DNA of 64,000 nucleotides from the NCBI GenBank assembly GCA_902805735.1, contig CADCTW010000021.1:1-64000 (forward strand), read 5' to 3'. This document shows positions 1 through 64,000 of the stretch, in pieces. A program made the position numbers and the translations under genes. Position 1 is the first letter of the stretch; every line of letters starts with the position of its first letter. A model generated the notes under the pieces. That model made no database searches and was not told the DNA's origin. It saw only the letters and a list, made by a program, of their open reading frames with translations. The DNA comes from an uncultured Gemmatimonadota bacterium. Its GTDB lineage: Bacteria; Gemmatimonadota; Gemmatimonadetes; Longimicrobiales; Longimicrobiaceae.

Positions 1-1146
1 ACGGACATCCTGGGCGACGCGGGCTCCTTCTCCATCGAGGACCTGATCCCCGACGAGGAGATGGTGATCACCGTCTCGCACGCGGGCTACATCAAGAGCC
101 AGCCGGTGGCGGCGTACCGGGCGCAGGCGCGCGGCGGCCGCGGCATCAGCGGGGTCACGACCAAGGAAGCGGACTGGGTGGAGCACCTCTTTTTGGCGCG
201 CACCCACGACTACCTGATGTTCTTCACCCGCGAGGGGCAGTGCTACTGGCTCAAGGTGCACGAGATCCCGCAGGGGTCGCGCGGGAGCCGCGGCAAGCCG
301 GTGGTGAACCTGATCAACGTGGAGCCGGACGAGAAGATCGCCGCGCTGGTGCCGGTGCGTGAGTTCGCGCACGACAAGCACCTGATCTTCGCCACCCGCA
401 AGGGCGTGGTGAAGAAGACGGCGCTCTCCGCCTACGGCAACCCGCGCAAGGTGGGCCTCAACGCCATCAACGTGCTGGAGGGCGACGAGCTGATCTCGGT
501 GCAGGTGTCGGACAGCACCTGCGAGGTGATCCTGGCGACGTACGAGGGGATGGCGATCCGCTTCCCGCAGGAGCGCATCCGCGAGATGGGGCGCGCGACG
601 ACCGGTGTGCGCGGCATCGCGCTGCAGGGCGACGACAAGGTGGTCGGCATGGTGGTCACCAAGCCCGGCCCCACCCTGCTCGTCGTCACCGAGACGGGGA
701 TGGGCAAGCGCACCGACGTGGAGGCGTACCGTCTCCAGGGGCGCGGCGGCAAGGGCGTCATCAACATCAAGACCAGCGATAAGACGGGCCGCGTGGTGGC
801 GATCATGGAGGTACACCCGGGCGACGAGCTGATGGTGATCACGCGCCAGGGCGTCATCAACCGCCAGCCCGTGAACGGCATCCGGGTGATCGGGCGCGCC
901 ACGCAGGGCGTGAAGCTGATCAACCTGGGCGCCAAGGACGCCGTGATGGACGTGGCGCGCGTGGTCAACGAGGACGCCGTGCCCGAGCCCATCGCCTCGG
1001 ACTCGGAGGAGACCACGGAGATCGTGCCGTCCGTCGCGCTGGAGGAGGAGATCGGGCTGGACGACGACATGGACGACGCGGACGACGACATCACCGAGGA
1101 CGACTACACGGACGACGAAGTGGACTCGGTGGACGACGAGCTCTGA
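1..1146 (+). CDS. gyrA: DNA gyrase subunit A, C-terminal part (5' end outside window)
   Basis: The reading frame is open from base 1, so this is the 3' part of a longer gene; the first ATG at 61 is internal. The product is the C-terminal DNA-wrapping beta-propeller of GyrA, which lets gyrase introduce negative supercoils. The GyrA box is visible as QARGGRG around codon 43, followed by repeated propeller-blade motifs such as GRGGKGVI and GRATQGVKLI. The last 50 or so residues are a strongly acidic tail rich in Asp and Glu, a regulatory tail type known from other GyrA proteins. The GyrA box favours GyrA over ParC. A strong hairpin follows the stop codon. Confidence 0.96.
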   Translation, partial: TDILGDAGSFSIEDLIPDEEMVITVSHAGYIKSQPVAAYRAQARGGRGISGVTTKEADWVEHLFLARTHDYLMFFTREGQCYWLKVHEIPQGSRGSRGKPVVNLINVEPDEKIAALVPVREFAHDKHLIFATRKGVVKKTALSAYGNPRKVGLNAINVLEGDELISVQVSDSTCEVILATYEGMAIRFPQERIREMGRATTGVRGIALQGDDKVVGMVVTKPGPTLLVVTETGMGKRTDVEAYRLQGRGGKGVINIKTSDKTGRVVAIMEVHPGDELMVITRQGVINRQPVNGIRVIGRATQGVKLINLGAKDAVMDVARVVNEDAVPEPIASDSEETTEIVPSVALEEEIGLDDDMDDADDDITEDDYTDDEVDSVDDEL

Positions 1147-1178
1147 TCGAGGGCCCCACCCCGCTCGTTACACTCGCT

Positions 1179-1224
1179 GCCCCTCCCCCGCAGTGCCTTT
1201 TACTGAGGCACCTGGGGGAGGGGC
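1179..1224 (+). terminator. Hairpin after gyrA, likely terminator
   Basis: An 11-bp perfect inverted repeat (gcccctccccc at 1179-1189 with gggggaggggc at 1214-1224) encloses a second 5-bp stem (gtgcc/ggcac). It starts 33 bp after the gyrA stop. The T-tract behind it is weak (gcttgcgtttgtct), so termination is inferred from position and stem strength. Confidence 0.6.
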
Positions 1225-1270
1225 GCTTGCGTTTGTCTGTGCGGGTGGCGCGCGACGGTGTGGCACGTGG

Positions 1271-1287
1271 TTGAGAATCATTCGCAA
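1271..1287 (+). promoter_or_regulatory. Fur-type operator upstream of the DUF1540 gene
   Basis: The sequence ttgagaatcattcgcaa matches the 7-1-7 Fur-box pattern (TGATAATnATTATCA) as TGAGAAT-C-ATTCGCA, with one imperfect arm. It lies about 105 bp before the DUF1540 start. A closely related, perfect palindrome precedes the next gene, which supports a shared regulator. That the regulator is Fur is inference. Confidence 0.5.
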
Positions 1288-1392
1288 GTCGTTGCCGCTG
1301 GTGGGTTTGCAGGGGTCGGCGGGTGGCCCGTGTCTTGCTTTGTATGCTGGCGGCGCTGGAAACCCTGAAAACATGAACAGGAAGGTACGGCG

Positions 1393-1575
1393 ATGCAGAA
1401 TGCTCAGGAGAAGCCCTCGGCCCAGACTTCGGTGGTGTCCGCCTGCACGGTGACGGACTGCAAGTTCAACGAGGCGCACGAGTGCCACGCGGGGCAGATC
1501 GAGGTCCGCGTGGGCCCCGACGGCGCGCACTGCGGCACCTACACCCCCGAAGCATCGCAGCGCCCGCGCCCGTAA
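1393..1575 (+). CDS. DUF1540 family small cysteine protein
   Basis: This 60-residue protein has four conserved cysteines in the spacing CTVTDC...C...C within a short domain (residues 18-52), the layout of DUF1540. Such proteins are thought to bind a metal through the four Cys; no activity is established. The ATG at 1393 is preceded by an aggaagg ribosome site. A Fur-type palindrome lies upstream and a canonical terminator follows, so it looks monocistronic and perhaps metal-responsive. Confidence 0.85.
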   Translation: MQNAQEKPSAQTSVVSACTVTDCKFNEAHECHAGQIEVRVGPDGAHCGTYTPEASQRPRP

Positions 1576-1602
1576 CTGCGCGCGGCAGGCGCGGCACACG
1601 AT

Positions 1603-1634
1603 GGGCTCCCCTCGCGGGGAGCCCTCGTTTTTTT
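1603..1634 (+). terminator. Rho-independent terminator after the DUF1540 gene
   Basis: A perfect 9-bp stem (gggctcccc/ggggagccc), a 4-base loop and then a run of seven T at 1628-1634. It ends the DUF1540 transcript and separates it from the next gene. Confidence 0.9.
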
Positions 1635-1691
1635 CGTCCTCCAGAGAGAATAACGGGACGTCTGGACACGCGGGAATCCCGCTGGTACATT

Positions 1692-1710
1692 GTTGAGAAC
1701 TATTCTCAAC
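1692..1710 (+). promoter_or_regulatory. Perfect Fur-type palindrome before the helical-repeat gene
   Basis: gttgagaa-cta-ttctcaac is a perfect 8-bp inverted repeat around three bases, ending 11 bases before the ATG at 1722. The core TGAGAACTATTCTCA fits the 7-1-7 Fur-box form. Its place directly upstream of the ribosome site would let a bound repressor block transcription or initiation. Which regulator binds is unknown. Confidence 0.6.
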
Positions 1711-1721
1711 CAGGCGAGACG

Positions 1722-2690
1722 ATGAGCGCACCACAGGCATCCGCGGCGGCCGACGTACTGCGGCAGATCTCCGAGACCGAGCGCGGCGAGCGCAGCCGGC
1801 GGGCGGCCGCGGGCGCGCTGGTGCTGGCGGCGGTGGAGGGCGCGCAGGACGAGTTCGTGCTGCGCCGCGCCCGCCGCGAGGTGGAGGGGCTGGAGCGCTC
1901 GCCGGAGAAGTCGATCCTGACGCGCGTGCTGGTGGTGCTGGAGGAGACCTCCGATCCGCGCGCGCGGGTGGCGGCGCCGCTGGTGCAGTACGCCTGCGAG
2001 CTGGAGCGCACCCGCCGCCTTCCCGAGGCCGACGCCGCCGTCTCGCTGGCGCTCGCGCTGGACACCGTCTCCTCCTCCACCGCGCTGCACGCCGCCCGCC
2101 TGGCCCGCAAGCTCGGCGACCGCGAGCGGGCGCTGGCGCTCTACTGCGCCGCGCGCGACCTGGATGGGGGCTCGGGGGTCATCGCGCGCCTGGCCGCCGT
2201 GGGCGAAGCCGCCGTCGGCGCGGACGCCGAGCGGGGGCTGACGCGCGCCATCCGCGCCGCGCTGCGGGCGGGCGACGCGGAGTCGGCGGCGGTGGGGCTG
2301 GAGGAGCGGGCGTCGGTGCTCCGCGCCGCCGGCAACCGCCGCGGGGCCGCGCGCGACCTGTGCCTGGCCGCCGCCCGCTTCCCGGACGGGGTGGACCGGG
2401 CGCGCGTGGCCCACGCCCTGGCCGGCGTCGTGCTCTCCATGGGCGACGCACCCGCCGCGCGCGAGGCCATGCTCGCCGCCCTCGCCTGGGGCGACGCGCC
2501 GCAAAAGGACCACGCGCGCAGCCGCCTCCACACCCTGGCCCGCGACACCGGCGACCAGGTGGGGACGCGCCGCTGGCGCTCCTTCCAGCGCCCCTCGCTC
2601 GTGTCGCTCTCCGCCTACCGGCCGGCGGCCGGCGCCGGCACGCTGGCGCCGCGCCTCACCCGCTGGCGCGAGGCGCTGACCACCGCTTGA
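1722..2690 (+). CDS. Helical-repeat (TPR-like) protein of unknown function
   Basis: A 322-residue Ala/Arg/Leu-rich protein made of paired amphipathic helices resembling degenerate TPR repeats, for example around residues 100-150 and 190-260. No signal peptide, membrane segment or catalytic motif is visible. The frame is open further upstream (to 1482), but ATG 1722 is preferred because it follows the operator palindrome and the upstream part overlaps the DUF1540 gene and its terminator. The operator suggests metal-dependent control. I do not recognise a specific family. Confidence 0.7.
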   Translation: MSAPQASAAADVLRQISETERGERSRRAAAGALVLAAVEGAQDEFVLRRARREVEGLERSPEKSILTRVLVVLEETSDPRARVAAPLVQYACELERTRRLPEADAAVSLALALDTVSSSTALHAARLARKLGDRERALALYCAARDLDGGSGVIARLAAVGEAAVGADAERGLTRAIRAALRAGDAESAAVGLEERASVLRAAGNRRGAARDLCLAAARFPDGVDRARVAHALAGVVLSMGDAPAAREAMLAALAWGDAPQKDHARSRLHTLARDTGDQVGTRRWRSFQRPSLVSLSAYRPAAGAGTLAPRLTRWREALTTA

Positions 2691-2692
2691 TA

Positions 2693-2764
2693 TCACACAG
2701 AGACACAGAGACACAGAGGCAAGGGCGCACGGAGATGAAGACATCGCCGTGCGTCTCTGTTTTT
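2693..2764. repeat. Dispersed palindromic repeat, family 1 (copy 1)
   Basis: Built from cacagagacacagag-type units facing inverted ctctgt units: gcacggagatgaag ... cgccgtgcgtctctg. It directly follows the helical-repeat gene and ends in a T-run. Better-preserved copies lie at 3840, 9434 and 10598. It probably acts as an mRNA 3' hairpin. Confidence 0.75.
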
Positions 2765-2825
2765 GCGGGGGACCAGGCGGTATCTTAGGCGGGACTCTTC
2801 ACCACGGATCGAGACGCGCCGCACC

Positions 2826-3833
2826 ATGGCTACGCAACCCAACCGACTCGTCGCCGTCCCGTCCGGCGCATCCATCGCCGTACACGAGGACCGCAACCCC
2901 GGCGTGCCGCTGGACCTGGACTGGGTCAGCTCCGTGCGCGTCAACCGCAGCGCGGTGGAGCGGCGCGCGGCCACGCTTCCCGGGCGGCGCACCGTCAAGA
3001 AGCAGTGGCAGGCCGCCTGGCTCCTGCGCGCCATCACCCTGATGGACCTCACCACCCTTTCCGGCGACGACACGCCGGGGACGGTGCGCCGCCTGTGCGC
3101 CAAGGCCCGCCACCCGCTGCGCCCCGAGATCCTGGACGCGCTGGGCGCCGGCGAGCTCCCCATCCGCTGCGGCGCGGTGTGCGTCTACCACCGCTTCGTG
3201 GCCACCGCCGTCGAGGCGCTGGAGGGCTCCGGCATCCCCGTGGCCGCCGTGTCCACCGGCTTCCCGGCCGGCCTTTCGCCCTTCCGCCAGCGGGTGGAGG
3301 AGATCCACGCCTCCGTGGCCGACGGGGCGGAGGAGATCGACATCGTCATCACCCGCGAGCACGTGCTCACGGGGAACTGGCAGGCGCTGTACGACGAGGT
3401 GCAGGCCTTCCGCGAGGCGTGCGGGCCCGCGCACCTCAAGGCCATCCTGGCCACGGGCGAGCTGGCGACGCTGCGCAACGTGGCGCGCGCTTCCGTGGTG
3501 GCGATGATGGCCGGCGCGGACTTCATCAAGACCTCCACGGGGAAGGAGTCGCGCAACGCCGAGCTGCCGGTGGGGCTGGTGATGGCGCGCTGCATCCGCG
3601 AGTACCGCGAGCGCACGGGGCACGAGGTGGGCTTCAAGCCCGCGGGCGGCATCCGCACCGCCAAGCAGTCGCTGGACTGGCTGATGATGATGAAGGAGGA
3701 GCTCGGCCGCCGCTGGCTGGAGGCGGACCGCTTCCGCTTCGGCGCCTCGTCGCTCCTCAACGACATCGAGCGCCAGCTCGAGCACCACGTCACCGGCCGC
3801 TACTCCGCTTCGCATCGGCATCCCATGGCTTGA
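2826..3833 (+). CDS. deoC: Deoxyribose-phosphate aldolase
   Basis: This 335-residue class I aldolase cleaves 2-deoxyribose 5-phosphate to glyceraldehyde 3-phosphate and acetaldehyde in deoxynucleoside breakdown. The Schiff-base lysine is in FIKTSTGK (K235) and the second lysine motif is GFKPAGGIRT. The N-terminus is about 80-100 residues longer than the E. coli enzyme, typical of the long DeoC group. I chose ATG 2826 (MATQPNRL) over the further-upstream ATG, which falls in spacer. The ALDH16-type dehydrogenase 3.2 kb downstream could oxidise the acetaldehyde; that link is inference. Confidence 0.95.
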   Translation: MATQPNRLVAVPSGASIAVHEDRNPGVPLDLDWVSSVRVNRSAVERRAATLPGRRTVKKQWQAAWLLRAITLMDLTTLSGDDTPGTVRRLCAKARHPLRPEILDALGAGELPIRCGAVCVYHRFVATAVEALEGSGIPVAAVSTGFPAGLSPFRQRVEEIHASVADGAEEIDIVITREHVLTGNWQALYDEVQAFREACGPAHLKAILATGELATLRNVARASVVAMMAGADFIKTSTGKESRNAELPVGLVMARCIREYRERTGHEVGFKPAGGIRTAKQSLDWLMMMKEELGRRWLEADRFRFGASSLLNDIERQLEHHVTGRYSASHRHPMA

Positions 3834-3839
3834 ACAGCG

Positions 3840-3908
3840 GGCTCACACGGAGACACAGAGGCACAGAGAAAAGCATCTTCTCTGTGCCTCTGTGTCTCTG
3901 CGTGAGCC
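3840..3908. repeat. Family 1 palindromic repeat (copy 2), between convergent genes
   Basis: A near-perfect inverted repeat: ggctcacacggagacacag ... ctgtgtctctgcgtgagcc, with a short aaaagcatctt loop. It sits exactly between the convergent 3' ends of deoC and the lipoprotein gene, so it is well placed to serve as a two-way transcription stop. Confidence 0.85.
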
Positions 3909-3914
3909 CTGCTG

Positions 3915-4373
3915 TTAGAACTGGAAGACCGTCACCTGGCCGCTGAGGACGTTCACGTCCAGCGCGATCACCTCCGTGACGAGGATGTTCCCGATGTCCA
4001 GCACGTCGTTGACGATGACCACGTTGTCGTTGACGCTGTTGTTGAGGAAGTCGCGGAGGACGTTCACGTCCACGTCGTTGTTGTTGAGGGCGTTGTTCAG
4101 CGCCTCCACGTTGTTGCCGTTCAGCAGGTCTTCGACGTTGATCACCCGCACGTCGGCCACCGTCAGGTCGTTGAGCGCCTCCAGGTTGTTGATGTTGACG
4201 GCGACGTTGTTCAGCGCGGCGATCAGGTTGCCGAAGGTGGCCTGGCCGGTGTTGGGGTTCTGGCGCGCGAAGCTTGCCGCCTCCGGCGCCGGGGTGGTGG
4301 CGGAGTCGCTGCAGCCGGTGGCCACCAGCGCCAGACCAAAGAACGCCGCGGGGATGAGTGCACGAGCTCGCAT
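3915..4373 (-). CDS. Asn-rich lipoprotein, under a c-di-GMP riboswitch
   Basis: A 152-residue predicted lipoprotein: a signal peptide with lipobox LVATGC puts lipidation at C21. The mature part is dominated by Asn, Val, Asp and Leu in short irregular repeats of the type LNNNDVDVN or NNLEALNDL, and has no further cysteine. Such Asn-rich beta-forming repeats suggest a surface or matrix role, but no family is recognised. ATG 4373 is supported by gggagg seven bases upstream; the longer frame (MYWEV) lacks a ribosome site. The gene is the only one downstream of the riboswitch at 4497-4580. It shares codon use with its neighbours. Confidence 0.8.
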   Translation of the reverse strand: MRARALIPAAFFGLALVATGCSDSATTPAPEAASFARQNPNTGQATFGNLIAALNNVAVNINNLEALNDLTVADVRVINVEDLLNGNNVEALNNALNNNDVDVNVLRDFLNNSVNDNVVIVNDVLDIGNILVTEVIALDVNVLSGQVTVFQF

Positions 4374-4453
4374 ACGTACCTCCCAGTACAACGTGTGCGC
4401 CGGCCGGGCCGGCGGTGTAAGCGATCCCGCGGATGTGCGGCGATCGCCCAGAT

Positions 4454-4508
4454 TCCAAAGACAACGGGCCGCCAGCCTCGACGGTCAGTCGAAGAAGCTG
4501 GCGGCCCG
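4454..4508 (-). terminator. Riboswitch-linked terminator/antiterminator hairpin
   Basis: A 12-bp perfect inverted repeat (gctggcggcccg 4497-4508 with cgggccgccagc 4465-4476) has an inner 5-bp stem. On the minus strand it is followed by ttgtcttt. Its 5' arm is the same segment that forms the 3' end of the aptamer, so aptamer and terminator should be mutually exclusive. This predicts that ligand binding turns the lipoprotein gene on (inference). Confidence 0.65.
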
Positions 4509-4580
4509 GCGAGCATGGCGACGACCGTCGCGTTAGCCCCGTGGCTCTGCGTCACCGCCTTTGGGCGGTTTTGCTCTGAG
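4497..4580 (-). promoter_or_regulatory. Cyclic di-GMP-I (GEMM) riboswitch aptamer
   Basis: Read on the minus strand, the segment shows the hallmarks of the class I c-di-GMP aptamer in order: gcaaaacc, then a hairpin gcc-caaa-ggc, then ggtgacgcagagccacgg, then gctaa, a second hairpin (gcgacggtcgtcgc), and the 3' strand atgctcgccgggccgcc. The known consensus has GCAAACC, a GAAA-type tetraloop, GACGCAAAGCC, CUAA and CCGGGUUGCC at these places. One consensus A in GACGCAAAGCC is G here. It lies 124 nt upstream of the lipoprotein ATG. Called by eye; a covariance search would settle it. Confidence 0.8.
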
Positions 4581-4652
4581 CAGCGAACTGATACAGTAGC
4601 AGATGTTCATGCCTCTGCATGCATGACGACTCAATCCCCGGCGCGTCACATC

Positions 4653-4724
4653 AAAAAAAGAGGCACGGAGATCTTGATCTCCGTGCCTCTTTTCCCTCTG
4701 TGTCTCTGTGTCTCTGTGTGAGCC
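4653..4724. terminator. Hairpin with family 1 repeat, ends the L,D-transpeptidase gene
   Basis: A long perfect stem (aaagaggcacggagatc / gatctccgtgcctcttt) with a TT loop and A/T runs on both sides, merged with a family 1 half-unit (ctctgtgtctctgtgtgagcc). It starts three bases from the minus-strand gene's stop, so it most likely terminates that gene and insulates the riboswitch promoter. Confidence 0.8.
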
Positions 4725-4726
4725 AA

Positions 4727-5587
4727 TCAGTAGATGTAGACCGGTATCCCGACTTTGGCGTGCTCGTACAGGAAGGTCAGCGGCTCCTCGTCCAGACGGA
4801 TGCAGCCGTGGGTGGCCGGAAAGCCGATGGCGATGGGGTCGTTGGTGCCGTGGATGAAGTACCCGTCGCCCGTGTCCAGCTTGAACTTGCCGAGCACCTC
4901 CGGCACGCGCCGGTTGATGGTGCCGAACGGGGGGATGTACAGCGTCCCGTCCCACATCAGCGGGTGCTCCTGCGGCAGGACCTCGAACTCGCCGTCCCTG
5001 AGGATCCCCAGGTTGGCGCCGCGGCGGATGACGCGCCCGCCCTCCTTGAGCGTGATGCCCCCCGCCGGGAACTGCCGCACCCGGTCGGCCAGCGACTGGT
5101 AGTGCCAGTCGGGCGGGATCCAGAGCGGGTTCTCTTCCATCTTGATCACGGTGCGGCGGCCGCGCGGGGTGCTGAAGTCGATCAGCCGCCCGCCCGTGGT
5201 CCTCACCATCCCCATCCCCACCCCCGCCGGGGCGGAGAGCAGGGTGTCGGCGCCCTCGATCAGCCACAGGCGGCGGTCGAAGATGGAGACGACGATGCGC
5301 TTGCCGGTGGCGGCGCTGGCGGCGCGGCGGTGGCGCTCCCACGCCAGCGAGTCGGCGCGCGAGGTGGGGCGGCGCGGCGCCGGATCGGGGTTCACCACGC
5401 CCATGCGGCGCAGGCGGTCCTCGATCAGCTCGTCGGTGGTCACCAGCCCGCGCGGACGATTGTCCGTGGTGGCCGCGCGGCTCGTGTCGGCGCCCTCGGT
5501 GGCGCGGATGCCGTCCTGCCCGCGTGCGGGCGCGGCGAGCGCCAGGGCCAGCAGGCCCGCGGAGAAAATGCGAATGGTGTTGCTCAT
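4727..5587 (-). CDS. L,D-transpeptidase (YkuD family), exported
   Basis: A 286-residue secreted enzyme of the YkuD family, which makes 3-3 peptidoglycan crosslinks or attaches proteins to peptidoglycan. A signal peptide (residues 1-23, ending APARGQ) is followed by a linker and a YkuD domain from about residue 90. The catalytic motif reads HGTND...IGFPATHGCIRL: His, then the Cys in THGCIR, with Thr in place of the usual Ser before HGC. ATG 5587 (MSNTIRIFS) begins the signal peptide; the longer open frame upstream overlaps the rhomboid gene and is not coding. Confidence 0.93.
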   Translation of the reverse strand: MSNTIRIFSAGLLALALAAPARGQDGIRATEGADTSRAATTDNRPRGLVTTDELIEDRLRRMGVVNPDPAPRRPTSRADSLAWERHRRAASAATGKRIVVSIFDRRLWLIEGADTLLSAPAGVGMGMVRTTGGRLIDFSTPRGRRTVIKMEENPLWIPPDWHYQSLADRVRQFPAGGITLKEGGRVIRRGANLGILRDGEFEVLPQEHPLMWDGTLYIPPFGTINRRVPEVLGKFKLDTGDGYFIHGTNDPIAIGFPATHGCIRLDEEPLTFLYEHAKVGIPVYIY

Positions 5588-5664
5588 CTCTGGATGCCGT
5601 TCGGGGACAACGTGGAACGGCGAAAGCACTTGCGAATCCCGTGCTCGCCACCTCCTAGTATAAC

Positions 5665-5708
5665 AGCGGGGCACACCGAGATGAAGTTCTTCTCCCTGCC
5701 TCCGTGCA
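5665..5708. repeat. Degenerate family 1 repeat
   Basis: The segment ggggcacaccgagatgaag...ctccctgcctccgtgc is a worn copy of the inverted repeat seen at 9434 and 10598. It lies between the rhomboid stop codon and the L,D-transpeptidase start. Confidence 0.4.
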
Positions 5709-5718
5709 GGATCGCCCT

Positions 5719-6831
5719 TCACAGTACCGGCAGCACCACCAGGAACGCCGTCCACGCCGCGCCGAGCGCCAGGACGGCCATGGCCGCCATCCCGGCGGCT
5801 CGCACCACGCGGCCGGGTGTCCACACGGGGCGGGCGCGAAAGGTGGGGATGAAGAGCGCGCCGAGGAGGGCGCCGGCCGCGAGCCCGCCGGCGTGCGCCG
5901 CGTTGTCTACCAGGCCGAAGCCCACGATCCCGATCCCCGCGATGATGGCCACGTTCATCACCACCATGCCGAGGAAGCCGGACGGAACCGCCTCCCGCCG
6001 GCGGTAGCCCAGCACCCCCAGGAAGCCGATCAGCCCCATGAGCCCGCCGGACGAGCCCACCGACGGCACGTCGGGCGGGACCGCGAAGCTGGCCAGCGAC
6101 CCGGCGAGCACGGCGGCCAGGAAGACGAGGGGCACCCACGCGCGATGGGCCAGCACCTCCGTCTCGCGCCCCAGCGATAGGAGAGCCATGAAGTTGACGC
6201 CGAAGTGGATCAGCCCGCCGTGCACGAACCCGCAGGTGAGGAGGCGCCACGCCTGGCCCGCGCGGATGGCCTCCGGGACCATGGCGCCGGCCAGCACGGC
6301 GTGATCGGGAAACCCCGCGAGGGCCGCCACTCCCTGCGCCACGCCGCCCGCCACGATCATCCCCGCCAGCCAGCGCATGTACACCACCGGCACCTGCCGC
6401 AGCACCGCCGATTCCTCCGACTGGCGCACCAGGTCGCGGAAGCCCTGAGGCGTCAGCCGGCGCGACGTGTGCCACTCGCGCACCCGCAGCCCGGCCCACA
6501 GCACCCCGAACAGCAGGTACACGGACCAGGGCGAGCCGGGGCGCAGCTCCCCCGCCTGGTGCTTCTGGAAGGCGAGCACGGCCACGATGGCGCCCACGAT
6601 GACGGCCTGCGTCTTCGCGCCCCCCGCCAATCGTCCGCGGATCGCCTCCAGCAGGAACGGCACCTCCTCCGGCGGCAGGGGCTCCGGGTACTCGGGCGTC
6701 CACACCAGCCGTGGGATGAGCCCCTCCCGGCACTCCCGCACCAGCTCGTCGCGCGTGGCCGCGTGCGGCCCCCGCGCGTCGAAGTAGCCGTACTCGGCGG
6801 GGGGCGAGGGTGTGGGATCGGGGATGGTCAT
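5719..6831 (-). CDS. Rhomboid family intramembrane serine protease
   Basis: A 370-residue protein with a cytosolic N-terminal extension of about 75 residues, two predicted helices (about 75-130) and then a six-helix rhomboid core. The catalytic serine lies in VGSSGGLMG and the catalytic histidine in DNAAHAGGLAAG; the HGGLIHFGVNF segment of the second core helix is also conserved. Rhomboids cleave substrates within the membrane; the substrate here is unknown. It may be co-transcribed with the L,D-transpeptidase 131 bp downstream. Confidence 0.93.
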   Translation of the reverse strand: MTIPDPTPSPPAEYGYFDARGPHAATRDELVRECREGLIPRLVWTPEYPEPLPPEEVPFLLEAIRGRLAGGAKTQAVIVGAIVAVLAFQKHQAGELRPGSPWSVYLLFGVLWAGLRVREWHTSRRLTPQGFRDLVRQSEESAVLRQVPVVYMRWLAGMIVAGGVAQGVAALAGFPDHAVLAGAMVPEAIRAGQAWRLLTCGFVHGGLIHFGVNFMALLSLGRETEVLAHRAWVPLVFLAAVLAGSLASFAVPPDVPSVGSSGGLMGLIGFLGVLGYRRREAVPSGFLGMVVMNVAIIAGIGIVGFGLVDNAAHAGGLAAGALLGALFIPTFRARPVWTPGRVVRAAGMAAMAVLALGAAWTAFLVVLPVL

Positions 6832-6887
6832 CGGCGTCGGTCGAAGTGTGAGCGGTGGCGCGAGTGCAAGGGCAGTACCGGCGAAGG

Positions 6888-6921
6888 ACAGAGAGACGGA
6901 GACAGAGAGGAGAACTTCTTA
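6888..6921. repeat. Degenerate family 1 repeat unit
   Basis: aggacagagagacggagacag followed by agaggagaacttctt resembles one half of the family 1 palindrome. It lies between the divergent rhomboid and aldehyde dehydrogenase genes, where a terminator would not be expected, so it may be a decaying insertion. Confidence 0.35.
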
Positions 6922-7004
6922 CCCGCGTGCGCGCGCGTCCGCCCCGCTGTATACTTCCACCAGCGCGCCTCCCGCGCCCGCCAACCTCCGGATGGACCCG
7001 ACCG

Positions 7005-9428
7005 ATGAGCATCGCCGAGATCTTCGACACCATGGAATACGGCCCCGCCCCCGAGAGCGCGTCGCCCGCGCTGCGCTGGCTGGAGGAACGGGGCGGCACC
7101 ACGCAGCTCTTCATCAACGGCGAGTGGCGTCCCCCCAGCGGCGGCGAGTACTTCGACACGCACAACCCCGCCACCAACAAGCCGCTCGCCCGGCTGGCCC
7201 AGGCCGGCGCCGAAGACGTGGATGCCGCCGTGGCCGCCGCGCGCGCCGCGCTCCCGGGGTGGCAGGCGCTGGGCGGGCACGGGCGGGCGCGCTTCCTGTA
7301 CGCCCTGGCGCGCCACATCCAGCGCCACTCGCGCCTCTTCGCGGTGATGGAGTCGCTGGACAACGGCAAGCCCATCCGCGAGTCGCGCGACATCGACATC
7401 CCGCTCGTGGCGCGGCACTTCTACCACCACGCGGGGTGGGCGCAGCTCATGGAGACGGAGATGCCCGGCTACGCGCCGCTGGGCGTGGTGGGGCAGATCA
7501 TCCCCTGGAACTTCCCCCTCCTGATGCTGTCGTGGAAGATCGCGCCGGCGCTCGCCATGGGGAACACGGTGGTGCTGAAGCCCGCCGAGTTCACCTCGCT
7601 CACGGCCCTCCTCTTCGCGGACGTGTGCCGCGACGCGGGGCTGCCGCCGGGCGTCGTCAACATCGTCACGGGCGACGGGCGCACGGGCGCGCTGATCGTG
7701 GAGCACCCGGACGTGGACAAGATCGCCTTCACCGGATCCACCGAGGTCGGGCGGATCATCCGCGCCGCCACGGCGGGGAGCGGGAAGAAGCTGTCGCTGG
7801 AGCTGGGCGGGAAGAGCCCCTTCGTGGTCTTCGACGACGCGGACCTGGAGAGCGTGATCGAGGGGGTGGTGGACGCCATCTGGTTCAACCAGGGGCAGGT
7901 GTGCTGCGCCGGCTCGCGCATCCTGGTGCAGGAGGGCGTCGCCGAGCGCCTGGTCGCCCGCCTGCGCGAGCGCATGGAGACGCTGCGCGTGGGCGATCCG
8001 CTGGACAAGGCGGTGGACATCGGCGCCATCGTGGCCCCGGTGCAGCTCGAGAAGATCCGCCAGCTCGTGGACCAGGGCCGCGAGGAGGGCGCCACCCTCT
8101 GGCAGCCCTCGTGGAGCTGCCCGCAGGAGGGGTGCTTCTTCCCCCCCACGCTCCTCACCGACGTGTCCCCGGCGTCCACCGTGGCGCAGGTGGAGATCTT
8201 TGGGCCCGTGGTGGTGCTGATGACCTTCCGCACGCCGGACGAGGCGGTGGCGCTTGCCAACAACACGCCCTACGGTCTGGCCGCCAGCGTGTGGACGGAG
8301 AACATCAACCTGGCGCTGGACATCGCCCCGCGCATCAAGGCGGGCACGGTGTGGGTGAACTCCACCAACCTGTTCGACGCGGCCTCGGGCTTCGGCGGCT
8401 ACCGGGAGAGCGGGTACGGGCGCGAGGGCGGGCGCGAGGGGCTGTGGGAGTACGTGAAGGCGAAGTGGGAGAAGGAGGGGGAACGGGGAACGGCGAACGG
8501 GGAACGGTTGAAGAAGGTGCGCGGCAAGGTGGCGGACGCGGTGGACGCGCTCACGCACCCGCGCACGGGCGCACCGTCGCTTCCGCCCATCGACCGCACG
8601 GCCAAGCTCTACGTGGGCGGCAAGCAGGCGCGGCCGGACAGCGGGTACTCCATGCCGGTGGTCGGGGCCAGCGGAGTTGCCATTGGCGAGGTGGGGCTGG
8701 GCAACCGCAAGGACGTCCGCAACGCGGTGGAGGCGGCGCACAAGGCCTCCGGCTGGGCCAGGTCCACGGGGCACAACCGCGCGCAGGTGATCTACTACCT
8801 GGCCGAGAACCTGGCGGCCCGCGCGGACGAGTTCACCCGCCGCATCGCCGCCCTCACCGGCGACGAGGGGGGCGCCGCGCGCGAGGTGGAGCTCGCCATC
8901 CGCCGCCTGTACACCTACGGGGCGTGGGCGGACAAGTGGGACGGGGCGGTGCACAGCACCCCCTTCCGCAACGTCACCCTGGCCATGCACGAGCCCATCG
9001 GCGTGGTGGGGATCGCCTGCCCGGACGAGGCGCCGCTCCTGGGCTTCGTCTCCCTGGTGGCCCCCGCAATCGCCATGGGGAACACGGTGGTCGTGGTCCC
9101 CTCCGAGCGCCACCCGCTCGCCGCCACGGACTTCTACCAGGTCCTCGACACCTCCGACGTCCCCGGCGGCGTGGTCAACATCGTCACCGGCAAGCGCGAC
9201 GAGCTCGCCGAGACCCTGGCCGGCCACGACGACGTGGACGCCATGTGGTACTTCGGCGGCACGGAGGGGAGCACCCTGGTGGAGCGCCTCTCCACCGGCA
9301 ACATGAAGCGCACCTTCGTGAGCTACGGCCGGGGTCGCGACTGGGCGAGCGCCGAGCAGGCGGAGGGCCCCGAGTTCCTCCGCCACGCCACCAACGTAAA
9401 GAACATCTGGGTGCCGTACGGCGAGTAA
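7005..9428 (+). CDS. Double-domain aldehyde dehydrogenase (ALDH16-like)
   Basis: An 807-residue protein with two ALDH domains in tandem. The first (about 30-485) is complete: NAD-binding PWNFPL and FTGSTEVG, the general base in LELGGKSP, and the catalytic cysteine in GQVCCAGSR (C300 or C301). The second (about 535-800) keeps the fold motifs (GNTVVVVPSE, GGVVNIVTG) but lacks both the catalytic Cys and the ELGG motif, so it is probably non-catalytic, as in the ALDH16 family. The linker (485-520) is encoded by repetitive ggggaacgg units. ATG 7005 (MSIAEIF) is chosen because the upstream frame translates as Arg/Pro-rich spacer. With deoC nearby, acetaldehyde is a reasonable but unproven substrate. 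Confidence 0.92.
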   Translation: MSIAEIFDTMEYGPAPESASPALRWLEERGGTTQLFINGEWRPPSGGEYFDTHNPATNKPLARLAQAGAEDVDAAVAAARAALPGWQALGGHGRARFLYALARHIQRHSRLFAVMESLDNGKPIRESRDIDIPLVARHFYHHAGWAQLMETEMPGYAPLGVVGQIIPWNFPLLMLSWKIAPALAMGNTVVLKPAEFTSLTALLFADVCRDAGLPPGVVNIVTGDGRTGALIVEHPDVDKIAFTGSTEVGRIIRAATAGSGKKLSLELGGKSPFVVFDDADLESVIEGVVDAIWFNQGQVCCAGSRILVQEGVAERLVARLRERMETLRVGDPLDKAVDIGAIVAPVQLEKIRQLVDQGREEGATLWQPSWSCPQEGCFFPPTLLTDVSPASTVAQVEIFGPVVVLMTFRTPDEAVALANNTPYGLAASVWTENINLALDIAPRIKAGTVWVNSTNLFDAASGFGGYRESGYGREGGREGLWEYVKAKWEKEGERGTANGERLKKVRGKVADAVDALTHPRTGAPSLPPIDRTAKLYVGGKQARPDSGYSMPVVGASGVAIGEVGLGNRKDVRNAVEAAHKASGWARSTGHNRAQVIYYLAENLAARADEFTRRIAALTGDEGGAAREVELAIRRLYTYGAWADKWDGAVHSTPFRNVTLAMHEPIGVVGIACPDEAPLLGFVSLVAPAIAMGNTVVVVPSERHPLAATDFYQVLDTSDVPGGVVNIVTGKRDELAETLAGHDDVDAMWYFGGTEGSTLVERLSTGNMKRTFVSYGRGRDWASAEQAEGPEFLRHATNVKNIWVPYGE
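8476..8505 (+). repeat. ggggaacgg tandem repeat inside the ALDH gene
   Basis: Three or four copies of an 8-9 base ggggaacgg/ggcgaacgg unit encode the Gly/Glu/Arg-rich linker between the two ALDH domains. Related ggggaacggg or ccccgttccccc strings recur near 12050 and 12310, so a spacer repeat appears to have spread into coding DNA without breaking the frame. Confidence 0.6.
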
Positions 9429-9433
9429 CCGCG

Positions 9434-9501
9434 GGCTCACACAGAGACACAGAGGCACAGAGAAGACTTCATCTCTGTGCCTCTGTGCCTCTGTGTGAGC
9501 C
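9434..9501. repeat. Family 1 palindromic repeat (copy 3)
   Basis: A long inverted repeat: ggctcacacagagacacag ... ctgtgcctctgtgtgagcc around an aagacttcat loop, five bases after the ALDH stop codon. Best read as a 3' hairpin or terminator. Confidence 0.85.
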
Positions 9502-9564
9502 GCCGTTTCCGTTCCGCGGGCGTGCCACGCAAGATCGATCCCCCACCTGTGCCCCTTTCTGCCA

Positions 9565-10059
9565 ATGCACACGTTCACCGACCCGCTGACGGCGCGCATC
9601 GCCAGATTTCTCCAGGAGATCGGGCTGGAGGTGGAGCGGTGCGAGCTGACGGAGCCGTGCTTCCTGCCGGGAGTGCGGGTGGAGCGGGGGAGGGTGCGGA
9701 TCGACGAAGCGCGCCTCCTCTATCCGGGCGACCTGCTGCACGAGGCGGGGCACCTGGCCGTGATGACCGCCGCGGAGCGCGCGGGGCGACAGGGCGACGT
9801 GGGGGCGGACCTGGGCGAGGAGATCGGCGCCATCGCCTGGTCGTACGCGGCGGCGCTGCACCTGGGGATCGACCCCGCCGTGGTCTTCCACCCGGACGGG
9901 TACCGGGGGGCGTCGCAGGGTTTCCTGGAGAACTTCAGCAAGGGCCGCTTCGCCGGCGTCCCGCTGCTGCAGTGGATGGAGCTCACGCATGAGCCGAAGA
10001 ACGCCGCCACGGCGGGGGTCCCGCCGTACCCGCACATGGTGAAGTGGCTGCGGGACTGA
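9565..10059 (+). CDS. Small HEAGH-motif protein, possible metalloprotease
   Basis: A 164-residue soluble protein carrying LLHEAGHLAV (H59-E60-x-x-H63), the zinc-binding HExxH signature, followed by acidic residues in DLGEEIGAIAWS that could supply the third ligand. It lacks a signal peptide and membrane segments. I do not recognise the family; such short HEAGH proteins occur as uncharacterised proteins. ATG 9565 has no clear ribosome site. It is followed at 75 bp by the next gene on the same strand. Confidence 0.65.
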   Translation: MHTFTDPLTARIARFLQEIGLEVERCELTEPCFLPGVRVERGRVRIDEARLLYPGDLLHEAGHLAVMTAAERAGRQGDVGADLGEEIGAIAWSYAAALHLGIDPAVVFHPDGYRGASQGFLENFSKGRFAGVPLLQWMELTHEPKNAATAGVPPYPHMVKWLRD

Positions 10060-10134
10060 CGCAGCCGGAAACCGCGCGGGCCGGGAGCACGTACCAGGCG
10101 CCGGACCCCATTGCACCGCAACCTGGAGGCACGC

Positions 10135-10593
10135 GTGGTCGAGGCAATCCCGAAGGGCATCTTCTCGAGGGACTTCCACCTGTGGCGCGACGGCCGGCCG
10201 GTGGCCGAGCTGGACGTGTCCTCGTGGAGCGAGAAGGCGGACGTGGACATCGAGGGCGTGCGCTACCAGCTCTACCGCCGGGGGATGATGAGCGGCGCGT
10301 TCGTGCTGGGGCGGGACGGCGAGGTCGTGGCGGAGGCGCACAAGCCGAGCGCTCTCTCCGCCACCTTTGAGATCCAAGCCGGCGGGCGGACGCTGACCCT
10401 GCGCAAGGAGTCGTTCTGGAGCAGCGACTTCGGCCTGTTCGAGGGAGAGCGGCGGCTGGGCGGGATCACCAAGGCGGGCGTGTTCACGCGCCGCGCCCGT
10501 GTCGAGCTGCCGGCGGAGTGGCCGTCCCCCATCCAGACGTTCATCTTCTGGCTCGCGCTGCTCATCTGGAACCGCGAGGCGAGCTCCTCCTAA
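10135..10593 (+). CDS. Hypothetical beta-rich protein with C-terminal hydrophobic helix
   Basis: A 152-residue protein of alternating beta-strand pattern (repeated xVAExD, VRYQLYR and TLRKESF strands) ending in a hydrophobic helix IQTFIFWLALLIW. The pattern recalls the tubby/LURP-one beta-barrel fold, which is only a guess. GTG 10135 is preferred because ggaggc stands seven bases upstream; a TTG at 10111 is the longer alternative. It may form a unit with the HEAGH gene. A family 1 hairpin follows the stop by four bases. Confidence 0.6.
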   Translation: MVEAIPKGIFSRDFHLWRDGRPVAELDVSSWSEKADVDIEGVRYQLYRRGMMSGAFVLGRDGEVVAEAHKPSALSATFEIQAGGRTLTLRKESFWSSDFGLFEGERRLGGITKAGVFTRRARVELPAEWPSPIQTFIFWLALLIWNREASSS

Positions 10594-10597
10594 GAAC

Positions 10598-10664
10598 CTC
10601 ACACAGAGACACAGAGGCACAGAGATGAACTTCGTCTCTGTGCCTCTGTGTCTCTGTGTGAGCC
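10598..10664. repeat. Family 1 palindromic repeat (copy 4), between convergent genes
   Basis: ctcacacagagacacagag...ctctgtgtctctgtgtgag is an almost perfect inverted repeat with the loop gatgaacttcgt. It fills the whole gap between two convergent stop codons (10593 and 10672), again fitting a two-way terminator. Confidence 0.85.
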
Positions 10665-10671
10665 TGCTGTT

Positions 10672-11661
10672 TCAGACCCCGAACACCCGCAGGCTGTCCG
10701 CGGGCGGCAGCGCGGGGGGCGCCTCGGGGGCGGCGGCGGCGTCCTGCTGCTGCTGGGCCTGGCTGGCCAGGGCGGCGGTGCCCATCACGCCCGAGGGGCC
10801 CATGGACTCCACGATGCTGCTGGGGATCACCATCATCCCGCCCTTCTGCTTCAGCGCCTCGTACAGGATGTTCATCTGCCGCAGCTGGAGCGCCGTGGGG
10901 TTGTCGCGGTAGCGCTCGGCGGCCTGCTCGAACAGCTCGGCGATGGCCACCTCGGCCTCGCCCAGGATGATGCGCGCCGACTTCTCTCGCGAAGCCTGCG
11001 CCTCGCGCGACATCGCGTCCTGCAGCGCGGCGGGGATCACCACGTCGCGCATCTCCACCGAGTGCACCGTGACCCCCCAGGGCGTGGTGCGCTCGTCGAT
11101 CAGCGCCTGCAGCTCCTTCTCGATCCGCACCCGCCCGCGCAGCAGCTCGGAGAGCGAGGTGCGGCCGATGATGTCGCGCAGCGCCGTCTGCGAGGCCCAG
11201 CTGATGGCGGCCGTGTAGTCCTGCACCTCCAGCGCCGCCTTTTCGGGGTCGTACACCGTCCAGAAGAGCACCGCGTCCACGTTCACGGGCACCGTGTCCG
11301 AGGTCAGCGTCTCCTCGGCCGTGAAGGCGGTGGTGACGGTGCGCTGGTCCACCCACGCGGATACGGTGTCCACGAAGGGGATCACGAAGAAGGGCCCCGG
11401 CCCCCGCAACCCCTGGTAGCGCCCGAAGCGCAGCACCACCGCGCGCTCCCAATGCTGCGCGATCTTGGGCGAGAGCGCCGCCACCATGCCGAGCGCCGCC
11501 CCGCCGATCAGCATCATGGGCATGTCGATGGCCACCGCCGTCACGGCGCTGGCCACGGTGGGGATGGCGAAGGCGATGGCGGAAAGGAAGTTGGGGCGCG
11601 GCGCGTTGATGGGCGCGGCGATCGTGTTTCCCTTCGACGAGACGATGTTGGTGCCGGGCAT
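10672..11661 (-). CDS. Slipin / SPFH (band 7) domain membrane protein
   Basis: A 329-residue stomatin-like protein. Two hydrophobic stretches (about 25-65) anchor it, followed by an SPFH domain with typical motifs: ERAVVLRFGRYQG, GPGPFFVIPFVDTV and VPVNVDAVLFWTVYDPEKA. A coiled-coil stretch (EAQASREKSARIILGEAE) and a Gln/Ala/Pro-rich tail follow. Slipins scaffold membrane microdomains and are often paired with NfeD-type proteases, but none lies beside this gene. The GntR-type regulator gene ends... upstream within 11 bp, suggesting one transcript starting at the regulator. Confidence 0.92.
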   Translation of the reverse strand: MPGTNIVSSKGNTIAAPINAPRPNFLSAIAFAIPTVASAVTAVAIDMPMMLIGGAALGMVAALSPKIAQHWERAVVLRFGRYQGLRGPGPFFVIPFVDTVSAWVDQRTVTTAFTAEETLTSDTVPVNVDAVLFWTVYDPEKAALEVQDYTAAISWASQTALRDIIGRTSLSELLRGRVRIEKELQALIDERTTPWGVTVHSVEMRDVVIPAALQDAMSREAQASREKSARIILGEAEVAIAELFEQAAERYRDNPTALQLRQMNILYEALKQKGGMMVIPSSIVESMGPSGVMGTAALASQAQQQQDAAAAPEAPPALPPADSLRVFGV

Positions 11662-11671
11662 CGGATGCCTT

Positions 11672-12040
11672 TTACCGCGGGCGGCGGCTGTCCAGGTGGA
11701 TGATGACCTCGTCCAGCGAGAATCCCAGGGCGCTGGCCTCGCGCAGGAAGGAGTCTTCCAGCGCCGCGAGCTCGCGCAGCAGCTCGTCGTGCCGGATCTC
11801 CCCGGGCGACGCGCACACTACGGTGCCCACCCCTTGCCTTGTTTCGATCACCCCCTGCCGCTCTAGCTCCTGGTACGCGCGCGCCACGGCGTTGGCCCCC
11901 ACGCGCAGGTCCACCGCGAGCTGCCGCACCGTGGGGAGCCGCTCGCCGGCCGCCAGCAGCCCCGCGCCCAGGGCGGAGCGCACGGTGCGCACGAGCTGCG
12001 CGTCCACGGGGGTGGGGTCCTGCGGGTCTACGTGGAACAT
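11672..12040 (-). CDS. GntR-family (YtrA-like) transcriptional regulator
   Basis: A 122-residue regulator with an N-terminal winged helix-turn-helix (LPTVRQLAVDLRVGANAVARAYQELERQGVI, described here by its core RQLAVDLRVGANAV) and a short C-terminal helical part, the YtrA subfamily layout. YtrA regulators usually sit first in an operon of membrane or transport genes and repress it. Here the slipin gene starts 10 bp after the stop codon, so the slipin is the likely target. No operator could be identified with confidence. Confidence 0.88.
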   Translation of the reverse strand: MFHVDPQDPTPVDAQLVRTVRSALGAGLLAAGERLPTVRQLAVDLRVGANAVARAYQELERQGVIETRQGVGTVVCASPGEIRHDELLRELAALEDSFLREASALGFSLDEVIIHLDSRRPR

Positions 12041-12096
12041 GAAGGGCGGGGAACGGGGGATGTAGACCAGGAGAGCTGGCGGCGCGCTGAAAGGGG

Positions 12097-12145
12097 GCCC
12101 TCACCCCCCCGACCCCCACTCTCCCAAAAATGGGAGAGGGGGGCG
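12097..12145 (+). repeat. Dispersed repeat family 2 (copy 1)
   Basis: gccctcacccccccgac, then a ctctccca-aaaa-tgggagag hairpin and ggggggcg. An inverted copy lies at 12228-12292 and a direct copy at 15782-15843, all in spacers. Confidence 0.75.
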
Positions 12146-12227
12146 CATCCGCTTTGCCGGCCGGTGACTCAGCTTCTCTTCAGGGCCACGGCTCCGCCAA
12201 AGCTCGCGGCGGCGCGTGGATATGTGG

Positions 12228-12292
12228 AAATCGCCCCCCTCGCCCGTTTTTCGGGAGAGGAGGGTCGGGGGGGTGAGGGCCCTGTCAGAACG
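12228..12292 (-). repeat. Dispersed repeat family 2 (copy 2, inverted)
   Basis: The reverse complement reads agggccctcacccccccgac, then an imperfect ctctcccg hairpin, then ggggggcgatttcc, matching copies 1 and 3. With copy 1 it forms a composite inverted repeat about 195 bp long between the regulator and the next gene. Confidence 0.75.
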
Positions 12293-12324
12293 CACCGGCT
12301 CCTCCCGCTTTTCCCCGTTCCCCC

Positions 12325-12519
12325 TCACTCCGGCGCCAGCGCCAGGGTGCGCAGGGCGGCTTTGCGGCGCTCGTCCAGGGTGGCGTGCTCCAGCGCCGCG
12401 ATGGAGGCGGTGTTGAAGCCGTCGGCCGGGTCGAAGCCCAGGGAAGCCAGGAGCTCGCGCAGGTACTCCTCTTCCAGGCCCAGCCCCCGGATCCGTTCGC
12501 CGATCTGCTCGTCGGTCAT
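12325..12519 (-). CDS. Small hypothetical helical protein
   Basis: A 64-residue, charged, mainly helical protein (MTDEQIGERIRGLGLEEE...), without cysteines, signal peptide or membrane segment. ATG 12519 is chosen because the preceding codons read as Gly/Pro/Arg-rich spacer. Codon third positions are GC-rich like real genes here. It may be transcribed with the POT transporter upstream on the same strand. Function unknown. Confidence 0.5.
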   Translation of the reverse strand: MTDEQIGERIRGLGLEEEYLRELLASLGFDPADGFNTASIAALEHATLDERRKAALRTLALAPE

Positions 12520-12610
12520 GCGATTCACACTCGTGCCACGCGCGGGGGACGGGTTCCCCCACCTCGCCCTTCTGTAAACGGCTGCGGCGGGCGCGTTCCC
12601 CAGCGGCGAA

Positions 12611-12635
12611 CGGGGCCCGCGACACGCGGGCCCCG
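12611..12635. terminator. GC-rich hairpin after the POT transporter gene
   Basis: A perfect 11-bp stem (cggggcccgcg/cgcgggccccg) with an aca loop, 27 bp beyond the transporter stop codon. There is no T-run on the minus strand, so termination is tentative. Confidence 0.45.
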
Positions 12636-12661
12636 CTCGTTCCTCCACCGCGCCGCCGCCG

Positions 12662-14287
12662 TCAGTGCGCCGCGGCCGAGCCGTCGGAGGGGGTGTTGGC
12701 CATCATGCGGCGGATGGGGATCGCCAGCAGCGCCAGCACCACGGCGGCGATCATCAGCGACGCCGTCGTCGTGGTGAAGAGCTGGGGCATCTGCTCCAGC
12801 TTCTCCGGGTCCACGTGGCCGCCCACCAGGCCGCCGATCAGGTTGCCCACGGCCGATGCCAGGAACCAGATCCCCATCATCTGCCCCACGTACTTGCGGG
12901 GGCTCAGCTTGGTCATGGACGACAGCCCCACCGGGCTCAGGCACAGCTCGCCCACCGTCTGGAAGAAGTAGCTCCCCACCAGCCACCAGGGCGACACCTT
13001 GACCGCCCCGCCGCTCGCCACCACCGCGTTGGCGGCGAAGATCATCATGAAGAAGCCCAGGCCGGCGAAGAACAGCCCCAGCGCGAACTTGGCGGGGCTG
13101 GAAAGGTCGATCCCGCGCTTGCCCATCCCGATCCAGATCCCGGCGAAGACCGGCGCCAGGAGGATCACGAAGGCCGAGTTGATGGACTGGAACCAGGTGG
13201 CCGGCATCTCGAAGCCGGCGATGTTGCGGTCCGTGAAGTCCGCGGCGAACAGGTTGAGCGAGGTGGGCGCCTGCTCGAACGCGCTCCAGAAGATCGCGGC
13301 GAAGAGGAAGAGCACCACGATCACCGCCACGCGACGCTTCTCGTGCCCGTCCAGCCCGCCGAAGGCGAAGATGTAAGCGAAGTAGGTGACGGCCAGCCCC
13401 ACCAGCACGAAGGTCATCGACTGCCCGATCACCTGCGCGTTGGGGACGAACACCCCCGCGATCGCCAGGATGAAGAGGAGGGCGATGATCCCCACGCCGA
13501 TCCCCGTGAACAGCTTCACCTGCCGCTCCTGGCGCGCCTGCACGGCCGCGTCCGGGTGGCGCGTGGGCGCCGAGCCGATGCTGCCCAGTGTCTTCTTGGC
13601 CCGCAGCGCGTACACCACCAGGCCGAAGAACATCCCCACGCCCGCCGCGCCGAAGCCCCAGTGCCATCCCACGGTCTCGCCCAGGAAGCCCGTGATGAGC
13701 TGGCCCAGGAAGGCGCCGATGTTGATCCCCATGTAGAAGATGGAGAAGCCCGCGTCACGCCGCGCGCCACCCTCGGGGTACAGGTCGCCCACGATGGCCG
13801 AGATGTTCGGCTTGAGCAGCCCCGTGCCGAACACGATCAGGATCAGCCCCAGGAAGAACAGCGCCTTCCCCGCCGTGCCCGCGCCCGCGAGCCCCGAGAT
13901 GCCGATGGAAAGGTGGCCCGCCGTGATCAGCACCGCGCCGATGAAGATGGCGCGCTGCAGCCCCAGCAGCCGGTCCGCGATCCACCCGCCCGGGAGCGAC
14001 GCGAGGTACACGGACGCGCCGTAGATGCCCACGATGGCCGACGCCTGGTCGCGCGGCAGCCCGAAGCCGCCCTCGGTGAGCGCCGCGGCCATGAAGAGCA
14101 CCAGCAGCGGGCGCAGCCCGTAGTAGGAGAACCGCTCCCACATCTCGGTGGTGAACAGCGTCGCCAGACCGCGCGGGTGGCCGAAGAAGCGCGTGTCGTT
14201 CGCGGCCGCGAAGCCGGTCTGCGACGGAGGGAGATCCAGCGTGGCCGCTGCGGCCTTCGGGGACTCCGGCGCGGGGGTGTTTGCCAT
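12662..14287 (-). CDS. POT-family proton-coupled oligopeptide transporter
   Basis: A 541-residue membrane protein with about 12-14 transmembrane helices. POT/PTR2 signatures are present: EMWERFSYYGLRPLL in helix 1 (the ExxER proton-coupling motif) and FSIFYMGINIGAF in helix 5, plus GGWIADRLLG. It imports di- and tripeptides using the proton gradient. A middle insertion (about 215-255) is the usual loop or extra helices of bacterial POTs. The gene stands alone and is divergent from the phosphatase gene. Confidence 0.93.
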   Translation of the reverse strand: MANTPAPESPKAAAATLDLPPSQTGFAAANDTRFFGHPRGLATLFTTEMWERFSYYGLRPLLVLFMAAALTEGGFGLPRDQASAIVGIYGASVYLASLPGGWIADRLLGLQRAIFIGAVLITAGHLSIGISGLAGAGTAGKALFFLGLILIVFGTGLLKPNISAIVGDLYPEGGARRDAGFSIFYMGINIGAFLGQLITGFLGETVGWHWGFGAAGVGMFFGLVVYALRAKKTLGSIGSAPTRHPDAAVQARQERQVKLFTGIGVGIIALLFILAIAGVFVPNAQVIGQSMTFVLVGLAVTYFAYIFAFGGLDGHEKRRVAVIVVLFLFAAIFWSAFEQAPTSLNLFAADFTDRNIAGFEMPATWFQSINSAFVILLAPVFAGIWIGMGKRGIDLSSPAKFALGLFFAGLGFFMMIFAANAVVASGGAVKVSPWWLVGSYFFQTVGELCLSPVGLSSMTKLSPRKYVGQMMGIWFLASAVGNLIGGLVGGHVDPEKLEQMPQLFTTTTASLMIAAVVLALLAIPIRRMMANTPSDGSAAAH

Positions 14288-14500
14288 GACTTGACCGTGA
14301 CGGGTGATTGGATGTGGAACGGATGGCGGTTCGGACGTACGACCGGGACGTGCTTCGCTGCGGCGGATTGGCTTTTGTGCGTGGAAGCGCGCAATGTACC
14401 ATCGCGAATGATGCCGCGCCAGTGTGGCGCGCGCGGGGCACGGGTCACGTATCCCCGCGCACCGCTGTAAGTTCCCTCATCCACGCCTTGACCAGTGACG

Positions 14501-15313
14501 ATGAACCTGTCCGCTTCCTCCCCGTTTTCCGCCGAGCTGCGCCTGGCGATGGACGCCGCGCACGCCGCCGCGGAGCTGATCTTCGCGCGCACCGGCGCCG
14601 ACCGCGTGCGCGAGAAGGGCCGCGCCGACCTGGTGACGGAGGTGGACGAGGCGGTGGAGCGCCTGGTGACCGAGCGCATCCGGGCCCGGTTCCCCGACGA
14701 CGCCGTGGTGGGCGAGGAGCTCTCCACGGCCGCCGTCACCTCCGGCCGGCGGTGGATCGTGGACCCCGTGGATGGCACCACCAACTTCGTGCACGGCCAC
14801 CCGTTCGTGTGCGTGAGCATCGCCTTCGCGGACGACGACGGCCCGGCCGCCGGGGTGATCCACGCCCCCTTCCTGCGCGAGGTGTTCCACGCCGTGCGCG
14901 GCGGCGGCGCCTTCCTGAACGGCGAGCCCATCCACGTTTCTCCCGTGGACTCTCCCGCGCGCGCCCTCCTGGCCACCGGCTTTCCCTTCAAGCAGGGGAA
15001 GGGCGACCTGGACGCCTACATGCTCCTGGTGGCCGACGTCGTGCGCTCCACCCACGACGTGCGCCGCGACGGAAGCGCGGCGCTGGACCTGGCCTACGTG
15101 GCCGCGGGGCGCCTGGAAGGCTTCTTCGAGATCGGCCTTGCCCCCTGGGACGTCGCCGCCGGCCTGCTGCTGGTCGCCGAAGCCGGCGGCCTCGTCACCG
15201 GCTGGCCCGGCGATCGGGGTGAGCCGTTGCAGACCGGCCGCGTGCTCGCCACGAACGGCGGCATCCACGGCTGGCTCCAGCGGATGACGGGCGAGCACGT
15301 CCATCGCCTCTGA
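14501..15313 (+). CDS. Inositol monophosphatase family protein
   Basis: A 270-residue metal-dependent phosphatase of the IMPase/SuhB/CysQ family. The metal site is complete: GEELS, then WIVDPVDGTTNFVHG, then the C-terminal APWDVAAG. Substrates of the family include inositol phosphates and related sugar or nucleotide phosphates; the sequence alone does not decide between them. ATG 14501 is used; a GTG two codons earlier is equally possible. Confidence 0.93.
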   Translation: MNLSASSPFSAELRLAMDAAHAAAELIFARTGADRVREKGRADLVTEVDEAVERLVTERIRARFPDDAVVGEELSTAAVTSGRRWIVDPVDGTTNFVHGHPFVCVSIAFADDDGPAAGVIHAPFLREVFHAVRGGGAFLNGEPIHVSPVDSPARALLATGFPFKQGKGDLDAYMLLVADVVRSTHDVRRDGSAALDLAYVAAGRLEGFFEIGLAPWDVAAGLLLVAEAGGLVTGWPGDRGEPLQTGRVLATNGGIHGWLQRMTGEHVHRL

Positions 15314-15341
15314 CCCTTTTCTCTGTGCCTCCGTGTGAGGC
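15314..15341. repeat. Half copy of family 1 repeat
   Basis: ccttttctctgtgcctccg followed by tgtgaggc matches the right half of the family 1 palindrome. The left half is missing. It follows the phosphatase stop codon directly. Confidence 0.55.
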
Positions 15342-15363
15342 ACTTCACCTGCAAGGAGACGAC

Positions 15364-15783
15364 ATGCCCGAAGGAGTGCCCTCGGAGTACCCGATCGAAG
15401 TGGTGTGGGAAGGCGGGATGCGCTACCGCGGCGGCCCCGCCGGCGGCCCCACCCTGGTGGTGGACGGAGAAAAGGCGGCCGCGCCGAGCCCGGTGGACGC
15501 GCTGCTCGTCGCGATCGCCTCGTGCTCTGCCATCGACGTGGTGGACTACCTGGAGAAGCGGCGTACGCCGCCCAGCGCGTGCTCCGTGTCGGTGCGCTTC
15601 TCCCGCGCCCCCAATCCCCCGCGCCGCCTCACGGACCTCCACCTCACCTTCCGCGTGGCGGCCGACACCACACAGGAGCACGCCGACCGCGCGGCCGAGC
15701 TCTCCTTCAACAAGTACTGCTCCGTCGCCACTTCGCTGGCCCCCGACACCCGGCTCGGCTGGACGGTGGAGCTGAGTACGTAG
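15364..15783 (+). CDS. OsmC-like peroxiredoxin family protein
   Basis: A 139-residue protein of the OsmC/Ohr fold. The two conserved cysteines are in ASCSAIDVVDYLEK and NKYCSV, the thiol pair that reduces organic hydroperoxides in this family. The N-terminal strands (VVWEGGMRYRGG) and the SPVDALLVAIASC helix are typical. ATG 15364 is supported by aaggag six to seven bases upstream. It is closer to the general OsmC group than to Ohr. Confidence 0.9.
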   Translation: MPEGVPSEYPIEVVWEGGMRYRGGPAGGPTLVVDGEKAAAPSPVDALLVAIASCSAIDVVDYLEKRRTPPSACSVSVRFSRAPNPPRRLTDLHLTFRVAADTTQEHADRAAELSFNKYCSVATSLAPDTRLGWTVELST

Positions 15784-15843
15784 GCCCTCACCCCCCCGAC
15801 CCCCCCTCTCCCAAACTGCTGGGAGAGGGGGGCGATTTCCACG
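15782..15843 (+). repeat. Dispersed repeat family 2 (copy 3)
   Basis: ggccctcacccccccgac, then ctctcccaa-actgc-tgggagag, then ggggggcgatttccacgcc. It overlaps the OsmC stop codon by two bases, so it may form that mRNA's 3' hairpin. Confidence 0.75.
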
Positions 15844-15870
15844 CCCCCCACGACGTGGACCCATCCCGAT

Positions 15871-15961
15871 GTAGGGGCGCGATTCGTCGCGCCCACCCTC
15901 TCCGCACGCCCACGGCTGCTTGACGCACCCATCCAACGGAGGGGCGCGATTCATCGCGCCC
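15871..15961. repeat. Two REP-like palindromes (family 3)
   Basis: ggggcgcgattcgtcgcgccc (15874-15894) and ggggcgcgattcatcgcgccc (15941-15961) are direct copies of one palindrome (gggcgcga/tcgcgccc) about 67 bp apart. A third type of string (gtagaggcaaccccgcgtgg) follows near 16005. They fill the gap between OsmC and trxC and resemble REP elements. Confidence 0.7.
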
Positions 15962-16077
15962 GTGCCCTCCGCGCGCACGGAACTCGCCGGTGACGGATGA
16001 TCGTTGTAGAGGCAACCCCGCGTGGCTGCCCGTGCCCTGCCGGGCGCCGAATCCTGGCTGCTCCGCCGGAATCGCAA

Positions 16078-16521
16078 TCAGGCCCGGTCCAGCAGCGCCT
16101 CCAAGCGGGGGCGGGGGATGGCGCCCAGCTCGCGCGCCACCTCGCGTCCGCCGCGGAAGAGGATCAGCGTGGGGATGGACGCGATCTGGAAGCGGCGCGC
16201 GACGGCGGGATTGCGGTCCGTGTCCAGCTTGGCGACGAGGGCGGAGCCGGCGCGCGCCCGCGCCACCGCGTCCAGCACCGGCGCCATGATCTTGCACGGC
16301 CCGCACCAGTCCGCGTAGAAGTCCACCAGCACCGGCACCTCCGAATCGCCCACCACGCGGTCGAAGGTGGCGTCGCTGAGGGGGAGCGGGTGGTCCAGGG
16401 CGATGGGCCGGCCGCACGCGCCGCACTTGGGCCGGTCCGTGGCGCGGGCGAGGTCCACGCGGTTCAGTCGTCCACACGACGAGCAGGCGACGGTCGCCTT
16501 GCGCGAAGCGGCAGCATCCAT
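16078..16521 (-). CDS. trxC: Thioredoxin 2-like protein with N-terminal zinc ribbon
   Basis: A 147-residue cytosolic thiol-disulfide reductase. The N-terminal CSSC and CGAC pairs (about 13-35) form the zinc ribbon of TrxC. The thioredoxin domain carries the redox motif WCGPCK and the cis-proline loop IASIPTL. ATG 16521 has aggagg seven bases upstream; the longer frame lacks this and starts close to the transposon end. The Tn7-like left end begins 86 bp upstream of this start codon, so the trxC promoter region is close to or altered by the insertion. Confidence 0.94.
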   Translation of the reverse strand: MDAAASRKATVACSSCGRLNRVDLARATDRPKCGACGRPIALDHPLPLSDATFDRVVGDSEVPVLVDFYADWCGPCKIMAPVLDAVARARAGSALVAKLDTDRNPAVARRFQIASIPTLILFRGGREVARELGAIPRPRLEALLDRA

Positions 16522-16606
16522 GGCGTTCCTCCTGTGGTTGCGGTCCCGCTGTCGGTTACAAAAGAGAACGCTAACCAGCCCCCGTGTGAAGCTTTTTTCC
16601 ACAAGA

Positions 16607-16681
16607 GTGGACACTAACGCTTACAAGACTGCGCGCTATCAGGTTGCGGATCAACAGAAGTCGACACTAACGCATTCCAGG
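16607..16681. repeat. Left-end TnsB-binding repeats
   Basis: Two direct repeats 53 bp apart: agtggacactaacgcttac (16607-) and agtcgacactaacgcattc (16660-). They share ag-t-gacactaacgc. Spaced repeats of about 22 bp beside tnsA are the normal end structure of Tn7-like transposons. The exact terminal TGT is uncertain. Confidence 0.75.
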
Positions 16682-16698
16682 ATCAACTCCGCAGTTTG

Positions 16699-16745
16699 CA
16701 AAAGCCCGTTCGGCGCGCTCTCTACGCGGCGAACGGGCTTTTGCG
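16699..16745. terminator. Hairpin between transposon end and tnsA
   Basis: A perfect 15-bp inverted repeat (gcaaaagcccgttcg/cgaacgggcttttgc) around a 17-base loop, with T or A runs on either side. It could stop transcription entering the transposon from the host. Confidence 0.7.
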
Positions 16746-16851
16746 TGTCTACGCCGGTCCTGCTGGGGACGCGGAGCGCGGACCGGTGTAGGCCCCGAAG
16801 AGCAGGTCTCGAGGCCCCCCTCCGCTCCGTCCCAAACCCTGGTGCATCGCG

Positions 16852-17535
16852 ATGCCCGTCCGTCCCATACCTCCCAACAACCGAAGCACCACCGGCCGCG
16901 CGTACAGCTGGAAGATGGACCGGATGGTGGCGTACGAGTCGAGCCTCGAACGCGATCTGATCACGCTCTGCGAGTTCGACGTCAACGTGCGCCGATACGA
17001 GGAGCAGCCCGTCCGCATCGACTACGTGGACGAGGAGAACGTCGCGCGGCACTACACCCCCGACCTGCTCATCACGTACCGAAGTGACATCGTGCCGGGG
17101 GCCTGGATGCGCCCGCGACTCTGCGAAGTGAAGTACCGGGAAGATCTGCGTGGCGACTGGCGGAACCTGCGCCGGAAGCTCAAGGCCGCACGGCAGTACG
17201 CCCTCTCCCGCGGGTGGGAGTTCCAAGTCGTCACCGAAGTGGAGGTGAGGACGGCGTATCTGGACAACGTCAGGTTCCTGCTCCCCTACCGTGCCCGGCC
17301 CGTGGACGCGGACAACGAGCGCCTGCTGCAACGATGGATCGCTGAGCTGCGGGAGACCACCCCGGAAGCGCTCCTCGCGGTGTGCCGGAGGGAGCGGGAG
17401 CAACGTGCCATCCTGATCCCAAGTCTCTGGCGGATGATTGCCGTGCAGGGAATCTGGTGCGATCTGGGGCTCCCGCTCACGATGCACTCGCGCATTTGGC
17501 ATGTCGACCCCCACGTACCCGAGTTCGCCCGATGA
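16852..17535 (+). CDS. tnsA: TnsA endonuclease, Tn7-like
   Basis: A 227-residue PD-(D/E)xK nuclease that makes the 5' cuts at transposon ends in partnership with TnsB. The catalytic residues are visible: E33 in SSLERD, D71 in YTPDLLI and ExK in LCEVKYRE (E92, K94). A C-terminal winged-helix half (about 140-220) follows. The stop codon overlaps the tnsB start (ATGA at 17532), indicating coupled translation. No ribosome site is obvious at ATG 16852; ATG 16915 is a later alternative but would remove conserved sequence. Confidence 0.93.
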   Translation: MPVRPIPPNNRSTTGRAYSWKMDRMVAYESSLERDLITLCEFDVNVRRYEEQPVRIDYVDEENVARHYTPDLLITYRSDIVPGAWMRPRLCEVKYREDLRGDWRNLRRKLKAARQYALSRGWEFQVVTEVEVRTAYLDNVRFLLPYRARPVDADNERLLQRWIAELRETTPEALLAVCRREREQRAILIPSLWRMIAVQGIWCDLGLPLTMHSRIWHVDPHVPEFAR

Positions 17536-19418
17536 TCGCGCTCTCGCTTTCTCGCGGCTCCCGCGTGGCGTACCGCGGTGAGACGTACGTCGTCACGCGC
17601 CCGGTGGACCTGGAGACGGTCCTGGCGGAGCACGCCGAATCAGGACAAGTGGAGCGCCTGCCCATTCGCGAGCTGCGGCTCGTGGGCGGCGCATCCGCGG
17701 AGGAGACAAAGGAAGTGGATCTGGCCGCGCTGCCCGACGAGGATCTGGCGGAAGCGGAGCGCCGCTACCAGTTGATCCGCCCGCTCCTTGAAGACCGGCA
17801 CCGCACCGCCGCCGCCGTAAAGGAGGTGGCGGCCGCCGCGGATGTCCACTGGACAACGATCTACGCGTGGATACGCGCGTTCGAGGCGGTCGGGAGGCTC
17901 TCGGCGCTTCTACCGCCGAAACCTCCAGGCGGGCACGGCAAGACGAGGCTGGACCCTGAGGTCGAGAAGGTCCTGCAGGAGACAATCCAAGACACCTACC
18001 TCACGAAGCAGAAGCGCTCCGTCTCGCAGACCATCAAAGAGGTGAATCGCCGGCTCGCCAACGCCGGGCTGCCGAAGCCCCACCCCAACACCACCCGCAA
18101 CCGCATCGCCGTCCTCACTGCGCAGGAGCGGATCAACCGCCGCTGGGGCGCCGCGGCTGCGCGGCAGGAGTACGAGCTGATAAAAGGCGCCTTTCCAGGT
18201 GCCGAAGTCCCGCTTGCCGTGGCCCAAGTCGACCACATGCAGCTCGACATCGAGGTGGTCGACGACGAGGAGCGCCACGGGATCGGGCGGCCATGGCTCA
18301 CCCTCGTGATCGACGTCTTCTCCCGGATGGTGCTCGGCTTCTACGTGTCCCTCGACCCTCCGGGGAACACAGGGACCGGGCTGGCGATCGCCCACTCGGC
18401 GCTGCCCAAGGACGCGTGGCTGGCGAAGCGGGGAATCGCCGCGAACTGGCCGTGCTGGGGCTTTGCGCGCAAGTATCACGCGGACAACGCGAAGGAGTTC
18501 CGCGGGAACATGCTGCAGCTCGCCTGCAAGGAGCACCAGAGTGACATCGAGTGGCGCCCCCTCAAGCAGCCGCGTTACGGAGCGCACGTCGAGCGGCTCC
18601 TGGGGACCATCGCCCGTGAGATCCATGGGCTCCCGGGCACCACCTTCTCCAACCCCGCCGCGCGGGGCGACTACAACTCCGCGGCGCAAGCCACGATGAC
18701 GCTGGCGGCACTGGAGGTCTGGCTCGCCACATGGATCTGCAAAGTCTACCACATACGTGTCCACTCCGGGCTCGGCACCTCGCCCCTCCGGCGATACGAG
18801 GAGGGCATCTTCGGGGATGGGGAGCGTCCCGGGATCGGGCTTCCGCCGGTCGAGACGGACCCGGACCGGGTACTGCTCGATTTCATGCCGTTCGTCCAGC
18901 GCACGGTCCAGCGGTACGGCGTGCAGATCGACAACATCGAGTACAGCTCCGACATCCTCCGGCACTGGGTGGGCGCCGTGGACCCCGAGATGCCCAAATA
19001 CAAGCGGAAGTTCCGGTTCCGGCGAGACTACCGGGATCTGAGCATCATCTACTTCTACGACCCCGAGGCGGAGGCGTACTACCGCGTCGGGTATCGGAAC
19101 ACCTCCCGTCCACCTGTCAGCATCTGGGAGTGGCGCGAAGCCCGTCGCCGGGTGGAGGAAAAGGGGGGTGAAGTCGACGAGGAGTCGATCTTCGCCGCTT
19201 ACAACGAGCTGCGCGAGATCGAGGAGCGGGAGGGGTTGGCGACCAGGAAGGCGCGGCGGGACGCCCAGCGCCGCCGCGACCACAGAAAGGCCGACCGGCC
19301 CCTCAGTTCATCCGTGGCAGAACCGGCCGCCGTAGCGGACGCGGACGACGCGGAGACGGACGAGGAGGAAGTTCTGCCCTTCGACGAGACCATCCTGATC
19401 CGGGAGCGTGAACGATGA
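17532..19418 (+). CDS. tnsB: TnsB-type DDE transposase
   Basis: A 628-residue DDE integrase that joins the transposon 3' ends to target DNA. A helix-turn-helix region (about 75-125, with AAADVHWTTIYAWIRAFE) precedes an RNase H-fold core with D234 (AQVDHMQLD), D318 (YHADNAKEF) and E354 (GAHVERLLGT). A beta-barrel domain follows (about 490-560), then an acidic, charged tail of the kind that contacts TnsC. All catalytic residues are present, so it looks active. It overlaps tnsA and tnsC by four bases each. Confidence 0.95.
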   Translation: MIALSLSRGSRVAYRGETYVVTRPVDLETVLAEHAESGQVERLPIRELRLVGGASAEETKEVDLAALPDEDLAEAERRYQLIRPLLEDRHRTAAAVKEVAAAADVHWTTIYAWIRAFEAVGRLSALLPPKPPGGHGKTRLDPEVEKVLQETIQDTYLTKQKRSVSQTIKEVNRRLANAGLPKPHPNTTRNRIAVLTAQERINRRWGAAAARQEYELIKGAFPGAEVPLAVAQVDHMQLDIEVVDDEERHGIGRPWLTLVIDVFSRMVLGFYVSLDPPGNTGTGLAIAHSALPKDAWLAKRGIAANWPCWGFARKYHADNAKEFRGNMLQLACKEHQSDIEWRPLKQPRYGAHVERLLGTIAREIHGLPGTTFSNPAARGDYNSAAQATMTLAALEVWLATWICKVYHIRVHSGLGTSPLRRYEEGIFGDGERPGIGLPPVETDPDRVLLDFMPFVQRTVQRYGVQIDNIEYSSDILRHWVGAVDPEMPKYKRKFRFRRDYRDLSIIYFYDPEAEAYYRVGYRNTSRPPVSIWEWREARRRVEEKGGEVDEESIFAAYNELREIEEREGLATRKARRDAQRRRDHRKADRPLSSSVAEPAAVADADDAETDEEEVLPFDETILIRERER

Positions 19419-20338
19419 GCGGAGGCGAATCCGACGCCCAGCTGGGCGCGGGTGGGGCGGAACACCTGGGCGAGGAGGCCCGCGCCGCACTCTCCCTGAG
19501 CGACAAGGAGCGCATCCTGTTCGCCCAGACGGAGCGGTGGATCGGCTACTCCGAAGCCCAGAAGGTGCTTCAGCGCCTGGAGGACCTGTTAGAACATCCG
19601 CGCACGACGCGGATGCCCAACGTGCTCATCGTCGGCGACACCAACAACGGCAAGACTCAGCTGGTCAAGCGCTTTCGGGACCTCCACCCGGCGCGCGACG
19701 CTCCCGATGGGGATGGCGTCGTCGTGCCGGTTCTCATGGTGCATGCCCCCGATGAGCCCAACGACGGCCGCTTCTACAACGAGATCCTGGACGCCCTCGG
19801 CGCCCCTTTCGGAGACAAGGACTCCGTCGATGCGCGGATGCGCCAGGTCTACCACCTGCTCGGGAGGGTGCGGGTCCGGATGCTGATCATCGACGAGATC
19901 CACGACATCCTCGGGGGCTCGCGCAACAAGCACCACCAGTTCCTCAAATCCCTGAAGCGGCTAGGCAACAAGGCTATGATCCCCCTCGTCGGCGTCGGAA
20001 CGCAGGAGGCGTTCAACGCGGTCAACGCCGACCCGCAGCTCGGCAACCGCTTCCGCCCCGCGGTGCTCCCGCTGTGGAAGGCTGACCGCGAGTTCCGGCG
20101 TCTCCTCGCCAGCTTCGAACGCCTGCTACCTTTACGGTACCCGTCCCGGTTGGCAGAGCGCAGCCTCGCCACCAAGCTCCACGGGATGTGTGAGGGAACG
20201 ATCGGTGACCTTGCAATGCTCCTCGAGGAGGCCACGGTGGTGGCCATCCGAAGCGGGCGCGAACGCATCGACGCCGAGCTCCTGGATTCGCTGGGCTGGG
20301 TCCTGCCGTCCAACCGCAAACGCCGGCCGCACCCCTGA
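19415..20338 (+). CDS. tnsC: TnsC/TniB-type AAA+ ATPase, Tn7-like
   Basis: A 307-residue AAA+ regulator that bridges target selector and transposase. Walker A is GDTNNGKT (74-81) and Walker B MLIIDEIHD (about 156-164), followed by the NRFRPAVLPLW sensor region. The short length fits the TniB-like form. The start overlaps the tnsB stop (ATGA). A decayed relative of its C-terminal half lies at 27628-28191. Confidence 0.94.
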   Translation: MSGGESDAQLGAGGAEHLGEEARAALSLSDKERILFAQTERWIGYSEAQKVLQRLEDLLEHPRTTRMPNVLIVGDTNNGKTQLVKRFRDLHPARDAPDGDGVVVPVLMVHAPDEPNDGRFYNEILDALGAPFGDKDSVDARMRQVYHLLGRVRVRMLIIDEIHDILGGSRNKHHQFLKSLKRLGNKAMIPLVGVGTQEAFNAVNADPQLGNRFRPAVLPLWKADREFRRLLASFERLLPLRYPSRLAERSLATKLHGMCEGTIGDLAMLLEEATVVAIRSGRERIDAELLDSLGWVLPSNRKRRPHP

Positions 20339-20446
20339 TGCGTGCTCCCGGCCGGGACACCCCACGCCCGGTCTCCGCGCGAATTCCGAGCAGCCCGTCG
20401 CGATCTCCGCCACCTAGCACGCGGGGACTTGCCTCAGCCCCTCCGC

Positions 20447-21526
20447 TCAGGGCGCGTCGCTCCCGCGCGTACCCTCGGTGCGCGGCGGCATCCCCGTCCC
20501 CTGCAGGTGTTCGCGGACGATCCGCGAGTACCAGTAGGGCGCCTGATGGAGTTCCTTGAAGAGCCGTGCGGACCAGACGCGCTCGGAGGCGCAGACCTCC
20601 ACGAACGTGTCCGGCCACCCGCGCAGGACCAAGAGGGAGAGGTTGAGCAGCCGCATGCGGTCGATGATCGGGAGCTTCTCGATCACCGCGCTCGGCGAGG
20701 GCACGGTCAGGGCGAAGGGCTCCGCCCCGACCCGCTCGCAGGCTGCCGTGCGAATCCGCTCCCCCACCCCTCGCAGCGAGAACTGCCGGACGAGCTGGCG
20801 CAGGCCGGTGAAGAACAGCTGCGAGTGCACGTGCCCCTCACCCGGAACCCACCCGCAGCCGTTCCGCATGACCGCGCCGATCTCCTCCTGTGTAGAGATG
20901 AAGGTTTCGGAGCCGTCCACGAGGCGCGGCTCGGCGGCCGCCGCATGTCGCAGATCGAAACCGCAAGCCATGCAGAGGCAGATCTGCATCCGAGCCTGCC
21001 CACCCGCAAGCGCGAGCTCGCCTCGGTGATACGCGAAGCGCACACCGCACTGAGGGCATCTGTTCGAGAGCGGAGTCCCGTGGCGGATGCACACGGCCAC
21101 ACAGGCCAGCCGCCACGCACGGCGGAAGTACGGCACCGCGTCTTCGGCGAGGCAGTCCGAACAGAACTGAACGCCCAGAGCACGCCGTGCACGGCCGAGC
21201 AGGCCGAGCGGCAACACCCACTGGGTGCCGCCGCTCGGCTTGTGCGTCGCATACACCACCCCCTCGTACCCGCGCAGGATCGTTCCCTGAGCGTCCGCTG
21301 CATCCACGCCGGTGCGCGCGGCGAGCAGCTCGTAGACCCGGTGGTCGCCAGACTGGTCCACGTCGCGGTTCCACACCCGCACGCCGGGCCAGAGCAGCGT
21401 ACAGAACCGCCGCAGGTCGAGTCCGTTCCCGGCTGAGAGGCGCGCCATCCAGGACGAGAGCAGCTCGTCCTGGAGCGGCGGCGACCGGTACGGCCACAGC
21501 CGCTCCCCGCGGCTACCGTTCCCCAC
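20447..21526 (-). CDS. tniQ: TniQ family target-selection protein
   Basis: A 359-residue TniQ protein. The N-terminal TniQ domain has the expected pattern (DELLSSWMARLSAGNG), followed by zinc-binding pairs: CSDCLAE, then the CIRHGTPL and CPQCG pairs and CMACGFDL. TniQ links the transposase machinery to a target site. It starts at GTG 21526, as the nearby ATG is out of frame. Its orientation, tail-to-tail with tnsABC across 108 bp, is unusual; tniQ normally continues the operon. Confidence 0.9.
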   Translation of the reverse strand: MGNGSRGERLWPYRSPPLQDELLSSWMARLSAGNGLDLRRFCTLLWPGVRVWNRDVDQSGDHRVYELLAARTGVDAADAQGTILRGYEGVVYATHKPSGGTQWVLPLGLLGRARRALGVQFCSDCLAEDAVPYFRRAWRLACVAVCIRHGTPLSNRCPQCGVRFAYHRGELALAGGQARMQICLCMACGFDLRHAAAAEPRLVDGSETFISTQEEIGAVMRNGCGWVPGEGHVHSQLFFTGLRQLVRQFSLRGVGERIRTAACERVGAEPFALTVPSPSAVIEKLPIIDRMRLLNLSLLVLRGWPDTFVEVCASERVWSARLFKELHQAPYWYSRIVREHLQGTGMPPRTEGTRGSDAP

Positions 21527-21926
21527 GCGACATGGTCACACGCGGGAGCTTTGGGCTGTGGGAGCGCGCCCTCCGCAGCGCGCGTGCGCTGGTGCCTGGC
21601 CCGTCCGGACGGGCCGGCTCTTCCTGCCAGAAGGGACGATGAAGGTTGTATTCCGGCCCACCCGCCCGGCCGAATGGTTCGGCGGAGGCTGGACCTCCCG
21701 ACGTGATTCATGCGTCCTGTCCACACCGCCGGAAGGTGCGGTCCGATTCTGCTCGACGTTCTCCCGCCCGAGCAGCTGCAGCACCTGTTCACCGAGTTGA
21801 GGTGGAGGAGGAGGTGCCGACAGGGGAGCGCCGGAGTGGTCCGCGCGGACGTGCGGGCTGCCCTCGCCGCCGCGCAGCAGGGCTCCCGATCCACGTCTGT
21901 CGCTATGCGGCGCTGAGGCTGCTGGG
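21527..21926. other. Spacer without a recognisable gene
   Basis: About 400 bp between tniQ and the next minus-strand gene. Several frames are open because of high GC content, but none gives a protein with recognisable motifs or a good ribosome site. It could hold the tniQ promoter. Confidence 0.4.
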
Positions 21927-22502
21927 CTACCCCTCATCCTCACCGACCAGGTCTCCGTCCAGGGTGGTCCAAACGCGCCCCGCGCACCGTACCGGCCGGA
22001 CCCCGCGCGCGAATCCAGGTGTGCGGTAGCGCTGCTCCGACCCTATCCACCGCCGCACGAGCCAACTCGCGCGGCGTGTGGCGGCGCGGTCCGCCTTCCG
22101 TGTGTCCCGCGTGCGGGTCCAGAAGCGCCAGGTGAACTGCTCTGCGAACGCACACTGCAGCGCGAGCGCGACCACACCATTCGTGGCGACGCGCGCTCCG
22201 GCCGGCATGAGGGCCAGTAGATCACCCATCTGCACGCCGGGCGGGGCGGCGGAGGGGTGAAGCGGGACCGTGGAGCAGAGGTCCTCCCTTACGAGCACCT
22301 CCGTTTGTAGCAGTCGGCGGTCCTGATCATAGTGGACGCGGAACGCCCCAGCCGTCTCGGGATCCTGGTCGACGGCAGCCGCGAAGGTGAGGCGCGGCAG
22401 ATCGTCGGGCTCCACGCCCGCGGCGACCACACCCCGGCACCACCAGTCCCAGAACCGCATCTCGTGCACCGGCGGAGGTGCCCGGCCGTCGCGGTCGGTC
22501 AT
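21927..22502 (-). CDS. Hypothetical protein, possible transposon cargo
   Basis: A 191-residue protein beginning MTDRDGRAPPPVHEM with Trp-rich N-terminal sequence (RFWDWWCRGVVAAG), a beta-rich centre and a basic C-terminal third. No membrane segment or catalytic motif is seen. It starts at ATG 22502 and lies on the same strand as tniQ. The pattern of residues and lack of interruptions suggest a real gene, but I do not recognise it. Confidence 0.5.
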   Translation of the reverse strand: MTDRDGRAPPPVHEMRFWDWWCRGVVAAGVEPDDLPRLTFAAAVDQDPETAGAFRVHYDQDRRLLQTEVLVREDLCSTVPLHPSAAPPGVQMGDLLALMPAGARVATNGVVALALQCAFAEQFTWRFWTRTRDTRKADRAATRRASWLVRRWIGSEQRYRTPGFARGVRPVRCAGRVWTTLDGDLVGEDEG

Positions 22503-22604
22503 CCCGCGCCCGTTGGCGCCGATGCCCGTTGCCCCAGGCGCCGCATGAAGGCTCCGCCGGCCAGTGTGCGCGCGATCCCTGTGTCGCCTCGCATCGTCAC
22601 GCGC

Positions 22605-23168
22605 TCAAGGCGCGGCAGGCGCGAGCGCAGCCATGCGGCGAAGCACTTCCCTGGCTGCGGGCGTGACCTCAAACTGCCGCACTGGGCCTACGTTGCCGAA
22701 GATCACCTGCGCGCCCACCAGCGCACGCAGCTGACGCGCGTGCAGCGGGAGCACGAGCTGCTCCTCCGTCACCCCCAGCTCCACGGGACGGCTGGAGTAC
22801 CTCGCCGTGGAGGACACGATGTCCACTCCGTCCGCGTTTAGCACAACTCGGGTATCCTGGACGATCTGGATGTCGGGCGCCCGCCGCGTGAGGAACAGGA
22901 GGAACGATGTCGGCGCGCACCCCGCCCCCCGGCAACTCGCGCCCACGCTCAGGCGGAGAGGAGGCGTCTCCAGGGCACCCGTGGCTCGCAGATCCGCGGC
23001 GTCCGTCACGTAGCGAGTGGTGCCCCCGGTCGTGTCGGAGTGGACCCGCACGGGAGGAGGACCAGCCGCCGGCCTGGGCAGCGCCGTGCCCTCGGAGCCT
23101 GCGGCGGGCGCGGAGGCACACCCTGAGAGAAGGAGAAACACTGGGACGAATCGAAGGGCGGGGCTCAT
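22605..23168 (-). CDS. Hypothetical lipoprotein
   Basis: A 187-residue predicted lipoprotein: MSPALRFVPVFLLLSGC gives a signal peptide and lipobox with C17. The rest is a beta-rich domain with two further cysteines (GASCRGAGCA) that may form a disulfide. ATG 23168 is chosen because it begins the signal peptide; the upstream frame reads through a promoter-like A/T-rich stretch. Function unknown. Confidence 0.65.
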   Translation of the reverse strand: MSPALRFVPVFLLLSGCASAPAAGSEGTALPRPAAGPPPVRVHSDTTGGTTRYVTDAADLRATGALETPPLRLSVGASCRGAGCAPTSFLLFLTRRAPDIQIVQDTRVVLNADGVDIVSSTARYSSRPVELGVTEEQLVLPLHARQLRALVGAQVIFGNVGPVRQFEVTPAAREVLRRMAALAPAAP

Positions 23169-23306
23169 GTAAGATCGCGTGGGAAACGGGGGGGCGGCCG
23201 GCCGCGCTTGCGGACGGACCAGTCCGGGCGTAAAGTTGCCCGTGTACCCCAAACGTATTTATAGTATTTATAGGGGGCAAGGGTGCCCCCTGTCTGAGTC
23301 GTTCCG

Positions 23307-23717
23307 GTGGACACCGGTAACGGCCTCCCGCCCGTGGCGCGCGTCCGCGAGGCGGTGCGTTCCGCCGTGTCCGCGCGCAAGCTCGGTCCGGTGGCCGCCG
23401 AGATCGGCGTCACTCCGATGGCGGTCAAGTACTTCCTGAACGGTGGGGAGCCTCGCCCCTCCACGCGCCGTAAGCTGGAAGGGTGGTGGGTGGGTGAGAT
23501 GGCAAGGAGCGCGGACGAACTCGATGGTGCGGTGGAGGCTGCCGCCCTTACACTGCTCCTGCGTGATCTTCCCGACGCGGAGCGGCCGGCACGCTTCGAG
23601 AGTGCCGTCGCGTATCTGGAGGGGGTCTACCATGCTGCGGGCTCCGTCCCGCCACCTTGGCTTCGAGCGTTACGAGCGAAGATCGCAGCGGGAGCGTTCG
23701 ACCGGCCGAGCGCATAG
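23307..23717 (+). CDS. Small helix-turn-helix DNA-binding protein
   Basis: A 136-residue protein with an N-terminal helix-turn-helix: VREAVRSAVSARKLGPVAAE then IGVTPMAVKYFLNGG and RPSTRRKLEGWW. The pattern resembles Cro/XRE-like repressors. The remainder is helical. It starts at GTG 23307, just after an A/T-rich stretch (23255-23275) that could be a promoter shared with the divergent lipoprotein gene. A decayed second copy lies at 24714-24881. Confidence 0.7.
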   Translation: MDTGNGLPPVARVREAVRSAVSARKLGPVAAEIGVTPMAVKYFLNGGEPRPSTRRKLEGWWVGEMARSADELDGAVEAAALTLLLRDLPDAERPARFESAVAYLEGVYHAAGSVPPPWLRALRAKIAAGAFDRPSA

Positions 23718-24051
23718 CTGCCCGGCGCGTCGCCGGCGCCGGGTTCGCGTTCAACATGAGCGGACGGCCGTACCTCCTAGCCGCGGACGTCGGTCAGGCC
23801 GCGGCCATCATCGGCGCGCGAAAACGCACTGTGCTGCACTCGTGCGGTTTTTCTTCGACGACCCGGGCCACGGCGCATCATGGCTTTGAGAGCGTCAGGT
23901 GAATCGGAGGAGCTCGCCAGAGCTTGGCGACCCTTATCAGCGGCGCACCGTCGGCCATGCAGCCACACAACCCTGGAGGTTGGTCCGGCATCCCGGCACC
24001 GCGTTCGGTTGAGCGGCGCGCACACCGTCACCCCTCATTCCTCCGAACCGC
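23718..24051. other. Spacer without a recognisable gene
   Basis: About 330 bp. Short open frames exist on both strands but none shows a family motif; the stretch appears to be decayed or non-coding DNA. Confidence 0.4.
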
Positions 24052-24441
24052 ATGCACGCCCTACCCCCACGCGACGCGCCGACTGGATCAAGGACTTGCC
24101 TGGTCGAACTCGGCCCTTTCCGCGATGATGTCCTGCGGACCTATATCGGTCGCGCGGAAGGAATGCACGTGCGCCTGTGTACGCGGCTCGATGATCTGGA
24201 CCTGGATCCCTCCGTTGATCGGATCATCGTGCGCGTTCCAGAGGACACCTGGGCGGTGTCGAGCGGGTTCTGGTTGGGCTTGTTCGGTGGCTCTGTGCAC
24301 CGACTCGGTATGCACGGCTTCCGGGCACGGTACGAGTTCCGTGGGGGGATCGCTGAGGATGATGTGAATGCCGGCATCGAGGACGCGCTCTTCGAGGCGA
24401 ACCCGCTCGCTCAACTCTCGGGAGCCGAACCCGATCATTAG
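24052..24441 (+). CDS. Hypothetical protein, STAS-like pattern
   Basis: A 129-residue protein whose centre reads DRIIVRVPEDTWAVSSGFWLG then LFGGSVHRLG and FRARYEFRGG. The strand, Ser-Ser-Gly-Phe-Trp and helix pattern recalls STAS-like (DUF4325-type) domains, where a serine near the helix can be phosphorylated. This is a weak match by eye. The true start may lie downstream of ATG 24052, since the first 15 residues look random. Confidence 0.5.
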   Translation: MHALPPRDAPTGSRTCLVELGPFRDDVLRTYIGRAEGMHVRLCTRLDDLDLDPSVDRIIVRVPEDTWAVSSGFWLGLFGGSVHRLGMHGFRARYEFRGGIAEDDVNAGIEDALFEANPLAQLSGAEPDH

Positions 24442-24713
24442 ACCCGTTCCTGGTTGTCGGGGGTCGCAGTTGAGAGCGCACTCCAGAGCACCGCGCGTGC
24501 TCGGTCGACCTCTGCCCTGCTCTCCGCGCCCGTGCGCCTGGGCGACCACTCTTACGGCGTGTGCCATCTTCTATCCGCGTCCCGGGCGCGATGGAGGGTG
24601 TGAGAGGCGGACGATCTTCTGCGGTGCACAGCCGTGCTGAAGAAAACAGGGTGCTACATCCTCAACAGGGGCGAGCGGTCCGAGATGGTGATATACCTGC
24701 AGGTTAGGTAGGC
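24442..24713. other. Spacer without a recognisable gene
   Basis: About 270 bp with no supported gene, joined on the right by the decayed HTH copy and a further 100 bp of spacer. Confidence 0.4.
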
Positions 24714-24881
24714 ATGCCTGCCGCCGAAGCGGTCCGCGCAGCCGTGACCGCCGCCGTCGAGAGGCACGGGATTGTGCGCGTTGGGTTCGCTGCCGACGTA
24801 GCGCCGGCCAACTCTGCGGAAGTACCTCGCTGGGGAACCCGTGCGCCCCCGTGTATTACGAAAGCTGGAGAGGTGGGCCAA
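24714..24881 (+). pseudogene. Decayed copy of the small HTH gene
   Basis: One frame gives AEAVRAAVTAAVERHGIVRV and, after a frameshift near 24795, another gives TLRKYLAGEPVRPRVLRKLE. Together they match the layout of the intact HTH protein at 23307 (VREAVRSAV..., AVKYFLNGGEPRPSTRRKLE). No single frame joins the two parts and the rest of the gene is missing. Confidence 0.55.
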
Positions 24882-24982
24882 TCCTTCCGCCCCGGTGGAC
24901 ATGCGGGATCACTGGCCCACAGAGGGGGACAGGTTTTAGCTGTTGGAGCGGGGTGTGTTTAGGGCTGTTAGTTCTAGGCGAC

Positions 24983-26044
24983 TCATTGTCGGTAGGAAGG
25001 GGGGCTTTCAACCACCGAAGCACCGAGCTGGTCACGCAGATACTCCGCAGCGGCGCTGAATGGTTCGATCACCACCGACTCGGGGAGATCGGGAACGTCA
25101 CGCCAGTCGAACCGCCGGATGATTACCTCGTCCGAAAAGAGACGCACCCTGAACCCCGTTAAACCTGCACCGTCCCGGAGGTCGAGGAGGGCCCTGTAAA
25201 GCATCGCCTGCCCAGCGAAGATACGCCAGAGTACCGGGCGACGACGTGGATGAAATCGCCAGAACAGGTCGATCAGTGGCTCAAAGGCTGGAGGTCGAGC
25301 CTCACTGTTCAGCAGGCGCGTAAACTCCTCGTATGTCAGTACGCGGGGTGTAGGCCCACCGTCGCGTACGATCAGCGCCGAAGTCACGATGTCGAGGTAC
25401 CCTGTCGGGAGGCCCTGCTTCCAATATGCCTCCGGATTCTCGAAACGTAGTTGCTGTGCATCCTTGGTGTGCGGGTTATACTCCAGTTGCCTACCAGAAC
25501 GCCGGATGTCATGGTCACTCCGCCACAGACCATAAATCTGTTTCCCGATTCGGAATTGCAGGTGAAGTTTCTGGTCGACGCCAAAGTCCACGAGAGTCAG
25601 CTTTTCCTGCACAAGACGTACAATGGCAGCAGGGAGGATCAATTGGTACATCGTGTATGTGGCGTAGTACTCGTTCATGGCAGTAAGCCATGTCGACTCT
25701 TCGCTCAACGCCCCCTCTTCCGCGTTTACCGCAAGTGATGAAACCCGGCGCAACGCGATCTCTACGGCCTCCGTTAGCTGAAAGAGCAAGGGTTCGACGT
25801 CGGAGTACAGCCGCTTGCGTGCCTCATACTCGTAATCACGCCGGGCATCCCGCTCGCTTGCCCTCTCCTGCATCTGAGCCTTGACGGACTCTATTTCTAT
25901 AGCGTTGGCGCGGGCCTTTCTATTGACGTGGATCGTGACACCGGCAGTGATCAGCGATACGGCGAGAGCTACATACGCGGTGACGGTACTCACCCCACCC
26001 ATTGCCTGTTGTAGATACGCGATATTGAAGATCGCTGCTCTCAT
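24983..26044 (-). CDS. Membrane-anchored hypothetical protein
   Basis: A 353-residue protein with one N-terminal transmembrane segment (about 17-40, VTAYVALAVSLITAGVTIHV), a charged coiled-coil stretch (to about 80) and a large soluble domain with many aromatic residues. Single-anchor proteins of this layout are frequent in bacterial islands but have no established role. ATG 26044 has gggga eight bases upstream; ATG 26059 is an alternative five codons earlier. Base composition is lower in GC than the core genes, which fits acquisition. Confidence 0.75.
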   Translation of the reverse strand: MRAAIFNIAYLQQAMGGVSTVTAYVALAVSLITAGVTIHVNRKARANAIEIESVKAQMQERASERDARRDYEYEARKRLYSDVEPLLFQLTEAVEIALRRVSSLAVNAEEGALSEESTWLTAMNEYYATYTMYQLILPAAIVRLVQEKLTLVDFGVDQKLHLQFRIGKQIYGLWRSDHDIRRSGRQLEYNPHTKDAQQLRFENPEAYWKQGLPTGYLDIVTSALIVRDGGPTPRVLTYEEFTRLLNSEARPPAFEPLIDLFWRFHPRRRPVLWRIFAGQAMLYRALLDLRDGAGLTGFRVRLFSDEVIIRRFDWRDVPDLPESVVIEPFSAAAEYLRDQLGASVVESPPSYRQ

Positions 26045-26350
26045 TGTGGCGTTCCCCATATAAGGCGCAGGCGGAGCCGGCATCCTACCCAGCATATTCT
26101 GGCGCAATACAGCGATGCTGCATCGCCTAAGTACATGTCCCCCAGGAGAAGGTACCCAGGATGTCTCAAAGAAATTCGCGAGCCGATAACGCTGGCACCG
26201 CGATCGCCGCGTTTGACCGGGTCTGACTGCGTGATCTGAAACATGCGGCCTCGTTGGAGACAAAGGGTAGTGGACATGGAAACAGCAGCATACATTCGGG
26301 TGAATCGTCCCACAATACTGTCGCGATTCCTCAGTCACTCTTCAGAGGAT

Positions 26351-26509
26351 GAGGAGCCGAGGTACAGCCCGGATTTCAACCTGATCGAGCCCTGTTGGAG
26401 CAAGCCCAAGAGCTTCCTGCGGACCCGGGCTGCGTGTACGCTGAAGGGTCGGCAAGGGGCCATCACGGATACCAGCAATGCCATCTCACCCTCGGACGCG
26501 CACGGCTGG
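26351..26509 (+). pseudogene. IS630-family transposase fragment
   Basis: The frame reads YSPDFNLIEPCWSKPKSFLR and continues to TPSDAHGW-like sequence, the C-terminal end of IS630 transposases including the third catalytic residue (E of IEPCW). The preceding two thirds of a transposase are absent. It is a remnant and cannot be active. Confidence 0.8.
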
Positions 26510-26586
26510 CAGCGACGACCTCGCTCCAGACCCGCAGGCAAACCGCTCTAGGCGAGTTCTACACACTCGCCTTCGTGAGCCCTAAT

Positions 26587-26617
26587 AAAAGTGTCCCGGT
26601 CAAGTGACCTGGACACT
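26587..26617. repeat. Near-perfect 30-bp palindrome
   Basis: aagtgtcc-cggtcaagtgacct-ggacactt: outer arms aagtgtcc/ggacactt are perfect and an inner ggtca/tgacc stem continues it. It lies about 80 bp beyond the IS630 fragment and may be an insertion-sequence end or a protein-binding site. Confidence 0.6.
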
Positions 26618-27386
26618 TCCTCTGTGCCGCCGTAGCCGTGCGGGCGATCGATGACTCACCCGGCGCGGAGCACCATGTCCGGATGAAGACGTAACACGCC
26701 GCACGAGCTCTCACGGGCACGGATTCGTCCCACTCTAGTTCCGACCCTCCGACATGCGCTGGCCGGTCCGCTGCTCCGGCTGGCTCAACCGATAGGTACT
26801 CCGCGCGCGGGCTGTCCCTGCGTCCAAGCGAAAGCCCTCCGGCACCCGGAGGGCTTTCGCATTGGCTACGATCCGCACCGGCCGGGTGTCGCGGAGATGA
26901 TGTTCGTGGCGGCGAGCCCAGCCTGACCTCAGACGCGTTTGCCGGATGCCCGAGCGGTGCGCAGCTCGCGCTACGAGCCGCCTCTGCGACCTTTTGACGA
27001 CGTTGGCCTGGCACCTGGCGACAGCACGTCGAGGCGGCATGGAGCCCAACGAGACGCTGGTCGGATCTCGCGCTCGCCACGTCGACGGCCGGCAGCGGAG
27101 CGAATGCGCCGCTATCAGCGCCTTGCCGCCAACGTCACCGGTTCTGCGCGAGCTGGCGTCCTGGGTCGGTGGTCGGAGCCACCCTAGTCTGCCGGCGATC
27201 GACGCCACCTGTAGGAACTCAAAGTTCTCGCTACACAAACCCACGCCCGGGGTACCCCTCGATCGGAGTGCGCGCTAACGGCCGCGGACTCCGTGCTTCA
27301 ACCTCCAGAAAAAAGCGACAGCCCGTGCTATAACCTGCCCTGCACCGCAGGTAATCCATGCCCGCCCGAAGAGTCCGCAGAGCTAC
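26618..27386. other. Non-coding or decayed stretch with one hairpin
   Basis: About 770 bp without a supported gene. It contains a perfect 15-bp hairpin at 26828-26860 (gcgaaagccctccgg/ccggagggctttcgc, cac loop), which looks like a terminator of a lost gene. Lower coding periodicity and neighbouring fragments suggest old mobile DNA. Confidence 0.5.
26828..26860. terminator. Perfect 15-bp hairpin, orphan terminator
   Basis: Stem gcgaaagccctccgg with ccggagggctttcgc and a three-base loop. No intact gene ends beside it on either strand. Confidence 0.6.
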
Positions 27387-27653
27387 GTGAGCGTCACAGG
27401 CCGTTTCGCAGGCCGGAATTTGGTGGGTCTCGCCGAGCTCGAGTCGATTCTCGAAGAGGATTTCCTCACACTCCTAGAGTTCGACCGCACCGTTGATCGG
27501 TACGAGGTCCAGCCCGTCACCGTGCAGTACACGGACGCGGAGGGGAAGCCGAGACACTACACTCTGGACGTGCTGATCCACTACCGCCCGGCGGAAGAAG
27601 TTGGGGATGCATTAGCCCCACGGCGCGATGGGAACTCCGCACCCGAGCCCTGA
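27387..27653 (+). pseudogene. Truncated tnsA of a second Tn7-like element
   Basis: Reads LAELESILEEDFLTLLEFD, then VDRYEVQPVTVQYTD and RHYTLDVLIHYRP. This parallels residues 28-77 of the intact TnsA (SSLERDLITLCEFD..., YEEQPVRIDYVD, HYTPDLLITYR). The glutamate and aspartate positions are kept, but the ExK motif and all C-terminal sequence are gone, replaced by unrelated residues. Confidence 0.8.
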
Positions 27654-28191
27654 CAGCGCGGCGTCGAGAGAACGCGTCCTCCACCTCATGCTCGAGCGGT
27701 TGGAGGTGAAGACGCTGCTGGTTGACGAGATCCACCACGCCCTCGCCGGCTCGAGCGTGAAGCAGCGCTACTTCCTCAATGCGATCAAGTACCTGGGCAA
27801 CGAGGCACGCATCCCGGTCGTGCTCGCCGGCACAGAGGCGGCGGTCAACGCCATCCACAACGACGAACAGTTCGCCAATCGGTTCCCGCCGGCACTCCTG
27901 CCGAGGTGGACGGATAGAACGTCGGCTGACCGAGAGGAGTGGGGTCGATTGGTGACCAGCTTCGAACGGCGCCTGCCGCTCCGCAGACCGTCGCGCCTGT
28001 ACGAAGTACTGTCCGGGACGCTGCTCGAGTGGTCTGAGGGGAAGATCGGTGAGCTCACGACACTCCTTTCTTCGGTTGCGGTTGAAGCCATCCGGTCCGG
28101 GGAGGAGCGGATCAGCCCGGAGACGCTGAAGAGCGTAGGTTGGGTTCGGCCTTCGGAGCGGAGGCAGGGCGGCGGAGACGCTGCCGGCTGA
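27628..28191 (+). pseudogene. C-terminal fragment of a TnsC ATPase
   Basis: The 187-residue frame starts at Walker B (KTLLVDEIHHALAG) and continues parallel to the intact TnsC to its end (LTTLLSSVAVEAIRSGEERI against LAMLLEEATVVAIRSGRERI). Walker A and the whole N-terminal part are absent, so it cannot hydrolyse ATP. Together with the tnsA piece, an internal deletion of about 3 kb that removed tnsB explains the structure. The two pieces are in different frames. Confidence 0.85.
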
Positions 28192-28352
28192 GCCCGGTGA
28201 ATACCGTGAACCGCAACCGACCGACCAACGCGAGGGCCCCAGGAATGCAGCCGGGAATGTCTCGCGGACCAACAAGCGCGTCCAAGCACATTCGCTGATC
28301 GGCCGAGAACCGATCAGCATCGCCGCCCGTGGAGCAAGGACACGCACTCCAC

Positions 28353-29465
28353 TCAGCGAAACGGCAGCTCCGGATCGCGGGTCCGAGCACCTTCGACGGG
28401 ACGACTTACTCTGCCACCCGACAGCGGCGGGCGAATATCGTCTGCAGTGTCCCTGGCCACCCCCAGGACGGCAGGGAGCGGAGATGCGGTGACGCGGAGT
28501 CGTTTCGTTTCTCGGCCGCGGACGACGGTCACGGTGACCCGAGCATTGGGTCGGTAGTTGCGCATCCTGGCGAGCATTTCTGCCCGGCTGGTGACTGCGA
28601 TGCTGTCGATCCGTACCAGCAGATCGCCTTTTTTGAGTCCACCCCGCCCGACCCCCGATACCGAATCAACTTGATCTACCCAAACCCCTCCGTCGTGTGC
28701 ACCGGCATGCGCTGAACGAACATCCTTCGGGTATGGCCCGTCCTTGAAATCGAGGAACGCTTCTTCGCGCGGCGCTTGCAACGCGCTGTCCACCACCCCC
28801 GTTATCCTGTTGAGCGGGATCGCGCGTGGGATCTCTCCCAACGGCGCGGGCGTACCCGTGGCCATGCCGACCGTTCGTCCGTACGAATCCATGATCAGAG
28901 CTCCGCGGAGCCGACGGTATCCCGCGGCCGGGGCGAGGATTTCGGATACCTCGCGCCGCCCCAAGTCGGCACGTTCGATGACTGCAACACGGTCGCGGAC
29001 CGCGGCCATCGACGTTGGGCGCGGATGGGCGAGGACGATGATCTCCTGGCCCACTCGCAACTGCTCAATATCTCCGTGTTCCTGGGCACCGAGCGAATCC
29101 CTGGGGATTTGGAGCAACGCGACACCCGCCGCGGCATCGACGCCCACAACGTGGGCTGGGTGTGTAGAGTCCTGAAGAGTCACTGTGATCGGGCGCTCTG
29201 GAACCACGAGACCAGCGACCGTCACGATCAGGCCATCCGCCCGTATGACCCACCCTGAGGCAGAGTCCCGACCAGCACTTACCCCCACGACCGCTCCAGA
29301 AGCGTCTGTGAGGAGGTCGGTGTAAGCCTCGTCTTCCTCCGTGCGCGCGCCACGGTTGGTCGCGCCGATCAGAGCCCAGACGGTCAGGAAAGACGCGGTG
29401 AACACCACCGCGACAGCGACCAACGCATTCCCGCGGGTCACAGCGACCCAATCGGCACCACCCAT
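28353..29465 (-). CDS. HtrA-like protein with PDZ domain, catalytic residues missing
   Basis: A 370-residue protein with an N-terminal membrane helix (about 12-35), a trypsin-like domain and a PDZ domain (about 235-330, with VSGVGRGGLKKGDLLVRIDS). The fold motifs are recognisable but the triad is lost: TVAGLVV stands where HtrA has TNxHVV, DAAAGVALLQI keeps an aspartate, and GALIMDSYGRTVGM replaces GNSGGPL. It is therefore probably a non-catalytic scaffold or sensor in the cell envelope. Start ATG 29465 lies 30 bp from a divergent small gene. Confidence 0.75.
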   Translation of the reverse strand: MGGADWVAVTRGNALVAVAVVFTASFLTVWALIGATNRGARTEEDEAYTDLLTDASGAVVGVSAGRDSASGWVIRADGLIVTVAGLVVPERPITVTLQDSTHPAHVVGVDAAAGVALLQIPRDSLGAQEHGDIEQLRVGQEIIVLAHPRPTSMAAVRDRVAVIERADLGRREVSEILAPAAGYRRLRGALIMDSYGRTVGMATGTPAPLGEIPRAIPLNRITGVVDSALQAPREEAFLDFKDGPYPKDVRSAHAGAHDGGVWVDQVDSVSGVGRGGLKKGDLLVRIDSIAVTSRAEMLARMRNYRPNARVTVTVVRGRETKRLRVTASPLPAVLGVARDTADDIRPPLSGGRVSRPVEGARTRDPELPFR

Positions 29466-29495
29466 GCGGGGTTAATCCCCCCAAACGAAAGAAAC

Positions 29496-29642
29496 ATGCG
29501 AGACACGATCCTGTTCCTCGGGTACATGTTGCTGCTGCTCGGGCTGCTGAATCGCAGGCCCGCTTCGATCGCGCCGGCCGTGTGGGCCGGCGCGGTGGTC
29601 CTCGTCGGCATCATCCTGCCGCTCGTCCTGCTGAAAGGGTGA
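29496..29642 (+). CDS. 48-residue membrane peptide
   Basis: An open frame of 48 codons: MRDTILFLGYMLLLLGLLNR, a short loop with RPAS, then a second hydrophobic helix ending in LVLLKG. Two helices with positive residues in loop and tail suggest a small inner-membrane protein. Its start is divergent from the HtrA-like gene at 30 bp. It is too short for a family match. Confidence 0.5.
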   Translation: MRDTILFLGYMLLLLGLLNRRPASIAPAVWAGAVVLVGIILPLVLLKG

Positions 29643-29667
29643 CCCTGCCACACCCGTGCGCTGGATT

Positions 29668-31161
29668 TCACTTTCCCCCGAGCTCTCTCAGCTCCTTCAT
29701 CTCTGCCGAGCTTTCACGGAGCGCGCGTTTCGCCGCCGCCGGGATGGCGAACCAGGAGATGTAGAGAGCCACAAAGGGAGATGCGGTCTTAAGTAGGCTA
29801 GGCAGGGTAGTACCGTACGTGTTCGACTCTCGGAGCGTGTCGGCGATGTCGTTCAACGTGGAATAAGCAACGACACCGAGGAGTACAGCAAATCCGACCT
29901 GGAGCCACTCGCGCCAGCCAAGGGGAGGACGTGAGTGCTCGGAGATCGGAAGATCCCCCCAGTACCCGTCGAGGATGTTCAGCAGCGCGTCACAGACATC
30001 CTCGACCGGGACCGCTCCCCCCTTCTCCCGCTCTGGATTCAAGACGCCCTTCTTCCACTCACGCACCGCTTCGGCCCGTCGCGCCGCGACGTCCCGTCGC
30101 CAGTTTATGGTATTCGCGTCGCGTGAAAAGGGTTTGACCAATCGGGAGAACTGGACCGTTCGGGCAACCTCCTCCACTCCCCAAACGAGCGCTTCCTGCC
30201 GCTCGGGCGTCCGTAGCATGCGCGGTGCCTGGTCGTGTTCTACCAACAGGCCAAAGAGTACCGTCGTTGCGTGCTCGCGAGGGTTCCGTGTGCGAAGGAA
30301 ATAGCGCGCCAAGTCCTCCTTGATCCACCAATGGATGCCGAGCCCCACGAGGAGAAACGGGGCGGTCATGACACCGATGATGGTCCCCACGACGATGGCG
30401 CCAGGGTCATACCCGAGGGCACGAACGCCCCACGCTCCGATCACCAACAACACGAGCCCTCCCAGCAGGAGAAAGCCTCGTGCTATTCGAATCTCCTGGG
30501 GGGGCGGCTCGTCGCGGTCCCACACGTATGCCACAGCCCCGATCCAGATCGCGGCCGTCGTGGCAAGCGCGAGCAGCACCTCGCTCCCGGGGAAGCTAAC
30601 CTCGCCCGCGGCGTGCACGATCCTGGCAGCGACTCCGGCCCCGCCGCCGAGCAAGACAGCTGCGGGCAACCACGCCCATAGTGCAGCTTCCCGTACGGCG
30701 CCGGCCGCAAGGCTTTCGTAATCCGCGACGCATTGTTCCAGTCGGGCCCAAACCTCTGGACCGCTCACCTGATCCGCATACGGCAGGACAGAGCGAGCGA
30801 GCGTTCGCCGGCGCATGGCCAGCACCATCCGCCGGGAAGCGGACGACAATTCCGCAGCGAGCGCCTGCAGGGAGTTGGTCAGCTCCTGCGATTTCGGAGG
30901 CAGCGCCTGCAGCTCAGTGACCATCTCCTGTAGATTCGTCGCCAGTTCCTGCAGGTCCGTGACCAATACCGGCCCGCTCGCGGCCAGGCTACCTTCGCCA
31001 AAGACGGCGACTACGCCCTCGCCCCCCGCCGGACCGCCCCTCGCGGCCCGCCCCGCAGGGTGGGTTCCGTTGGCCGTTGCGCCGGGTGGTTCGAGTGGAA
31101 CACCGCAGACGCGGAGCCATTCCACCGGGTCGCGATTCCAAAGGTGCTGCGAAGTAGCCAT
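29668..31161 (-). CDS. Coiled-coil membrane protein of unknown function
   Basis: A 497-residue protein. Residues about 60-120 form a heptad coiled coil with repeated LQEL/LQEMVTELQAL units. Four to five hydrophobic helices follow (about 165-300, including FLLLGGLVLLVIGAWGV) and a further pair near the C-terminus (about 420-480). The soluble stretch between them is charged. ATG 31161 (MATSQHLWN) is preferred over the upstream start, which adds an Arg/Cys-rich segment. It may form an envelope set with the HtrA-like gene downstream. Function unknown. Confidence 0.75.
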   Translation of the reverse strand: MATSQHLWNRDPVEWLRVCGVPLEPPGATANGTHPAGRAARGGPAGGEGVVAVFGEGSLAASGPVLVTDLQELATNLQEMVTELQALPPKSQELTNSLQALAAELSSASRRMVLAMRRRTLARSVLPYADQVSGPEVWARLEQCVADYESLAAGAVREAALWAWLPAAVLLGGGAGVAARIVHAAGEVSFPGSEVLLALATTAAIWIGAVAYVWDRDEPPPQEIRIARGFLLLGGLVLLVIGAWGVRALGYDPGAIVVGTIIGVMTAPFLLVGLGIHWWIKEDLARYFLRTRNPREHATTVLFGLLVEHDQAPRMLRTPERQEALVWGVEEVARTVQFSRLVKPFSRDANTINWRRDVAARRAEAVREWKKGVLNPEREKGGAVPVEDVCDALLNILDGYWGDLPISEHSRPPLGWREWLQVGFAVLLGVVAYSTLNDIADTLRESNTYGTTLPSLLKTASPFVALYISWFAIPAAAKRALRESSAEMKELRELGGK

Positions 31162-31382
31162 CTGCGGAAAATCTCGCGTTCTGTGTTGTACGGGCGAACG
31201 GCGTGGAAAGCAGGCCCGCCTATGTTGCGTCGCCACGCCTTGTGTCGCGGGCTTCGATCTGGGCGAATTCAGCCGACGTGAGTCGCACGTCCCGAACGAC
31301 GAGCGCCGGTCCTGAACTCGGTGAGCGCCGAGCAGGAGCGCCGTGGACGCGTGCGTCGATCAAGCGCGAAACGGCTCGTCCG

Positions 31383-32095
31383 CTACTTCGCCTCCTTGTT
31401 CCGGAACCTGTCGTTGAGGAACACCAGCAACGGGACGATGAGTGATCCTGCGACGAACTGGAAGTTGGCAAACCCCCACGTCGCGACCTCCCCCGCGATG
31501 CTCACGTGGACGGAAATCTTTTGTGGTAGCTCTTGACTGAGGCCGGCTCCGCCGCGGAGTCGCTGGGCAGGCGGAATAGTTCGAGGTAGAGGTCCTGTTC
31601 CCCTCCTTCCTTCGGAGTGATCTGCCAGCGCCACTGGGTAACCTCCCCGGGCTCGAGACTTCGCACAGTCGGTCCAACAGTATCGATCTGGAACGCCCTT
31701 CCGGTGAGCGTCGCACGTAGCCGGGGCGCGACACGGACGAAATCGCCCTTGCGCACGCCTGGGTCGTCAATCACTTGACGGAGTTCTAAATCTGTCTTCG
31801 TGTCGGAGATCACGAGTTGGATACCCTGCGTGCGGCTCTTCCGCAGGTTCTCGGGCACGTTGTAAACGACCTGTCCAGTGACAGATTTGACATACGCCGG
31901 CTGGTCGACAGGTTCCTCTTTGGGCTCAGCCCCCGCCTCAGGGGGAGTTGAGGTCAACGTGTCGGAACCCACGGGGGGAGCCGGGTTGAAGCGGAGGGTA
32001 TCTGCTTCGAGCGTGATCGGCTGTCGATGAGCGGACACCTCTCACGCACTCGCTGTGAATACCAGCAAGCCGGCCACAATCATGGAAGAACGCAT
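31383..32095 (-). pseudogene. Broken exported/membrane protein gene (in-frame stop and frameshift)
   Basis: Read on the minus strand from ATG 32095, the frame gives a signal peptide (MRSSMIVAGLLVFTASA) with ggaga upstream. An in-frame TGA follows at 32044-32042, and the same frame continues as EVSAHRQPITLEADTLRF and about 170 more residues. Near 31519-31522 (AAAA on this strand) the frame stops after SVKSYHKRF, while the next frame continues KISVHVSIAGEV..., a membrane helix (FVAGSLIVPLLVFL) and RNKEAK. The QWRWQITPKEGGEQDLYLEL segment resembles beta-sandwich domains next to C-terminal anchors in bacterial conflict proteins (from memory). Confidence 0.65.
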
Positions 32096-32259
32096 CGCTT
32101 CTCCAAGAGCAGCGTGGTTGATGGATGAACGAGCTCGGAAAATTGGGCCTGCGTAAAGGCAGACGGAACCCGTGTATCGGACGCCCCGCCGTGTGCATAA
32201 CGGGGATTATAGGTACTGGCCGCATGCTCATGCCGAGCCGCCATCGCTGTTCAACCGCC

Positions 32260-35200
32260 TCAAATTGCGACTCGCTGGAGAATCCGGCTGGATACCCACG
32301 GCAGGTTCCGGCGCACCAGAACCTCTTCGAACGACCACACCTCCACGCCCGCACCGCCGGACAGCAGCGCCCGCAGATCGTCATCGGATGAGTACGAAGA
32401 GGTGAGTGGATCCAGCACACCCACCACCAGCGGCTTTCCGGACGATGGCGTGACCAGGATGGGCGCGACTCTCGGGCTGCCCGCAGCGTTGATCACCACG
32501 CCACGCTCCACCTCGGCTTCACCGTCTAGTTGCCGGCTCAGGTCGTTGTACAGCCGATCGGCAGTGGACGCCATCCAGACTGGGTCAGGTGCCGGAATTT
32601 GCCCTGTCTTCAGGTACCGGAGCAGAAACGACCCCACTCGGCGGTCCAAGAGATCGTGATCGAACTTGTTCTTGTAGCTTCGCAGACAGCGGTAGCAGGA
32701 ACGGTCACAGTCCTCGGGGCACGTTTCCAGTAGCGTTAGAGCCTTCTCGAAGATTTCGCTGAAACGCACGCCCGCCTGGCGCGCGAACCCTGCTCCGCCC
32801 GCGAGCGTGTCGTACAGGAAGATCTCGGCTTCCACGCCCTGCTGGCCCTCCGGCGTGAGCGCCGGCCGGAACTCCGCCTGCAACTCCGCCGGCTCGAGCC
32901 CCAGGACGTCGCAAGCCGCCCGCGAGAACGCTTCACTCACCGTCCGCAACGCTACCTCTGTCGCGTAAAGGTCGGCGCGGAGCGTCAGCGGCGGCGCCAC
33001 CCGCACCGACACCAGGAGCACGTCGGTGATGAAGTCGGTGCCCAAAACGATTCCGCGCACCACGCTCCCGCCTGGACAGGCTTGCTCGCGGCTGTCAGGA
33101 TAGGGTTTGTTGTGCGTCCGCAGGACCACGGAATCCTCCACGACCGCCGGTTCGATGCGCCCGCACCGGAGGCAGTAGTTGTAGCCCTTCAGTTTCGGCC
33201 CTCGGTTGGTGACCAGCAGGTGGTCCTTCATGTGATACACCCTCACCCGCTCCTCTAAGACCTTGGCAGCACTCTCAGGTGTCGGCCCGGCGAGCAGCTT
33301 CGCGCGTGTCGCATAGCTCCTCACCGGAGCCTCTTCGGGTGAGGTCGCTTCATCCACGTCCACCGGGTGCGCGAAACCCGGTGGGCGAAGCCACCGGCGG
33401 GAAGGTCCGAAAGACCCAGCCGTACCGCACGCCTCGCAATCAAGCACCTCTCCGACGCGGCCCTCGCTCAACGTGCGGGTGAGAGCATGCTGGCACTCGC
33501 TGCACTCGTAGTACACGCGCCGGTCCTGCCAGGCTTGCCGTCGTTCGGTGGCCACCGGCGAGTAGATCGCACCGGAGACGAACTTCTTCCCTGCCACCCA
33601 GATCTCCTTTCCAGGGGCGTACTGCGAGAGCGCAACCGGCAGCGCCTGGGACGGGGCGAACTGGAATGCGGGTCTGAACGGCTTCGAGTCCGTGGGATCG
33701 AAGACGTGCAATGCGGCCACGTCCGTTGGAAACGCGTAGCGCGGAAGCACGCCCTTGTACAGCAGGCGGTTCAGGAGCTTCTCATGCGAGGGATCGTCTG
33801 CAGGGAGGCTGTCTTCCGCCTCCGGTGGCACTTCAGGGGCACTTTCGTCCGCGCCTTCCTCGTCCGCAAGGGCGCCGTATTCGGGCGGCTCGTCCGAAGC
33901 ATCCGCTGCGCCCACATCTGGGTCGCCAGCCTGGAATCCGGCCGGGCGAACCAGGGCAAGTGCCGCGTCCAGCGCGACGAGTGTCTCAGGGATCAGGACG
34001 GCGACCAGCTCAGCACGCCCCTCACCCAACTGCTCTGGCAACCAGTCGGTGATCGCGGCACCCAGCCGCGCCTCGTTCTCTCGCAGCCAGAATTCGAAAT
34101 CACTGCGGTTGATCTTTGTGTCGACGCGCTTGAACTCCGACACTGTCCCGAGCACCGCGAAGAGATTCGCGGTGGCCGCCGTGGGCTCGACATCGGGGAG
34201 TCGCTCCGCGTGGTAGGTCTGGAGCAGGTACGCGGTGACGTGGCGACGGGCGATCTCGTAGTTGTCGAGGGTGAGGAATGGGTCGTCGACAGGTCCGCGG
34301 ATCATGAGATGAGGGTTCTGGAAGTAGTGCTCGTCGTGGCTGTCCGCGCTGCCGAACGCCAGTACAGTAGCGATCGCGTTTCCGCGTCGCCCGGCGCGGC
34401 CGGCGCGCTGCTGGTAGTTCGAACGTGCAGGGGGCATGTTGCGGAGCGCGACGCCGGACAGCGCTCCGATGTCGATCCCTACCTCCATCGTGGTCGTGCA
34501 GGAGAGGACGTCCACGGCGCTCTCCGCCCCCGGAGCGCCCACCTCGCCGAGCTGAACGTCCTGGAAGCGGAGTTCGTTCTCCTCCGCCTTCGAGAAGACG
34601 TTTTGCTCGTTGGCGGAGTTGAGCTGGGCGGTGTGTTCCGCCGCCACGATGGAGAACGGTGCCGAAGGCTCGTGCGCCAGGACTCCGGCCGCAGCTTGGC
34701 GGTAGTACCCCTTCCGCGCCGTGAATACGGCGTCCGTGTCAGGGTCGATCCGATCGCAAGAGAGCGAGCCGCAGTTGAGACAGCGACTTTCCAATGGGAA
34801 CGGGCGCTGCACGGCGCGGCACCTGGAACAGTACGCCCATTCACCGCCCAGGCGCAGCCGCAATTCCGAACCGCGCATCCAGTACTTGGACGACGATCTT
34901 GCGCTGCACAGCTTCTCGAGCAGGACGGGAATCCAGGTCCGCTTGAACGCGCGCTTCGCCTCCGGCGTTCTGAGCACATTGCGCTCGAACGCCTGGATCG
35001 TCGTTCCGCGGGAACGGACCACGTCCTCCGCCCAGTCAACCGGCATCCGCTCCAGCCAGACATGGTTCGGACCCCACCGGCGGATCCAGGCGCGCGCCAC
35101 GGCGAGCCGCTCCTCCGGCGAGGACGTGACGCCAGGGAGGTTGGGCAGGGCGGCAAACGACTCCGTGTGCATCGGCGACTCCTCGACCGACGCTAACGCC

Positions 35201-37851
35201 AACGCCTCCATCCCGGTGTAGCGGTCCCACACCACCTTGTTGAGAGACCGGAGCAGCGACTGTGCGGCCTTGTGGGACTGCAACTTTGTCAGGAGAGCGA
35301 GGAACTTCAACGGCTGGTTGAACACGCCTTTGGCGAGCGCGTCGTCTACCGGGCCAAGGTCCACCGATTCTCCCTTCTTGAGCTCCGGCCGGATCCTCCC
35401 GCCGAGCGCACCGACCCCGACGAGCAACGCGCTGTAAAGCGACTCAAGGCTAGAGTGCGCCGCTGCCAACTCTTCCTCCGAGGCGAGCGTCTCGTGGATT
35501 TGGCGGACGCCGGCGACCACGAGCGGACGGAGCACGTCCCGCATCGAGTCCGACTGCAGGGAAGGCGCGAGCCGTGCTGCCGTCTGCCTGGAGTCCGAGA
35601 ACACGAGCACTTTGCGGCCGCCGAGCGGGGCAAACTTGGACGGGCTTCGGCTCGGAGGCTGTATCCGCAGTTGCTGCGAGATGAGGGCGAGGAACGGCTG
35701 GTCGCCCTTCGTGAGGTGATCCTGCACAGACGAGCGGCCGAACGTCTCCGAGCCGCCACACACGCCGCACGGGCGGAACTCGCCCCGGCGGCTTGGATCC
35801 GCGGCGGTTTCCTCGTCATCTTCTGCCGCGGCATCCGGTCGTAGGTAGACGATCCGCATCCGCTCGCCGGCCGAAACAGGATCAACCCTACCGCCGACGA
35901 GGTCCAATTCCACCGCCCGCGCCGCGAAAGTCGGCTCCTCGAGCAGCACATCCACTGCAGTGAGTTCCTCCGTGTCTACCTCCTCCGCCCTGATCGCCCG
36001 CCCCGCCTCGCTCCAGAGATAGTCAGGGTTCTCGGGCGCGTCGGTGTACGCGCGCGCATAGGCCGCTCCGCAGCTTCGGCAGGTGTACAACTCGAACACC
36101 CGGCCACCGCAGCCACATAGATCCCGGGGCTGCGCGTAGACCCGTCCCGTTGGGCCGCCGCGACCTGCCTCGGCGAGTTCGGTGCACTCCGGGTCCAGGC
36201 AGGCCCAGAGCCCCGGGAGCCCCCTGTAGAAGGAGTGCACCCGGCAGGGCACGAGCCCAGGATGCTCCGGGTCCGGACGAGCGACGCTTCCCAGCGCAAG
36301 GAGCGAAGTAAGCGCACGGGCGGCCAGTTCCGACTCGACCCCGGGGAACACGTCGGCGGCAAGCTCCACGACCGGGCAGGCGCGTTGCATGGTGGTGTTC
36401 ACCGCCAGCCCGAGGGGCGCGAACCCGTTCAATGCCGCGAACAGCGACGCCTCCACGTCGTCACCGCTCGGGGTGGCGCCCACGTGCGCCAGCAGCGGCT
36501 CGGCCAGCGCCATACGCTGGGCCCCGCTCTCGGCCGCGTAGAACGCGTCCATGTCCACGTCGGCCAACGCTTGGGCGTCAGCCACGGACCCGGGAGCCGC
36601 AGGATCGCGGAGCGCGAGCACGCCCTGGACGCCGACGAACGCGCCGTGCGCTTTACCCGTGAGATCCGCGGCGAATTCCACCGCATGTGCCGCGCTGTCG
36701 AAGCTCGCGCTTGTGCAGATGACCTGCAGGCGTTCGGGGGAGATCCCCAAACGCGCTCTCAACCGCCGGATGAGGAGCGACACCTCCGCGCCGGCGGCCC
36801 CGCGGTACAGGTGGGCTTCGTCGACGATGAGCAGCAACCGCTCGTCCGGATTCTGCTCCAGCCACGTCCTGGTCTGGTCGAAGATGGGCCGCTCGAGCGG
36901 CCTCATCAGCATGTACTCCAGCATCGAGTAGTTGGTGACGAGAACGTCCGGGGCCGCGGCGTGGACCTCGTGGCGCGTGAGTAGCTCGGGGTCGTCCGGC
37001 AGGGTCACGCACCTGCGGTATGTGCCGTCTTTGGACTGCCAGCGGCTGCCCCGCTCTCCGTACCACACACGCAGGTCCGGCTTGGCCGGCCACTTGCCGC
37101 GCCTGCGCAGTTCTTGAATGAGCGACTGGGCCTTCGCCTGCACTTCGGGACGCGAACTGTCGTCGGCCTCCTCGAGCAGGCGGACGTAGTACTCGCCGAC
37201 CGCGCGGAGCCGCTCCTGGTCTTTCTTCGCGGTGCGCACCCCCGGGTAGAGAGTGCGGCTGGTATACCGCGCGAACCGCGCGGGGCGCCCCGCCCAAGCC
37301 TTGAACTTCCCGACCAGGCGCGGGTCCCCCATCAGGAGCCTCAGGCGGCCCAGTTGGTCGTTGACCAGGGCGTTCATCGGGTAGAGCAGCACGACACGTA
37401 CGGCCGCCGCCGCGAAGCTCTGCGGACGGTTCGCGGCTTCCGCGGCGAGCTTCCCCAGCGCGGGGAGGAGGAAGCTCTCGGTCTTGCCAGATCCCGTCCC
37501 GGTCGTGAGGATGATGCTCTTGTCCCGTGCAAGCACCTCCTCGAGAGCCTGTGCCTGGTGCCGGTAAGGTGGGTCGAACAACTGCGCTCGGAGGTCCCCA
37601 GACGACTCTGATAGGTCGCCGAACAGCGACACCGCGGCTGCATCCAGACCCGGGATCTCGGCATAGCGCCGGTCGGTCTGGTACCGGGGCGTGCTCTCGA
37701 TGTACGGCTCTTGCGAGATCACACCCGGCCGCCCAAACAGCCGCCGGCGTTGCGTGACGAGGTTGGGATGGCCGATGTGGTACGTAGCCTCGATGTACTC
37801 GCTGAGCGAGTCGTGGAGCCGCTGGATCGCTTCGCTGATCGACGTGGGCAT
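32260..37851 (-). CDS. druE: DruE-like giant DEAH helicase with DUF1998 zinc module
   Basis: An 1863-residue superfamily 2 helicase. Walker A is GTGSGKTES (about 118), the DEAH box is LLIVDEAHLYRG (about 350), TNYSMLEYMLMRP lies between, and the second RecA lobe has KVLVFSDSRQTAARL and the arginine-finger motif QQRAGRAGRRG. Several CxxC zinc pairs occur (CGCGG, CRSCG, CSRC, CLNCG). The C-terminal part carries the DUF1998 signature LYDTLAGGAGFA...CPEDCDRSCYRCL. This size and layout match DruE of Druantia; DISARM splits helicase (DrmA) and DUF1998 (DrmB) into two genes. ATG 37851 follows the upstream stop by seven bases. Confidence 0.85.
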   Translation of the reverse strand: MPTSISEAIQRLHDSLSEYIEATYHIGHPNLVTQRRRLFGRPGVISQEPYIESTPRYQTDRRYAEIPGLDAAAVSLFGDLSESSGDLRAQLFDPPYRHQAQALEEVLARDKSIILTTGTGSGKTESFLLPALGKLAAEAANRPQSFAAAAVRVVLLYPMNALVNDQLGRLRLLMGDPRLVGKFKAWAGRPARFARYTSRTLYPGVRTAKKDQERLRAVGEYYVRLLEEADDSSRPEVQAKAQSLIQELRRRGKWPAKPDLRVWYGERGSRWQSKDGTYRRCVTLPDDPELLTRHEVHAAAPDVLVTNYSMLEYMLMRPLERPIFDQTRTWLEQNPDERLLLIVDEAHLYRGAAGAEVSLLIRRLRARLGISPERLQVICTSASFDSAAHAVEFAADLTGKAHGAFVGVQGVLALRDPAAPGSVADAQALADVDMDAFYAAESGAQRMALAEPLLAHVGATPSGDDVEASLFAALNGFAPLGLAVNTTMQRACPVVELAADVFPGVESELAARALTSLLALGSVARPDPEHPGLVPCRVHSFYRGLPGLWACLDPECTELAEAGRGGPTGRVYAQPRDLCGCGGRVFELYTCRSCGAAYARAYTDAPENPDYLWSEAGRAIRAEEVDTEELTAVDVLLEEPTFAARAVELDLVGGRVDPVSAGERMRIVYLRPDAAAEDDEETAADPSRRGEFRPCGVCGGSETFGRSSVQDHLTKGDQPFLALISQQLRIQPPSRSPSKFAPLGGRKVLVFSDSRQTAARLAPSLQSDSMRDVLRPLVVAGVRQIHETLASEEELAAAHSSLESLYSALLVGVGALGGRIRPELKKGESVDLGPVDDALAKGVFNQPLKFLALLTKLQSHKAAQSLLRSLNKVVWDRYTGMEALALASVEESPMHTESFAALPNLPGVTSSPEERLAVARAWIRRWGPNHVWLERMPVDWAEDVVRSRGTTIQAFERNVLRTPEAKRAFKRTWIPVLLEKLCSARSSSKYWMRGSELRLRLGGEWAYCSRCRAVQRPFPLESRCLNCGSLSCDRIDPDTDAVFTARKGYYRQAAAGVLAHEPSAPFSIVAAEHTAQLNSANEQNVFSKAEENELRFQDVQLGEVGAPGAESAVDVLSCTTTMEVGIDIGALSGVALRNMPPARSNYQQRAGRAGRRGNAIATVLAFGSADSHDEHYFQNPHLMIRGPVDDPFLTLDNYEIARRHVTAYLLQTYHAERLPDVEPTAATANLFAVLGTVSEFKRVDTKINRSDFEFWLRENEARLGAAITDWLPEQLGEGRAELVAVLIPETLVALDAALALVRPAGFQAGDPDVGAADASDEPPEYGALADEEGADESAPEVPPEAEDSLPADDPSHEKLLNRLLYKGVLPRYAFPTDVAALHVFDPTDSKPFRPAFQFAPSQALPVALSQYAPGKEIWVAGKKFVSGAIYSPVATERRQAWQDRRVYYECSECQHALTRTLSEGRVGEVLDCEACGTAGSFGPSRRWLRPPGFAHPVDVDEATSPEEAPVRSYATRAKLLAGPTPESAAKVLEERVRVYHMKDHLLVTNRGPKLKGYNYCLRCGRIEPAVVEDSVVLRTHNKPYPDSREQACPGGSVVRGIVLGTDFITDVLLVSVRVAPPLTLRADLYATEVALRTVSEAFSRAACDVLGLEPAELQAEFRPALTPEGQQGVEAEIFLYDTLAGGAGFARQAGVRFSEIFEKALTLLETCPEDCDRSCYRCLRSYKNKFDHDLLDRRVGSFLLRYLKTGQIPAPDPVWMASTADRLYNDLSRQLDGEAEVERGVVINAAGSPRVAPILVTPSSGKPLVVGVLDPLTSSYSSDDDLRALLSGGAGVEVWSFEEVLVRRNLPWVSSRILQRVAI

Positions 37852-37858
37852 CTTTTGG

Positions 37859-38932
37859 TTACACGGGTTTGAGCCAGAGGGCACGTTCGAGGAAGCGGGC
37901 CTCTTCTTCGAGTTCCGCCTGCGGGACGGCGATCGACATGAGCTCCCCGCGACCGTTCACGGGGAGTCTGCGGCCAACTGTGAGGAGCCTGCGCTCCGCC
38001 CAACTCGGTACAGGGCTGAACAACCCTAACACGCCTTCGTCCGTCTCCGCTCCGCCGCCGTCACGCAGGACATACCGCTGAGGGGTCCCCGCACAAGCGT
38101 CCAGCGCCATCTGCAGGTGCCAGGCTGCGTCCGCACCCGTTTGCGGGTTCTCAGGGTCGTCCAGATCGAAGAGGTGGACGATCTGCCCGTCTCCGAGCTC
38201 CACGTAGCACCAGAGTGCCCGGCCGAAGCGGCGCTCGCGCCGCCCGACGAAACGACCCGTCCGTTCACCCGCCGGAACTCTGCGCCCGGTGTAGAACGTG
38301 GGCGAAGCTGCGGGGTCGATTACAGTCAGCGAGGACGTGTCACCTCCTGCCCCCGAGCGGTCGAGTTGCCTCGTGTACCCGGCTTGGTGTTCGCGCGGTG
38401 CAACGGTCGAGGGAGCACCGAACCACCGATCGGGGTCAAGCCGCGTATACGCAAGCTCTCCGAGCACGTCGTCCCACACGATCCCGGCGAGCGGTTCCAG
38501 CCAGCGCACCACGCCCCTGTGCCGCAGCGCTTCTTCAAACTCCGCCGGCAGCGCTGTGGGATGATCGGCGACTACGCCGTGCAGGTACGCGGCGCCGCTA
38601 GAGCGAACGACGTATGAAGGGACCGCCAGGTAAAGCGTACGAACGACTCCGTCCGACGCGCTGCCGATCGGTACCTCCACAAGGTCGCCGTGCAGCACGA
38701 GCTCGTCGAGCGCTTCGCGGATGAGTTCGCGCGGATCGTCCCCAAGCCAGTCCCCGGCAGACGACTCAACCCGGTCGACGATTCGCCGTGCAGGACCGGG
38801 ACATAGGAATCCCGCCGCGCGTCGCACCAGGGCGGCAACCGCCTCGACCGCTGTAAGCGATTCTACAACACCGTCGAGCCCGAGACTTTTTAGAGTTGCG
38901 GCCTCCACAACCCCGGCAGGTACGGCTCTCAC
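37859..38932 (-). CDS. Unknown protein in the Druantia-like operon (357 aa)
   Basis: A 357-residue protein with no catalytic motif I recognise. The N-terminal half is helical and may include a winged-helix-like stretch (about 55-110, REALDELVLHGDLVEVPIG); the C-terminal half is beta-rich (RERRFGRALWCYVELGDGQI). The start is placed at GTG 38932, which overlaps the stop of the preceding gene (TAGTG), implying translational coupling; a TTG three codons earlier is the alternative. It could be a divergent counterpart of one of the accessory Druantia proteins (DruB, DruC or DruD), but I cannot show this. Confidence 0.75.
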   Translation of the reverse strand: MRAVPAGVVEAATLKSLGLDGVVESLTAVEAVAALVRRAAGFLCPGPARRIVDRVESSAGDWLGDDPRELIREALDELVLHGDLVEVPIGSASDGVVRTLYLAVPSYVVRSSGAAYLHGVVADHPTALPAEFEEALRHRGVVRWLEPLAGIVWDDVLGELAYTRLDPDRWFGAPSTVAPREHQAGYTRQLDRSGAGGDTSSLTVIDPAASPTFYTGRRVPAGERTGRFVGRRERRFGRALWCYVELGDGQIVHLFDLDDPENPQTGADAAWHLQMALDACAGTPQRYVLRDGGGAETDEGVLGLFSPVPSWAERRLLTVGRRLPVNGRGELMSIAVPQAELEEEARFLERALWLKPV

Positions 38933-41829
38933 TATTCCCAACCTGCGTAGAGAGGGATTGCCGTGATGTCGCCTCCTGGGCGAGCCGTATGGCTCGCGAC
39001 TACCAGAAACCGCGCTGCACGCATGAGGATCGCGTTTTCAAGAAGACGCGTCCAGGACGCTTCCGCCAAGACCCCCACCCGCTCCGGGGTGCTCATCAGG
39101 CTGAGGGCGAGCACCGCGTCCGGATGGCTAAGAGACGTGAACTCACGGGCGCGAGAGAAGACAGCGAGGAGGCGGTCGGCGCGCGCGTCGCCGCTGAGTT
39201 CGGGCAATGCGGGCAGCAGTTCCTCCAACCCCTCTCTGATCGCGCCATGGCCAGGGTGCATCGTCACGTCGCGGACGAGTTCGTGGACACTCTTGCGGCC
39301 TGCCATGAAAGCATGCTCCACAGGAACCCACCGAGCTCCGCACAGAAACCCGACGATGTGTTCGTGGATCGCGCGCAAGACGTTGCATTGGCGCAACCGG
39401 GCCATGCGGCTCCCCTGCGGGGTCGCCTCCGCCCACAAGGCGGCGAGTTGAACAAGTTGTGACGCTCCGTCTGGTGCTCGGCGGTAGTGGCGCAGGCGCG
39501 GCTTGACCTGCAGCCCGTGAAGCCGATGCACCCCGGCGGGCGCCAGAACCGCGGTGGCGCGCTCGCTGCCGTGCGACGCTTCGAGCAGTCCGCCGCCGAC
39601 TGGCACTCCCACAGCTTCACCCGCTGCCGCTGCGACCCCGCGCGGAACGTCCGGTTCGTCAAACGTACGAAACTGGAGAATTGCCTCGCCCTCGGCGCCC
39701 GTGTCGTCCAGGAGCGTGACAAAACGCTCACGCCGTCTGGTCCGGACCGCCCACCGTAGCGGTGCGAGATGGCGAACGAACAGAAACCGCTGGGACGCCA
39801 CTCCCCCGAACGAGAGAGCCACCTCGACGGCCCACGAAGTGTCGAGTGCATCCTGCACCGGCTGGTCGTCCAGGAAGCTTTCTACAAAGGACCTTCGCCA
39901 TGCGGCCATGTCGAAGGGGAGACGGCCCGCAGGCAGCGACTTCCGGTACAGCCGCCGCTCCCTCTTGTAGTTCCAGAGGCTCACGTCGGTTTCGACCCGC
40001 ACTCCGGGCGGACCGGCGACGTCCAGGCGGAAGCGACCCGCCAGCAGGTCCTCCATTGTCGCCGCTGCGGGCGCGGCAGCGACTTGCACGGCGTGCTGGT
40101 CGCCCAGCGTCCCGGTCCAGGGACGCGGCGCACGGACGGTAATCTCAAGTCCTGCGGACACGACACGGCCGTCTGACGCGGCTGCACGAACGGCTATCGA
40201 ATGGGGTCCGGGCGAGAGTTGCGGGAGCTCCACATAGACCACCTCACCCTCCGTGGTGCCAATCAGCGTCGATGCGCCCGTTTCGCCTGACAGCGTCAGC
40301 TCCACCGATTCGACTGCGGTCTCGCGCCGCACACCGACAACGGGGGTGTCGGTGGTCAACCACTCCACGTGCCCCTCGCCGTCCCAGAACAGCGGCGGAG
40401 CGCCGACCGGCGAAAAGCGAATCGAGCTCGCGCGGGAGAAACCGAGTTCCCCGAGCAGTCCCTCCACGTTAGCCGGCATAAACGCCGGCACTGACACGTG
40501 CGCGGCGCTCACGCCAGCGCATCGTACCTCGACGCGCCGAAGAACCGCATCATATTCGATCGGGTTTACGCTTAGGAGGACGTACTCAGCCCCAGGACGA
40601 AAGACTCCGCTCCGGACGTGGTACGCACGGCCGTCCGCTGCAACTTTGAACAGCCACGAAGGTCCGCGCGGAAGGAGTGCCGTCGTCGTCAGAGCCGCAC
40701 GCGCGACAGCGGGGGCGTTGTCGAACTCCAACAAGACCTCGTCGGGACGCGGCCAGCGTTCGAGAGCCACCCGCTGGATCCCATGAAGCAACCGACCAGG
40801 TGCGAGAGGGCGGCGACCCCCGCCCGCCACCCGGCACCGCGAACGTGTGAGCAGATCGTTCCACACGGGGCTCGCCAGCAGGTGGTGCACCTCCGGAATT
40901 TCCAGATCCAACGCCCATACGCCCTCTCCAACCCGGCGCAGCACGAGCCGAGGGTCAATGCCCAGCGCCGATCTTTGGTACGTCGGCCGCGGTCGCCCTC
41001 CCCCGGCCGCTATCGTCGGCAGAGCCGTCGCGGCGTCTCGTTCGGGGTGCCTCCCGACCGCGAGCGCCCGCGTCGGCTGCGCCACGCCCCGGAGGCGCAC
41101 TTGGGCGGCGCGTTGACGCGCTTCCGCCAACCATGTCCGCGCGAGGCGCTCCCGTTCCAAGTCGCTGGCGATGCGGTCGAGAGTCCCGGCATGGACTAGG
41201 TGACTCGTCTGGCTCGCGTCTTTGAGGAGGAGCGCCGTCGCGATCTGTCCGACGAGAGCCGCGTCCTCCGCGAACGTCGCAAACCGCGAAGAACTCGAGT
41301 GTGACCTGGAACGGATCAGCTCGCCGAGCGCGAGCGGGTCGGTGAGATGCTCGATCTGCAACACCCAGCGGAGATCGTGCAGCGCGCGGGCGAGTTGCTG
41401 CTGGAGATCCCGCGGGAGGATCGCATGAGTAATTGGCCAGCAGATGATTGAGAAGTGACGCGCCCAGTCACCCTGGGGTTGTGCCCCGCCAAACCGCCTG
41501 GCAAACTTGCGGAACTGCTCCCGCAGCCACGGACGGTCCACGTTAGGGATCCACCCAGGGGTCCTGTCCTCGTACGTCTGCCAGTACTCCTCGCCCGCGA
41601 AGTCATACCCGATCTCTGCGGCGTACACGACCCATGGCAGCCACAAGCCGCCGGAAGGACGGGCGGCCAGGATCGCTCTGCGGACATCCTCGTCCAAGCT
41701 CTCGCACTCTGCGGAGGACAAACCGTGCTCGAGCACGTACAACGCGTGATTGCCCAAAGCGCGCCGTGACGCGCTGAGGCTCTTGAAGTGCGTGTCGAGA
41801 CGGCTTTGCCAGTCGCGGAGGGTTGCCAT
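38932..41829 (-). CDS. Unknown 965-residue protein, first gene of the Druantia-like operon
   Basis: A 965-residue protein without recognised enzyme motifs. The N-terminal 170 residues are helical and Trp/Tyr-rich (WLPWVVYAAEIGYDFAGEEY, FSIICWPITHAILPRDLQ), which looks like a conserved domain. The middle (about 280-640) is beta-rich with several Ig-like or sandwich-like stretches (SVELTLSGETGASTLIG), and the C-terminus is helical. ATG 41829 (MATLRDWQS) is used; the longer frame to 41949 lies in the divergent promoter region. Its overlap with the 357-residue gene and their short distance to the helicase show one operon. Likely a structural or target-sensing part (inference). Confidence 0.75.
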   Translation of the reverse strand: MATLRDWQSRLDTHFKSLSASRRALGNHALYVLEHGLSSAECESLDEDVRRAILAARPSGGLWLPWVVYAAEIGYDFAGEEYWQTYEDRTPGWIPNVDRPWLREQFRKFARRFGGAQPQGDWARHFSIICWPITHAILPRDLQQQLARALHDLRWVLQIEHLTDPLALGELIRSRSHSSSSRFATFAEDAALVGQIATALLLKDASQTSHLVHAGTLDRIASDLERERLARTWLAEARQRAAQVRLRGVAQPTRALAVGRHPERDAATALPTIAAGGGRPRPTYQRSALGIDPRLVLRRVGEGVWALDLEIPEVHHLLASPVWNDLLTRSRCRVAGGGRRPLAPGRLLHGIQRVALERWPRPDEVLLEFDNAPAVARAALTTTALLPRGPSWLFKVAADGRAYHVRSGVFRPGAEYVLLSVNPIEYDAVLRRVEVRCAGVSAAHVSVPAFMPANVEGLLGELGFSRASSIRFSPVGAPPLFWDGEGHVEWLTTDTPVVGVRRETAVESVELTLSGETGASTLIGTTEGEVVYVELPQLSPGPHSIAVRAAASDGRVVSAGLEITVRAPRPWTGTLGDQHAVQVAAAPAAATMEDLLAGRFRLDVAGPPGVRVETDVSLWNYKRERRLYRKSLPAGRLPFDMAAWRRSFVESFLDDQPVQDALDTSWAVEVALSFGGVASQRFLFVRHLAPLRWAVRTRRRERFVTLLDDTGAEGEAILQFRTFDEPDVPRGVAAAAGEAVGVPVGGGLLEASHGSERATAVLAPAGVHRLHGLQVKPRLRHYRRAPDGASQLVQLAALWAEATPQGSRMARLRQCNVLRAIHEHIVGFLCGARWVPVEHAFMAGRKSVHELVRDVTMHPGHGAIREGLEELLPALPELSGDARADRLLAVFSRAREFTSLSHPDAVLALSLMSTPERVGVLAEASWTRLLENAILMRAARFLVVASHTARPGGDITAIPLYAGWE

Positions 41830-42056
41830 GGAGGCCGCAGAGGGGGGTACGGGGTAAAAACACCGACGGTAGCGAGAGTAACTGGCGCGCCATTCCGTCG
41901 CAAGCCCGTCCCGGTCGGCCGGGCTCCTCACGTCGCGCCTCCGCAGCACGCAGAACCGCCAAGAAGAGAGGGGCTGCTACACCCGATGCAGTCCTATCCC
42001 GCCCAGACCAATGCGGACCCCGTGTCTAGCGGGACCCCTCCTCCCCCGAATACCTT
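41830..42056. promoter_or_regulatory. Divergent promoter region of the Druantia-like cluster
   Basis: A 227-bp gap between two start codons facing away from each other, the only place where both arms of the cluster can be transcribed from. It is locally less GC-rich at 41845-41885 (ggggtaaaaacaccgacgg). No clear operator palindrome was found. Confidence 0.55.
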
Positions 42057-43562
42057 ATGCCCAAATCGCTTCCCCGCCCCTTCGAGGAAGGACATGGCGC
42101 GCCGCAGCGGCCGCTGGTAGACACGCGCAGGTTCCTCCTTGCGACGCGGGAAACCGGGTATCGGAGCACCACCGCGGCGCTCGCCGAACTGGTTGACAAC
42201 TCGCTTCAGGCGGGCGCGCGTCGTATTCGGGTGTTCGTGGACACCCACGACTGTGAAGAGGTACATCGGATCGCGGTGCTCGACAACGGTGGAGGAATGT
42301 CGTGCGCCGAACTCGACGAGGCGCTCCAGTTCGGTGGCAGCCTCCGCTTTGGTGACCGGAGCGGCTTAGGCCGTTTCGGGATGGGCCTGCCGAACAGCTC
42401 CGTGAGCCAGGCACGCAGGCTCGACGTCTACAGCTGGACTCGACCGGGCGATGTGCGGCACGCATCGCTCGACATCGACGAGGTACTCGCCGGCGGGGTC
42501 CCCGGCCGCGCGGGCGGCGTAACTCCGCTACCGGAGTGGCTGTGCGAGGACGTCGGCCCGCACGGCACTCTCGTGGTATGGTCAAGGTGCGACCGGCTCG
42601 CCGACCAAGGAGTCGGACACCTCGCCGCCTCCATGCGTACCGAACTGGGGAGAGTTTACCGATACTCTCTTTGGGAGGGTGTCGTGATCACGGTCAACGG
42701 GGCCACTGTGTCACCGATGGACCCGCTCTTCCTAAAAACCACCTCGGGCGGGCCGCGTGCCCGCGCGTTCGGGCGACCGCTCCGGTACGAGGTGCGCGTT
42801 CCCACCACGGGGGAACCATCTGTCGTCCGAGTTCGCTTCAGCGAACTTCCAGTGAGCGAATGGAAAGACCGTCCGGCTGGCGAACGGCGCGCCAGCGGAA
42901 TCGTTCGTGGCGCGGGCGTGTCGGTCGTCCGCGCCGGGCGGGAGATCGACTACGGCTGGCACCTGATGGGGGACAAGCGCCGCGAGAACTACGACGACTG
43001 GTGGCGCTGCGAGATCGCGTTCGAACCGGTGCTCGACGAGCTCTTCGGCGTGACGCACAGCAAGCAAGGGATTCGCCCCAACCCGGACCTCGTGGCGCTC
43101 CTCGCCGGAGATTTGGAATCCGCGGCGCGGACGCTGAACCGTCGAGTCCGCGACGCTTTCGCCGCCACGTCTACCGACCTCGTGGGTGCCCGCGCAGGAC
43201 GCGCGGAGCGAAAGGCCACCCGTCGGGAACGGACGCTTCCCCAGGGCGAGTTCGTTCCAGGGCACCGTCGGGACGGTGGCGTCCGCAGTTGGCGCATTGT
43301 AGCGCGCGAGTTACCGACCGGCGACTTCTTCCGGGTGGAGCATGCGGACGGCGAGCGAGTTTTGGTGCTCAACCGCCTTCACCCGTTTTACCAGTCGGTC
43401 TACCACCCGCTCGCCGTGGACGACCAGAGACGGTTCGCGCTCGAATGCCTCCTACTCTCCGCCGCGCGCGCGTTCGACACCGGATCGTCTGTATCTGAGA
43501 GCGAGGTGCTCAGCGCGCTCCGCGCGGACTGGAGCGACGCGCTCGCCGCTTACCTGACCTGA
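42057..43562 (+). CDS. MORC/MutL-like GHKL ATPase
   Basis: A 501-residue protein with an N-terminal Bergerat-fold ATPase. The N box is LAELVDNSLQAGA (42-54, Glu and Asn for ATP and Mg), the G1 box DNGGGM (76-81) and the G2 box GLGRFGMGLPNSS (about 103-115). A transducer-like domain (about 200-340) follows, with HSKQGIRPN as the likely lysine loop. The C-terminal 150 residues are charged and helical. Prokaryotic MORC-like ATPases next to SF2 helicases are known from restriction-type islands (Iyer, Abhiman and Aravind). ATP-driven clamping of DNA is the expected activity. The DruA-like gene begins 15 bp after its stop. Confidence 0.88.
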   Translation: MPKSLPRPFEEGHGAPQRPLVDTRRFLLATRETGYRSTTAALAELVDNSLQAGARRIRVFVDTHDCEEVHRIAVLDNGGGMSCAELDEALQFGGSLRFGDRSGLGRFGMGLPNSSVSQARRLDVYSWTRPGDVRHASLDIDEVLAGGVPGRAGGVTPLPEWLCEDVGPHGTLVVWSRCDRLADQGVGHLAASMRTELGRVYRYSLWEGVVITVNGATVSPMDPLFLKTTSGGPRARAFGRPLRYEVRVPTTGEPSVVRVRFSELPVSEWKDRPAGERRASGIVRGAGVSVVRAGREIDYGWHLMGDKRRENYDDWWRCEIAFEPVLDELFGVTHSKQGIRPNPDLVALLAGDLESAARTLNRRVRDAFAATSTDLVGARAGRAERKATRRERTLPQGEFVPGHRRDGGVRSWRIVARELPTGDFFRVEHADGERVLVLNRLHPFYQSVYHPLAVDDQRRFALECLLLSAARAFDTGSSVSESEVLSALRADWSDALAAYLT

Positions 43563-43577
43563 AGAAACGATCTCCTG

Positions 43578-45578
43578 ATGTGCGAGTGGAACCCGTTGCG
43601 ACCCGGTGTCACGGACGACGCCGAACTCGACGCCCTGTTCTTGGAATGGGGACGTGCGCTTGAACGCGCGCAGAGCACTGCTGAACTGCGCGCGGAGCGC
43701 GCCGTCATGGACACGCGTGTCGCTTCGGTCGTCTCCCCGCGGGGGCTCGAAATGCGTGTTCTTATCTCTCTTCTATACGATCTCAGGGCAATGGGGTGGC
43801 GTTTTCGCGTGTTAGACGGCGCGGTCGCCACATGCGCGCCGGATATCGACGGGTTGTCAGCGGCGGACCAGCGAGCGTCCGTACGAGAGGGTCACCTTCT
43901 GGAACGTGACGCCCAGCTCGCGCAGCCGGCGACTCGTGCCTTCATCAGCGCGATGGAACGACGGCGCCCGACTGCGAGCGGGTGGCACTCGGTGTTCAGC
44001 CTCATGCGAGACGGGCGAGAGCTCGCCACGGTGTTGGACCTCGCGCGGAGTTCACCCGAGGGCCCCGTACGGGAAACGGCTCTCGCCAATGCGATCAAAC
44101 CGTACATCCAATTGGTTCGCCGGGGAGATCGGTGCAGGTTCACCGGCCTCGAGCTCGCGAGCGTGTGGCGCTATTTCCGGCACACGTGGACGACGGTCTA
44201 CCAGACGACGCCGGGACGGAACCTCGCGTTTCTCGTGCGTGACTCGGCGGCGCCGAATCACCCGGTTGTAGGCATCGGAGCACTCGGAAGCTCGATCGTC
44301 CAACTCCGCGTGCGCGACTCCTGGATCGGCTGGACGGCCGAGGAGTTCGTCGCTCGCGTGAAGGCTCGCCCGACGCTCGCCTGGGCGCGCTGGCTGGACA
44401 GAGAGTCCCGCGAACTGATCACCGACGTCTACTACGGCGATCTTGTAGCGGAGGGGGTTGTTACCGATGAGGAGATCTCCCGCCCCACCACGGAGGCGGT
44501 GGACAGGCTTCGCACGTTCGCCCGCGAAGCTCGTCAACACCATAGGCTTTTTCCCCAGAAGGAGGACCACAGCCGTCACGGAGGTGAGACGCTTGAGGAG
44601 TGCGAGACCCGCGCCCGCACGCACCTTTTTCGGTTCAAGCGCGCCAGCGCCCTCGCCGACCTGCTCTCCGTCCGCCGCGACCTCGCCGACGCGGGGTTTA
44701 CGGCTCCCAGCGTTGCTCGTCTCCGACGCGCGCTCTCATCGCCTGCTGGCGAACGCGCCCTCGTTTCGGTCCTACGCAGAGTGAAAGCGAAGCGTGTCGG
44801 GGTCAACATGATGGACGTGACGGTGTGCGGGGCCGTGGCGCCCTACAACGCGCTCCTCGGCGGCAAGCTCGTGTCGCTCTTGATGGCCAGTTCGGACGTG
44901 TCGCGCGCTTACTCGGCGTGCTATGCCGACGCGACGAGCGTTATCGCGTCCGGCATGGCAGCCCGGCCTGTCAAACGCAACGCCGCCCTGGTTCTCCTCG
45001 GAACCACCGGACTGTACTCGTCATCTCCCAGCCAGTACAACCGGCTGCGCGTTCCGGCAGAGGAGGTCGGCGGTCGTCGCGGCGCGGAACTCCGGTACGT
45101 GCCGCTGGGGCGGACCAGCGGGTACGGCTCGTACCACTTCTCGAAGGGCTCGATGGAGTTGATGGAGACTTTCCTGGCGCAGCGACAGCGTGGCAGGCAG
45201 GTCAACAGCATCTTCGGAGAAGGAGTCAACCCGAAGCTGCGGAAGGTCAAGGCGGCACTGGACGCGGTCGGGCTACCTGGTGAGCTGCTCACTCAACACG
45301 GGCAGTCCCGTCTCGTGTACGGAATCCCGCTCGCCACAAATTTTAGAGAGGTGCTCTTCGGAGTTGAACGCAGGCCGCAGTACATCGTACCCCAGCGGCG
45401 ATCCACGGCGCGCGCGATCGCGCGTTTTTGGATACGGCGTTGGCTCAGCAAGAGAATCGAACAGCCGGGGGTGCTCGAGGGGGTTGGCAGTCACACGCTC
45501 GTCTACCCCGTGGTACACGGTGCGCGCGTCCCCGCCCTCGCCGCCTCAACTGACGATTTCGCGCTTGCTCTCGGCTAA
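43578..45578 (+). CDS. druA: DruA-like protein (DUF4338)
   Basis: A 666-residue protein. From about residue 205 it shows the DUF4338 pattern: GRNLAFLVRD, VVGIGALGSSIVQLRVRDSW and IGWT, and later VCGAVAPYNALLGGKLVSLL, ASSDVSRAY, SVIASGMAARP and the GYGSYHFSKGS stretch. DUF4338 is the domain of DruA, the marker of type I Druantia. The first 200 residues are an extra helical part, making it longer than the usual 400-or-so residue DruA. Start ATG 43578 follows the ATPase gene closely. Molecular activity of DruA is not established; a role in phage defence follows from family and context. Confidence 0.75.
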   Translation: MCEWNPLRPGVTDDAELDALFLEWGRALERAQSTAELRAERAVMDTRVASVVSPRGLEMRVLISLLYDLRAMGWRFRVLDGAVATCAPDIDGLSAADQRASVREGHLLERDAQLAQPATRAFISAMERRRPTASGWHSVFSLMRDGRELATVLDLARSSPEGPVRETALANAIKPYIQLVRRGDRCRFTGLELASVWRYFRHTWTTVYQTTPGRNLAFLVRDSAAPNHPVVGIGALGSSIVQLRVRDSWIGWTAEEFVARVKARPTLAWARWLDRESRELITDVYYGDLVAEGVVTDEEISRPTTEAVDRLRTFAREARQHHRLFPQKEDHSRHGGETLEECETRARTHLFRFKRASALADLLSVRRDLADAGFTAPSVARLRRALSSPAGERALVSVLRRVKAKRVGVNMMDVTVCGAVAPYNALLGGKLVSLLMASSDVSRAYSACYADATSVIASGMAARPVKRNAALVLLGTTGLYSSSPSQYNRLRVPAEEVGGRRGAELRYVPLGRTSGYGSYHFSKGSMELMETFLAQRQRGRQVNSIFGEGVNPKLRKVKAALDAVGLPGELLTQHGQSRLVYGIPLATNFREVLFGVERRPQYIVPQRRSTARAIARFWIRRWLSKRIEQPGVLEGVGSHTLVYPVVHGARVPALAASTDDFALALG

Positions 45579-45620
45579 GCCGCCAGCGAAGCTCGAGTTC
45601 ACGTTAGCAGTGTGGCCGCG

Positions 45621-45642
45621 TCGAGGAGCTTTGGCTCCTCGA
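45621..45642 (+). terminator. Hairpin after the DruA-like gene
   Basis: A perfect 9-bp stem tcgaggagc/gctcctcga with a tttg loop, 43 bp beyond the stop codon. There is no T-run, so its role as terminator is tentative. Confidence 0.45.
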
Positions 45643-45967
45643 GCGACGATGCGATGTTGCAGCGGCTTCGTCGCCCCACGCCCGTCTGCCACATTCCAGA
45701 CGCGTCACTAAACCTGCTCCTGCGCGCTCATCATAAGGGGCGACCATGACCGGCAACCTGTCCATTACCGGCAGGGGCGTAAACCTGCTGCGGGGGTCGA
45801 TGTACAAGAGCCTCGCAAGTCTATCCAGCGGGGCTCTCGTCATTCCTGCGGGTTTTTAGGGGCGCCACTGCGGTCCGCCTCGGCGATGCTTCAGAACTAG
45901 GTGCCGCGGGGATTGGTCATTCCCAAAGCAGCTTCCGACCGCGGCAAGCCAAAACGCTCGCAGCTAA
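45643..45967. other. Spacer; one possible 37-codon frame
   Basis: About 325 bp between convergent genes. A frame at 45746-45859 starts with ATG after aagggg and encodes 37 residues (MTGNLSITGRGVNLLRGSMY and 17 more, ending VIPAGF). It has no known relatives that I recall and may be chance. Confidence 0.25.
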
Positions 45968-47938
45968 TCAGCCGCCCGGACGCGGGCACACATCTCCTGC
46001 ACCTGGTGCTCCCGGACGAGGCGGGGCGGCAAGGTCGCAGCTGGTCAGGATCACGGCATCATTCTTTCCGTCCGACGCAATCACCCGTATTCGAAAGCGC
46101 GGAGCAGCCCGCACATCGGCGCGTGATACCGTAAAAGCCCGGTACTGCGTCTCGTCCACCGTGCTCCAGCCATTGGCCGGTTCGCGCATCACCTGCAGGT
46201 AATAGGTGATGCCCTCCACGCTCGGATCCGGGTCGACAGCGCTCCAGCGGAATTCGTAGCTTTCGGGGAACACGCGTACTGCGGGTGCGCCCACACGCTG
46301 CGGGGGCAACGATGTTACACGGCGCGACGCCACCACACTTCCGCCCCGCAGCACCTCGATCAAGGCTAAGCCGGGAAGGTCGTACAAGTACGCGTTGACC
46401 GTTCCACCGCGTCTCTGCGGCTGGCCCGGCGGTGCCTCGGGGTCATCAATCTCGTCGGGCTGGATCACCGCGTCCGCCACGGCCAGCACCGCCCCGCCGC
46501 CCGAAAGGCGGATCTGCACGCGGTAGCTTGGTGGGGCGGCGGCAAACATAGCGGAGTCCGTAGCCGGGGTGCGTCCGCGGAAAGGAACGGAGAACACGTT
46601 CTCGATCTGCCCAGCGGGGAGCGTCAGATTGTTGAATCGCGCAATCACGTTCAGCAGCGGTCCGTCGGCGCTCCCAGGCGTCCAGTAACCCTTCCTGTAC
46701 TCGGCCTCCTCGGCGTACACGCGCTCGAGGAGGAGCGAGTCTGTATAGGCGCTCACCCACACCGAACGGCAGTAGGTCATTACATCGTACGCAGTCGTGC
46801 CGCCGAGCAGCACAGGGGGCGATGCACCGTCCCAATCCAATCCCAGGCCCTGCTCCTTCGAATTGCTGATGGCGCCACCGGGGTAGCGCTTCCGGGCCAC
46901 GGGGTCCGCCACAGCCTGATTGCACCACCCGGGGTGGCGCAGCCCCAACGTGTGCGCGATCTCATGTCCCCCATACCAGTCGCCATACGAAGAGTCTCTG
47001 TCCCAAGCGTAGTTCCCTCGCGGTTCGCCGGTAGGGCCTGACGCGACCACACTGGGGTCAGGCCGCAGGGGGATTCCGTTCGAGCAGCCGCGGATGGAGA
47101 GATCATCGCGCCCGCCGTCGTGTAGCATGCCATAATAGTGGGTGCGCGGGTCCTGCCCCCCCTTCAGATCCAGAGCGCGCAACCGGGCGACCAGCGTATT
47201 CAGCGAGGCGCAGTCGAGGGAGGCGGGCGCGTCAACCGTCACGCGTTCGACCGTGACCTTGGTGACTGGGTAGGCGCGACGCAGCCACGCGGCCAGCGCT
47301 TCAAAGTCGACTGGGCGTGGGGAAATAGTTCCGGTCTCGGTTTTGTAGCGAAAGCCAACCGCCTTCACCTGGAGCAACGCCGCCTGCCGCACAACGACCG
47401 TCCGGGTGGCCGCATCGCACTCGGCGCAGACAACCGCGTCGCCCGTGGGGGTAAACACCGCACCGAGGGAAAGCTCCAGCGCCCCCGGCCGCATGAGTGA
47501 AGCGGGAAGTAGAAAGTTGAGCGCGCCATCCCACTGTCCGCGCTTACTGCCTGCCTGCCCGCTCTTCGCGGGGGAAAGCTTTGCAGGGGCGGCGACGTCC
47601 AGCATGGTGTCAGCCCTGCCGGCGGAGCGCACGCGCAGCCGGCCGCGCAGCAGCATCGCCCCCCGCCGGTTGGTTTGCACGTACACCCGTGCCCAGGCCG
47701 CGCGCGACGCCACCAACGGAACGCTGTGCGCGGGGGTCTGCACTACCTGCACTACTTCGACCGGACCGGTGGGCCGCGCCGTATCGGCGGCGGCGTGGAC
47801 GGCGGTGCCCACAATCATGTTCTGGCCCTCCGCAGGCACTACGGTAAGCGCCAGAGCGGTGGCTAGCGCGAGCGCCGCCGCCCGCCGAGGCGAAACACAG
47901 ACGGTCACCTCAGAGCCGGAAGCTGAGGAGCGTCGCAT
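45968..47938 (-). CDS. Secreted zinc metalloprotease (HExxHxxGxxH)
   Basis: A 656-residue exported protein. An N-terminal hydrophobic segment (about 20-38, AAALALATALALTVVPAEG) is the signal peptide. The zinc site is GGHEIAHTLGLRHPG (about 325-338), the metzincin-type HExxHxxGxxH with an aspartate-free third His; a downstream YDVMTYC supplies the Met-turn. C-terminal domains are beta-rich (about 500-640, Ig/FnIII-like). Its layout recalls M66-type proteases. ATG 47938 overlaps the upstream gene by 29 bases and has aggg before it; GTG 47908 directly after that gene's stop is the alternative. The pair is translationally linked. Confidence 0.8.
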   Translation of the reverse strand: MRRSSASGSEVTVCVSPRRAAALALATALALTVVPAEGQNMIVGTAVHAAADTARPTGPVEVVQVVQTPAHSVPLVASRAAWARVYVQTNRRGAMLLRGRLRVRSAGRADTMLDVAAPAKLSPAKSGQAGSKRGQWDGALNFLLPASLMRPGALELSLGAVFTPTGDAVVCAECDAATRTVVVRQAALLQVKAVGFRYKTETGTISPRPVDFEALAAWLRRAYPVTKVTVERVTVDAPASLDCASLNTLVARLRALDLKGGQDPRTHYYGMLHDGGRDDLSIRGCSNGIPLRPDPSVVASGPTGEPRGNYAWDRDSSYGDWYGGHEIAHTLGLRHPGWCNQAVADPVARKRYPGGAISNSKEQGLGLDWDGASPPVLLGGTTAYDVMTYCRSVWVSAYTDSLLLERVYAEEAEYRKGYWTPGSADGPLLNVIARFNNLTLPAGQIENVFSVPFRGRTPATDSAMFAAAPPSYRVQIRLSGGGAVLAVADAVIQPDEIDDPEAPPGQPQRRGGTVNAYLYDLPGLALIEVLRGGSVVASRRVTSLPPQRVGAPAVRVFPESYEFRWSAVDPDPSVEGITYYLQVMREPANGWSTVDETQYRAFTVSRADVRAAPRFRIRVIASDGKNDAVILTSCDLAAPPRPGAPGAGDVCPRPGG

Positions 47939-49847
47939 CAAACCCTATGATGAACGCCGCGCGCACCGCGTTGATGTTCCGCCTCTCTCCTTCGGTCGTT
48001 TCCGCGGTACGGCGCACGGACTGCGCCCCGATCCCCAGCGAGAGGGGAAACGAGCGCGTGGCGTTGAACATCAAGAACACGCCCGGCGCGAAAACCTCCT
48101 CGAAACCGACTTCGGGATCCGACAACTCCCTCACGTCTCCCAGCCGACCGGTTGCCACGGGACCCAGGTCCAGCAGCGGCACGAACAGCGACACCGCACC
48201 CCATGGGATCCCGCCGCTAACCTCGACGCCCACTGGGAGCGCGAGCGAGGGTGAGATGAGGTTCTCACTGCCCACCTGGGTGCGATATACACCGGCGCCC
48301 AGGTAACCGACCACCGAAACCGTCTGCGGTTCGAGAACTTGCCCAGGCTTGCCGCGCTTGGCGCGGAAGCTACCCACCGGCGCGCTCAGCGTGCGCAGCG
48401 CAACTGTCACCTCCTCGGCGTTCTGTGCGGCAGCCAGCGATGAAGCCAACGAGAGGTACTGCAGCCGCCCAGCGCACGCCTTGTCACTTCGGTCGGGTGT
48501 GGCCGCAGGGTCCCCGCACATGCGGAGATTGGGGTTCTGGATCAGCCAAGTCACCACCGCGCCGTAGTCGCGTTGCACCAGTGACTGGTGGAGCCGTGCG
48601 GCGTCGTCCAAAAACTGGGCGAACCGCGTCACGTCGGTGCCCGCCGGTGTGCCTGGGGCAAACGTGAACCGGGGCGCGAGCCTCAGCACTTCCAGGGCCG
48701 ACGCCGTGGCCGCCAGCACGACTCGGAACGACGAATCGGCACTGATGCCGTTACCCAGCGCAGCCACGGACTGAGCCGTGCCGCGCAGAGTGCGGAGTTG
48801 CCCCAGCAGGGCGATCGCGTCGGCTTCGCGGGCTTGCACAATCGACAGCATCTCCCGCGCCTTCGCTCGCTCGGTGTTGTCTGTCTCCAAGCTCACCATG
48901 TCGTGCGCTGCGAAGGCCACGAAATAACGGCGTAGCGAGGCCGCCTGGGACCCGGTCAGCTCCTGCACCAAGCTGTCGGCGCCGCCCGCGCCATACTCAC
49001 GCGCGAGCAGCCCGGTGAGGTGCAGCGCTGCGCGCATCCTTGTGTTGTCCATGTCGGTCCGCGCGACGTCGACCAAGTTGGAGATGGCTACCGCCGGCGG
49101 TGCCCCGCTGCGGATCTCCAGCCCGCGCCTAAATGCGATTGCCACCCCCTGGACGTAAACCTTCTGCGTCGCGCCGAGCTTGAGGGCGGTGCTGATCTCC
49201 TCGGCGCGCGTGGGAAACTCGTTCATGTCGTCCACGAATGCGGAACGGAGGAGCGGCATGAACTGCTGGAAAGTCTCGGTCTCGATGCGCTGCATCAACG
49301 CATACGAGCGGGGCCAGCCCGCGCTGATGAATGCGTCCCCGTGCACATTGCGTTTCACGGTGAGTACAAATCCGAACGCCACATCATCCTTCGCGCGTTC
49401 CACCAGGAAGTCCGTCAGCCCGATCAACGCAGTGGCGGGCGCCGGGAGCAATCCGCCCACTGCATTGACCGCAGCGGAGCCGCCGCCAATCGCAGCTCCC
49501 TTGTTCCCGCCGTCTTCGTCTTCAAGCTCGATGGTAGCGAGTGCCTCTTCCAACCTACGTAACGAGGGCGCGCCGCCGGCACCGAATGGGTCGACCACGA
49601 AGGCACGCACGCAGGAGAAACGTTCGTCCGCGAGGTCCTTCTGGAGGGTGGTTTCGAAGTCGGGGTTCTCGGCGCTGGCAAGGGCACGGATTCGGGCAGC
49701 CACGCGGGCGCGCTCAATGGCGCTCTCTCTCCCGTCACCTACGCAGGTCTGGGTGGGATTCGCAGGTGAGGGGGAATTGTGGGCAGCGAGCGGAGCGATG
49801 TTCAGAAGCAGGAGGGCGAGTGCGGCAACGGTGTGTCGGTGGTTCAA
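47910..49847 (-). CDS. Exported protein, partner of the metalloprotease
   Basis: A 645-residue protein with a signal peptide (MNHRHTVAALALLLLNIAPL, cleavage near LAAHN). The body (about 40-480) is helical; the C-terminal 160 residues alternate in strand pattern (GYLGAGVYRTQ, LALPVGVEVSGG, AAFIIGFDATLLSFRL) and end in an aromatic/Leu pattern like an outer-membrane strand. It may be a periplasmic or outer-membrane protein. It heads a two-gene operon with the metalloprotease. No family is recognised. Confidence 0.7.
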   Translation of the reverse strand: MNHRHTVAALALLLLNIAPLAAHNSPSPANPTQTCVGDGRESAIERARVAARIRALASAENPDFETTLQKDLADERFSCVRAFVVDPFGAGGAPSLRRLEEALATIELEDEDGGNKGAAIGGGSAAVNAVGGLLPAPATALIGLTDFLVERAKDDVAFGFVLTVKRNVHGDAFISAGWPRSYALMQRIETETFQQFMPLLRSAFVDDMNEFPTRAEEISTALKLGATQKVYVQGVAIAFRRGLEIRSGAPPAVAISNLVDVARTDMDNTRMRAALHLTGLLAREYGAGGADSLVQELTGSQAASLRRYFVAFAAHDMVSLETDNTERAKAREMLSIVQAREADAIALLGQLRTLRGTAQSVAALGNGISADSSFRVVLAATASALEVLRLAPRFTFAPGTPAGTDVTRFAQFLDDAARLHQSLVQRDYGAVVTWLIQNPNLRMCGDPAATPDRSDKACAGRLQYLSLASSLAAAQNAEEVTVALRTLSAPVGSFRAKRGKPGQVLEPQTVSVVGYLGAGVYRTQVGSENLISPSLALPVGVEVSGGIPWGAVSLFVPLLDLGPVATGRLGDVRELSDPEVGFEEVFAPGVFLMFNATRSFPLSLGIGAQSVRRTAETTEGERRNINAVRAAFIIGFDATLLSFRL

Positions 49848-50172
49848 ACGGACCTCCGAAGGGCGAGCGGTGAGGACAAAGAGCGGGAATATTGTCGCTC
49901 CAAATTTGCTGACCCATGGGACGAAGTCAACGATGTTCTGCTGATCTATCCACGGCTGCAGACGGACACTTCCGCATGTTAGGGGTCGGTACGTTCCGCC
50001 GGCACGGGCGTCTATGCCTACGCGGTGGGTACGCGTGGCCGTAACTCCTTTTACAACGCCGGCTGTGGTTCGTGGCTAGGCTCACGGTCGAGCCGTCCCG
50101 ATCCGCGAACGTCAACTCCGTGCAGATGAATTTCGGCTCTGGCGTGGCGACGGTGGGAAAGAGCTGTCAGGG
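49848..50172. other. Spacer without a recognisable gene
   Basis: About 325 bp between two minus-strand genes. The right part should hold the end of the upstream gene's transcript and the left part the promoter of the exported protein. No motif was identified. Confidence 0.4.
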
Positions 50173-53100
50173 TCACTCCGACTCGTCCAGCAGGTCTCGG
50201 AAGTCGACCCATCCGAGAGCGACCCATCGGTTCACGAGTACGCGCGCCGCGGTGTGCACGGCAGGGTCCCGCGAACGCAAGGCCCGGCGGATGATTTCCT
50301 TCGCGTCCTCGCGCCACAGCTCTGCTTTCCACCGGTCGTCGCCACCCACGATGTCGAGCAAGGCCAGGCAAGCTACTGCGTCACCGGGGCGATCCTCCGA
50401 GATCTCACCCAGGTATTCGACCAACTCCACCTCGTGCTCGATCCGACCCGTCAGCTGGAGGGCCGCACGAAGTTGCGCGAGTGACCAATCGGTGTCGAAC
50501 GCGCCTGACGCGAACCAACTCCCGAACTCGGCTACCTCGCCACGCGCCTCGTTGGCAGCTTCACCTCCGGCGGCACATGCTTCCGAGAGACGCAGCATGC
50601 GCCACTCCCATAACGCACGCAGTAGCTCGATCGGCTCCGTGTCGAACGAGGATCCCGTCCTGCCGAGCCGATCTCCGATGAAGCGCAACGCATGCTTTCG
50701 CGCCCTTGGCACCGCGCGGGTAAAGAACAGATCTACCAAGTTGTTGGCCTTTTCCAACGGAATGGTGCCCCACCAGTAGAGCTGCATCAGGTGCTCGCCC
50801 AGGTTCCGCTCGGGAGCATCCTCGTTCAGCGGCGCTTCTCCATGCACACGAGCGCGCCCGATCGCTTCGCGGTATGCCGGCTCCAGCACATCCAGCACCG
50901 CCGGCCAGAGCATACCCCACTGCACATACGCATCCCATAGTGCATCGCGAAGCGGCGCCGCCTCGGGAGTAGCCGGGAGCAGCAGCCCCATATGACGGGT
51001 GGTCCATCCTGGATCGAAAATCGCCAGGTGGCCCAACAGCTTTCCAATCGCCGCTCGGACGGCGACCGAGGGATCCACATCCGGGTCGAGGTGCCTTTCA
51101 AGGAGTTCGGCGACCTCTGGAACGACATCGAAGCCCAACTGCGGACCGCCTTTCTCCCTGTGCGCCTCGGCTGTCCAGAATGCGTACCGAAGCGCGGCAT
51201 CGATGCCTTCCGCTCGCACCGTGTTGATGGCGAGCGTCGACGCGTCGGTGTTCCTCGAGCGGGCTTCGAATTCGGGGCTCGGGTTCAGATCCTCAGCTAG
51301 AACTGAGATGATTCTCCACACCCGTTCCCGCTCGTTGAGCGAGAGTGCTTCCGTGCCGCCAAGCCCCTGCCCAAGTAGATCCGCCAATCGGAGCCGGGTC
51401 CACAGCAGATCCGAATATCCATCTAGTCCCTCGTCGACATCCGACGGGGGGACCTGCTGCTTAAGGATCCACTCGCCGAGCGCGAGCACGGGTTCCCAGG
51501 GGAAGCTGCGTCCACTGCTTCGCGCAGTCCGAAGCCCCTCGAGTACGGCACCGGTATATACGGCTGCGAGCCCTATGAACCGCCCAGCTTCGGCCGCGAA
51601 GTTCGCCGGCTCCCCTGAGACTATCTTCGTCAGTATCCTTGCAAGTCCGTCGCGCGATGGCGAGCGCCGTTCCGCCTCCGGCTCCCACTCACCCAGGTAT
51701 TCCGCCACCTCGGGAATGGACATCGCCCTGAGCTCGTCTTCGGTTTTCGGACTGGTGGGTCCGGTCCAGACCGAGTATTCAGGATGGAAACGCTCGATCT
51801 GGACGGGCGGCCCGTGCTCAGCGACAAGGGCGTCGAATTGCGCGCGCCAGTCTGCAGGCAGGTGATCAGCAATGATCGCCAGCCAGTCTCGCTGCCAGCG
51901 ACTACCCGCGTCGCCGCGATGTTCCGCACCGATCCAAGTGAAATCCGGTACCGTGGAGATCCGGTCGAGTACCTTGTGGCGGTCGCCCTCGCGCAGCAGA
52001 GGGAACCCCGCCTTCAGCAGGGGCGGCAGCTCGTCTCTGAATTCAGCGCTCTCGTAGTACTCGGGAACCGTCAGTCGCTCGGCGACTAAAGCAGGCGCGG
52101 CGTGGGCGTGGTGAGCCAGGAAGTTGAGTTCCAGTCGCCGGAACACGAGCGGTTCACGCCGCCTGAGCAGCGCGACGAGGGCCTCTACCGCCTGACCATG
52201 TTCAAGCGCGATATCCAGCGCATCGCGCAGAGCCGCCGCGAGCAGCACGCGGAGGTCGCGCTCCCGCGCCTCAGACGTGCCTGCTAGCTGTGGCAGCCAC
52301 GTGGTCGACCAGTCCCGCACCCCCAGAGTGCGCGTGTCGCGGCCCGCTTTGCCGTCCAGCTCGGTCGGACGCCCGACATGGTAATCCAGTGCATCGGCGA
52401 GCAGGGTAACGTATTCGAGCGGAGCCGCTCGGATCAACGGAGCAAGTGTTTGAGGTGCCTCCGTGAGATGCCAATCCAGATCCCGCTGCCGCGTCGTCGC
52501 CGCCTCCTTGGTCGGGAGCACCCCATGCTCATCTCTTTCGGGAAGACCGAGGACGGCGCTCGCGAGCACGAGGGCTTCCGGAGTATACCCGTTGGTTCCC
52601 ATGAACCCCGCGAAGTGGAGAACGAAGTGCCCGTGGTAATAGCGCGACATGCGCGGCTGCCACTGCAAGACCAGCGGCGTGAGGTCGGCCACCTGGGTGG
52701 CCGGGAGGCTCATGAGCACTTCGACGAGCCGCGCCTGCACTCGCACGTTCTCGGTTTCGACCGTCGCCACGATCGCCGCGACTTCTGCGGGACGGATTTT
52801 AGCAATCCGCGCCAGGTACTCCGCCTCTGGCCATCCTGGGAACGAAACCGTGTTGTTCTCTGTGTTCACCGCGGGCGGCGGAGGTGAATCGAAGAACCCT
52901 TCATTCTGGAGGGGCGTGAGCCATTCCGGGCTCTCAAGGTGGTCGAAGAAGTATCGACGCGTAGTGGGCGTGTTCGGCACTACCTGCTTCAGGATCTTCA
53001 GATCCGTTCTTGTCGGGGTCTCGTGTTGCAGCAGCTCGTCCAGCCTCGCGAACACGTCCGTGTACCTCGTTTCAAAGCGATCAAGGACCGCGTCGAGCAG

Positions 53101-53529
53101 CAGCTGCATTTCTTCCCACTGGCTGACGAAGTCCGGGTTGATCTTTCGCGGAGCGTTCAGCGCATCCCGGTGCGCCCGGCGGGCGAGTCCGCCAGGAGCA
53201 TTCTTCCCAGCGATGAATAGCCAGCGATCAAAGACCTCGTCGCCCTCTTCGAACTCAAGTGCGCGCAGGATCGCCCTGACCTCACGCTCATGTCTGTCTT
53301 GAGCGGCTTCGTTGATGTCGGGCTCTACGATGATCTCCAGCACGGTACGTAACCCGCTCTCAATCTCGCGGAGGAGGTGTCCAACCAGATGGGTCGTGGT
53401 CGCTAACTGCTCGGGCGCGGCCATGATCCGGACGGCATCGGCGAAGAAATCGGCGGGCCCCGCACCGATTTGCCCCAGCCTCTGGTGCACACGCTGCTGC
53501 AGCGCATCAAATCGAACGGGTTCCGCCAT
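50173..53529 (-). CDS. Large helical-repeat protein, possible defence component
   Basis: A 1118-residue protein almost entirely of alpha-helical repeats (HEAT/ARM-like). The segment around 190-260 (YFFDHLESPEWLTPLQNEGF, then FPGWPEAEYLARIAKIRP) is a pattern I recall from large proteins of bacterial conflict systems, where it joins NTPase modules. No Walker A, nuclease or protease motif is present here. ATG 53529 (MAEPVRFDALQQ) is chosen; the upstream extension is Arg/Pro-rich spacer. Function unknown; a scaffold or sensor role is inference from context. Confidence 0.7.
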   Translation of the reverse strand: MAEPVRFDALQQRVHQRLGQIGAGPADFFADAVRIMAAPEQLATTTHLVGHLLREIESGLRTVLEIIVEPDINEAAQDRHEREVRAILRALEFEEGDEVFDRWLFIAGKNAPGGLARRAHRDALNAPRKINPDFVSQWEEMQLLLDAVLDRFETRYTDVFARLDELLQHETPTRTDLKILKQVVPNTPTTRRYFFDHLESPEWLTPLQNEGFFDSPPPPAVNTENNTVSFPGWPEAEYLARIAKIRPAEVAAIVATVETENVRVQARLVEVLMSLPATQVADLTPLVLQWQPRMSRYYHGHFVLHFAGFMGTNGYTPEALVLASAVLGLPERDEHGVLPTKEAATTRQRDLDWHLTEAPQTLAPLIRAAPLEYVTLLADALDYHVGRPTELDGKAGRDTRTLGVRDWSTTWLPQLAGTSEARERDLRVLLAAALRDALDIALEHGQAVEALVALLRRREPLVFRRLELNFLAHHAHAAPALVAERLTVPEYYESAEFRDELPPLLKAGFPLLREGDRHKVLDRISTVPDFTWIGAEHRGDAGSRWQRDWLAIIADHLPADWRAQFDALVAEHGPPVQIERFHPEYSVWTGPTSPKTEDELRAMSIPEVAEYLGEWEPEAERRSPSRDGLARILTKIVSGEPANFAAEAGRFIGLAAVYTGAVLEGLRTARSSGRSFPWEPVLALGEWILKQQVPPSDVDEGLDGYSDLLWTRLRLADLLGQGLGGTEALSLNERERVWRIISVLAEDLNPSPEFEARSRNTDASTLAINTVRAEGIDAALRYAFWTAEAHREKGGPQLGFDVVPEVAELLERHLDPDVDPSVAVRAAIGKLLGHLAIFDPGWTTRHMGLLLPATPEAAPLRDALWDAYVQWGMLWPAVLDVLEPAYREAIGRARVHGEAPLNEDAPERNLGEHLMQLYWWGTIPLEKANNLVDLFFTRAVPRARKHALRFIGDRLGRTGSSFDTEPIELLRALWEWRMLRLSEACAAGGEAANEARGEVAEFGSWFASGAFDTDWSLAQLRAALQLTGRIEHEVELVEYLGEISEDRPGDAVACLALLDIVGGDDRWKAELWREDAKEIIRRALRSRDPAVHTAARVLVNRWVALGWVDFRDLLDESE

Positions 53530-53903
53530 CCGGATTCCTGAAGTGTAAGCGCGGCTGTGATCAGGCCAGCCGGGAGTTCGCCGCGCGGTTTTAGGGCACC
53601 CGCGGCTTGCCACCCGACTCAGGTGCGGAGCGGGGCAATGCACAGGCCAGCGTTCACGTGCAGAAAGAAGCCCCGGGTACGGCGAATAGCCTCTACGGTC
53701 CACCGTCGCCGCTGACGGAGATGGACGGCCCAAGAACCCTCACCCACTCCTCCTCTCCTCCTGCAATGTTCGTATGCGGGGAGACCGGCTGGTCGAACGA
53801 GTGCTTTCGCCCGAGCACGCCCGTGGGATCAGCCCGTAAAAATCCCGAGGCGGCCACGAGGCGGCCAATCGGGGGGTTCGGTGGACGTGCTAGTGGCTGC
53901 CGG
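53530..53903. other. Spacer without a recognisable gene
   Basis: About 375 bp between two minus-strand genes. A short direct repeat (gaggcggcca) occurs twice near 53850. Nothing else was seen. Confidence 0.4.
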
Positions 53904-54896
53904 TCACGGGAGGGCGCGGGAGCTCTTGATCAGATCGAGGTTAGCCATGCAGCGGCGGAGCAGCTCTTCCGCAGTCTCCGCAGGCTCTTGAGTGATCCTG
54001 AGGCCGTGCGCCCTCAGGAACAGGCTGCACGCGAGGGATGCGACTGTCCACAGCATGTCGCGCGGCCCTACAACGTCCGGGGTAAGAGAGTAGATCGCGT
54101 TGACGAGCCTGGAGTCTACGTCAGGATGCTGGATCTGCCGGAGCTTCGACGGGCTCGGCACGAGCAGCAGCGACGCGGAGTGGGCGATCACGATCCCGCA
54201 GCCGCGGCTCAGTTGGAGACGGGCGGGATCGTCGCTCGCCAGTAAGGCCTCACGAGCATCCACGTCTGCCTCGTTCTCGATCTGCTTCAGGATCTCACAA
54301 TCCGCCTCCGTGATCTCGTCTTCCGGCCTCGCGCGGATCGGTCCGATGACACTCCAATGGTCGTTGACCAGGTGGGCGTACTCGTGGAAGAGTAGATACG
54401 CGGCAGCATCCATGAAGATGCCGTTCGCTAGTCCCGTGTAGTCGATCCCCGCGATCTGGCGGCGCCGGTCGGGAGCGGGCAGGTACGCGGGCCATTCCGA
54501 GAAATCCCGCTTAAGGCTCATTGCCCAGAGGAACAGCTCCCACGCTTCCGCGAGCACGGGCTCCGTGAAGTCGAGTTCTCCCTCGAATCGTCCCTCGATG
54601 ATCGGTTTACGGTACGCTTCTTGGTCGATGACCAGAAGGGCGTACGTGACCGCCCAAAGGTAGGCAAGGAAAACCTCCTGCACGACGATCTGCCGGGTTT
54701 CGGGGTCGGCGTGCGGCCCCTTCAGCAGCATCCGCCGGTCGTCCCACCCGATGGCGGGGATAAGCTTGCCGGCGGTGAGGTTCCGAAGGTGACGGGCGAG
54801 CGTGTGCGCCCGAGCGTTCTGGAATCGTTCCAGCACGTTGTCGGAGAGAAGCCGCACCGGCGTTTTCACATGCTCACCTGCTTCGCGATCTTCCAT
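53904..54896 (-). CDS. Lit-like HExxH peptidase (U49 type)
   Basis: A 330-residue soluble protein with a zinc-protease motif LLFHEYAHLVNDHW (H171-E172-x-x-H175) and a downstream acidic helix NEADVDAREALL (about 208-218) that can give the third ligand. This spacing fits the peptidase U49 family of the E. coli phage-exclusion protein Lit, which cleaves EF-Tu when triggered by a T4 peptide. The assignment rests on motif and size. If correct, it is an abortive-infection toxin. ATG 54896 is used. It stands between large putative defence genes. Confidence 0.7.
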   Translation of the reverse strand: MEDREAGEHVKTPVRLLSDNVLERFQNARAHTLARHLRNLTAGKLIPAIGWDDRRMLLKGPHADPETRQIVVQEVFLAYLWAVTYALLVIDQEAYRKPIIEGRFEGELDFTEPVLAEAWELFLWAMSLKRDFSEWPAYLPAPDRRRQIAGIDYTGLANGIFMDAAAYLLFHEYAHLVNDHWSVIGPIRARPEDEITEADCEILKQIENEADVDAREALLASDDPARLQLSRGCGIVIAHSASLLLVPSPSKLRQIQHPDVDSRLVNAIYSLTPDVVGPRDMLWTVASLACSLFLRAHGLRITQEPAETAEELLRRCMANLDLIKSSRALP

Positions 54897-55339
54897 TGGC
54901 TATCGGTGGTTTCGTAACGACCAGTGGTTCAAGGCGATCCGCCACCCCTACGCTGAGCCCTATCTTGTTCATACCGGTTCCTCCGGCCGCGACACCCGCA
55001 CCACGTGAGTTCGCGCACGTACATGAACAGCCCGCGGTGGTTCACCTCCCCGATCACAGGTGGCGGCGCCGGCTGGTGTCGAGCTCGACGGACAGCCGCC
55101 GCGGTTTGCCGTCCTCCGGCGTACTAAGTATCGATGCCGGCGGTCGGACAATACGGTGCCGAACGCGGTGATCTCCCAGAAGCCCTCACCGAAGCTGAGG
55201 TGGGCACGGACTTCAGCAATCGTATCGCGAACGCGTCGACATGGGCGCGGCGGACTCCCTCTGCAGATGCTCGTTCTAGTCGCCGCTGGCGCTTGGGAAG
55301 TAAGCGGTCACAGGCCACGGCCCATGTCGCGCTCTGCTT
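54897..55339. other. Spacer without a recognisable gene
   Basis: About 440 bp between the Lit-like gene and the end of the next minus-strand gene. Open frames here are short and overlap in all directions; none has a motif or ribosome site. Confidence 0.4.
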
Positions 55340-58300
55340 TCAGAGGTCTTCGGCATGTCTGGCGCGCAAGAACGCGTCCATCCGATCCTCCACCGCCGCA
55401 CGTTGGATCGGTAGGTATGCGAGCGCGCTCCCGACGAGTTCATGTAGCCGCGTGGCCACCGGCCGTGCCTCGCGGCCCCCGGTGAGCGCGTCCAGCGCCA
55501 CCATGGTGACCGCCCCAAGTGCGCCCTGCCCGACCGGGTTGAGCGCGAGCAACCGGAGCACGGCGGCGACCACGCGGAGCGCGCTCTCCTGGGTCACAAT
55601 CGGATCGGAGAGGCCCTTAAATATCCTGAGCACCGTGGCGTCGACCTGGTAACCGGCCCGCGCGATCGCGTCGAGAACCAAGCCCGTGCTGATCGGCACA
55701 ACCGTGTGCCCGAAGACGAGAAGCCGTGCGCCGGCATGGTACAGCTCCCCCTTGGTGAGCAGGCCGCGCTCGTGCGCCGCCTCCAAGAGTGCAAGGGTGG
55801 GGAAACTGGGAGCCTCACGGGAGTAGCGGGCGAGGCGACGAAGACCAAGATCGTCCGCGTACAACGGAATGCTCTCCTCAGCGAGTGCCTGCGCGTCATA
55901 CGAACTTGGGCCGATCAGGCGCCTATGTTCTTCCTCCCTCGCATCCCAGGGTGCCAGGGGACGCGGTTTGATCGACGCGTTTGCGCGGACAAAGTCGCGC
56001 ACCTCCGTAACTCGCCGGATCTGCTCATCGATCACGTCCACGCCTACCGGTGTCGTGTCGAGCGCGCCGTCGTGGATGCGCGCCGCCACGTATCCGCCGT
56101 GCTCACGAGCCTCCTGCCACGCCTCGATCTCGTCAGTCAATTCGTCGACCAGCGATTGCGGAGCATGGATTTCGTTGAAGAGTTGGGCGACGAGGTGCAG
56201 CAGCCCTAGCTCCCGCAGGGTCGCAAGAGCGGTAGCCGTGAGCACCACCCCAGCACTCCGTGCGGCAGCACTGGACAACGAGATCGCGGCGCGGTCCGGC
56301 TCTTCGACAGATACCGGGATATGGGGGTCGTAGAGGAGCTGGAGGTAGGTACGTCGCAGCGAATTCGTCCCGTCAGTCGCCAGCACGCCGATCGGGAGCT
56401 GTTTCTCCACGTAATCCCGGAGCGCCTCGTCCCCTGCCTCCGTGCTCCGCGCCACGGCCGCAACCAGGGCGGTCGGGTCGAACGCGTCGCCCTCGCCGAC
56501 ATGCGCCATCTGGAGGTCCTTCCGCCCTGGGAAGCGATCCTCAAAGTTCAACATTGCATCGTGGGAAACGTGGAGCAGCGCGCTCTTGAGTTCCAGTACT
56601 CGGTAGGTACGCGCACCCACGGCGCCTTCGCGCAGCGTAACGGTATCACCGACCCGCAACCCGAGGAGGTTCGCCACGCGGGGATCGTTCGCGACAAACT
56701 CTTTCTGTTGGACTGAGACGGGTCCACGGGCGAGGATGAGGAACTCCACCGTGTCGCGGGGCGGCAGAATCCCTTGAAGCTTCACCCACGTGTCGGGCAC
56801 GACGACGTCCCGGAAGAAGTCACCCCGATCCGAGCGCATCAACACGCCCACGCACGCCGCCTGCTGGGCCGGGTCGTCGGGGGCGGTGCGCAGCACCCCG
56901 TAGGCGCGCTGTAGCGCTCGGGCGGACTGGCCAGCATCGACTAGCAAGCCGGCGAGTCGCACCGAATCCTCATCGTCCAGATCTCCGCGCTCATCGAGAG
57001 GGCCGAGCACAGCCGCGGCCTCATCCCGCGCACCTACGCGGATCAACACGTGTGCGAGGTGCAGTCGGGCGTCGATGTCTTCTGGTTGCAGGGCGACGAG
57101 GCGACGGAGGACACGGGTCGCACCCGGGATGTCCTCCCGGTGAAGTGCGATCCTGGACTCCAGATCCAGGGCCCACGCCGGGAGCTCGCCGTCCTCGGCC
57201 GAGCGAGCGAGTATGGCTGCGACTTTGTCGAGCCGGCCGATCGCGAAGAGGGCGCGTGCGTAGAGCCGTATGGCTCCCCCGCACAGGACTGCCTCGCCAG
57301 CGGCTTCAAAGAGGTCAGCGACGGCGCCCGGATCGTCCTCCGCTAGCAGGTACGACGCAAACTCGAGCCGCACGTCCGCGGCAACGTCGGTGTTCGAGGA
57401 GTCGAGTGCACACCGATACTCGCGCGCTGCGGCTCCGCGGTCGCCCTGTCTGCCGGCAAACCTAGCCCGGAACAGGTGCGCCCACCCGCGCTGCCCGCTG
57501 TCTTCCAAGGCAAGAAAGACTCGCCCCGCGAGCTCAGCCCGGTCGGCCTCCGTGATGAGGCCCCCGAGGTAATTAGCGATCATGCCAGGGTCCGCCTCGC
57601 TTGGCGCGAGGGCTGCCTGGACGTCTCGGTCGATCTCTTCCGCTCGACCGAGGCGGACAAGCGCGGCGGCGCGCAATGCGGACGGCCAGCCGGGACGGAC
57701 CTCGACCGGCAGGGTGTCGATGTGGTACATGGCAGCCTCGGGCTTGCCCCGCTCGAGCAGCGCCTTTGCCGTGGCGAAGCGAGCACGGTAATAGCTCGGC
57801 GCGATCTGCAAAGCTTCCTCGTAGAACGGGAGTCCGTCACCCTCACTTCCTGCTAAGTCCGCGGCTGCGCCCTGCATGACCAGAGCCCTGGCGCGGAACG
57901 TATCATTCTCAGAGTTCACCAGAAGGGACGCCGCTTCGCGGCCCAGCCGGCGGAGGTCAGCGAGCACTTCCTGAGGCACTGGGTCGGCTGTGCGACGCGG
58001 CTGCAAGCCCATGTACAGCGACTCGGCCAGGAGCACCATGATCTGAGCTTCCCGTGGACCGCGGCGCAGCGCCTCACGCAGCAGCGTTTGTCGTTCGTGC
58101 TCTGCCCCATCCGGGATTACCATCGCACGCGCGGTCAGAACATGCGGGTGTTCGCGCACTTCGAGCGGGATCTGCGCCTCCTCCAGGGGTGGCTCCGAGG
58201 CCTGGATCCGCACCGACCAGGCGAGCGCGGACCCCGGTTCCGCGGCGATGGACTCTAGGGCGTGGCGGAGCGCATCGCCGCGACGGCCCGCCACGAGTTC

Positions 58301-59353
58301 CGCCTGCGCCAGGTTCGCGACGATCACCGCCGCGCCGGGTTTGTAGTCCAAAGCCCTCCTGAACGAGTCTATCGCGTCCCTGGCGCGGCCCAGCGCCAAC
58401 TGGGCGGCTCCGACGATGTTGTGCAGGCGCCCGCGAAGGGCAGGACTAGCAGAGGCATTTTCCATCTCTACGAGCACCCGCTCCGCAACCCGGATCGAAC
58501 TCGCCGAGGCGCCTTGGAGTTGGAGCGCCATAGCCTCTTCGGCCCTCGGCAGCCACAGCGCATCGCCAGCGGGTGCCGCCTCCGGTGTGGCGGTCAACTC
58601 AGCAGGAGGCGCAACCGGGGCGCGAGCTTCGGTGAATCCCAGGGCGGCGGAGACTGAACCCGCCGGGCCGTCGGTCCGAACGCCGATGCCCTTGCTGCCG
58701 AGCAGCCTCACCCACCGGTCCCGGTCTCGTCGGCCGCGCGTTTCGATCATCCTCAGGCTCTCGTGAGCAACAACGCTCCAGGCCGAGGCTGCGTCGCCCT
58801 TATCTTCGAGCACTCCCGCGAGCAGCTGGGTGGCCTGCTTCTGGTGCATGGAGCCTTGCCCGCGTCGGTCCACCTCCGTGACGGACAGCCGGCGAAGCTC
58901 GGCGCGAGATACACCGATTTGGTCTACGCGGGCCAGCACCCGCCTCGTGACCGGGTACAGGTTGTCTTCGCGGCCGCCCGCGATTCGCTCGAGGTCGACG
59001 TGGAGTTCGACACGTACGGAGTGGGAGGAGCGTTCGTCGACGACGAGGATGGCGTGCAACACTGGATCTGCCGCCAACCCCCTCGCGAGCGCCTCGACCG
59101 CCGCGAGGAGGCGTTCGCCTCCGCGGAGCCCACCCTTGACTTGGACCTCCGCGACGGTCCCGTCTTGGAACGTGATCCGGTAATCGTCGCCCGGACCTCC
59201 GGTCTCCGCTGAGAGCGACACCGGGGTGTCGGGCGCTCGGAGTTCAAGCCACCCGAGGGGTTGCCGGGCGAGGATGTGGGCGGCCACGTAAGCGCCGACG
59301 ATCGCTTGGAGGTTGAATCCCCCACCGGCCGCGCTCCCGGCAGAGGCGCCCAT
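55340..59353 (-). CDS. Nuclease-TPR-Gre-like-PIN-like fusion protein
   Basis: A 1337-residue multidomain protein. Residues 1-150 form a restriction-nuclease-like domain: GGGFNLQAIVGAYVAAHILA, then DDYRITFQD and VAEVQVKGG, a PD-(D/E)xK arrangement. TPR helices span about 270-870. Near 920-990 stands VANLLGLRVGDTVTLREG, then TYRVLELKS, resembling the C-terminal domain of GreA/GreB. The last 350 residues include GVVLTATALATLRELGLLHL and later DDLGLRRLARYS and GARLLVFGHTVV, a pattern like a PIN nuclease. ATG 59353 (MGASAGSAAGGGF) is used. A defence or RNA-polymerase-linked role is inference. Confidence 0.7.
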   Translation of the reverse strand: MGASAGSAAGGGFNLQAIVGAYVAAHILARQPLGWLELRAPDTPVSLSAETGGPGDDYRITFQDGTVAEVQVKGGLRGGERLLAAVEALARGLAADPVLHAILVVDERSSHSVRVELHVDLERIAGGREDNLYPVTRRVLARVDQIGVSRAELRRLSVTEVDRRGQGSMHQKQATQLLAGVLEDKGDAASAWSVVAHESLRMIETRGRRDRDRWVRLLGSKGIGVRTDGPAGSVSAALGFTEARAPVAPPAELTATPEAAPAGDALWLPRAEEAMALQLQGASASSIRVAERVLVEMENASASPALRGRLHNIVGAAQLALGRARDAIDSFRRALDYKPGAAVIVANLAQAELVAGRRGDALRHALESIAAEPGSALAWSVRIQASEPPLEEAQIPLEVREHPHVLTARAMVIPDGAEHERQTLLREALRRGPREAQIMVLLAESLYMGLQPRRTADPVPQEVLADLRRLGREAASLLVNSENDTFRARALVMQGAAADLAGSEGDGLPFYEEALQIAPSYYRARFATAKALLERGKPEAAMYHIDTLPVEVRPGWPSALRAAALVRLGRAEEIDRDVQAALAPSEADPGMIANYLGGLITEADRAELAGRVFLALEDSGQRGWAHLFRARFAGRQGDRGAAAREYRCALDSSNTDVAADVRLEFASYLLAEDDPGAVADLFEAAGEAVLCGGAIRLYARALFAIGRLDKVAAILARSAEDGELPAWALDLESRIALHREDIPGATRVLRRLVALQPEDIDARLHLAHVLIRVGARDEAAAVLGPLDERGDLDDEDSVRLAGLLVDAGQSARALQRAYGVLRTAPDDPAQQAACVGVLMRSDRGDFFRDVVVPDTWVKLQGILPPRDTVEFLILARGPVSVQQKEFVANDPRVANLLGLRVGDTVTLREGAVGARTYRVLELKSALLHVSHDAMLNFEDRFPGRKDLQMAHVGEGDAFDPTALVAAVARSTEAGDEALRDYVEKQLPIGVLATDGTNSLRRTYLQLLYDPHIPVSVEEPDRAAISLSSAAARSAGVVLTATALATLRELGLLHLVAQLFNEIHAPQSLVDELTDEIEAWQEAREHGGYVAARIHDGALDTTPVGVDVIDEQIRRVTEVRDFVRANASIKPRPLAPWDAREEEHRRLIGPSSYDAQALAEESIPLYADDLGLRRLARYSREAPSFPTLALLEAAHERGLLTKGELYHAGARLLVFGHTVVPISTGLVLDAIARAGYQVDATVLRIFKGLSDPIVTQESALRVVAAVLRLLALNPVGQGALGAVTMVALDALTGGREARPVATRLHELVGSALAYLPIQRAAVEDRMDAFLRARHAEDL

Positions 59354-59604
59354 ACGATCTGCACTTCGCGCCGGACCCGGCTTGGATCGCTGCTTCGATG
59401 ACAAAGGAGAGTACCGTCCTGAGCCGTAGGTCTGGCGGGAACAGCGTGCCGCACAGAGGCGTGACAGCCGCAAGGAGATTGGTGGGCGAATCAAGGGCCA
59501 GCTCGCCGGCGTCACCGTGCTGGGCGTCCACGGATGCCAGAACCAGCGGGAGACGTTCGCAGCGTGACCCCCCTGGCAAGGTCGCAAATCCAGGGACGGC
59601 AAAG

Positions 59605-61674
59605 CTACGTTCCGTCCAAATCAATACGGAACAACTGGGTCACCAGGTTCACCTCGTGCAGCGTCCTCTCTATCGCGTCACCCGCTAGCTTCCCAAAATC
59701 ACAGGAGTCCAGAAATTGCTCGGTCTGTTCGGCCGGAACCTGCAGAATCCCGTTGATATACCCGTGTTGACGCGAAACCTCCCTGAGCACAACCAGGGGG
59801 ACGAACATGATAATCACAGATAGCCGGTGCGAGATCGTGTCGACCGCTTGATCGGACATGATCCAGCCCCCGAACGACCGCGCTGCCCACGGAACGGCGT
59901 TGAGCATGCGCTTGTGCAATGCGGGTAACTCGACCGCCAGCTTCGCTTCCAGAACGCCGTCCGAACTCGCGGTCGACAGCGCACTGTATGCCAATCCGAA
60001 CGGCACAGCTGCGGCCACGAACAGGGTATCATCGAACCCGGAATGTTCGGGGGGCACCTCGTCGGTCCAGTCGAACGAGTTCTCGAGATCCCAATGCGAT
60101 CGGACAGGGCTAATCCTGCGATACGCCACGTATTCGGGCAGGTACGCCAAGGCCGTGACCGCCTCCTCGAGCGCGAAGCCGACCTCACGCAGCCTGGCCG
60201 TGACGGAGAGGTCTAGGACGGCGAACGCTTCCTCCGCCACCTCCCACGCTTCGTCGTCTCTGCCCTCCGCCTGCAGAAGAAGGATGGCTTCGCTACGTGC
60301 ACCGTAGTCGAGGGGAGTGTCCGCCAGGACCGCCTGGAAGTGGGACAACGCGCGGACCCGCCAGACCGGGTCCGCGCGTCCTCCTTGAGAAAAGACCTGG
60401 GAACGCAGCCGCCTCAGCGACTCGTTCCCAGGGAGATGGCGGAGGCCTTGATCAAGCCAATGCAGGGCGTCCGTCAAGGTACCGGCGCTGCGGTACGCCT
60501 CCGCCAGCCAGTACCATGTGTGCGGCCATGTGACCACAAGATCGGGATCGATCTCGAGAGCTCGCTCCATCAACTGGATCGCCTCCTCGGCGCGTCCGAA
60601 GTCGATCAAGGTGCTCACACCTTTCGACACTAGGGCGATGACGTGTTTTGGATCCAACGCCAGCGCTTGATCGAAACACTCCATCTCGAGCCCGTGCTCG
60701 CCGATGTTGTGGTAGGCGCTGCCCAGGTTCTTCCAGATCCTGGGGTCGGCCGGCTCGAGTTCGATCGCGCGGCGGTAGTGTTCGATGGCCTCCGCAGTAT
60801 GAGAGAGGGCGCTAAGCGTATTCCCGAGGTTGTAGTGCAGGACCCAGTCGTTCTCCGGATCGCCGCAGAGTAGCTCGGTGAACACCTCGGTGGCTTCGCG
60901 CACGCTCCGCTGATCGCCCGTCCGGATTCCATATTCTGCAAGGATGCAAGCACGCATGGACATCGCCTGGCGCGACCCTGGATTGAGGTCGAGCGCTCGA
61001 TTGATGCTCACCACAGCCTCATAGTACCGGAACTGCTGGTACTCCGCCCAAGCAAGCGCCTCCCATGCCGGTTGGATGCCGGGGCTTTCCCGCACGTACG
61101 CGCGAAGTTCCACCCCAGCTCGGTCAAAGTCTCCCCGCGTGAACGCGTCCCACGCCGCTTCCGCGTTCGCCCCGGATGGCTTGGCGAACTTGAACGTAGA
61201 CGCGAAGATGTGCTGCGGCGCGGGCAGCCGGACGCCGAGGTGGCGGGCAGCCAGGTCGGGGTGCGCCTCTTCGAGTTGGAGCCGGAGCCACTCCCGGGAG
61301 AGTATCTGGAGTACCCACCCGTAGTGCTCGCGGACCTCGACTTTCAGACGGTCTCGGTCTCGCCCCGAAACCTCCTGCGTGGTCACGAAGACGAACCGAT
61401 CGATCTGGTGCCCCTCGGCCGCAACCTTCCGGAGTTCGTCCCTGAGCTTCTGCTTCCAGTTCTTCTGCAAGCTAAATTGGAAAAAAATAATCTGGCCCCG
61501 CGTATCCGCACCCTGGTGCGTGTTGGCTGCCTCCGCATCCCGCCCGCGGTCGTGCATTCCGCCGACCGGGACAATGTTGCGGTACCCGTTTCGGAAGAGG
61601 ACATCCACGCAGAGGCGTTCGAAAGCCCTCGGGTCGGTCTCGTTGTCGAGAGTCCAGAGAACCGGGTTGAGCAT
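59605..61674 (-). CDS. Mrr-like nuclease domain with TPR repeats
   Basis: A 689-residue protein. The N-terminal 150 residues are a restriction-endonuclease-like domain: FERLCVDVLFRNGYRNIVPV, GGMHDRGRDAEA (Asp) and IIFFQFSLQKNW, where Q-x-S replaces the usual E/Q-x-K, with a lysine two residues on. TPR repeats fill about 200-480 (HYNLGNTLSALSHTAEAIEH). The C-terminal 200 residues are of unknown fold. ATG 61674 (MLNPVLWTL) is preferred over a TTG 19 codons upstream. Together with the preceding fusion it forms a pair of nuclease-TPR proteins on one strand. Confidence 0.75.
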   Translation of the reverse strand: MLNPVLWTLDNETDPRAFERLCVDVLFRNGYRNIVPVGGMHDRGRDAEAANTHQGADTRGQIIFFQFSLQKNWKQKLRDELRKVAAEGHQIDRFVFVTTQEVSGRDRDRLKVEVREHYGWVLQILSREWLRLQLEEAHPDLAARHLGVRLPAPQHIFASTFKFAKPSGANAEAAWDAFTRGDFDRAGVELRAYVRESPGIQPAWEALAWAEYQQFRYYEAVVSINRALDLNPGSRQAMSMRACILAEYGIRTGDQRSVREATEVFTELLCGDPENDWVLHYNLGNTLSALSHTAEAIEHYRRAIELEPADPRIWKNLGSAYHNIGEHGLEMECFDQALALDPKHVIALVSKGVSTLIDFGRAEEAIQLMERALEIDPDLVVTWPHTWYWLAEAYRSAGTLTDALHWLDQGLRHLPGNESLRRLRSQVFSQGGRADPVWRVRALSHFQAVLADTPLDYGARSEAILLLQAEGRDDEAWEVAEEAFAVLDLSVTARLREVGFALEEAVTALAYLPEYVAYRRISPVRSHWDLENSFDWTDEVPPEHSGFDDTLFVAAAVPFGLAYSALSTASSDGVLEAKLAVELPALHKRMLNAVPWAARSFGGWIMSDQAVDTISHRLSVIIMFVPLVVLREVSRQHGYINGILQVPAEQTEQFLDSCDFGKLAGDAIERTLHEVNLVTQLFRIDLDGT

Positions 61675-61875
61675 TTTGGCAGAGCGTGAAATCCGTTCGA
61701 GAGGAAGGAACTGTGCCGCCGAGTTCTTCAATCTGCGACATCGAGGTCGACCAGCTTCGTGCCGCCGGCACTAGAGTTCCTGGCATGGTGCTGTCTGCTC
61801 GACACCGCAGTAAGGCAGTACCCGAGCCGCCATCAGGAGATCGGCACGCACACCCGGCGAAGGGGTGCTCGGAAG

Positions 61876-62832
61876 CTACTCTATGTCGAGTGCGGTGTAT
61901 GTCTCTGAGAAGCGAGACACTTCCTCAAAGACGTTCTCGCGAGAATATACCTGGCGCTCGCAATCAAGCAGCTGAAGTGCGTTGTAATGGAGGACCTGAG
62001 CCTCAGAGAGCCGCGAGACCCGTCCCTGTGCGGGGTGCATCCATTCGAAGTAGGCTGGGTGGTACATCAGCAACGCGACTTCTGGGGTGAGAGGAAAGGC
62101 GACTTCGATGCCGGAGAACGCTCGGTCGCCGACGAAGATTCGCCTTACGATGTCGTGTTGATCTTCCTCCGCATGTCGTTCCGTGTTCGGCTCGACGACG
62201 TCGTGGATGAACCGAACTACAGGGGTGTCCGAGGTGCACAGCGGCATTGAAGTCAAGTTCACGCCGATGCGCCAGATATAGTGGTACAAATCTGCCGCAA
62301 TCTCTGGTACCTGTCCGCTCGTCCAGACGAAGCGGTGATGCACCGCAGCGTACCATTCCGGCGGGAAGGATAGGGTGGCTCTAAACTTCGCCGCGAAGTC
62401 CGGCATCGTCTCGGCTGCGTACGCGTTCGCATCTTCCTCAAGGCTGGCGATCAACCCCGACGTCAGGCGCTGCCTGAAAGCGGGCGTTCGCGTCAATTGG
62501 AGTGCGACACACGTCGCCATTGTAGCTCGCTCTTCAAGGCTTGCTCCCCCGCCGTTCGCCACCCGAAGAGCTGCGGCTGTCGCCGTTCTTAGATTGGTTT
62601 CCCACTTTCCGAACTGCTCCTCAAGCCACCCCTCCGGCACGTCAGGAGTGATCCTCCCCGCTTCGTCACGGAGAAAACTGTCGTTGAAGAACCGCGAGTG
62701 GGCAACATCCCTGATGTTGTTGGGCACGCTCCGCCCAGTGGGTTTGTCGAACACCCAGATGTGGGACCCGTTGTAGGAGAACCGACGTAGGTAGCTCTGA
62801 GGCACCCAGTGCTGCTTGGCGTACCGTGCCAT
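61876..62832 (-). CDS. DUF4238 domain protein
   Basis: A 318-residue protein that opens with the DUF4238 signature KQHWVPQSYLRRFS and continues with HIWVFDKPTGR and FFNDSFLRDEAG, typical of the family. The C-terminal half contains SDTPVVRF and MPLCTSDTP. DUF4238 proteins have no established function and are often found in islands and near defence genes. ATG 62832 follows aggag at about ten bases; the upstream TTG is less likely. Confidence 0.85.
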   Translation of the reverse strand: MARYAKQHWVPQSYLRRFSYNGSHIWVFDKPTGRSVPNNIRDVAHSRFFNDSFLRDEAGRITPDVPEGWLEEQFGKWETNLRTATAAALRVANGGGASLEERATMATCVALQLTRTPAFRQRLTSGLIASLEEDANAYAAETMPDFAAKFRATLSFPPEWYAAVHHRFVWTSGQVPEIAADLYHYIWRIGVNLTSMPLCTSDTPVVRFIHDVVEPNTERHAEEDQHDIVRRIFVGDRAFSGIEVAFPLTPEVALLMYHPAYFEWMHPAQGRVSRLSEAQVLHYNALQLLDCERQVYSRENVFEEVSRFSETYTALDIE

Positions 62833-62998
62833 CTCCACTGACTCCTGATCTGCGTTGGGATACAAGACTGAGGGTGAGCACCTGGTACGGTAGTCTGGTT
62901 GCGTGAAACGCCAGTTGGACTCGGCTGCACGAATCGGGGAGTTGGCTGGGTACGAGTGCAGCTTTACGAATGAGGCTGGCGCGACCCCTATTGTGGGG

Positions 62999-63295
62999 TC
63001 AGCACCCTGAGACGCCGTTTGGGAAGGGCGTCATCTCTCCCGCGAACCGATTCAATGCGCGGATAAGTTCCTTCTCCAGCATCGCGATGTAGTCTGCCCG
63101 CTCCAACTGCGGACTCGGGTGTTTGATCAGGATGCGCGAATATTCGGCAGCCTCCCACCGCCTCCATACGCCGCGCGTATCAGCGCACCCCTGCAGCACC
63201 AGTTCCAACTCGGCCCCCGTCACCTGCCGCTGCTCGGGCGTGGCGACGTGCACTATGCGGAAGTGCTCGCCGGCGGCGCTCAAAGTCGCCAGCAT
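62999..63295 (-). CDS. Small hypothetical protein
   Basis: A 98-residue charged protein (MLATLSAAGEHFRIVHVATP, then EWYSRI-like and ADYIAMLEKELIRALNRFAG). Beta-alpha alternation and absence of membrane segments suggest a small soluble protein. No family or neighbour link is recognised. Confidence 0.45.
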   Translation of the reverse strand: MLATLSAAGEHFRIVHVATPEQRQVTGAELELVLQGCADTRGVWRRWEAAEYSRILIKHPSPQLERADYIAMLEKELIRALNRFAGEMTPFPNGVSGC

Positions 63296-63518
63296 GCATG
63301 AACCGCCGGTGGCGGCTCACCTACGCGGGCAGCAGATCGTGGCAGCACCTGTTGTCCGGCGACGGAAGGATTGAAGACGGCGAATGGGCCGTGCGCTCGC
63401 CGAACCCCGTGAACTGGTGGAATCCAACTCCAACGCCGAGCTCACCATCGACATCGACGAGGGCGTCGGCGAACGCGCCCAGCCTGTTGCGGTGGCGGTG
63501 GTGTCCTCAGGGACTTCC

Positions 63519-64000
63519 TCATTCCGCCCGTCGTCTTACAAGTGCGACTGGGTACCCTACCACCCTTCGTACCTTCCGTTCTCCCTCCGGCAAAGGATAT
63601 AGCATTGCATTCGACAGCAGGACCCAAGTACATGCGAAAGGCAACAAGCCCATGAGTAGAAATTCCCAGCAGAAGAATGTTTTCCACGTCTGGGAAGCGA
63701 CGATACTTACGATTTCACTCCCGAGAAAGATACCGAGAGTGGAGATGTCATTGAACCGTTTACTATGACCTACCCTCTGGTTCAGATAAGTTGCCCACTG
63801 AAGATCACGAAGGTAGCGGCCTTCGAGCCGCACTCGGATGTACAATCCGATGTCGGCCAAAATCACCGCGTTCGCCGCCCACCGTGCCGCACAAAAGCAC
63901 GCTAGCCATGGGAAGATCAACAAGGTGCTCCTCGCCTTGTCACCCACTGTCCCTATGGTCCAGACTGCGGCGGCTACTACAAATAGAAGATTGAGCATCT
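63519..64000 (-). CDS. Membrane protein, 5' end outside window
   Basis: The frame runs off the right edge; the first in-window ATG is at 63998, but the true start may lie beyond. The visible 159 residues contain three hydrophobic helices (LLFVVAAAVWTIGTV, LLIFPWLACFCAARWAANAV, FLLMGLLPFACTWVLLS) and a basic C-terminus. It appears to be an uncharacterised inner-membrane protein with lower GC than the core genes. Confidence 0.6.
   Translation of the reverse strand, partial: MLNLLFVVAAAVWTIGTVGDKARSTLLIFPWLACFCAARWAANAVILADIGLYIRVRLEGRYLRDLQWATYLNQRVGHSKRFNDISTLGIFLGSEIVSIVASQTWKTFFCWEFLLMGLLPFACTWVLLSNAMLYPLPEGERKVRRVVGYPVALVRRRAE

What the first reader, a model, noticed from the sequence alone, without database searches (positions are those of the whole stretch)
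32260..45578. Divergent Druantia-like cluster with a MORC-type ATPase and two unknown large proteins
One arm encodes a 965-aa unknown, a 357-aa unknown and an 1863-aa DEAH helicase with a DUF1998 zinc module. The other arm encodes a GHKL (MORC/MutL-like) ATPase and a DUF4338 protein. DUF4338 plus a giant DUF1998 helicase is the core of Druantia (DruA, DruE). MORC-like ATPases beside SF2 helicases are known from restriction-type islands. I do not recognise the full five-gene set, and the divergent layout and extended DruA are unusual. It may be a new Druantia subtype or hybrid system. I cannot exclude that the unknowns are distant DruB, DruC or DruD proteins.
Basis: partly seen in the sequence, partly recalled or inferred. 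Interest (0 to 1): 0.85.

Follow-up and report, generated by a model that had tools for sequence, protein, structure and literature searches.

The report
Druantia variant with MORC-like ATPase
This is a predicted bacterial anti-phage system of the Druantia family whose DNA helicase is paired with a MORC/MutL-like ATPase, an enlarged DruA and an uncatalogued Ig-like protein in place of two of the usual Druantia parts; the same five genes recur together in at least seven bacterial phyla.

Summary
In detail: five intact genes lie at 32260-45578, GHKL ATPase and DruA on +, X-DruD-DruE on -. Two of the "unknowns" are now named: the giant helicase is DruE1 and the 357-aa protein is DruD1 (PADLOC, full length). 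The DruA is the long form that PADLOC already holds. The 965-aa protein (X) and the GHKL protein are not detectably DruB or DruC and match no Druantia model in PADLOC.

A survey keyed on X gave a two-way pattern. All resolvable loci carry X-DruD-DruE plus EITHER a short DruA (47 loci, none with GHKL) OR a long DruA with GHKL directly 5' of it (18 loci and the window; at least 7 phyla). The two front ends have been exchanged repeatedly. In one pair DruE is 89% identical, X 49%, and the front end differs. GHKL and long DruA also form a pair outside this system.

Best reading: a Druantia type I-like system lacking DruB and DruC, in which X is a sensor/scaffold and GHKL-DruA is an exchangeable ATP-gated DNA clamp that licenses DruE. 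Gene set and modularity are shown; the mechanism is inferred. I found no open-access paper linking Druantia with MORC or GHKL. A new variant of a known kind.

The parts
32260..37884 (-). druE: YprA-family SF2 (DEAH) helicase with MZB/DUF1998 Zn module, type I Druantia DruE1
   Evidence: PADLOC DruE1 1861 bits, residues 11-1870 on model 3-1773; Pfam DEAD, Helicase_C, MZB; motifs intact
37859..38941 (-). druD: DruD1, function unknown
   Evidence: PADLOC DruD1 278 bits over the full length
38932..41829 (-). X: 965-aa protein (ORF open to 41949 as 1005 aa) with helical N-terminal domain, tandem Ig/FnIII-like beta-sandwiches and helical C-terminal domain; proposed sensor/scaffold standing in the place of DruB+DruC
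   Evidence: no significant Pfam/PADLOC/NCBIfam match; full-length homologues next to DruD-DruE; AF2 model pLDDT 84, pTM 0.47; Foldseek hits are tandem Ig-like proteins
41830..42056 (.). divergent intergenic region between the likely start of X and the start of the GHKL gene
   Evidence: ORF coordinates and the start position supported by homologues
42057..43562 (+). GHKL (MORC/MutL-like) ATPase, HATPase_c_3 followed by an S5-like region with conserved KQ336
   Evidence: Pfam HATPase_c_3 2e-21; profile nearest to MORC2 (2e-13) in PDB; ATP-box residues invariant in 11 homologues
43578..45578 (+). long-form druA (DUF4338/PF14236) with a mainly helical insertion at about residues 262-408 absent from short DruA
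   Evidence: Pfam DruA 3e-33, PADLOC DruA1 long model 545 bits; alignment with short DruA; AF2 model pLDDT 88, pTM 0.87

Best explanation
It is a Druantia type I-like anti-phage system that lacks DruB and DruC. Its core is X-DruD-DruE. DruE is the helicase that acts on phage DNA; X, a chain of Ig-like domains between two helical domains, is the probable trigger sensor/scaffold, an analogue (not a detectable homologue) of DruH in Druantia III. The second arm, GHKL ATPase plus long DruA, is an exchangeable front-end module that replaces the short DruA of sister systems. I propose that the GHKL protein dimerises on ATP and closes around or loops DNA as MutL and MORC proteins do, that long DruA couples it to the core (perhaps through its extra helical insertion), and that this licenses DruE to load on and process infection-associated DNA. 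Shown: gene identities, intact motifs, the fixed GHKL-long DruA pairing, its exclusivity with short DruA, repeated exchange, two co-evolving blocks. Inferred: anti-phage function (by homology and island context), sensor role of X, DNA clamp role of GHKL, docking through the DruA insertion. Identity as a distinct recurring Druantia variant: about 0.9. Stated mechanism: about 0.35.
For: DruE1, DruD1 and DruA1 profiles match at full length. A survey keyed on X, hence not selected on DruA or GHKL, gave 47 loci with short DruA and no GHKL, and 18 loci with long DruA and/or GHKL visible; loci cut by contig ends were completed from the genomes and showed GHKL adjacent to long DruA. 30 genomes with the short-DruA system were searched for this GHKL family; 3 hold a match at E 1e-40, all weak (200-243 bits), against 397-805 bits in the MORC-variant genomes apart from two cut by contig ends at about 303. 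The front-end label changes at least 6 times on the X tree, 4 of them forced by well-supported branches, and 5 times on the DruE tree. L017 (short) vs L045 (GHKL-long): DruE 89%, DruD 61%, X 49% identical. Mantel r: GHKL-DruA 0.94; X-DruD-DruE 0.93-0.96; between blocks 0.71-0.82. ATP boxes invariant. X is Ig-like with helical ends; published DruH has Ig-like domains, helical ends and J-like similarity and is a likely sensor, and its authors suggest that subtype-specific partners determine how the DruE core is activated (PMC13192584). Neighbours in the window match Lit and Dsr1 defence models.
Against: No experiment on any member. X shows no profile similarity to DruH, and its Foldseek hits are generic tandem Ig folds with low TM-scores, so the sensor role is an analogy. 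GHKL-DruA pairs also occur on records without DruE1 or X: a 97-kb and a 41-kb virus contig and a Roseivivax plasmid, so the pair may act on its own or with a distant partner in some hosts. No active nuclease was identified; type I DruE is reported to carry an inactivated Vsr domain (PMC12458937). The DruA fold matched nothing significant in PDB.
Confidence: 0.6

Rival explanations
1. It is ordinary Druantia type I: X and GHKL are DruB and DruC diverged beyond recognition.
For: X sits where DruB-DruC sit, between DruA and DruD; DruE and DruD are type I.
Against: Canonical DruB (558 aa) and DruC (625 aa, weakly similar to SMC-like proteins) on P. putida pKF715A match their PADLOC models at 762 and 902 bits, but show no profile similarity to X or GHKL (hhalign probability below 1%). 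46 diverse X and 11 GHKL proteins hit no DruB or DruC model. X-type DruE forms its own clade.
Confidence: 0.08
2. Two independent systems lie side by side: a GHKL-DruA system (R-M like or standalone) next to an X-DruD-DruE system.
For: The pair exists without DruE1/X on some records, beside a different DUF1998-helicase system in alphaproteobacteria, and its position relative to X-DruD-DruE varies.
Against: Long DruA+GHKL and short DruA are mutually exclusive across all 65 loci where either is seen, as expected if they fill the same slot; the few X loci with neither are short contigs or cut. Seven phyla share the set.
Confidence: 0.2
3. It is a restriction-type MORC/paraMORC island as described by Iyer et al. 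2008.
For: The GHKL protein is MORC-like and lies next to an SF2 helicase, as about 70% of prokaryotic MORC gene neighbourhoods do (PMC2292703).
Against: The helicase is a YprA-family DruE, not one of the three helicase types described there (Rad25-like, SWI2/SNF2, DThhQXuRhFG type); no methyltransferase or restriction endonuclease is in the conserved set.
Confidence: 0.07

Closest known systems
Druantia type I (DruABCDE; example P. putida pKF715A, L111)
   Same: DruE1 and DruD1 families, a DUF4338 DruA, X-DruD-DruE in the order of (B-C)-D-E
   Different: DruB and DruC absent; single X protein instead; long DruA instead of short; extra GHKL ATPase; DruE in a separate clade
Four-gene short-DruA system (DruA-X-DruD-DruE; Nitrosococcus watsonii pNWAT01, L005, and 46 other loci)
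   Same: Same X-DruD-DruE core; DruE up to 89% identical between the two variants
   Different: Short DruA (mostly about 384-480 aa), no GHKL. No PADLOC model covers its X protein either
Druantia type III (DruH-DruE)
   Same: DruE-type helicase with a large partner that has Ig-like domains between helical ends (DruH per PMC13192584)
   Different: No sequence similarity of X to DruH; DruD and DruA present; type III DruE carries a C-terminal nuclease domain predicted active, type I an inactivated one (PMC12458937)
Prokaryotic MORC/paraMORC ATPases and MutL; MzaB of the MZA system
   Same: GHKL+S5-type ATPase with intact ATP boxes; nearest PDB hits MORC2/3/4 then MutL; MzaB is the one PADLOC family that all GHKL members match, partially
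   Different: Partner set is Druantia, not R-M or MZA proteins; the MzaB match covers only residues 29-223

Membership tests
Druantia type I | DruE1 helicase with DUF1998/MZB module | tested here: met
   1861 bits over full PADLOC DruE1 model
Druantia type I | DruD1 | tested here: met
   278 bits, full length
Druantia type I | DruA (DUF4338) | tested here: met
   PADLOC DruA1 long model 545 bits, Pfam PF14236
Druantia type I | DruB | tested here: not met
   No hit of any window protein or of X/GHKL homologues to DruB models; no hhalign similarity to a verified DruB
Druantia type I | DruC | tested here: not met
   No hit to DruC1 model PDLC00006 in the window genome or in the X/GHKL families; no similarity to a verified DruC
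Druantia type I | anti-phage activity | not testable with these tools
   needs cloning and phage challenge
Druantia type III | DruH partner | tested here: not met
   X vs E. coli YjiT/DruH: hhalign probability 0.9%; no PADLOC hit of X
MORC/paraMORC restriction islands (Iyer 2008) | MORC-like GHKL ATPase | tested here: met
   which MORC or paraMORC subfamily was not tested
MORC/paraMORC restriction islands (Iyer 2008) | methyltransferase or restriction endonuclease and one of the three described helicase types | tested here: not met
   none among the five proteins; helicase is DruE/YprA type
MZA system | MzaB full-length equivalog plus other Mza proteins | tested here: not met
   MzaB match partial and far below cut-off (83.6 vs 850 bits); no other Mza hit among the scanned genes

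The most novel reading that the evidence does not exclude
GHKL-long DruA is a mobile, ATP-gated activation module that plugs into different YprA-helicase effectors (X-DruD-DruE; and a DUF1998 helicase-NERD-SNF2-X system in alphaproteobacteria). Druantia would then be an effector core with interchangeable front ends, and this set a new Druantia type in which a MORC-like ATPase takes part in phage DNA recognition, alongside its eukaryotic relatives that silence transposons and viruses.
Probability: 0.45. Interest if true: 0.75.

Novelty: new variant of a known kind. Interest (0 to 1): 0.62.

Why it matters
Druantia type I is poorly understood: DruA, B, C and D have no assigned function. Finding that one Ig-like protein stands where DruB and DruC are expected, and that short DruA is replaced by a MORC-like ATPase plus a longer DruA in front of a nearly unchanged helicase, makes DruA's role testable by module swaps. 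It also links prokaryotic MORC-like ATPases to a YprA-helicase defence family, which bears on how eukaryotic MORC silencing arose. X and this GHKL family have no model in PADLOC 2.0.0, so such loci are probably under-called by defence scans.

Tried and rejected
X as DruB, DruC or DruH: rejected by profile comparison. GHKL as DruB/DruC: rejected. Weak Pfam hits of X (CopC E 0.03, DUF6907 E 0.01, one member each) treated as chance. DruA fold search against PDB gave no significant match; a scatter of GNAT-fold acetyltransferases appears at E 5-10, too weak to use, and no Pfam acetyltransferase hit supports it. Flanking window genes were tested as extra members and are not conserved in related loci. 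E. coli type I could not be found by nucleotide search; viral contigs gave no DruE by single-protein query. The independent-pairs call (121) used one label for both traits and is not counted as a test of association; the Fisher p-value there ignores relatedness and is not relied on. Only the number of independent switches is used.
Full report
WHAT IS THERE. The five genes are real and intact. On the - strand lie X (38932-41949; homologues support a start near 41829, 965 aa), DruD (37859-38941) and DruE (32260-37884), with overlapping ends. On the + strand lie the GHKL ATPase (42057-43562) and DruA (43578-45578), 15 bp apart. PADLOC models identify DruE1 (1861 bits, whole model), DruD1 (278 bits) and DruA1 (545 bits to the 675-position long model). 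Pfam gives DEAD, Helicase_C, MZB, HATPase_c_3 and DruA. X has no significant match in Pfam, PADLOC or NCBIfam, and 46 diverse homologues give none worth counting. The window's genome is probably a member of Gemmatimonadota: the genomes of its class that hold X are those of the Gemmatimonadetes loci L017, L024 and L061 (inference from contigs of matching length).

SURVEY KEYED ON X. One scan of 84,980 species genomes with an X alignment gave 74 loci. X-DruD-DruE is constant: 60 of the 70 loci tabulated show all three, the rest being cut or broken. The front end is one of two kinds. In 47 loci a short DruA (mostly 384-480 aa; outliers 297, 547 and 621) is present and no GHKL gene is within the locus. 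In 18 loci long DruA (about 650-740 aa) and/or GHKL was visible. Where contig ends cut the view the genomes were searched and extended, and GHKL lies directly 5' of long DruA on the same strand. No locus has both DruA kinds. Of 30 genomes with the short system, 3 hold a protein of this GHKL family at E 1e-40, all weak (200-243 bits). The MORC-type set occurs in Gemmatimonadota, Acidobacteriota, Actinomycetota, Pseudomonadota, Thermodesulfobacteriota, Myxococcota and Omnitrophota.

LAYOUT. Co-directional GHKL-DruA-X-DruD-DruE (L020, L021, L034, L035, L045, L061, L109), divergent as in the window (L073, Candidatus Sulfotelmatobacter), convergent downstream (L050, L054, L060, L063, L064, L065) and co-directional downstream (L033, L056, L083). 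The divergent layout is therefore not the novelty.

NOT DruB OR DruC. A canonical type I operon was found on P. putida plasmid pKF715A: DruA 409 aa, DruB 558 aa (762 bits), DruC 625 aa (902 bits), DruD, DruE (2332 bits). Profile comparison of the X alignment and of the GHKL alignment with that DruB and DruC gives probabilities below 1%. DruB and DruC were single sequences, which limits sensitivity. The X-type DruE proteins form a clade separate from the canonical DruE, on a fast tree with a long-branch warning.

MODULARITY. On the X tree the front-end label changes at least 6 times (4 forced by well-supported branches); on the DruE tree 5 times. L017 (short DruA) and L045 (GHKL-long DruA) have DruE 89% identical, DruD 61%, X 49%, whereas L045 and L020 (both MORC type) have 91, 82 and 71%. 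So the helicase stays while the front end and X change. Distance matrices fall into two blocks, GHKL-DruA (r 0.94) and X-DruD-DruE (r 0.93-0.96), with 0.71-0.82 between blocks. Across 13 complete systems mean identity is DruE 57%, GHKL 39%, DruA 41%, DruD 38%, X 34%: X is the least conserved. Within X the N-terminal helical domain is best conserved and the C-terminal domain least.

STRUCTURE. X is predicted as a helical N-terminal domain (about 38-287), tandem beta-sandwich domains (about 334-805) and a helical C-terminal domain (pLDDT 84; pTM 0.47, domain orientation unsure). Foldseek hits are tandem Ig/FnIII/MG-domain proteins, including phage tail-tip and J-type proteins, all with low TM-scores. 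Long DruA is predicted well (pLDDT 88, pTM 0.87) but matches nothing significant in PDB. GHKL profile: MORC2 2e-13, MORC3/4, then MutL and topoisomerase VI; ATP-box residues are invariant.

MECHANISM (inferred). [quoted passage not shown] the authors suggest that subtype-specific partners determine how the DruE core is activated (PMC13192584). By analogy X is the sensor/scaffold and DruE the effector. MORC and MutL ATPases dimerise on ATP and clamp or loop DNA (established knowledge; PMC2292703 proposes looping for prokaryotic MORCs). The replacement of short DruA by GHKL-long DruA suggests that DruA does the coupling, and that the GHKL adds an ATP-driven DNA clamp or checkpoint. Type I DruE is reported with an inactivated Vsr nuclease domain (PMC12458937), so the nuclease, if any, is unidentified.

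LIMITS. No experiment. PADLOC 2.0.0 is from 2023. The literature searched is the open-access part of PMC; no paper there holds both Druantia and MORC or GHKL, and subscription papers were not seen. GHKL-DruA pairs on records without DruE1 or X leave open an independent role. The survey used conserved X motifs, so very divergent X systems are missed.

Noticed in passing
L117 (NZ_CP083555.1 70000-101000, Leisingera), L113, L085, L086: A related larger set in alphaproteobacteria: one or two GHKL ATPases, long DruA, a roughly 2050-2094-aa DruE-like DUF1998 helicase, a NERD-helicase, a roughly 333-aa protein weakly similar to DruD, a DpdE/BrxH-like SNF2 helicase and an X homologue (hhalign 99.96% over 735 columns). 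Its parts match several PADLOC models but not as one named system.
   Followed up: partly
L107, L108 (IMG/VR contigs): GHKL-long DruA pairs on virus contigs beside similar roughly 490-aa genes that look like phage genes; the L107 record also carries X and DruE, the L108 record neither. Suggests carriage by related prophages.
   Followed up: partly
L116 (Roseivivax plasmid pTHAF40_c): Two GHKL ATPases plus long DruA with no DruE1 or X anywhere on the 66-kb plasmid.
   Followed up: partly
window 45968-62865: Probable defence island next to the system: Lit-like peptidase (53904-54896), Dsr1-like 1186-aa protein (50173-53733), a protein with a partial match to an Argonaute-associated REase/TIR model (59605-61731), and a 1420-aa protein with a weak PDC-M54A match.
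   Followed up: no
L114 (Natrialbaceae plasmid): Archaeal long DruA divergent from a DruE1-like helicase (1570 bits) with two unknown partners and no GHKL of this family detected nearby: a further long-DruA variant.
   Followed up: no
L050 5015-8152 and 9926-12835 (Mycobacterium sp. E2733): Two diverged X genes in one system, as might be expected for a sensor under diversification.
   Followed up: no
L006 (Sinorhizobium medicae plasmid): X-DruD-DruE remnant broken up, with IS21 and IS3 family transposases between the pieces.
   Followed up: no
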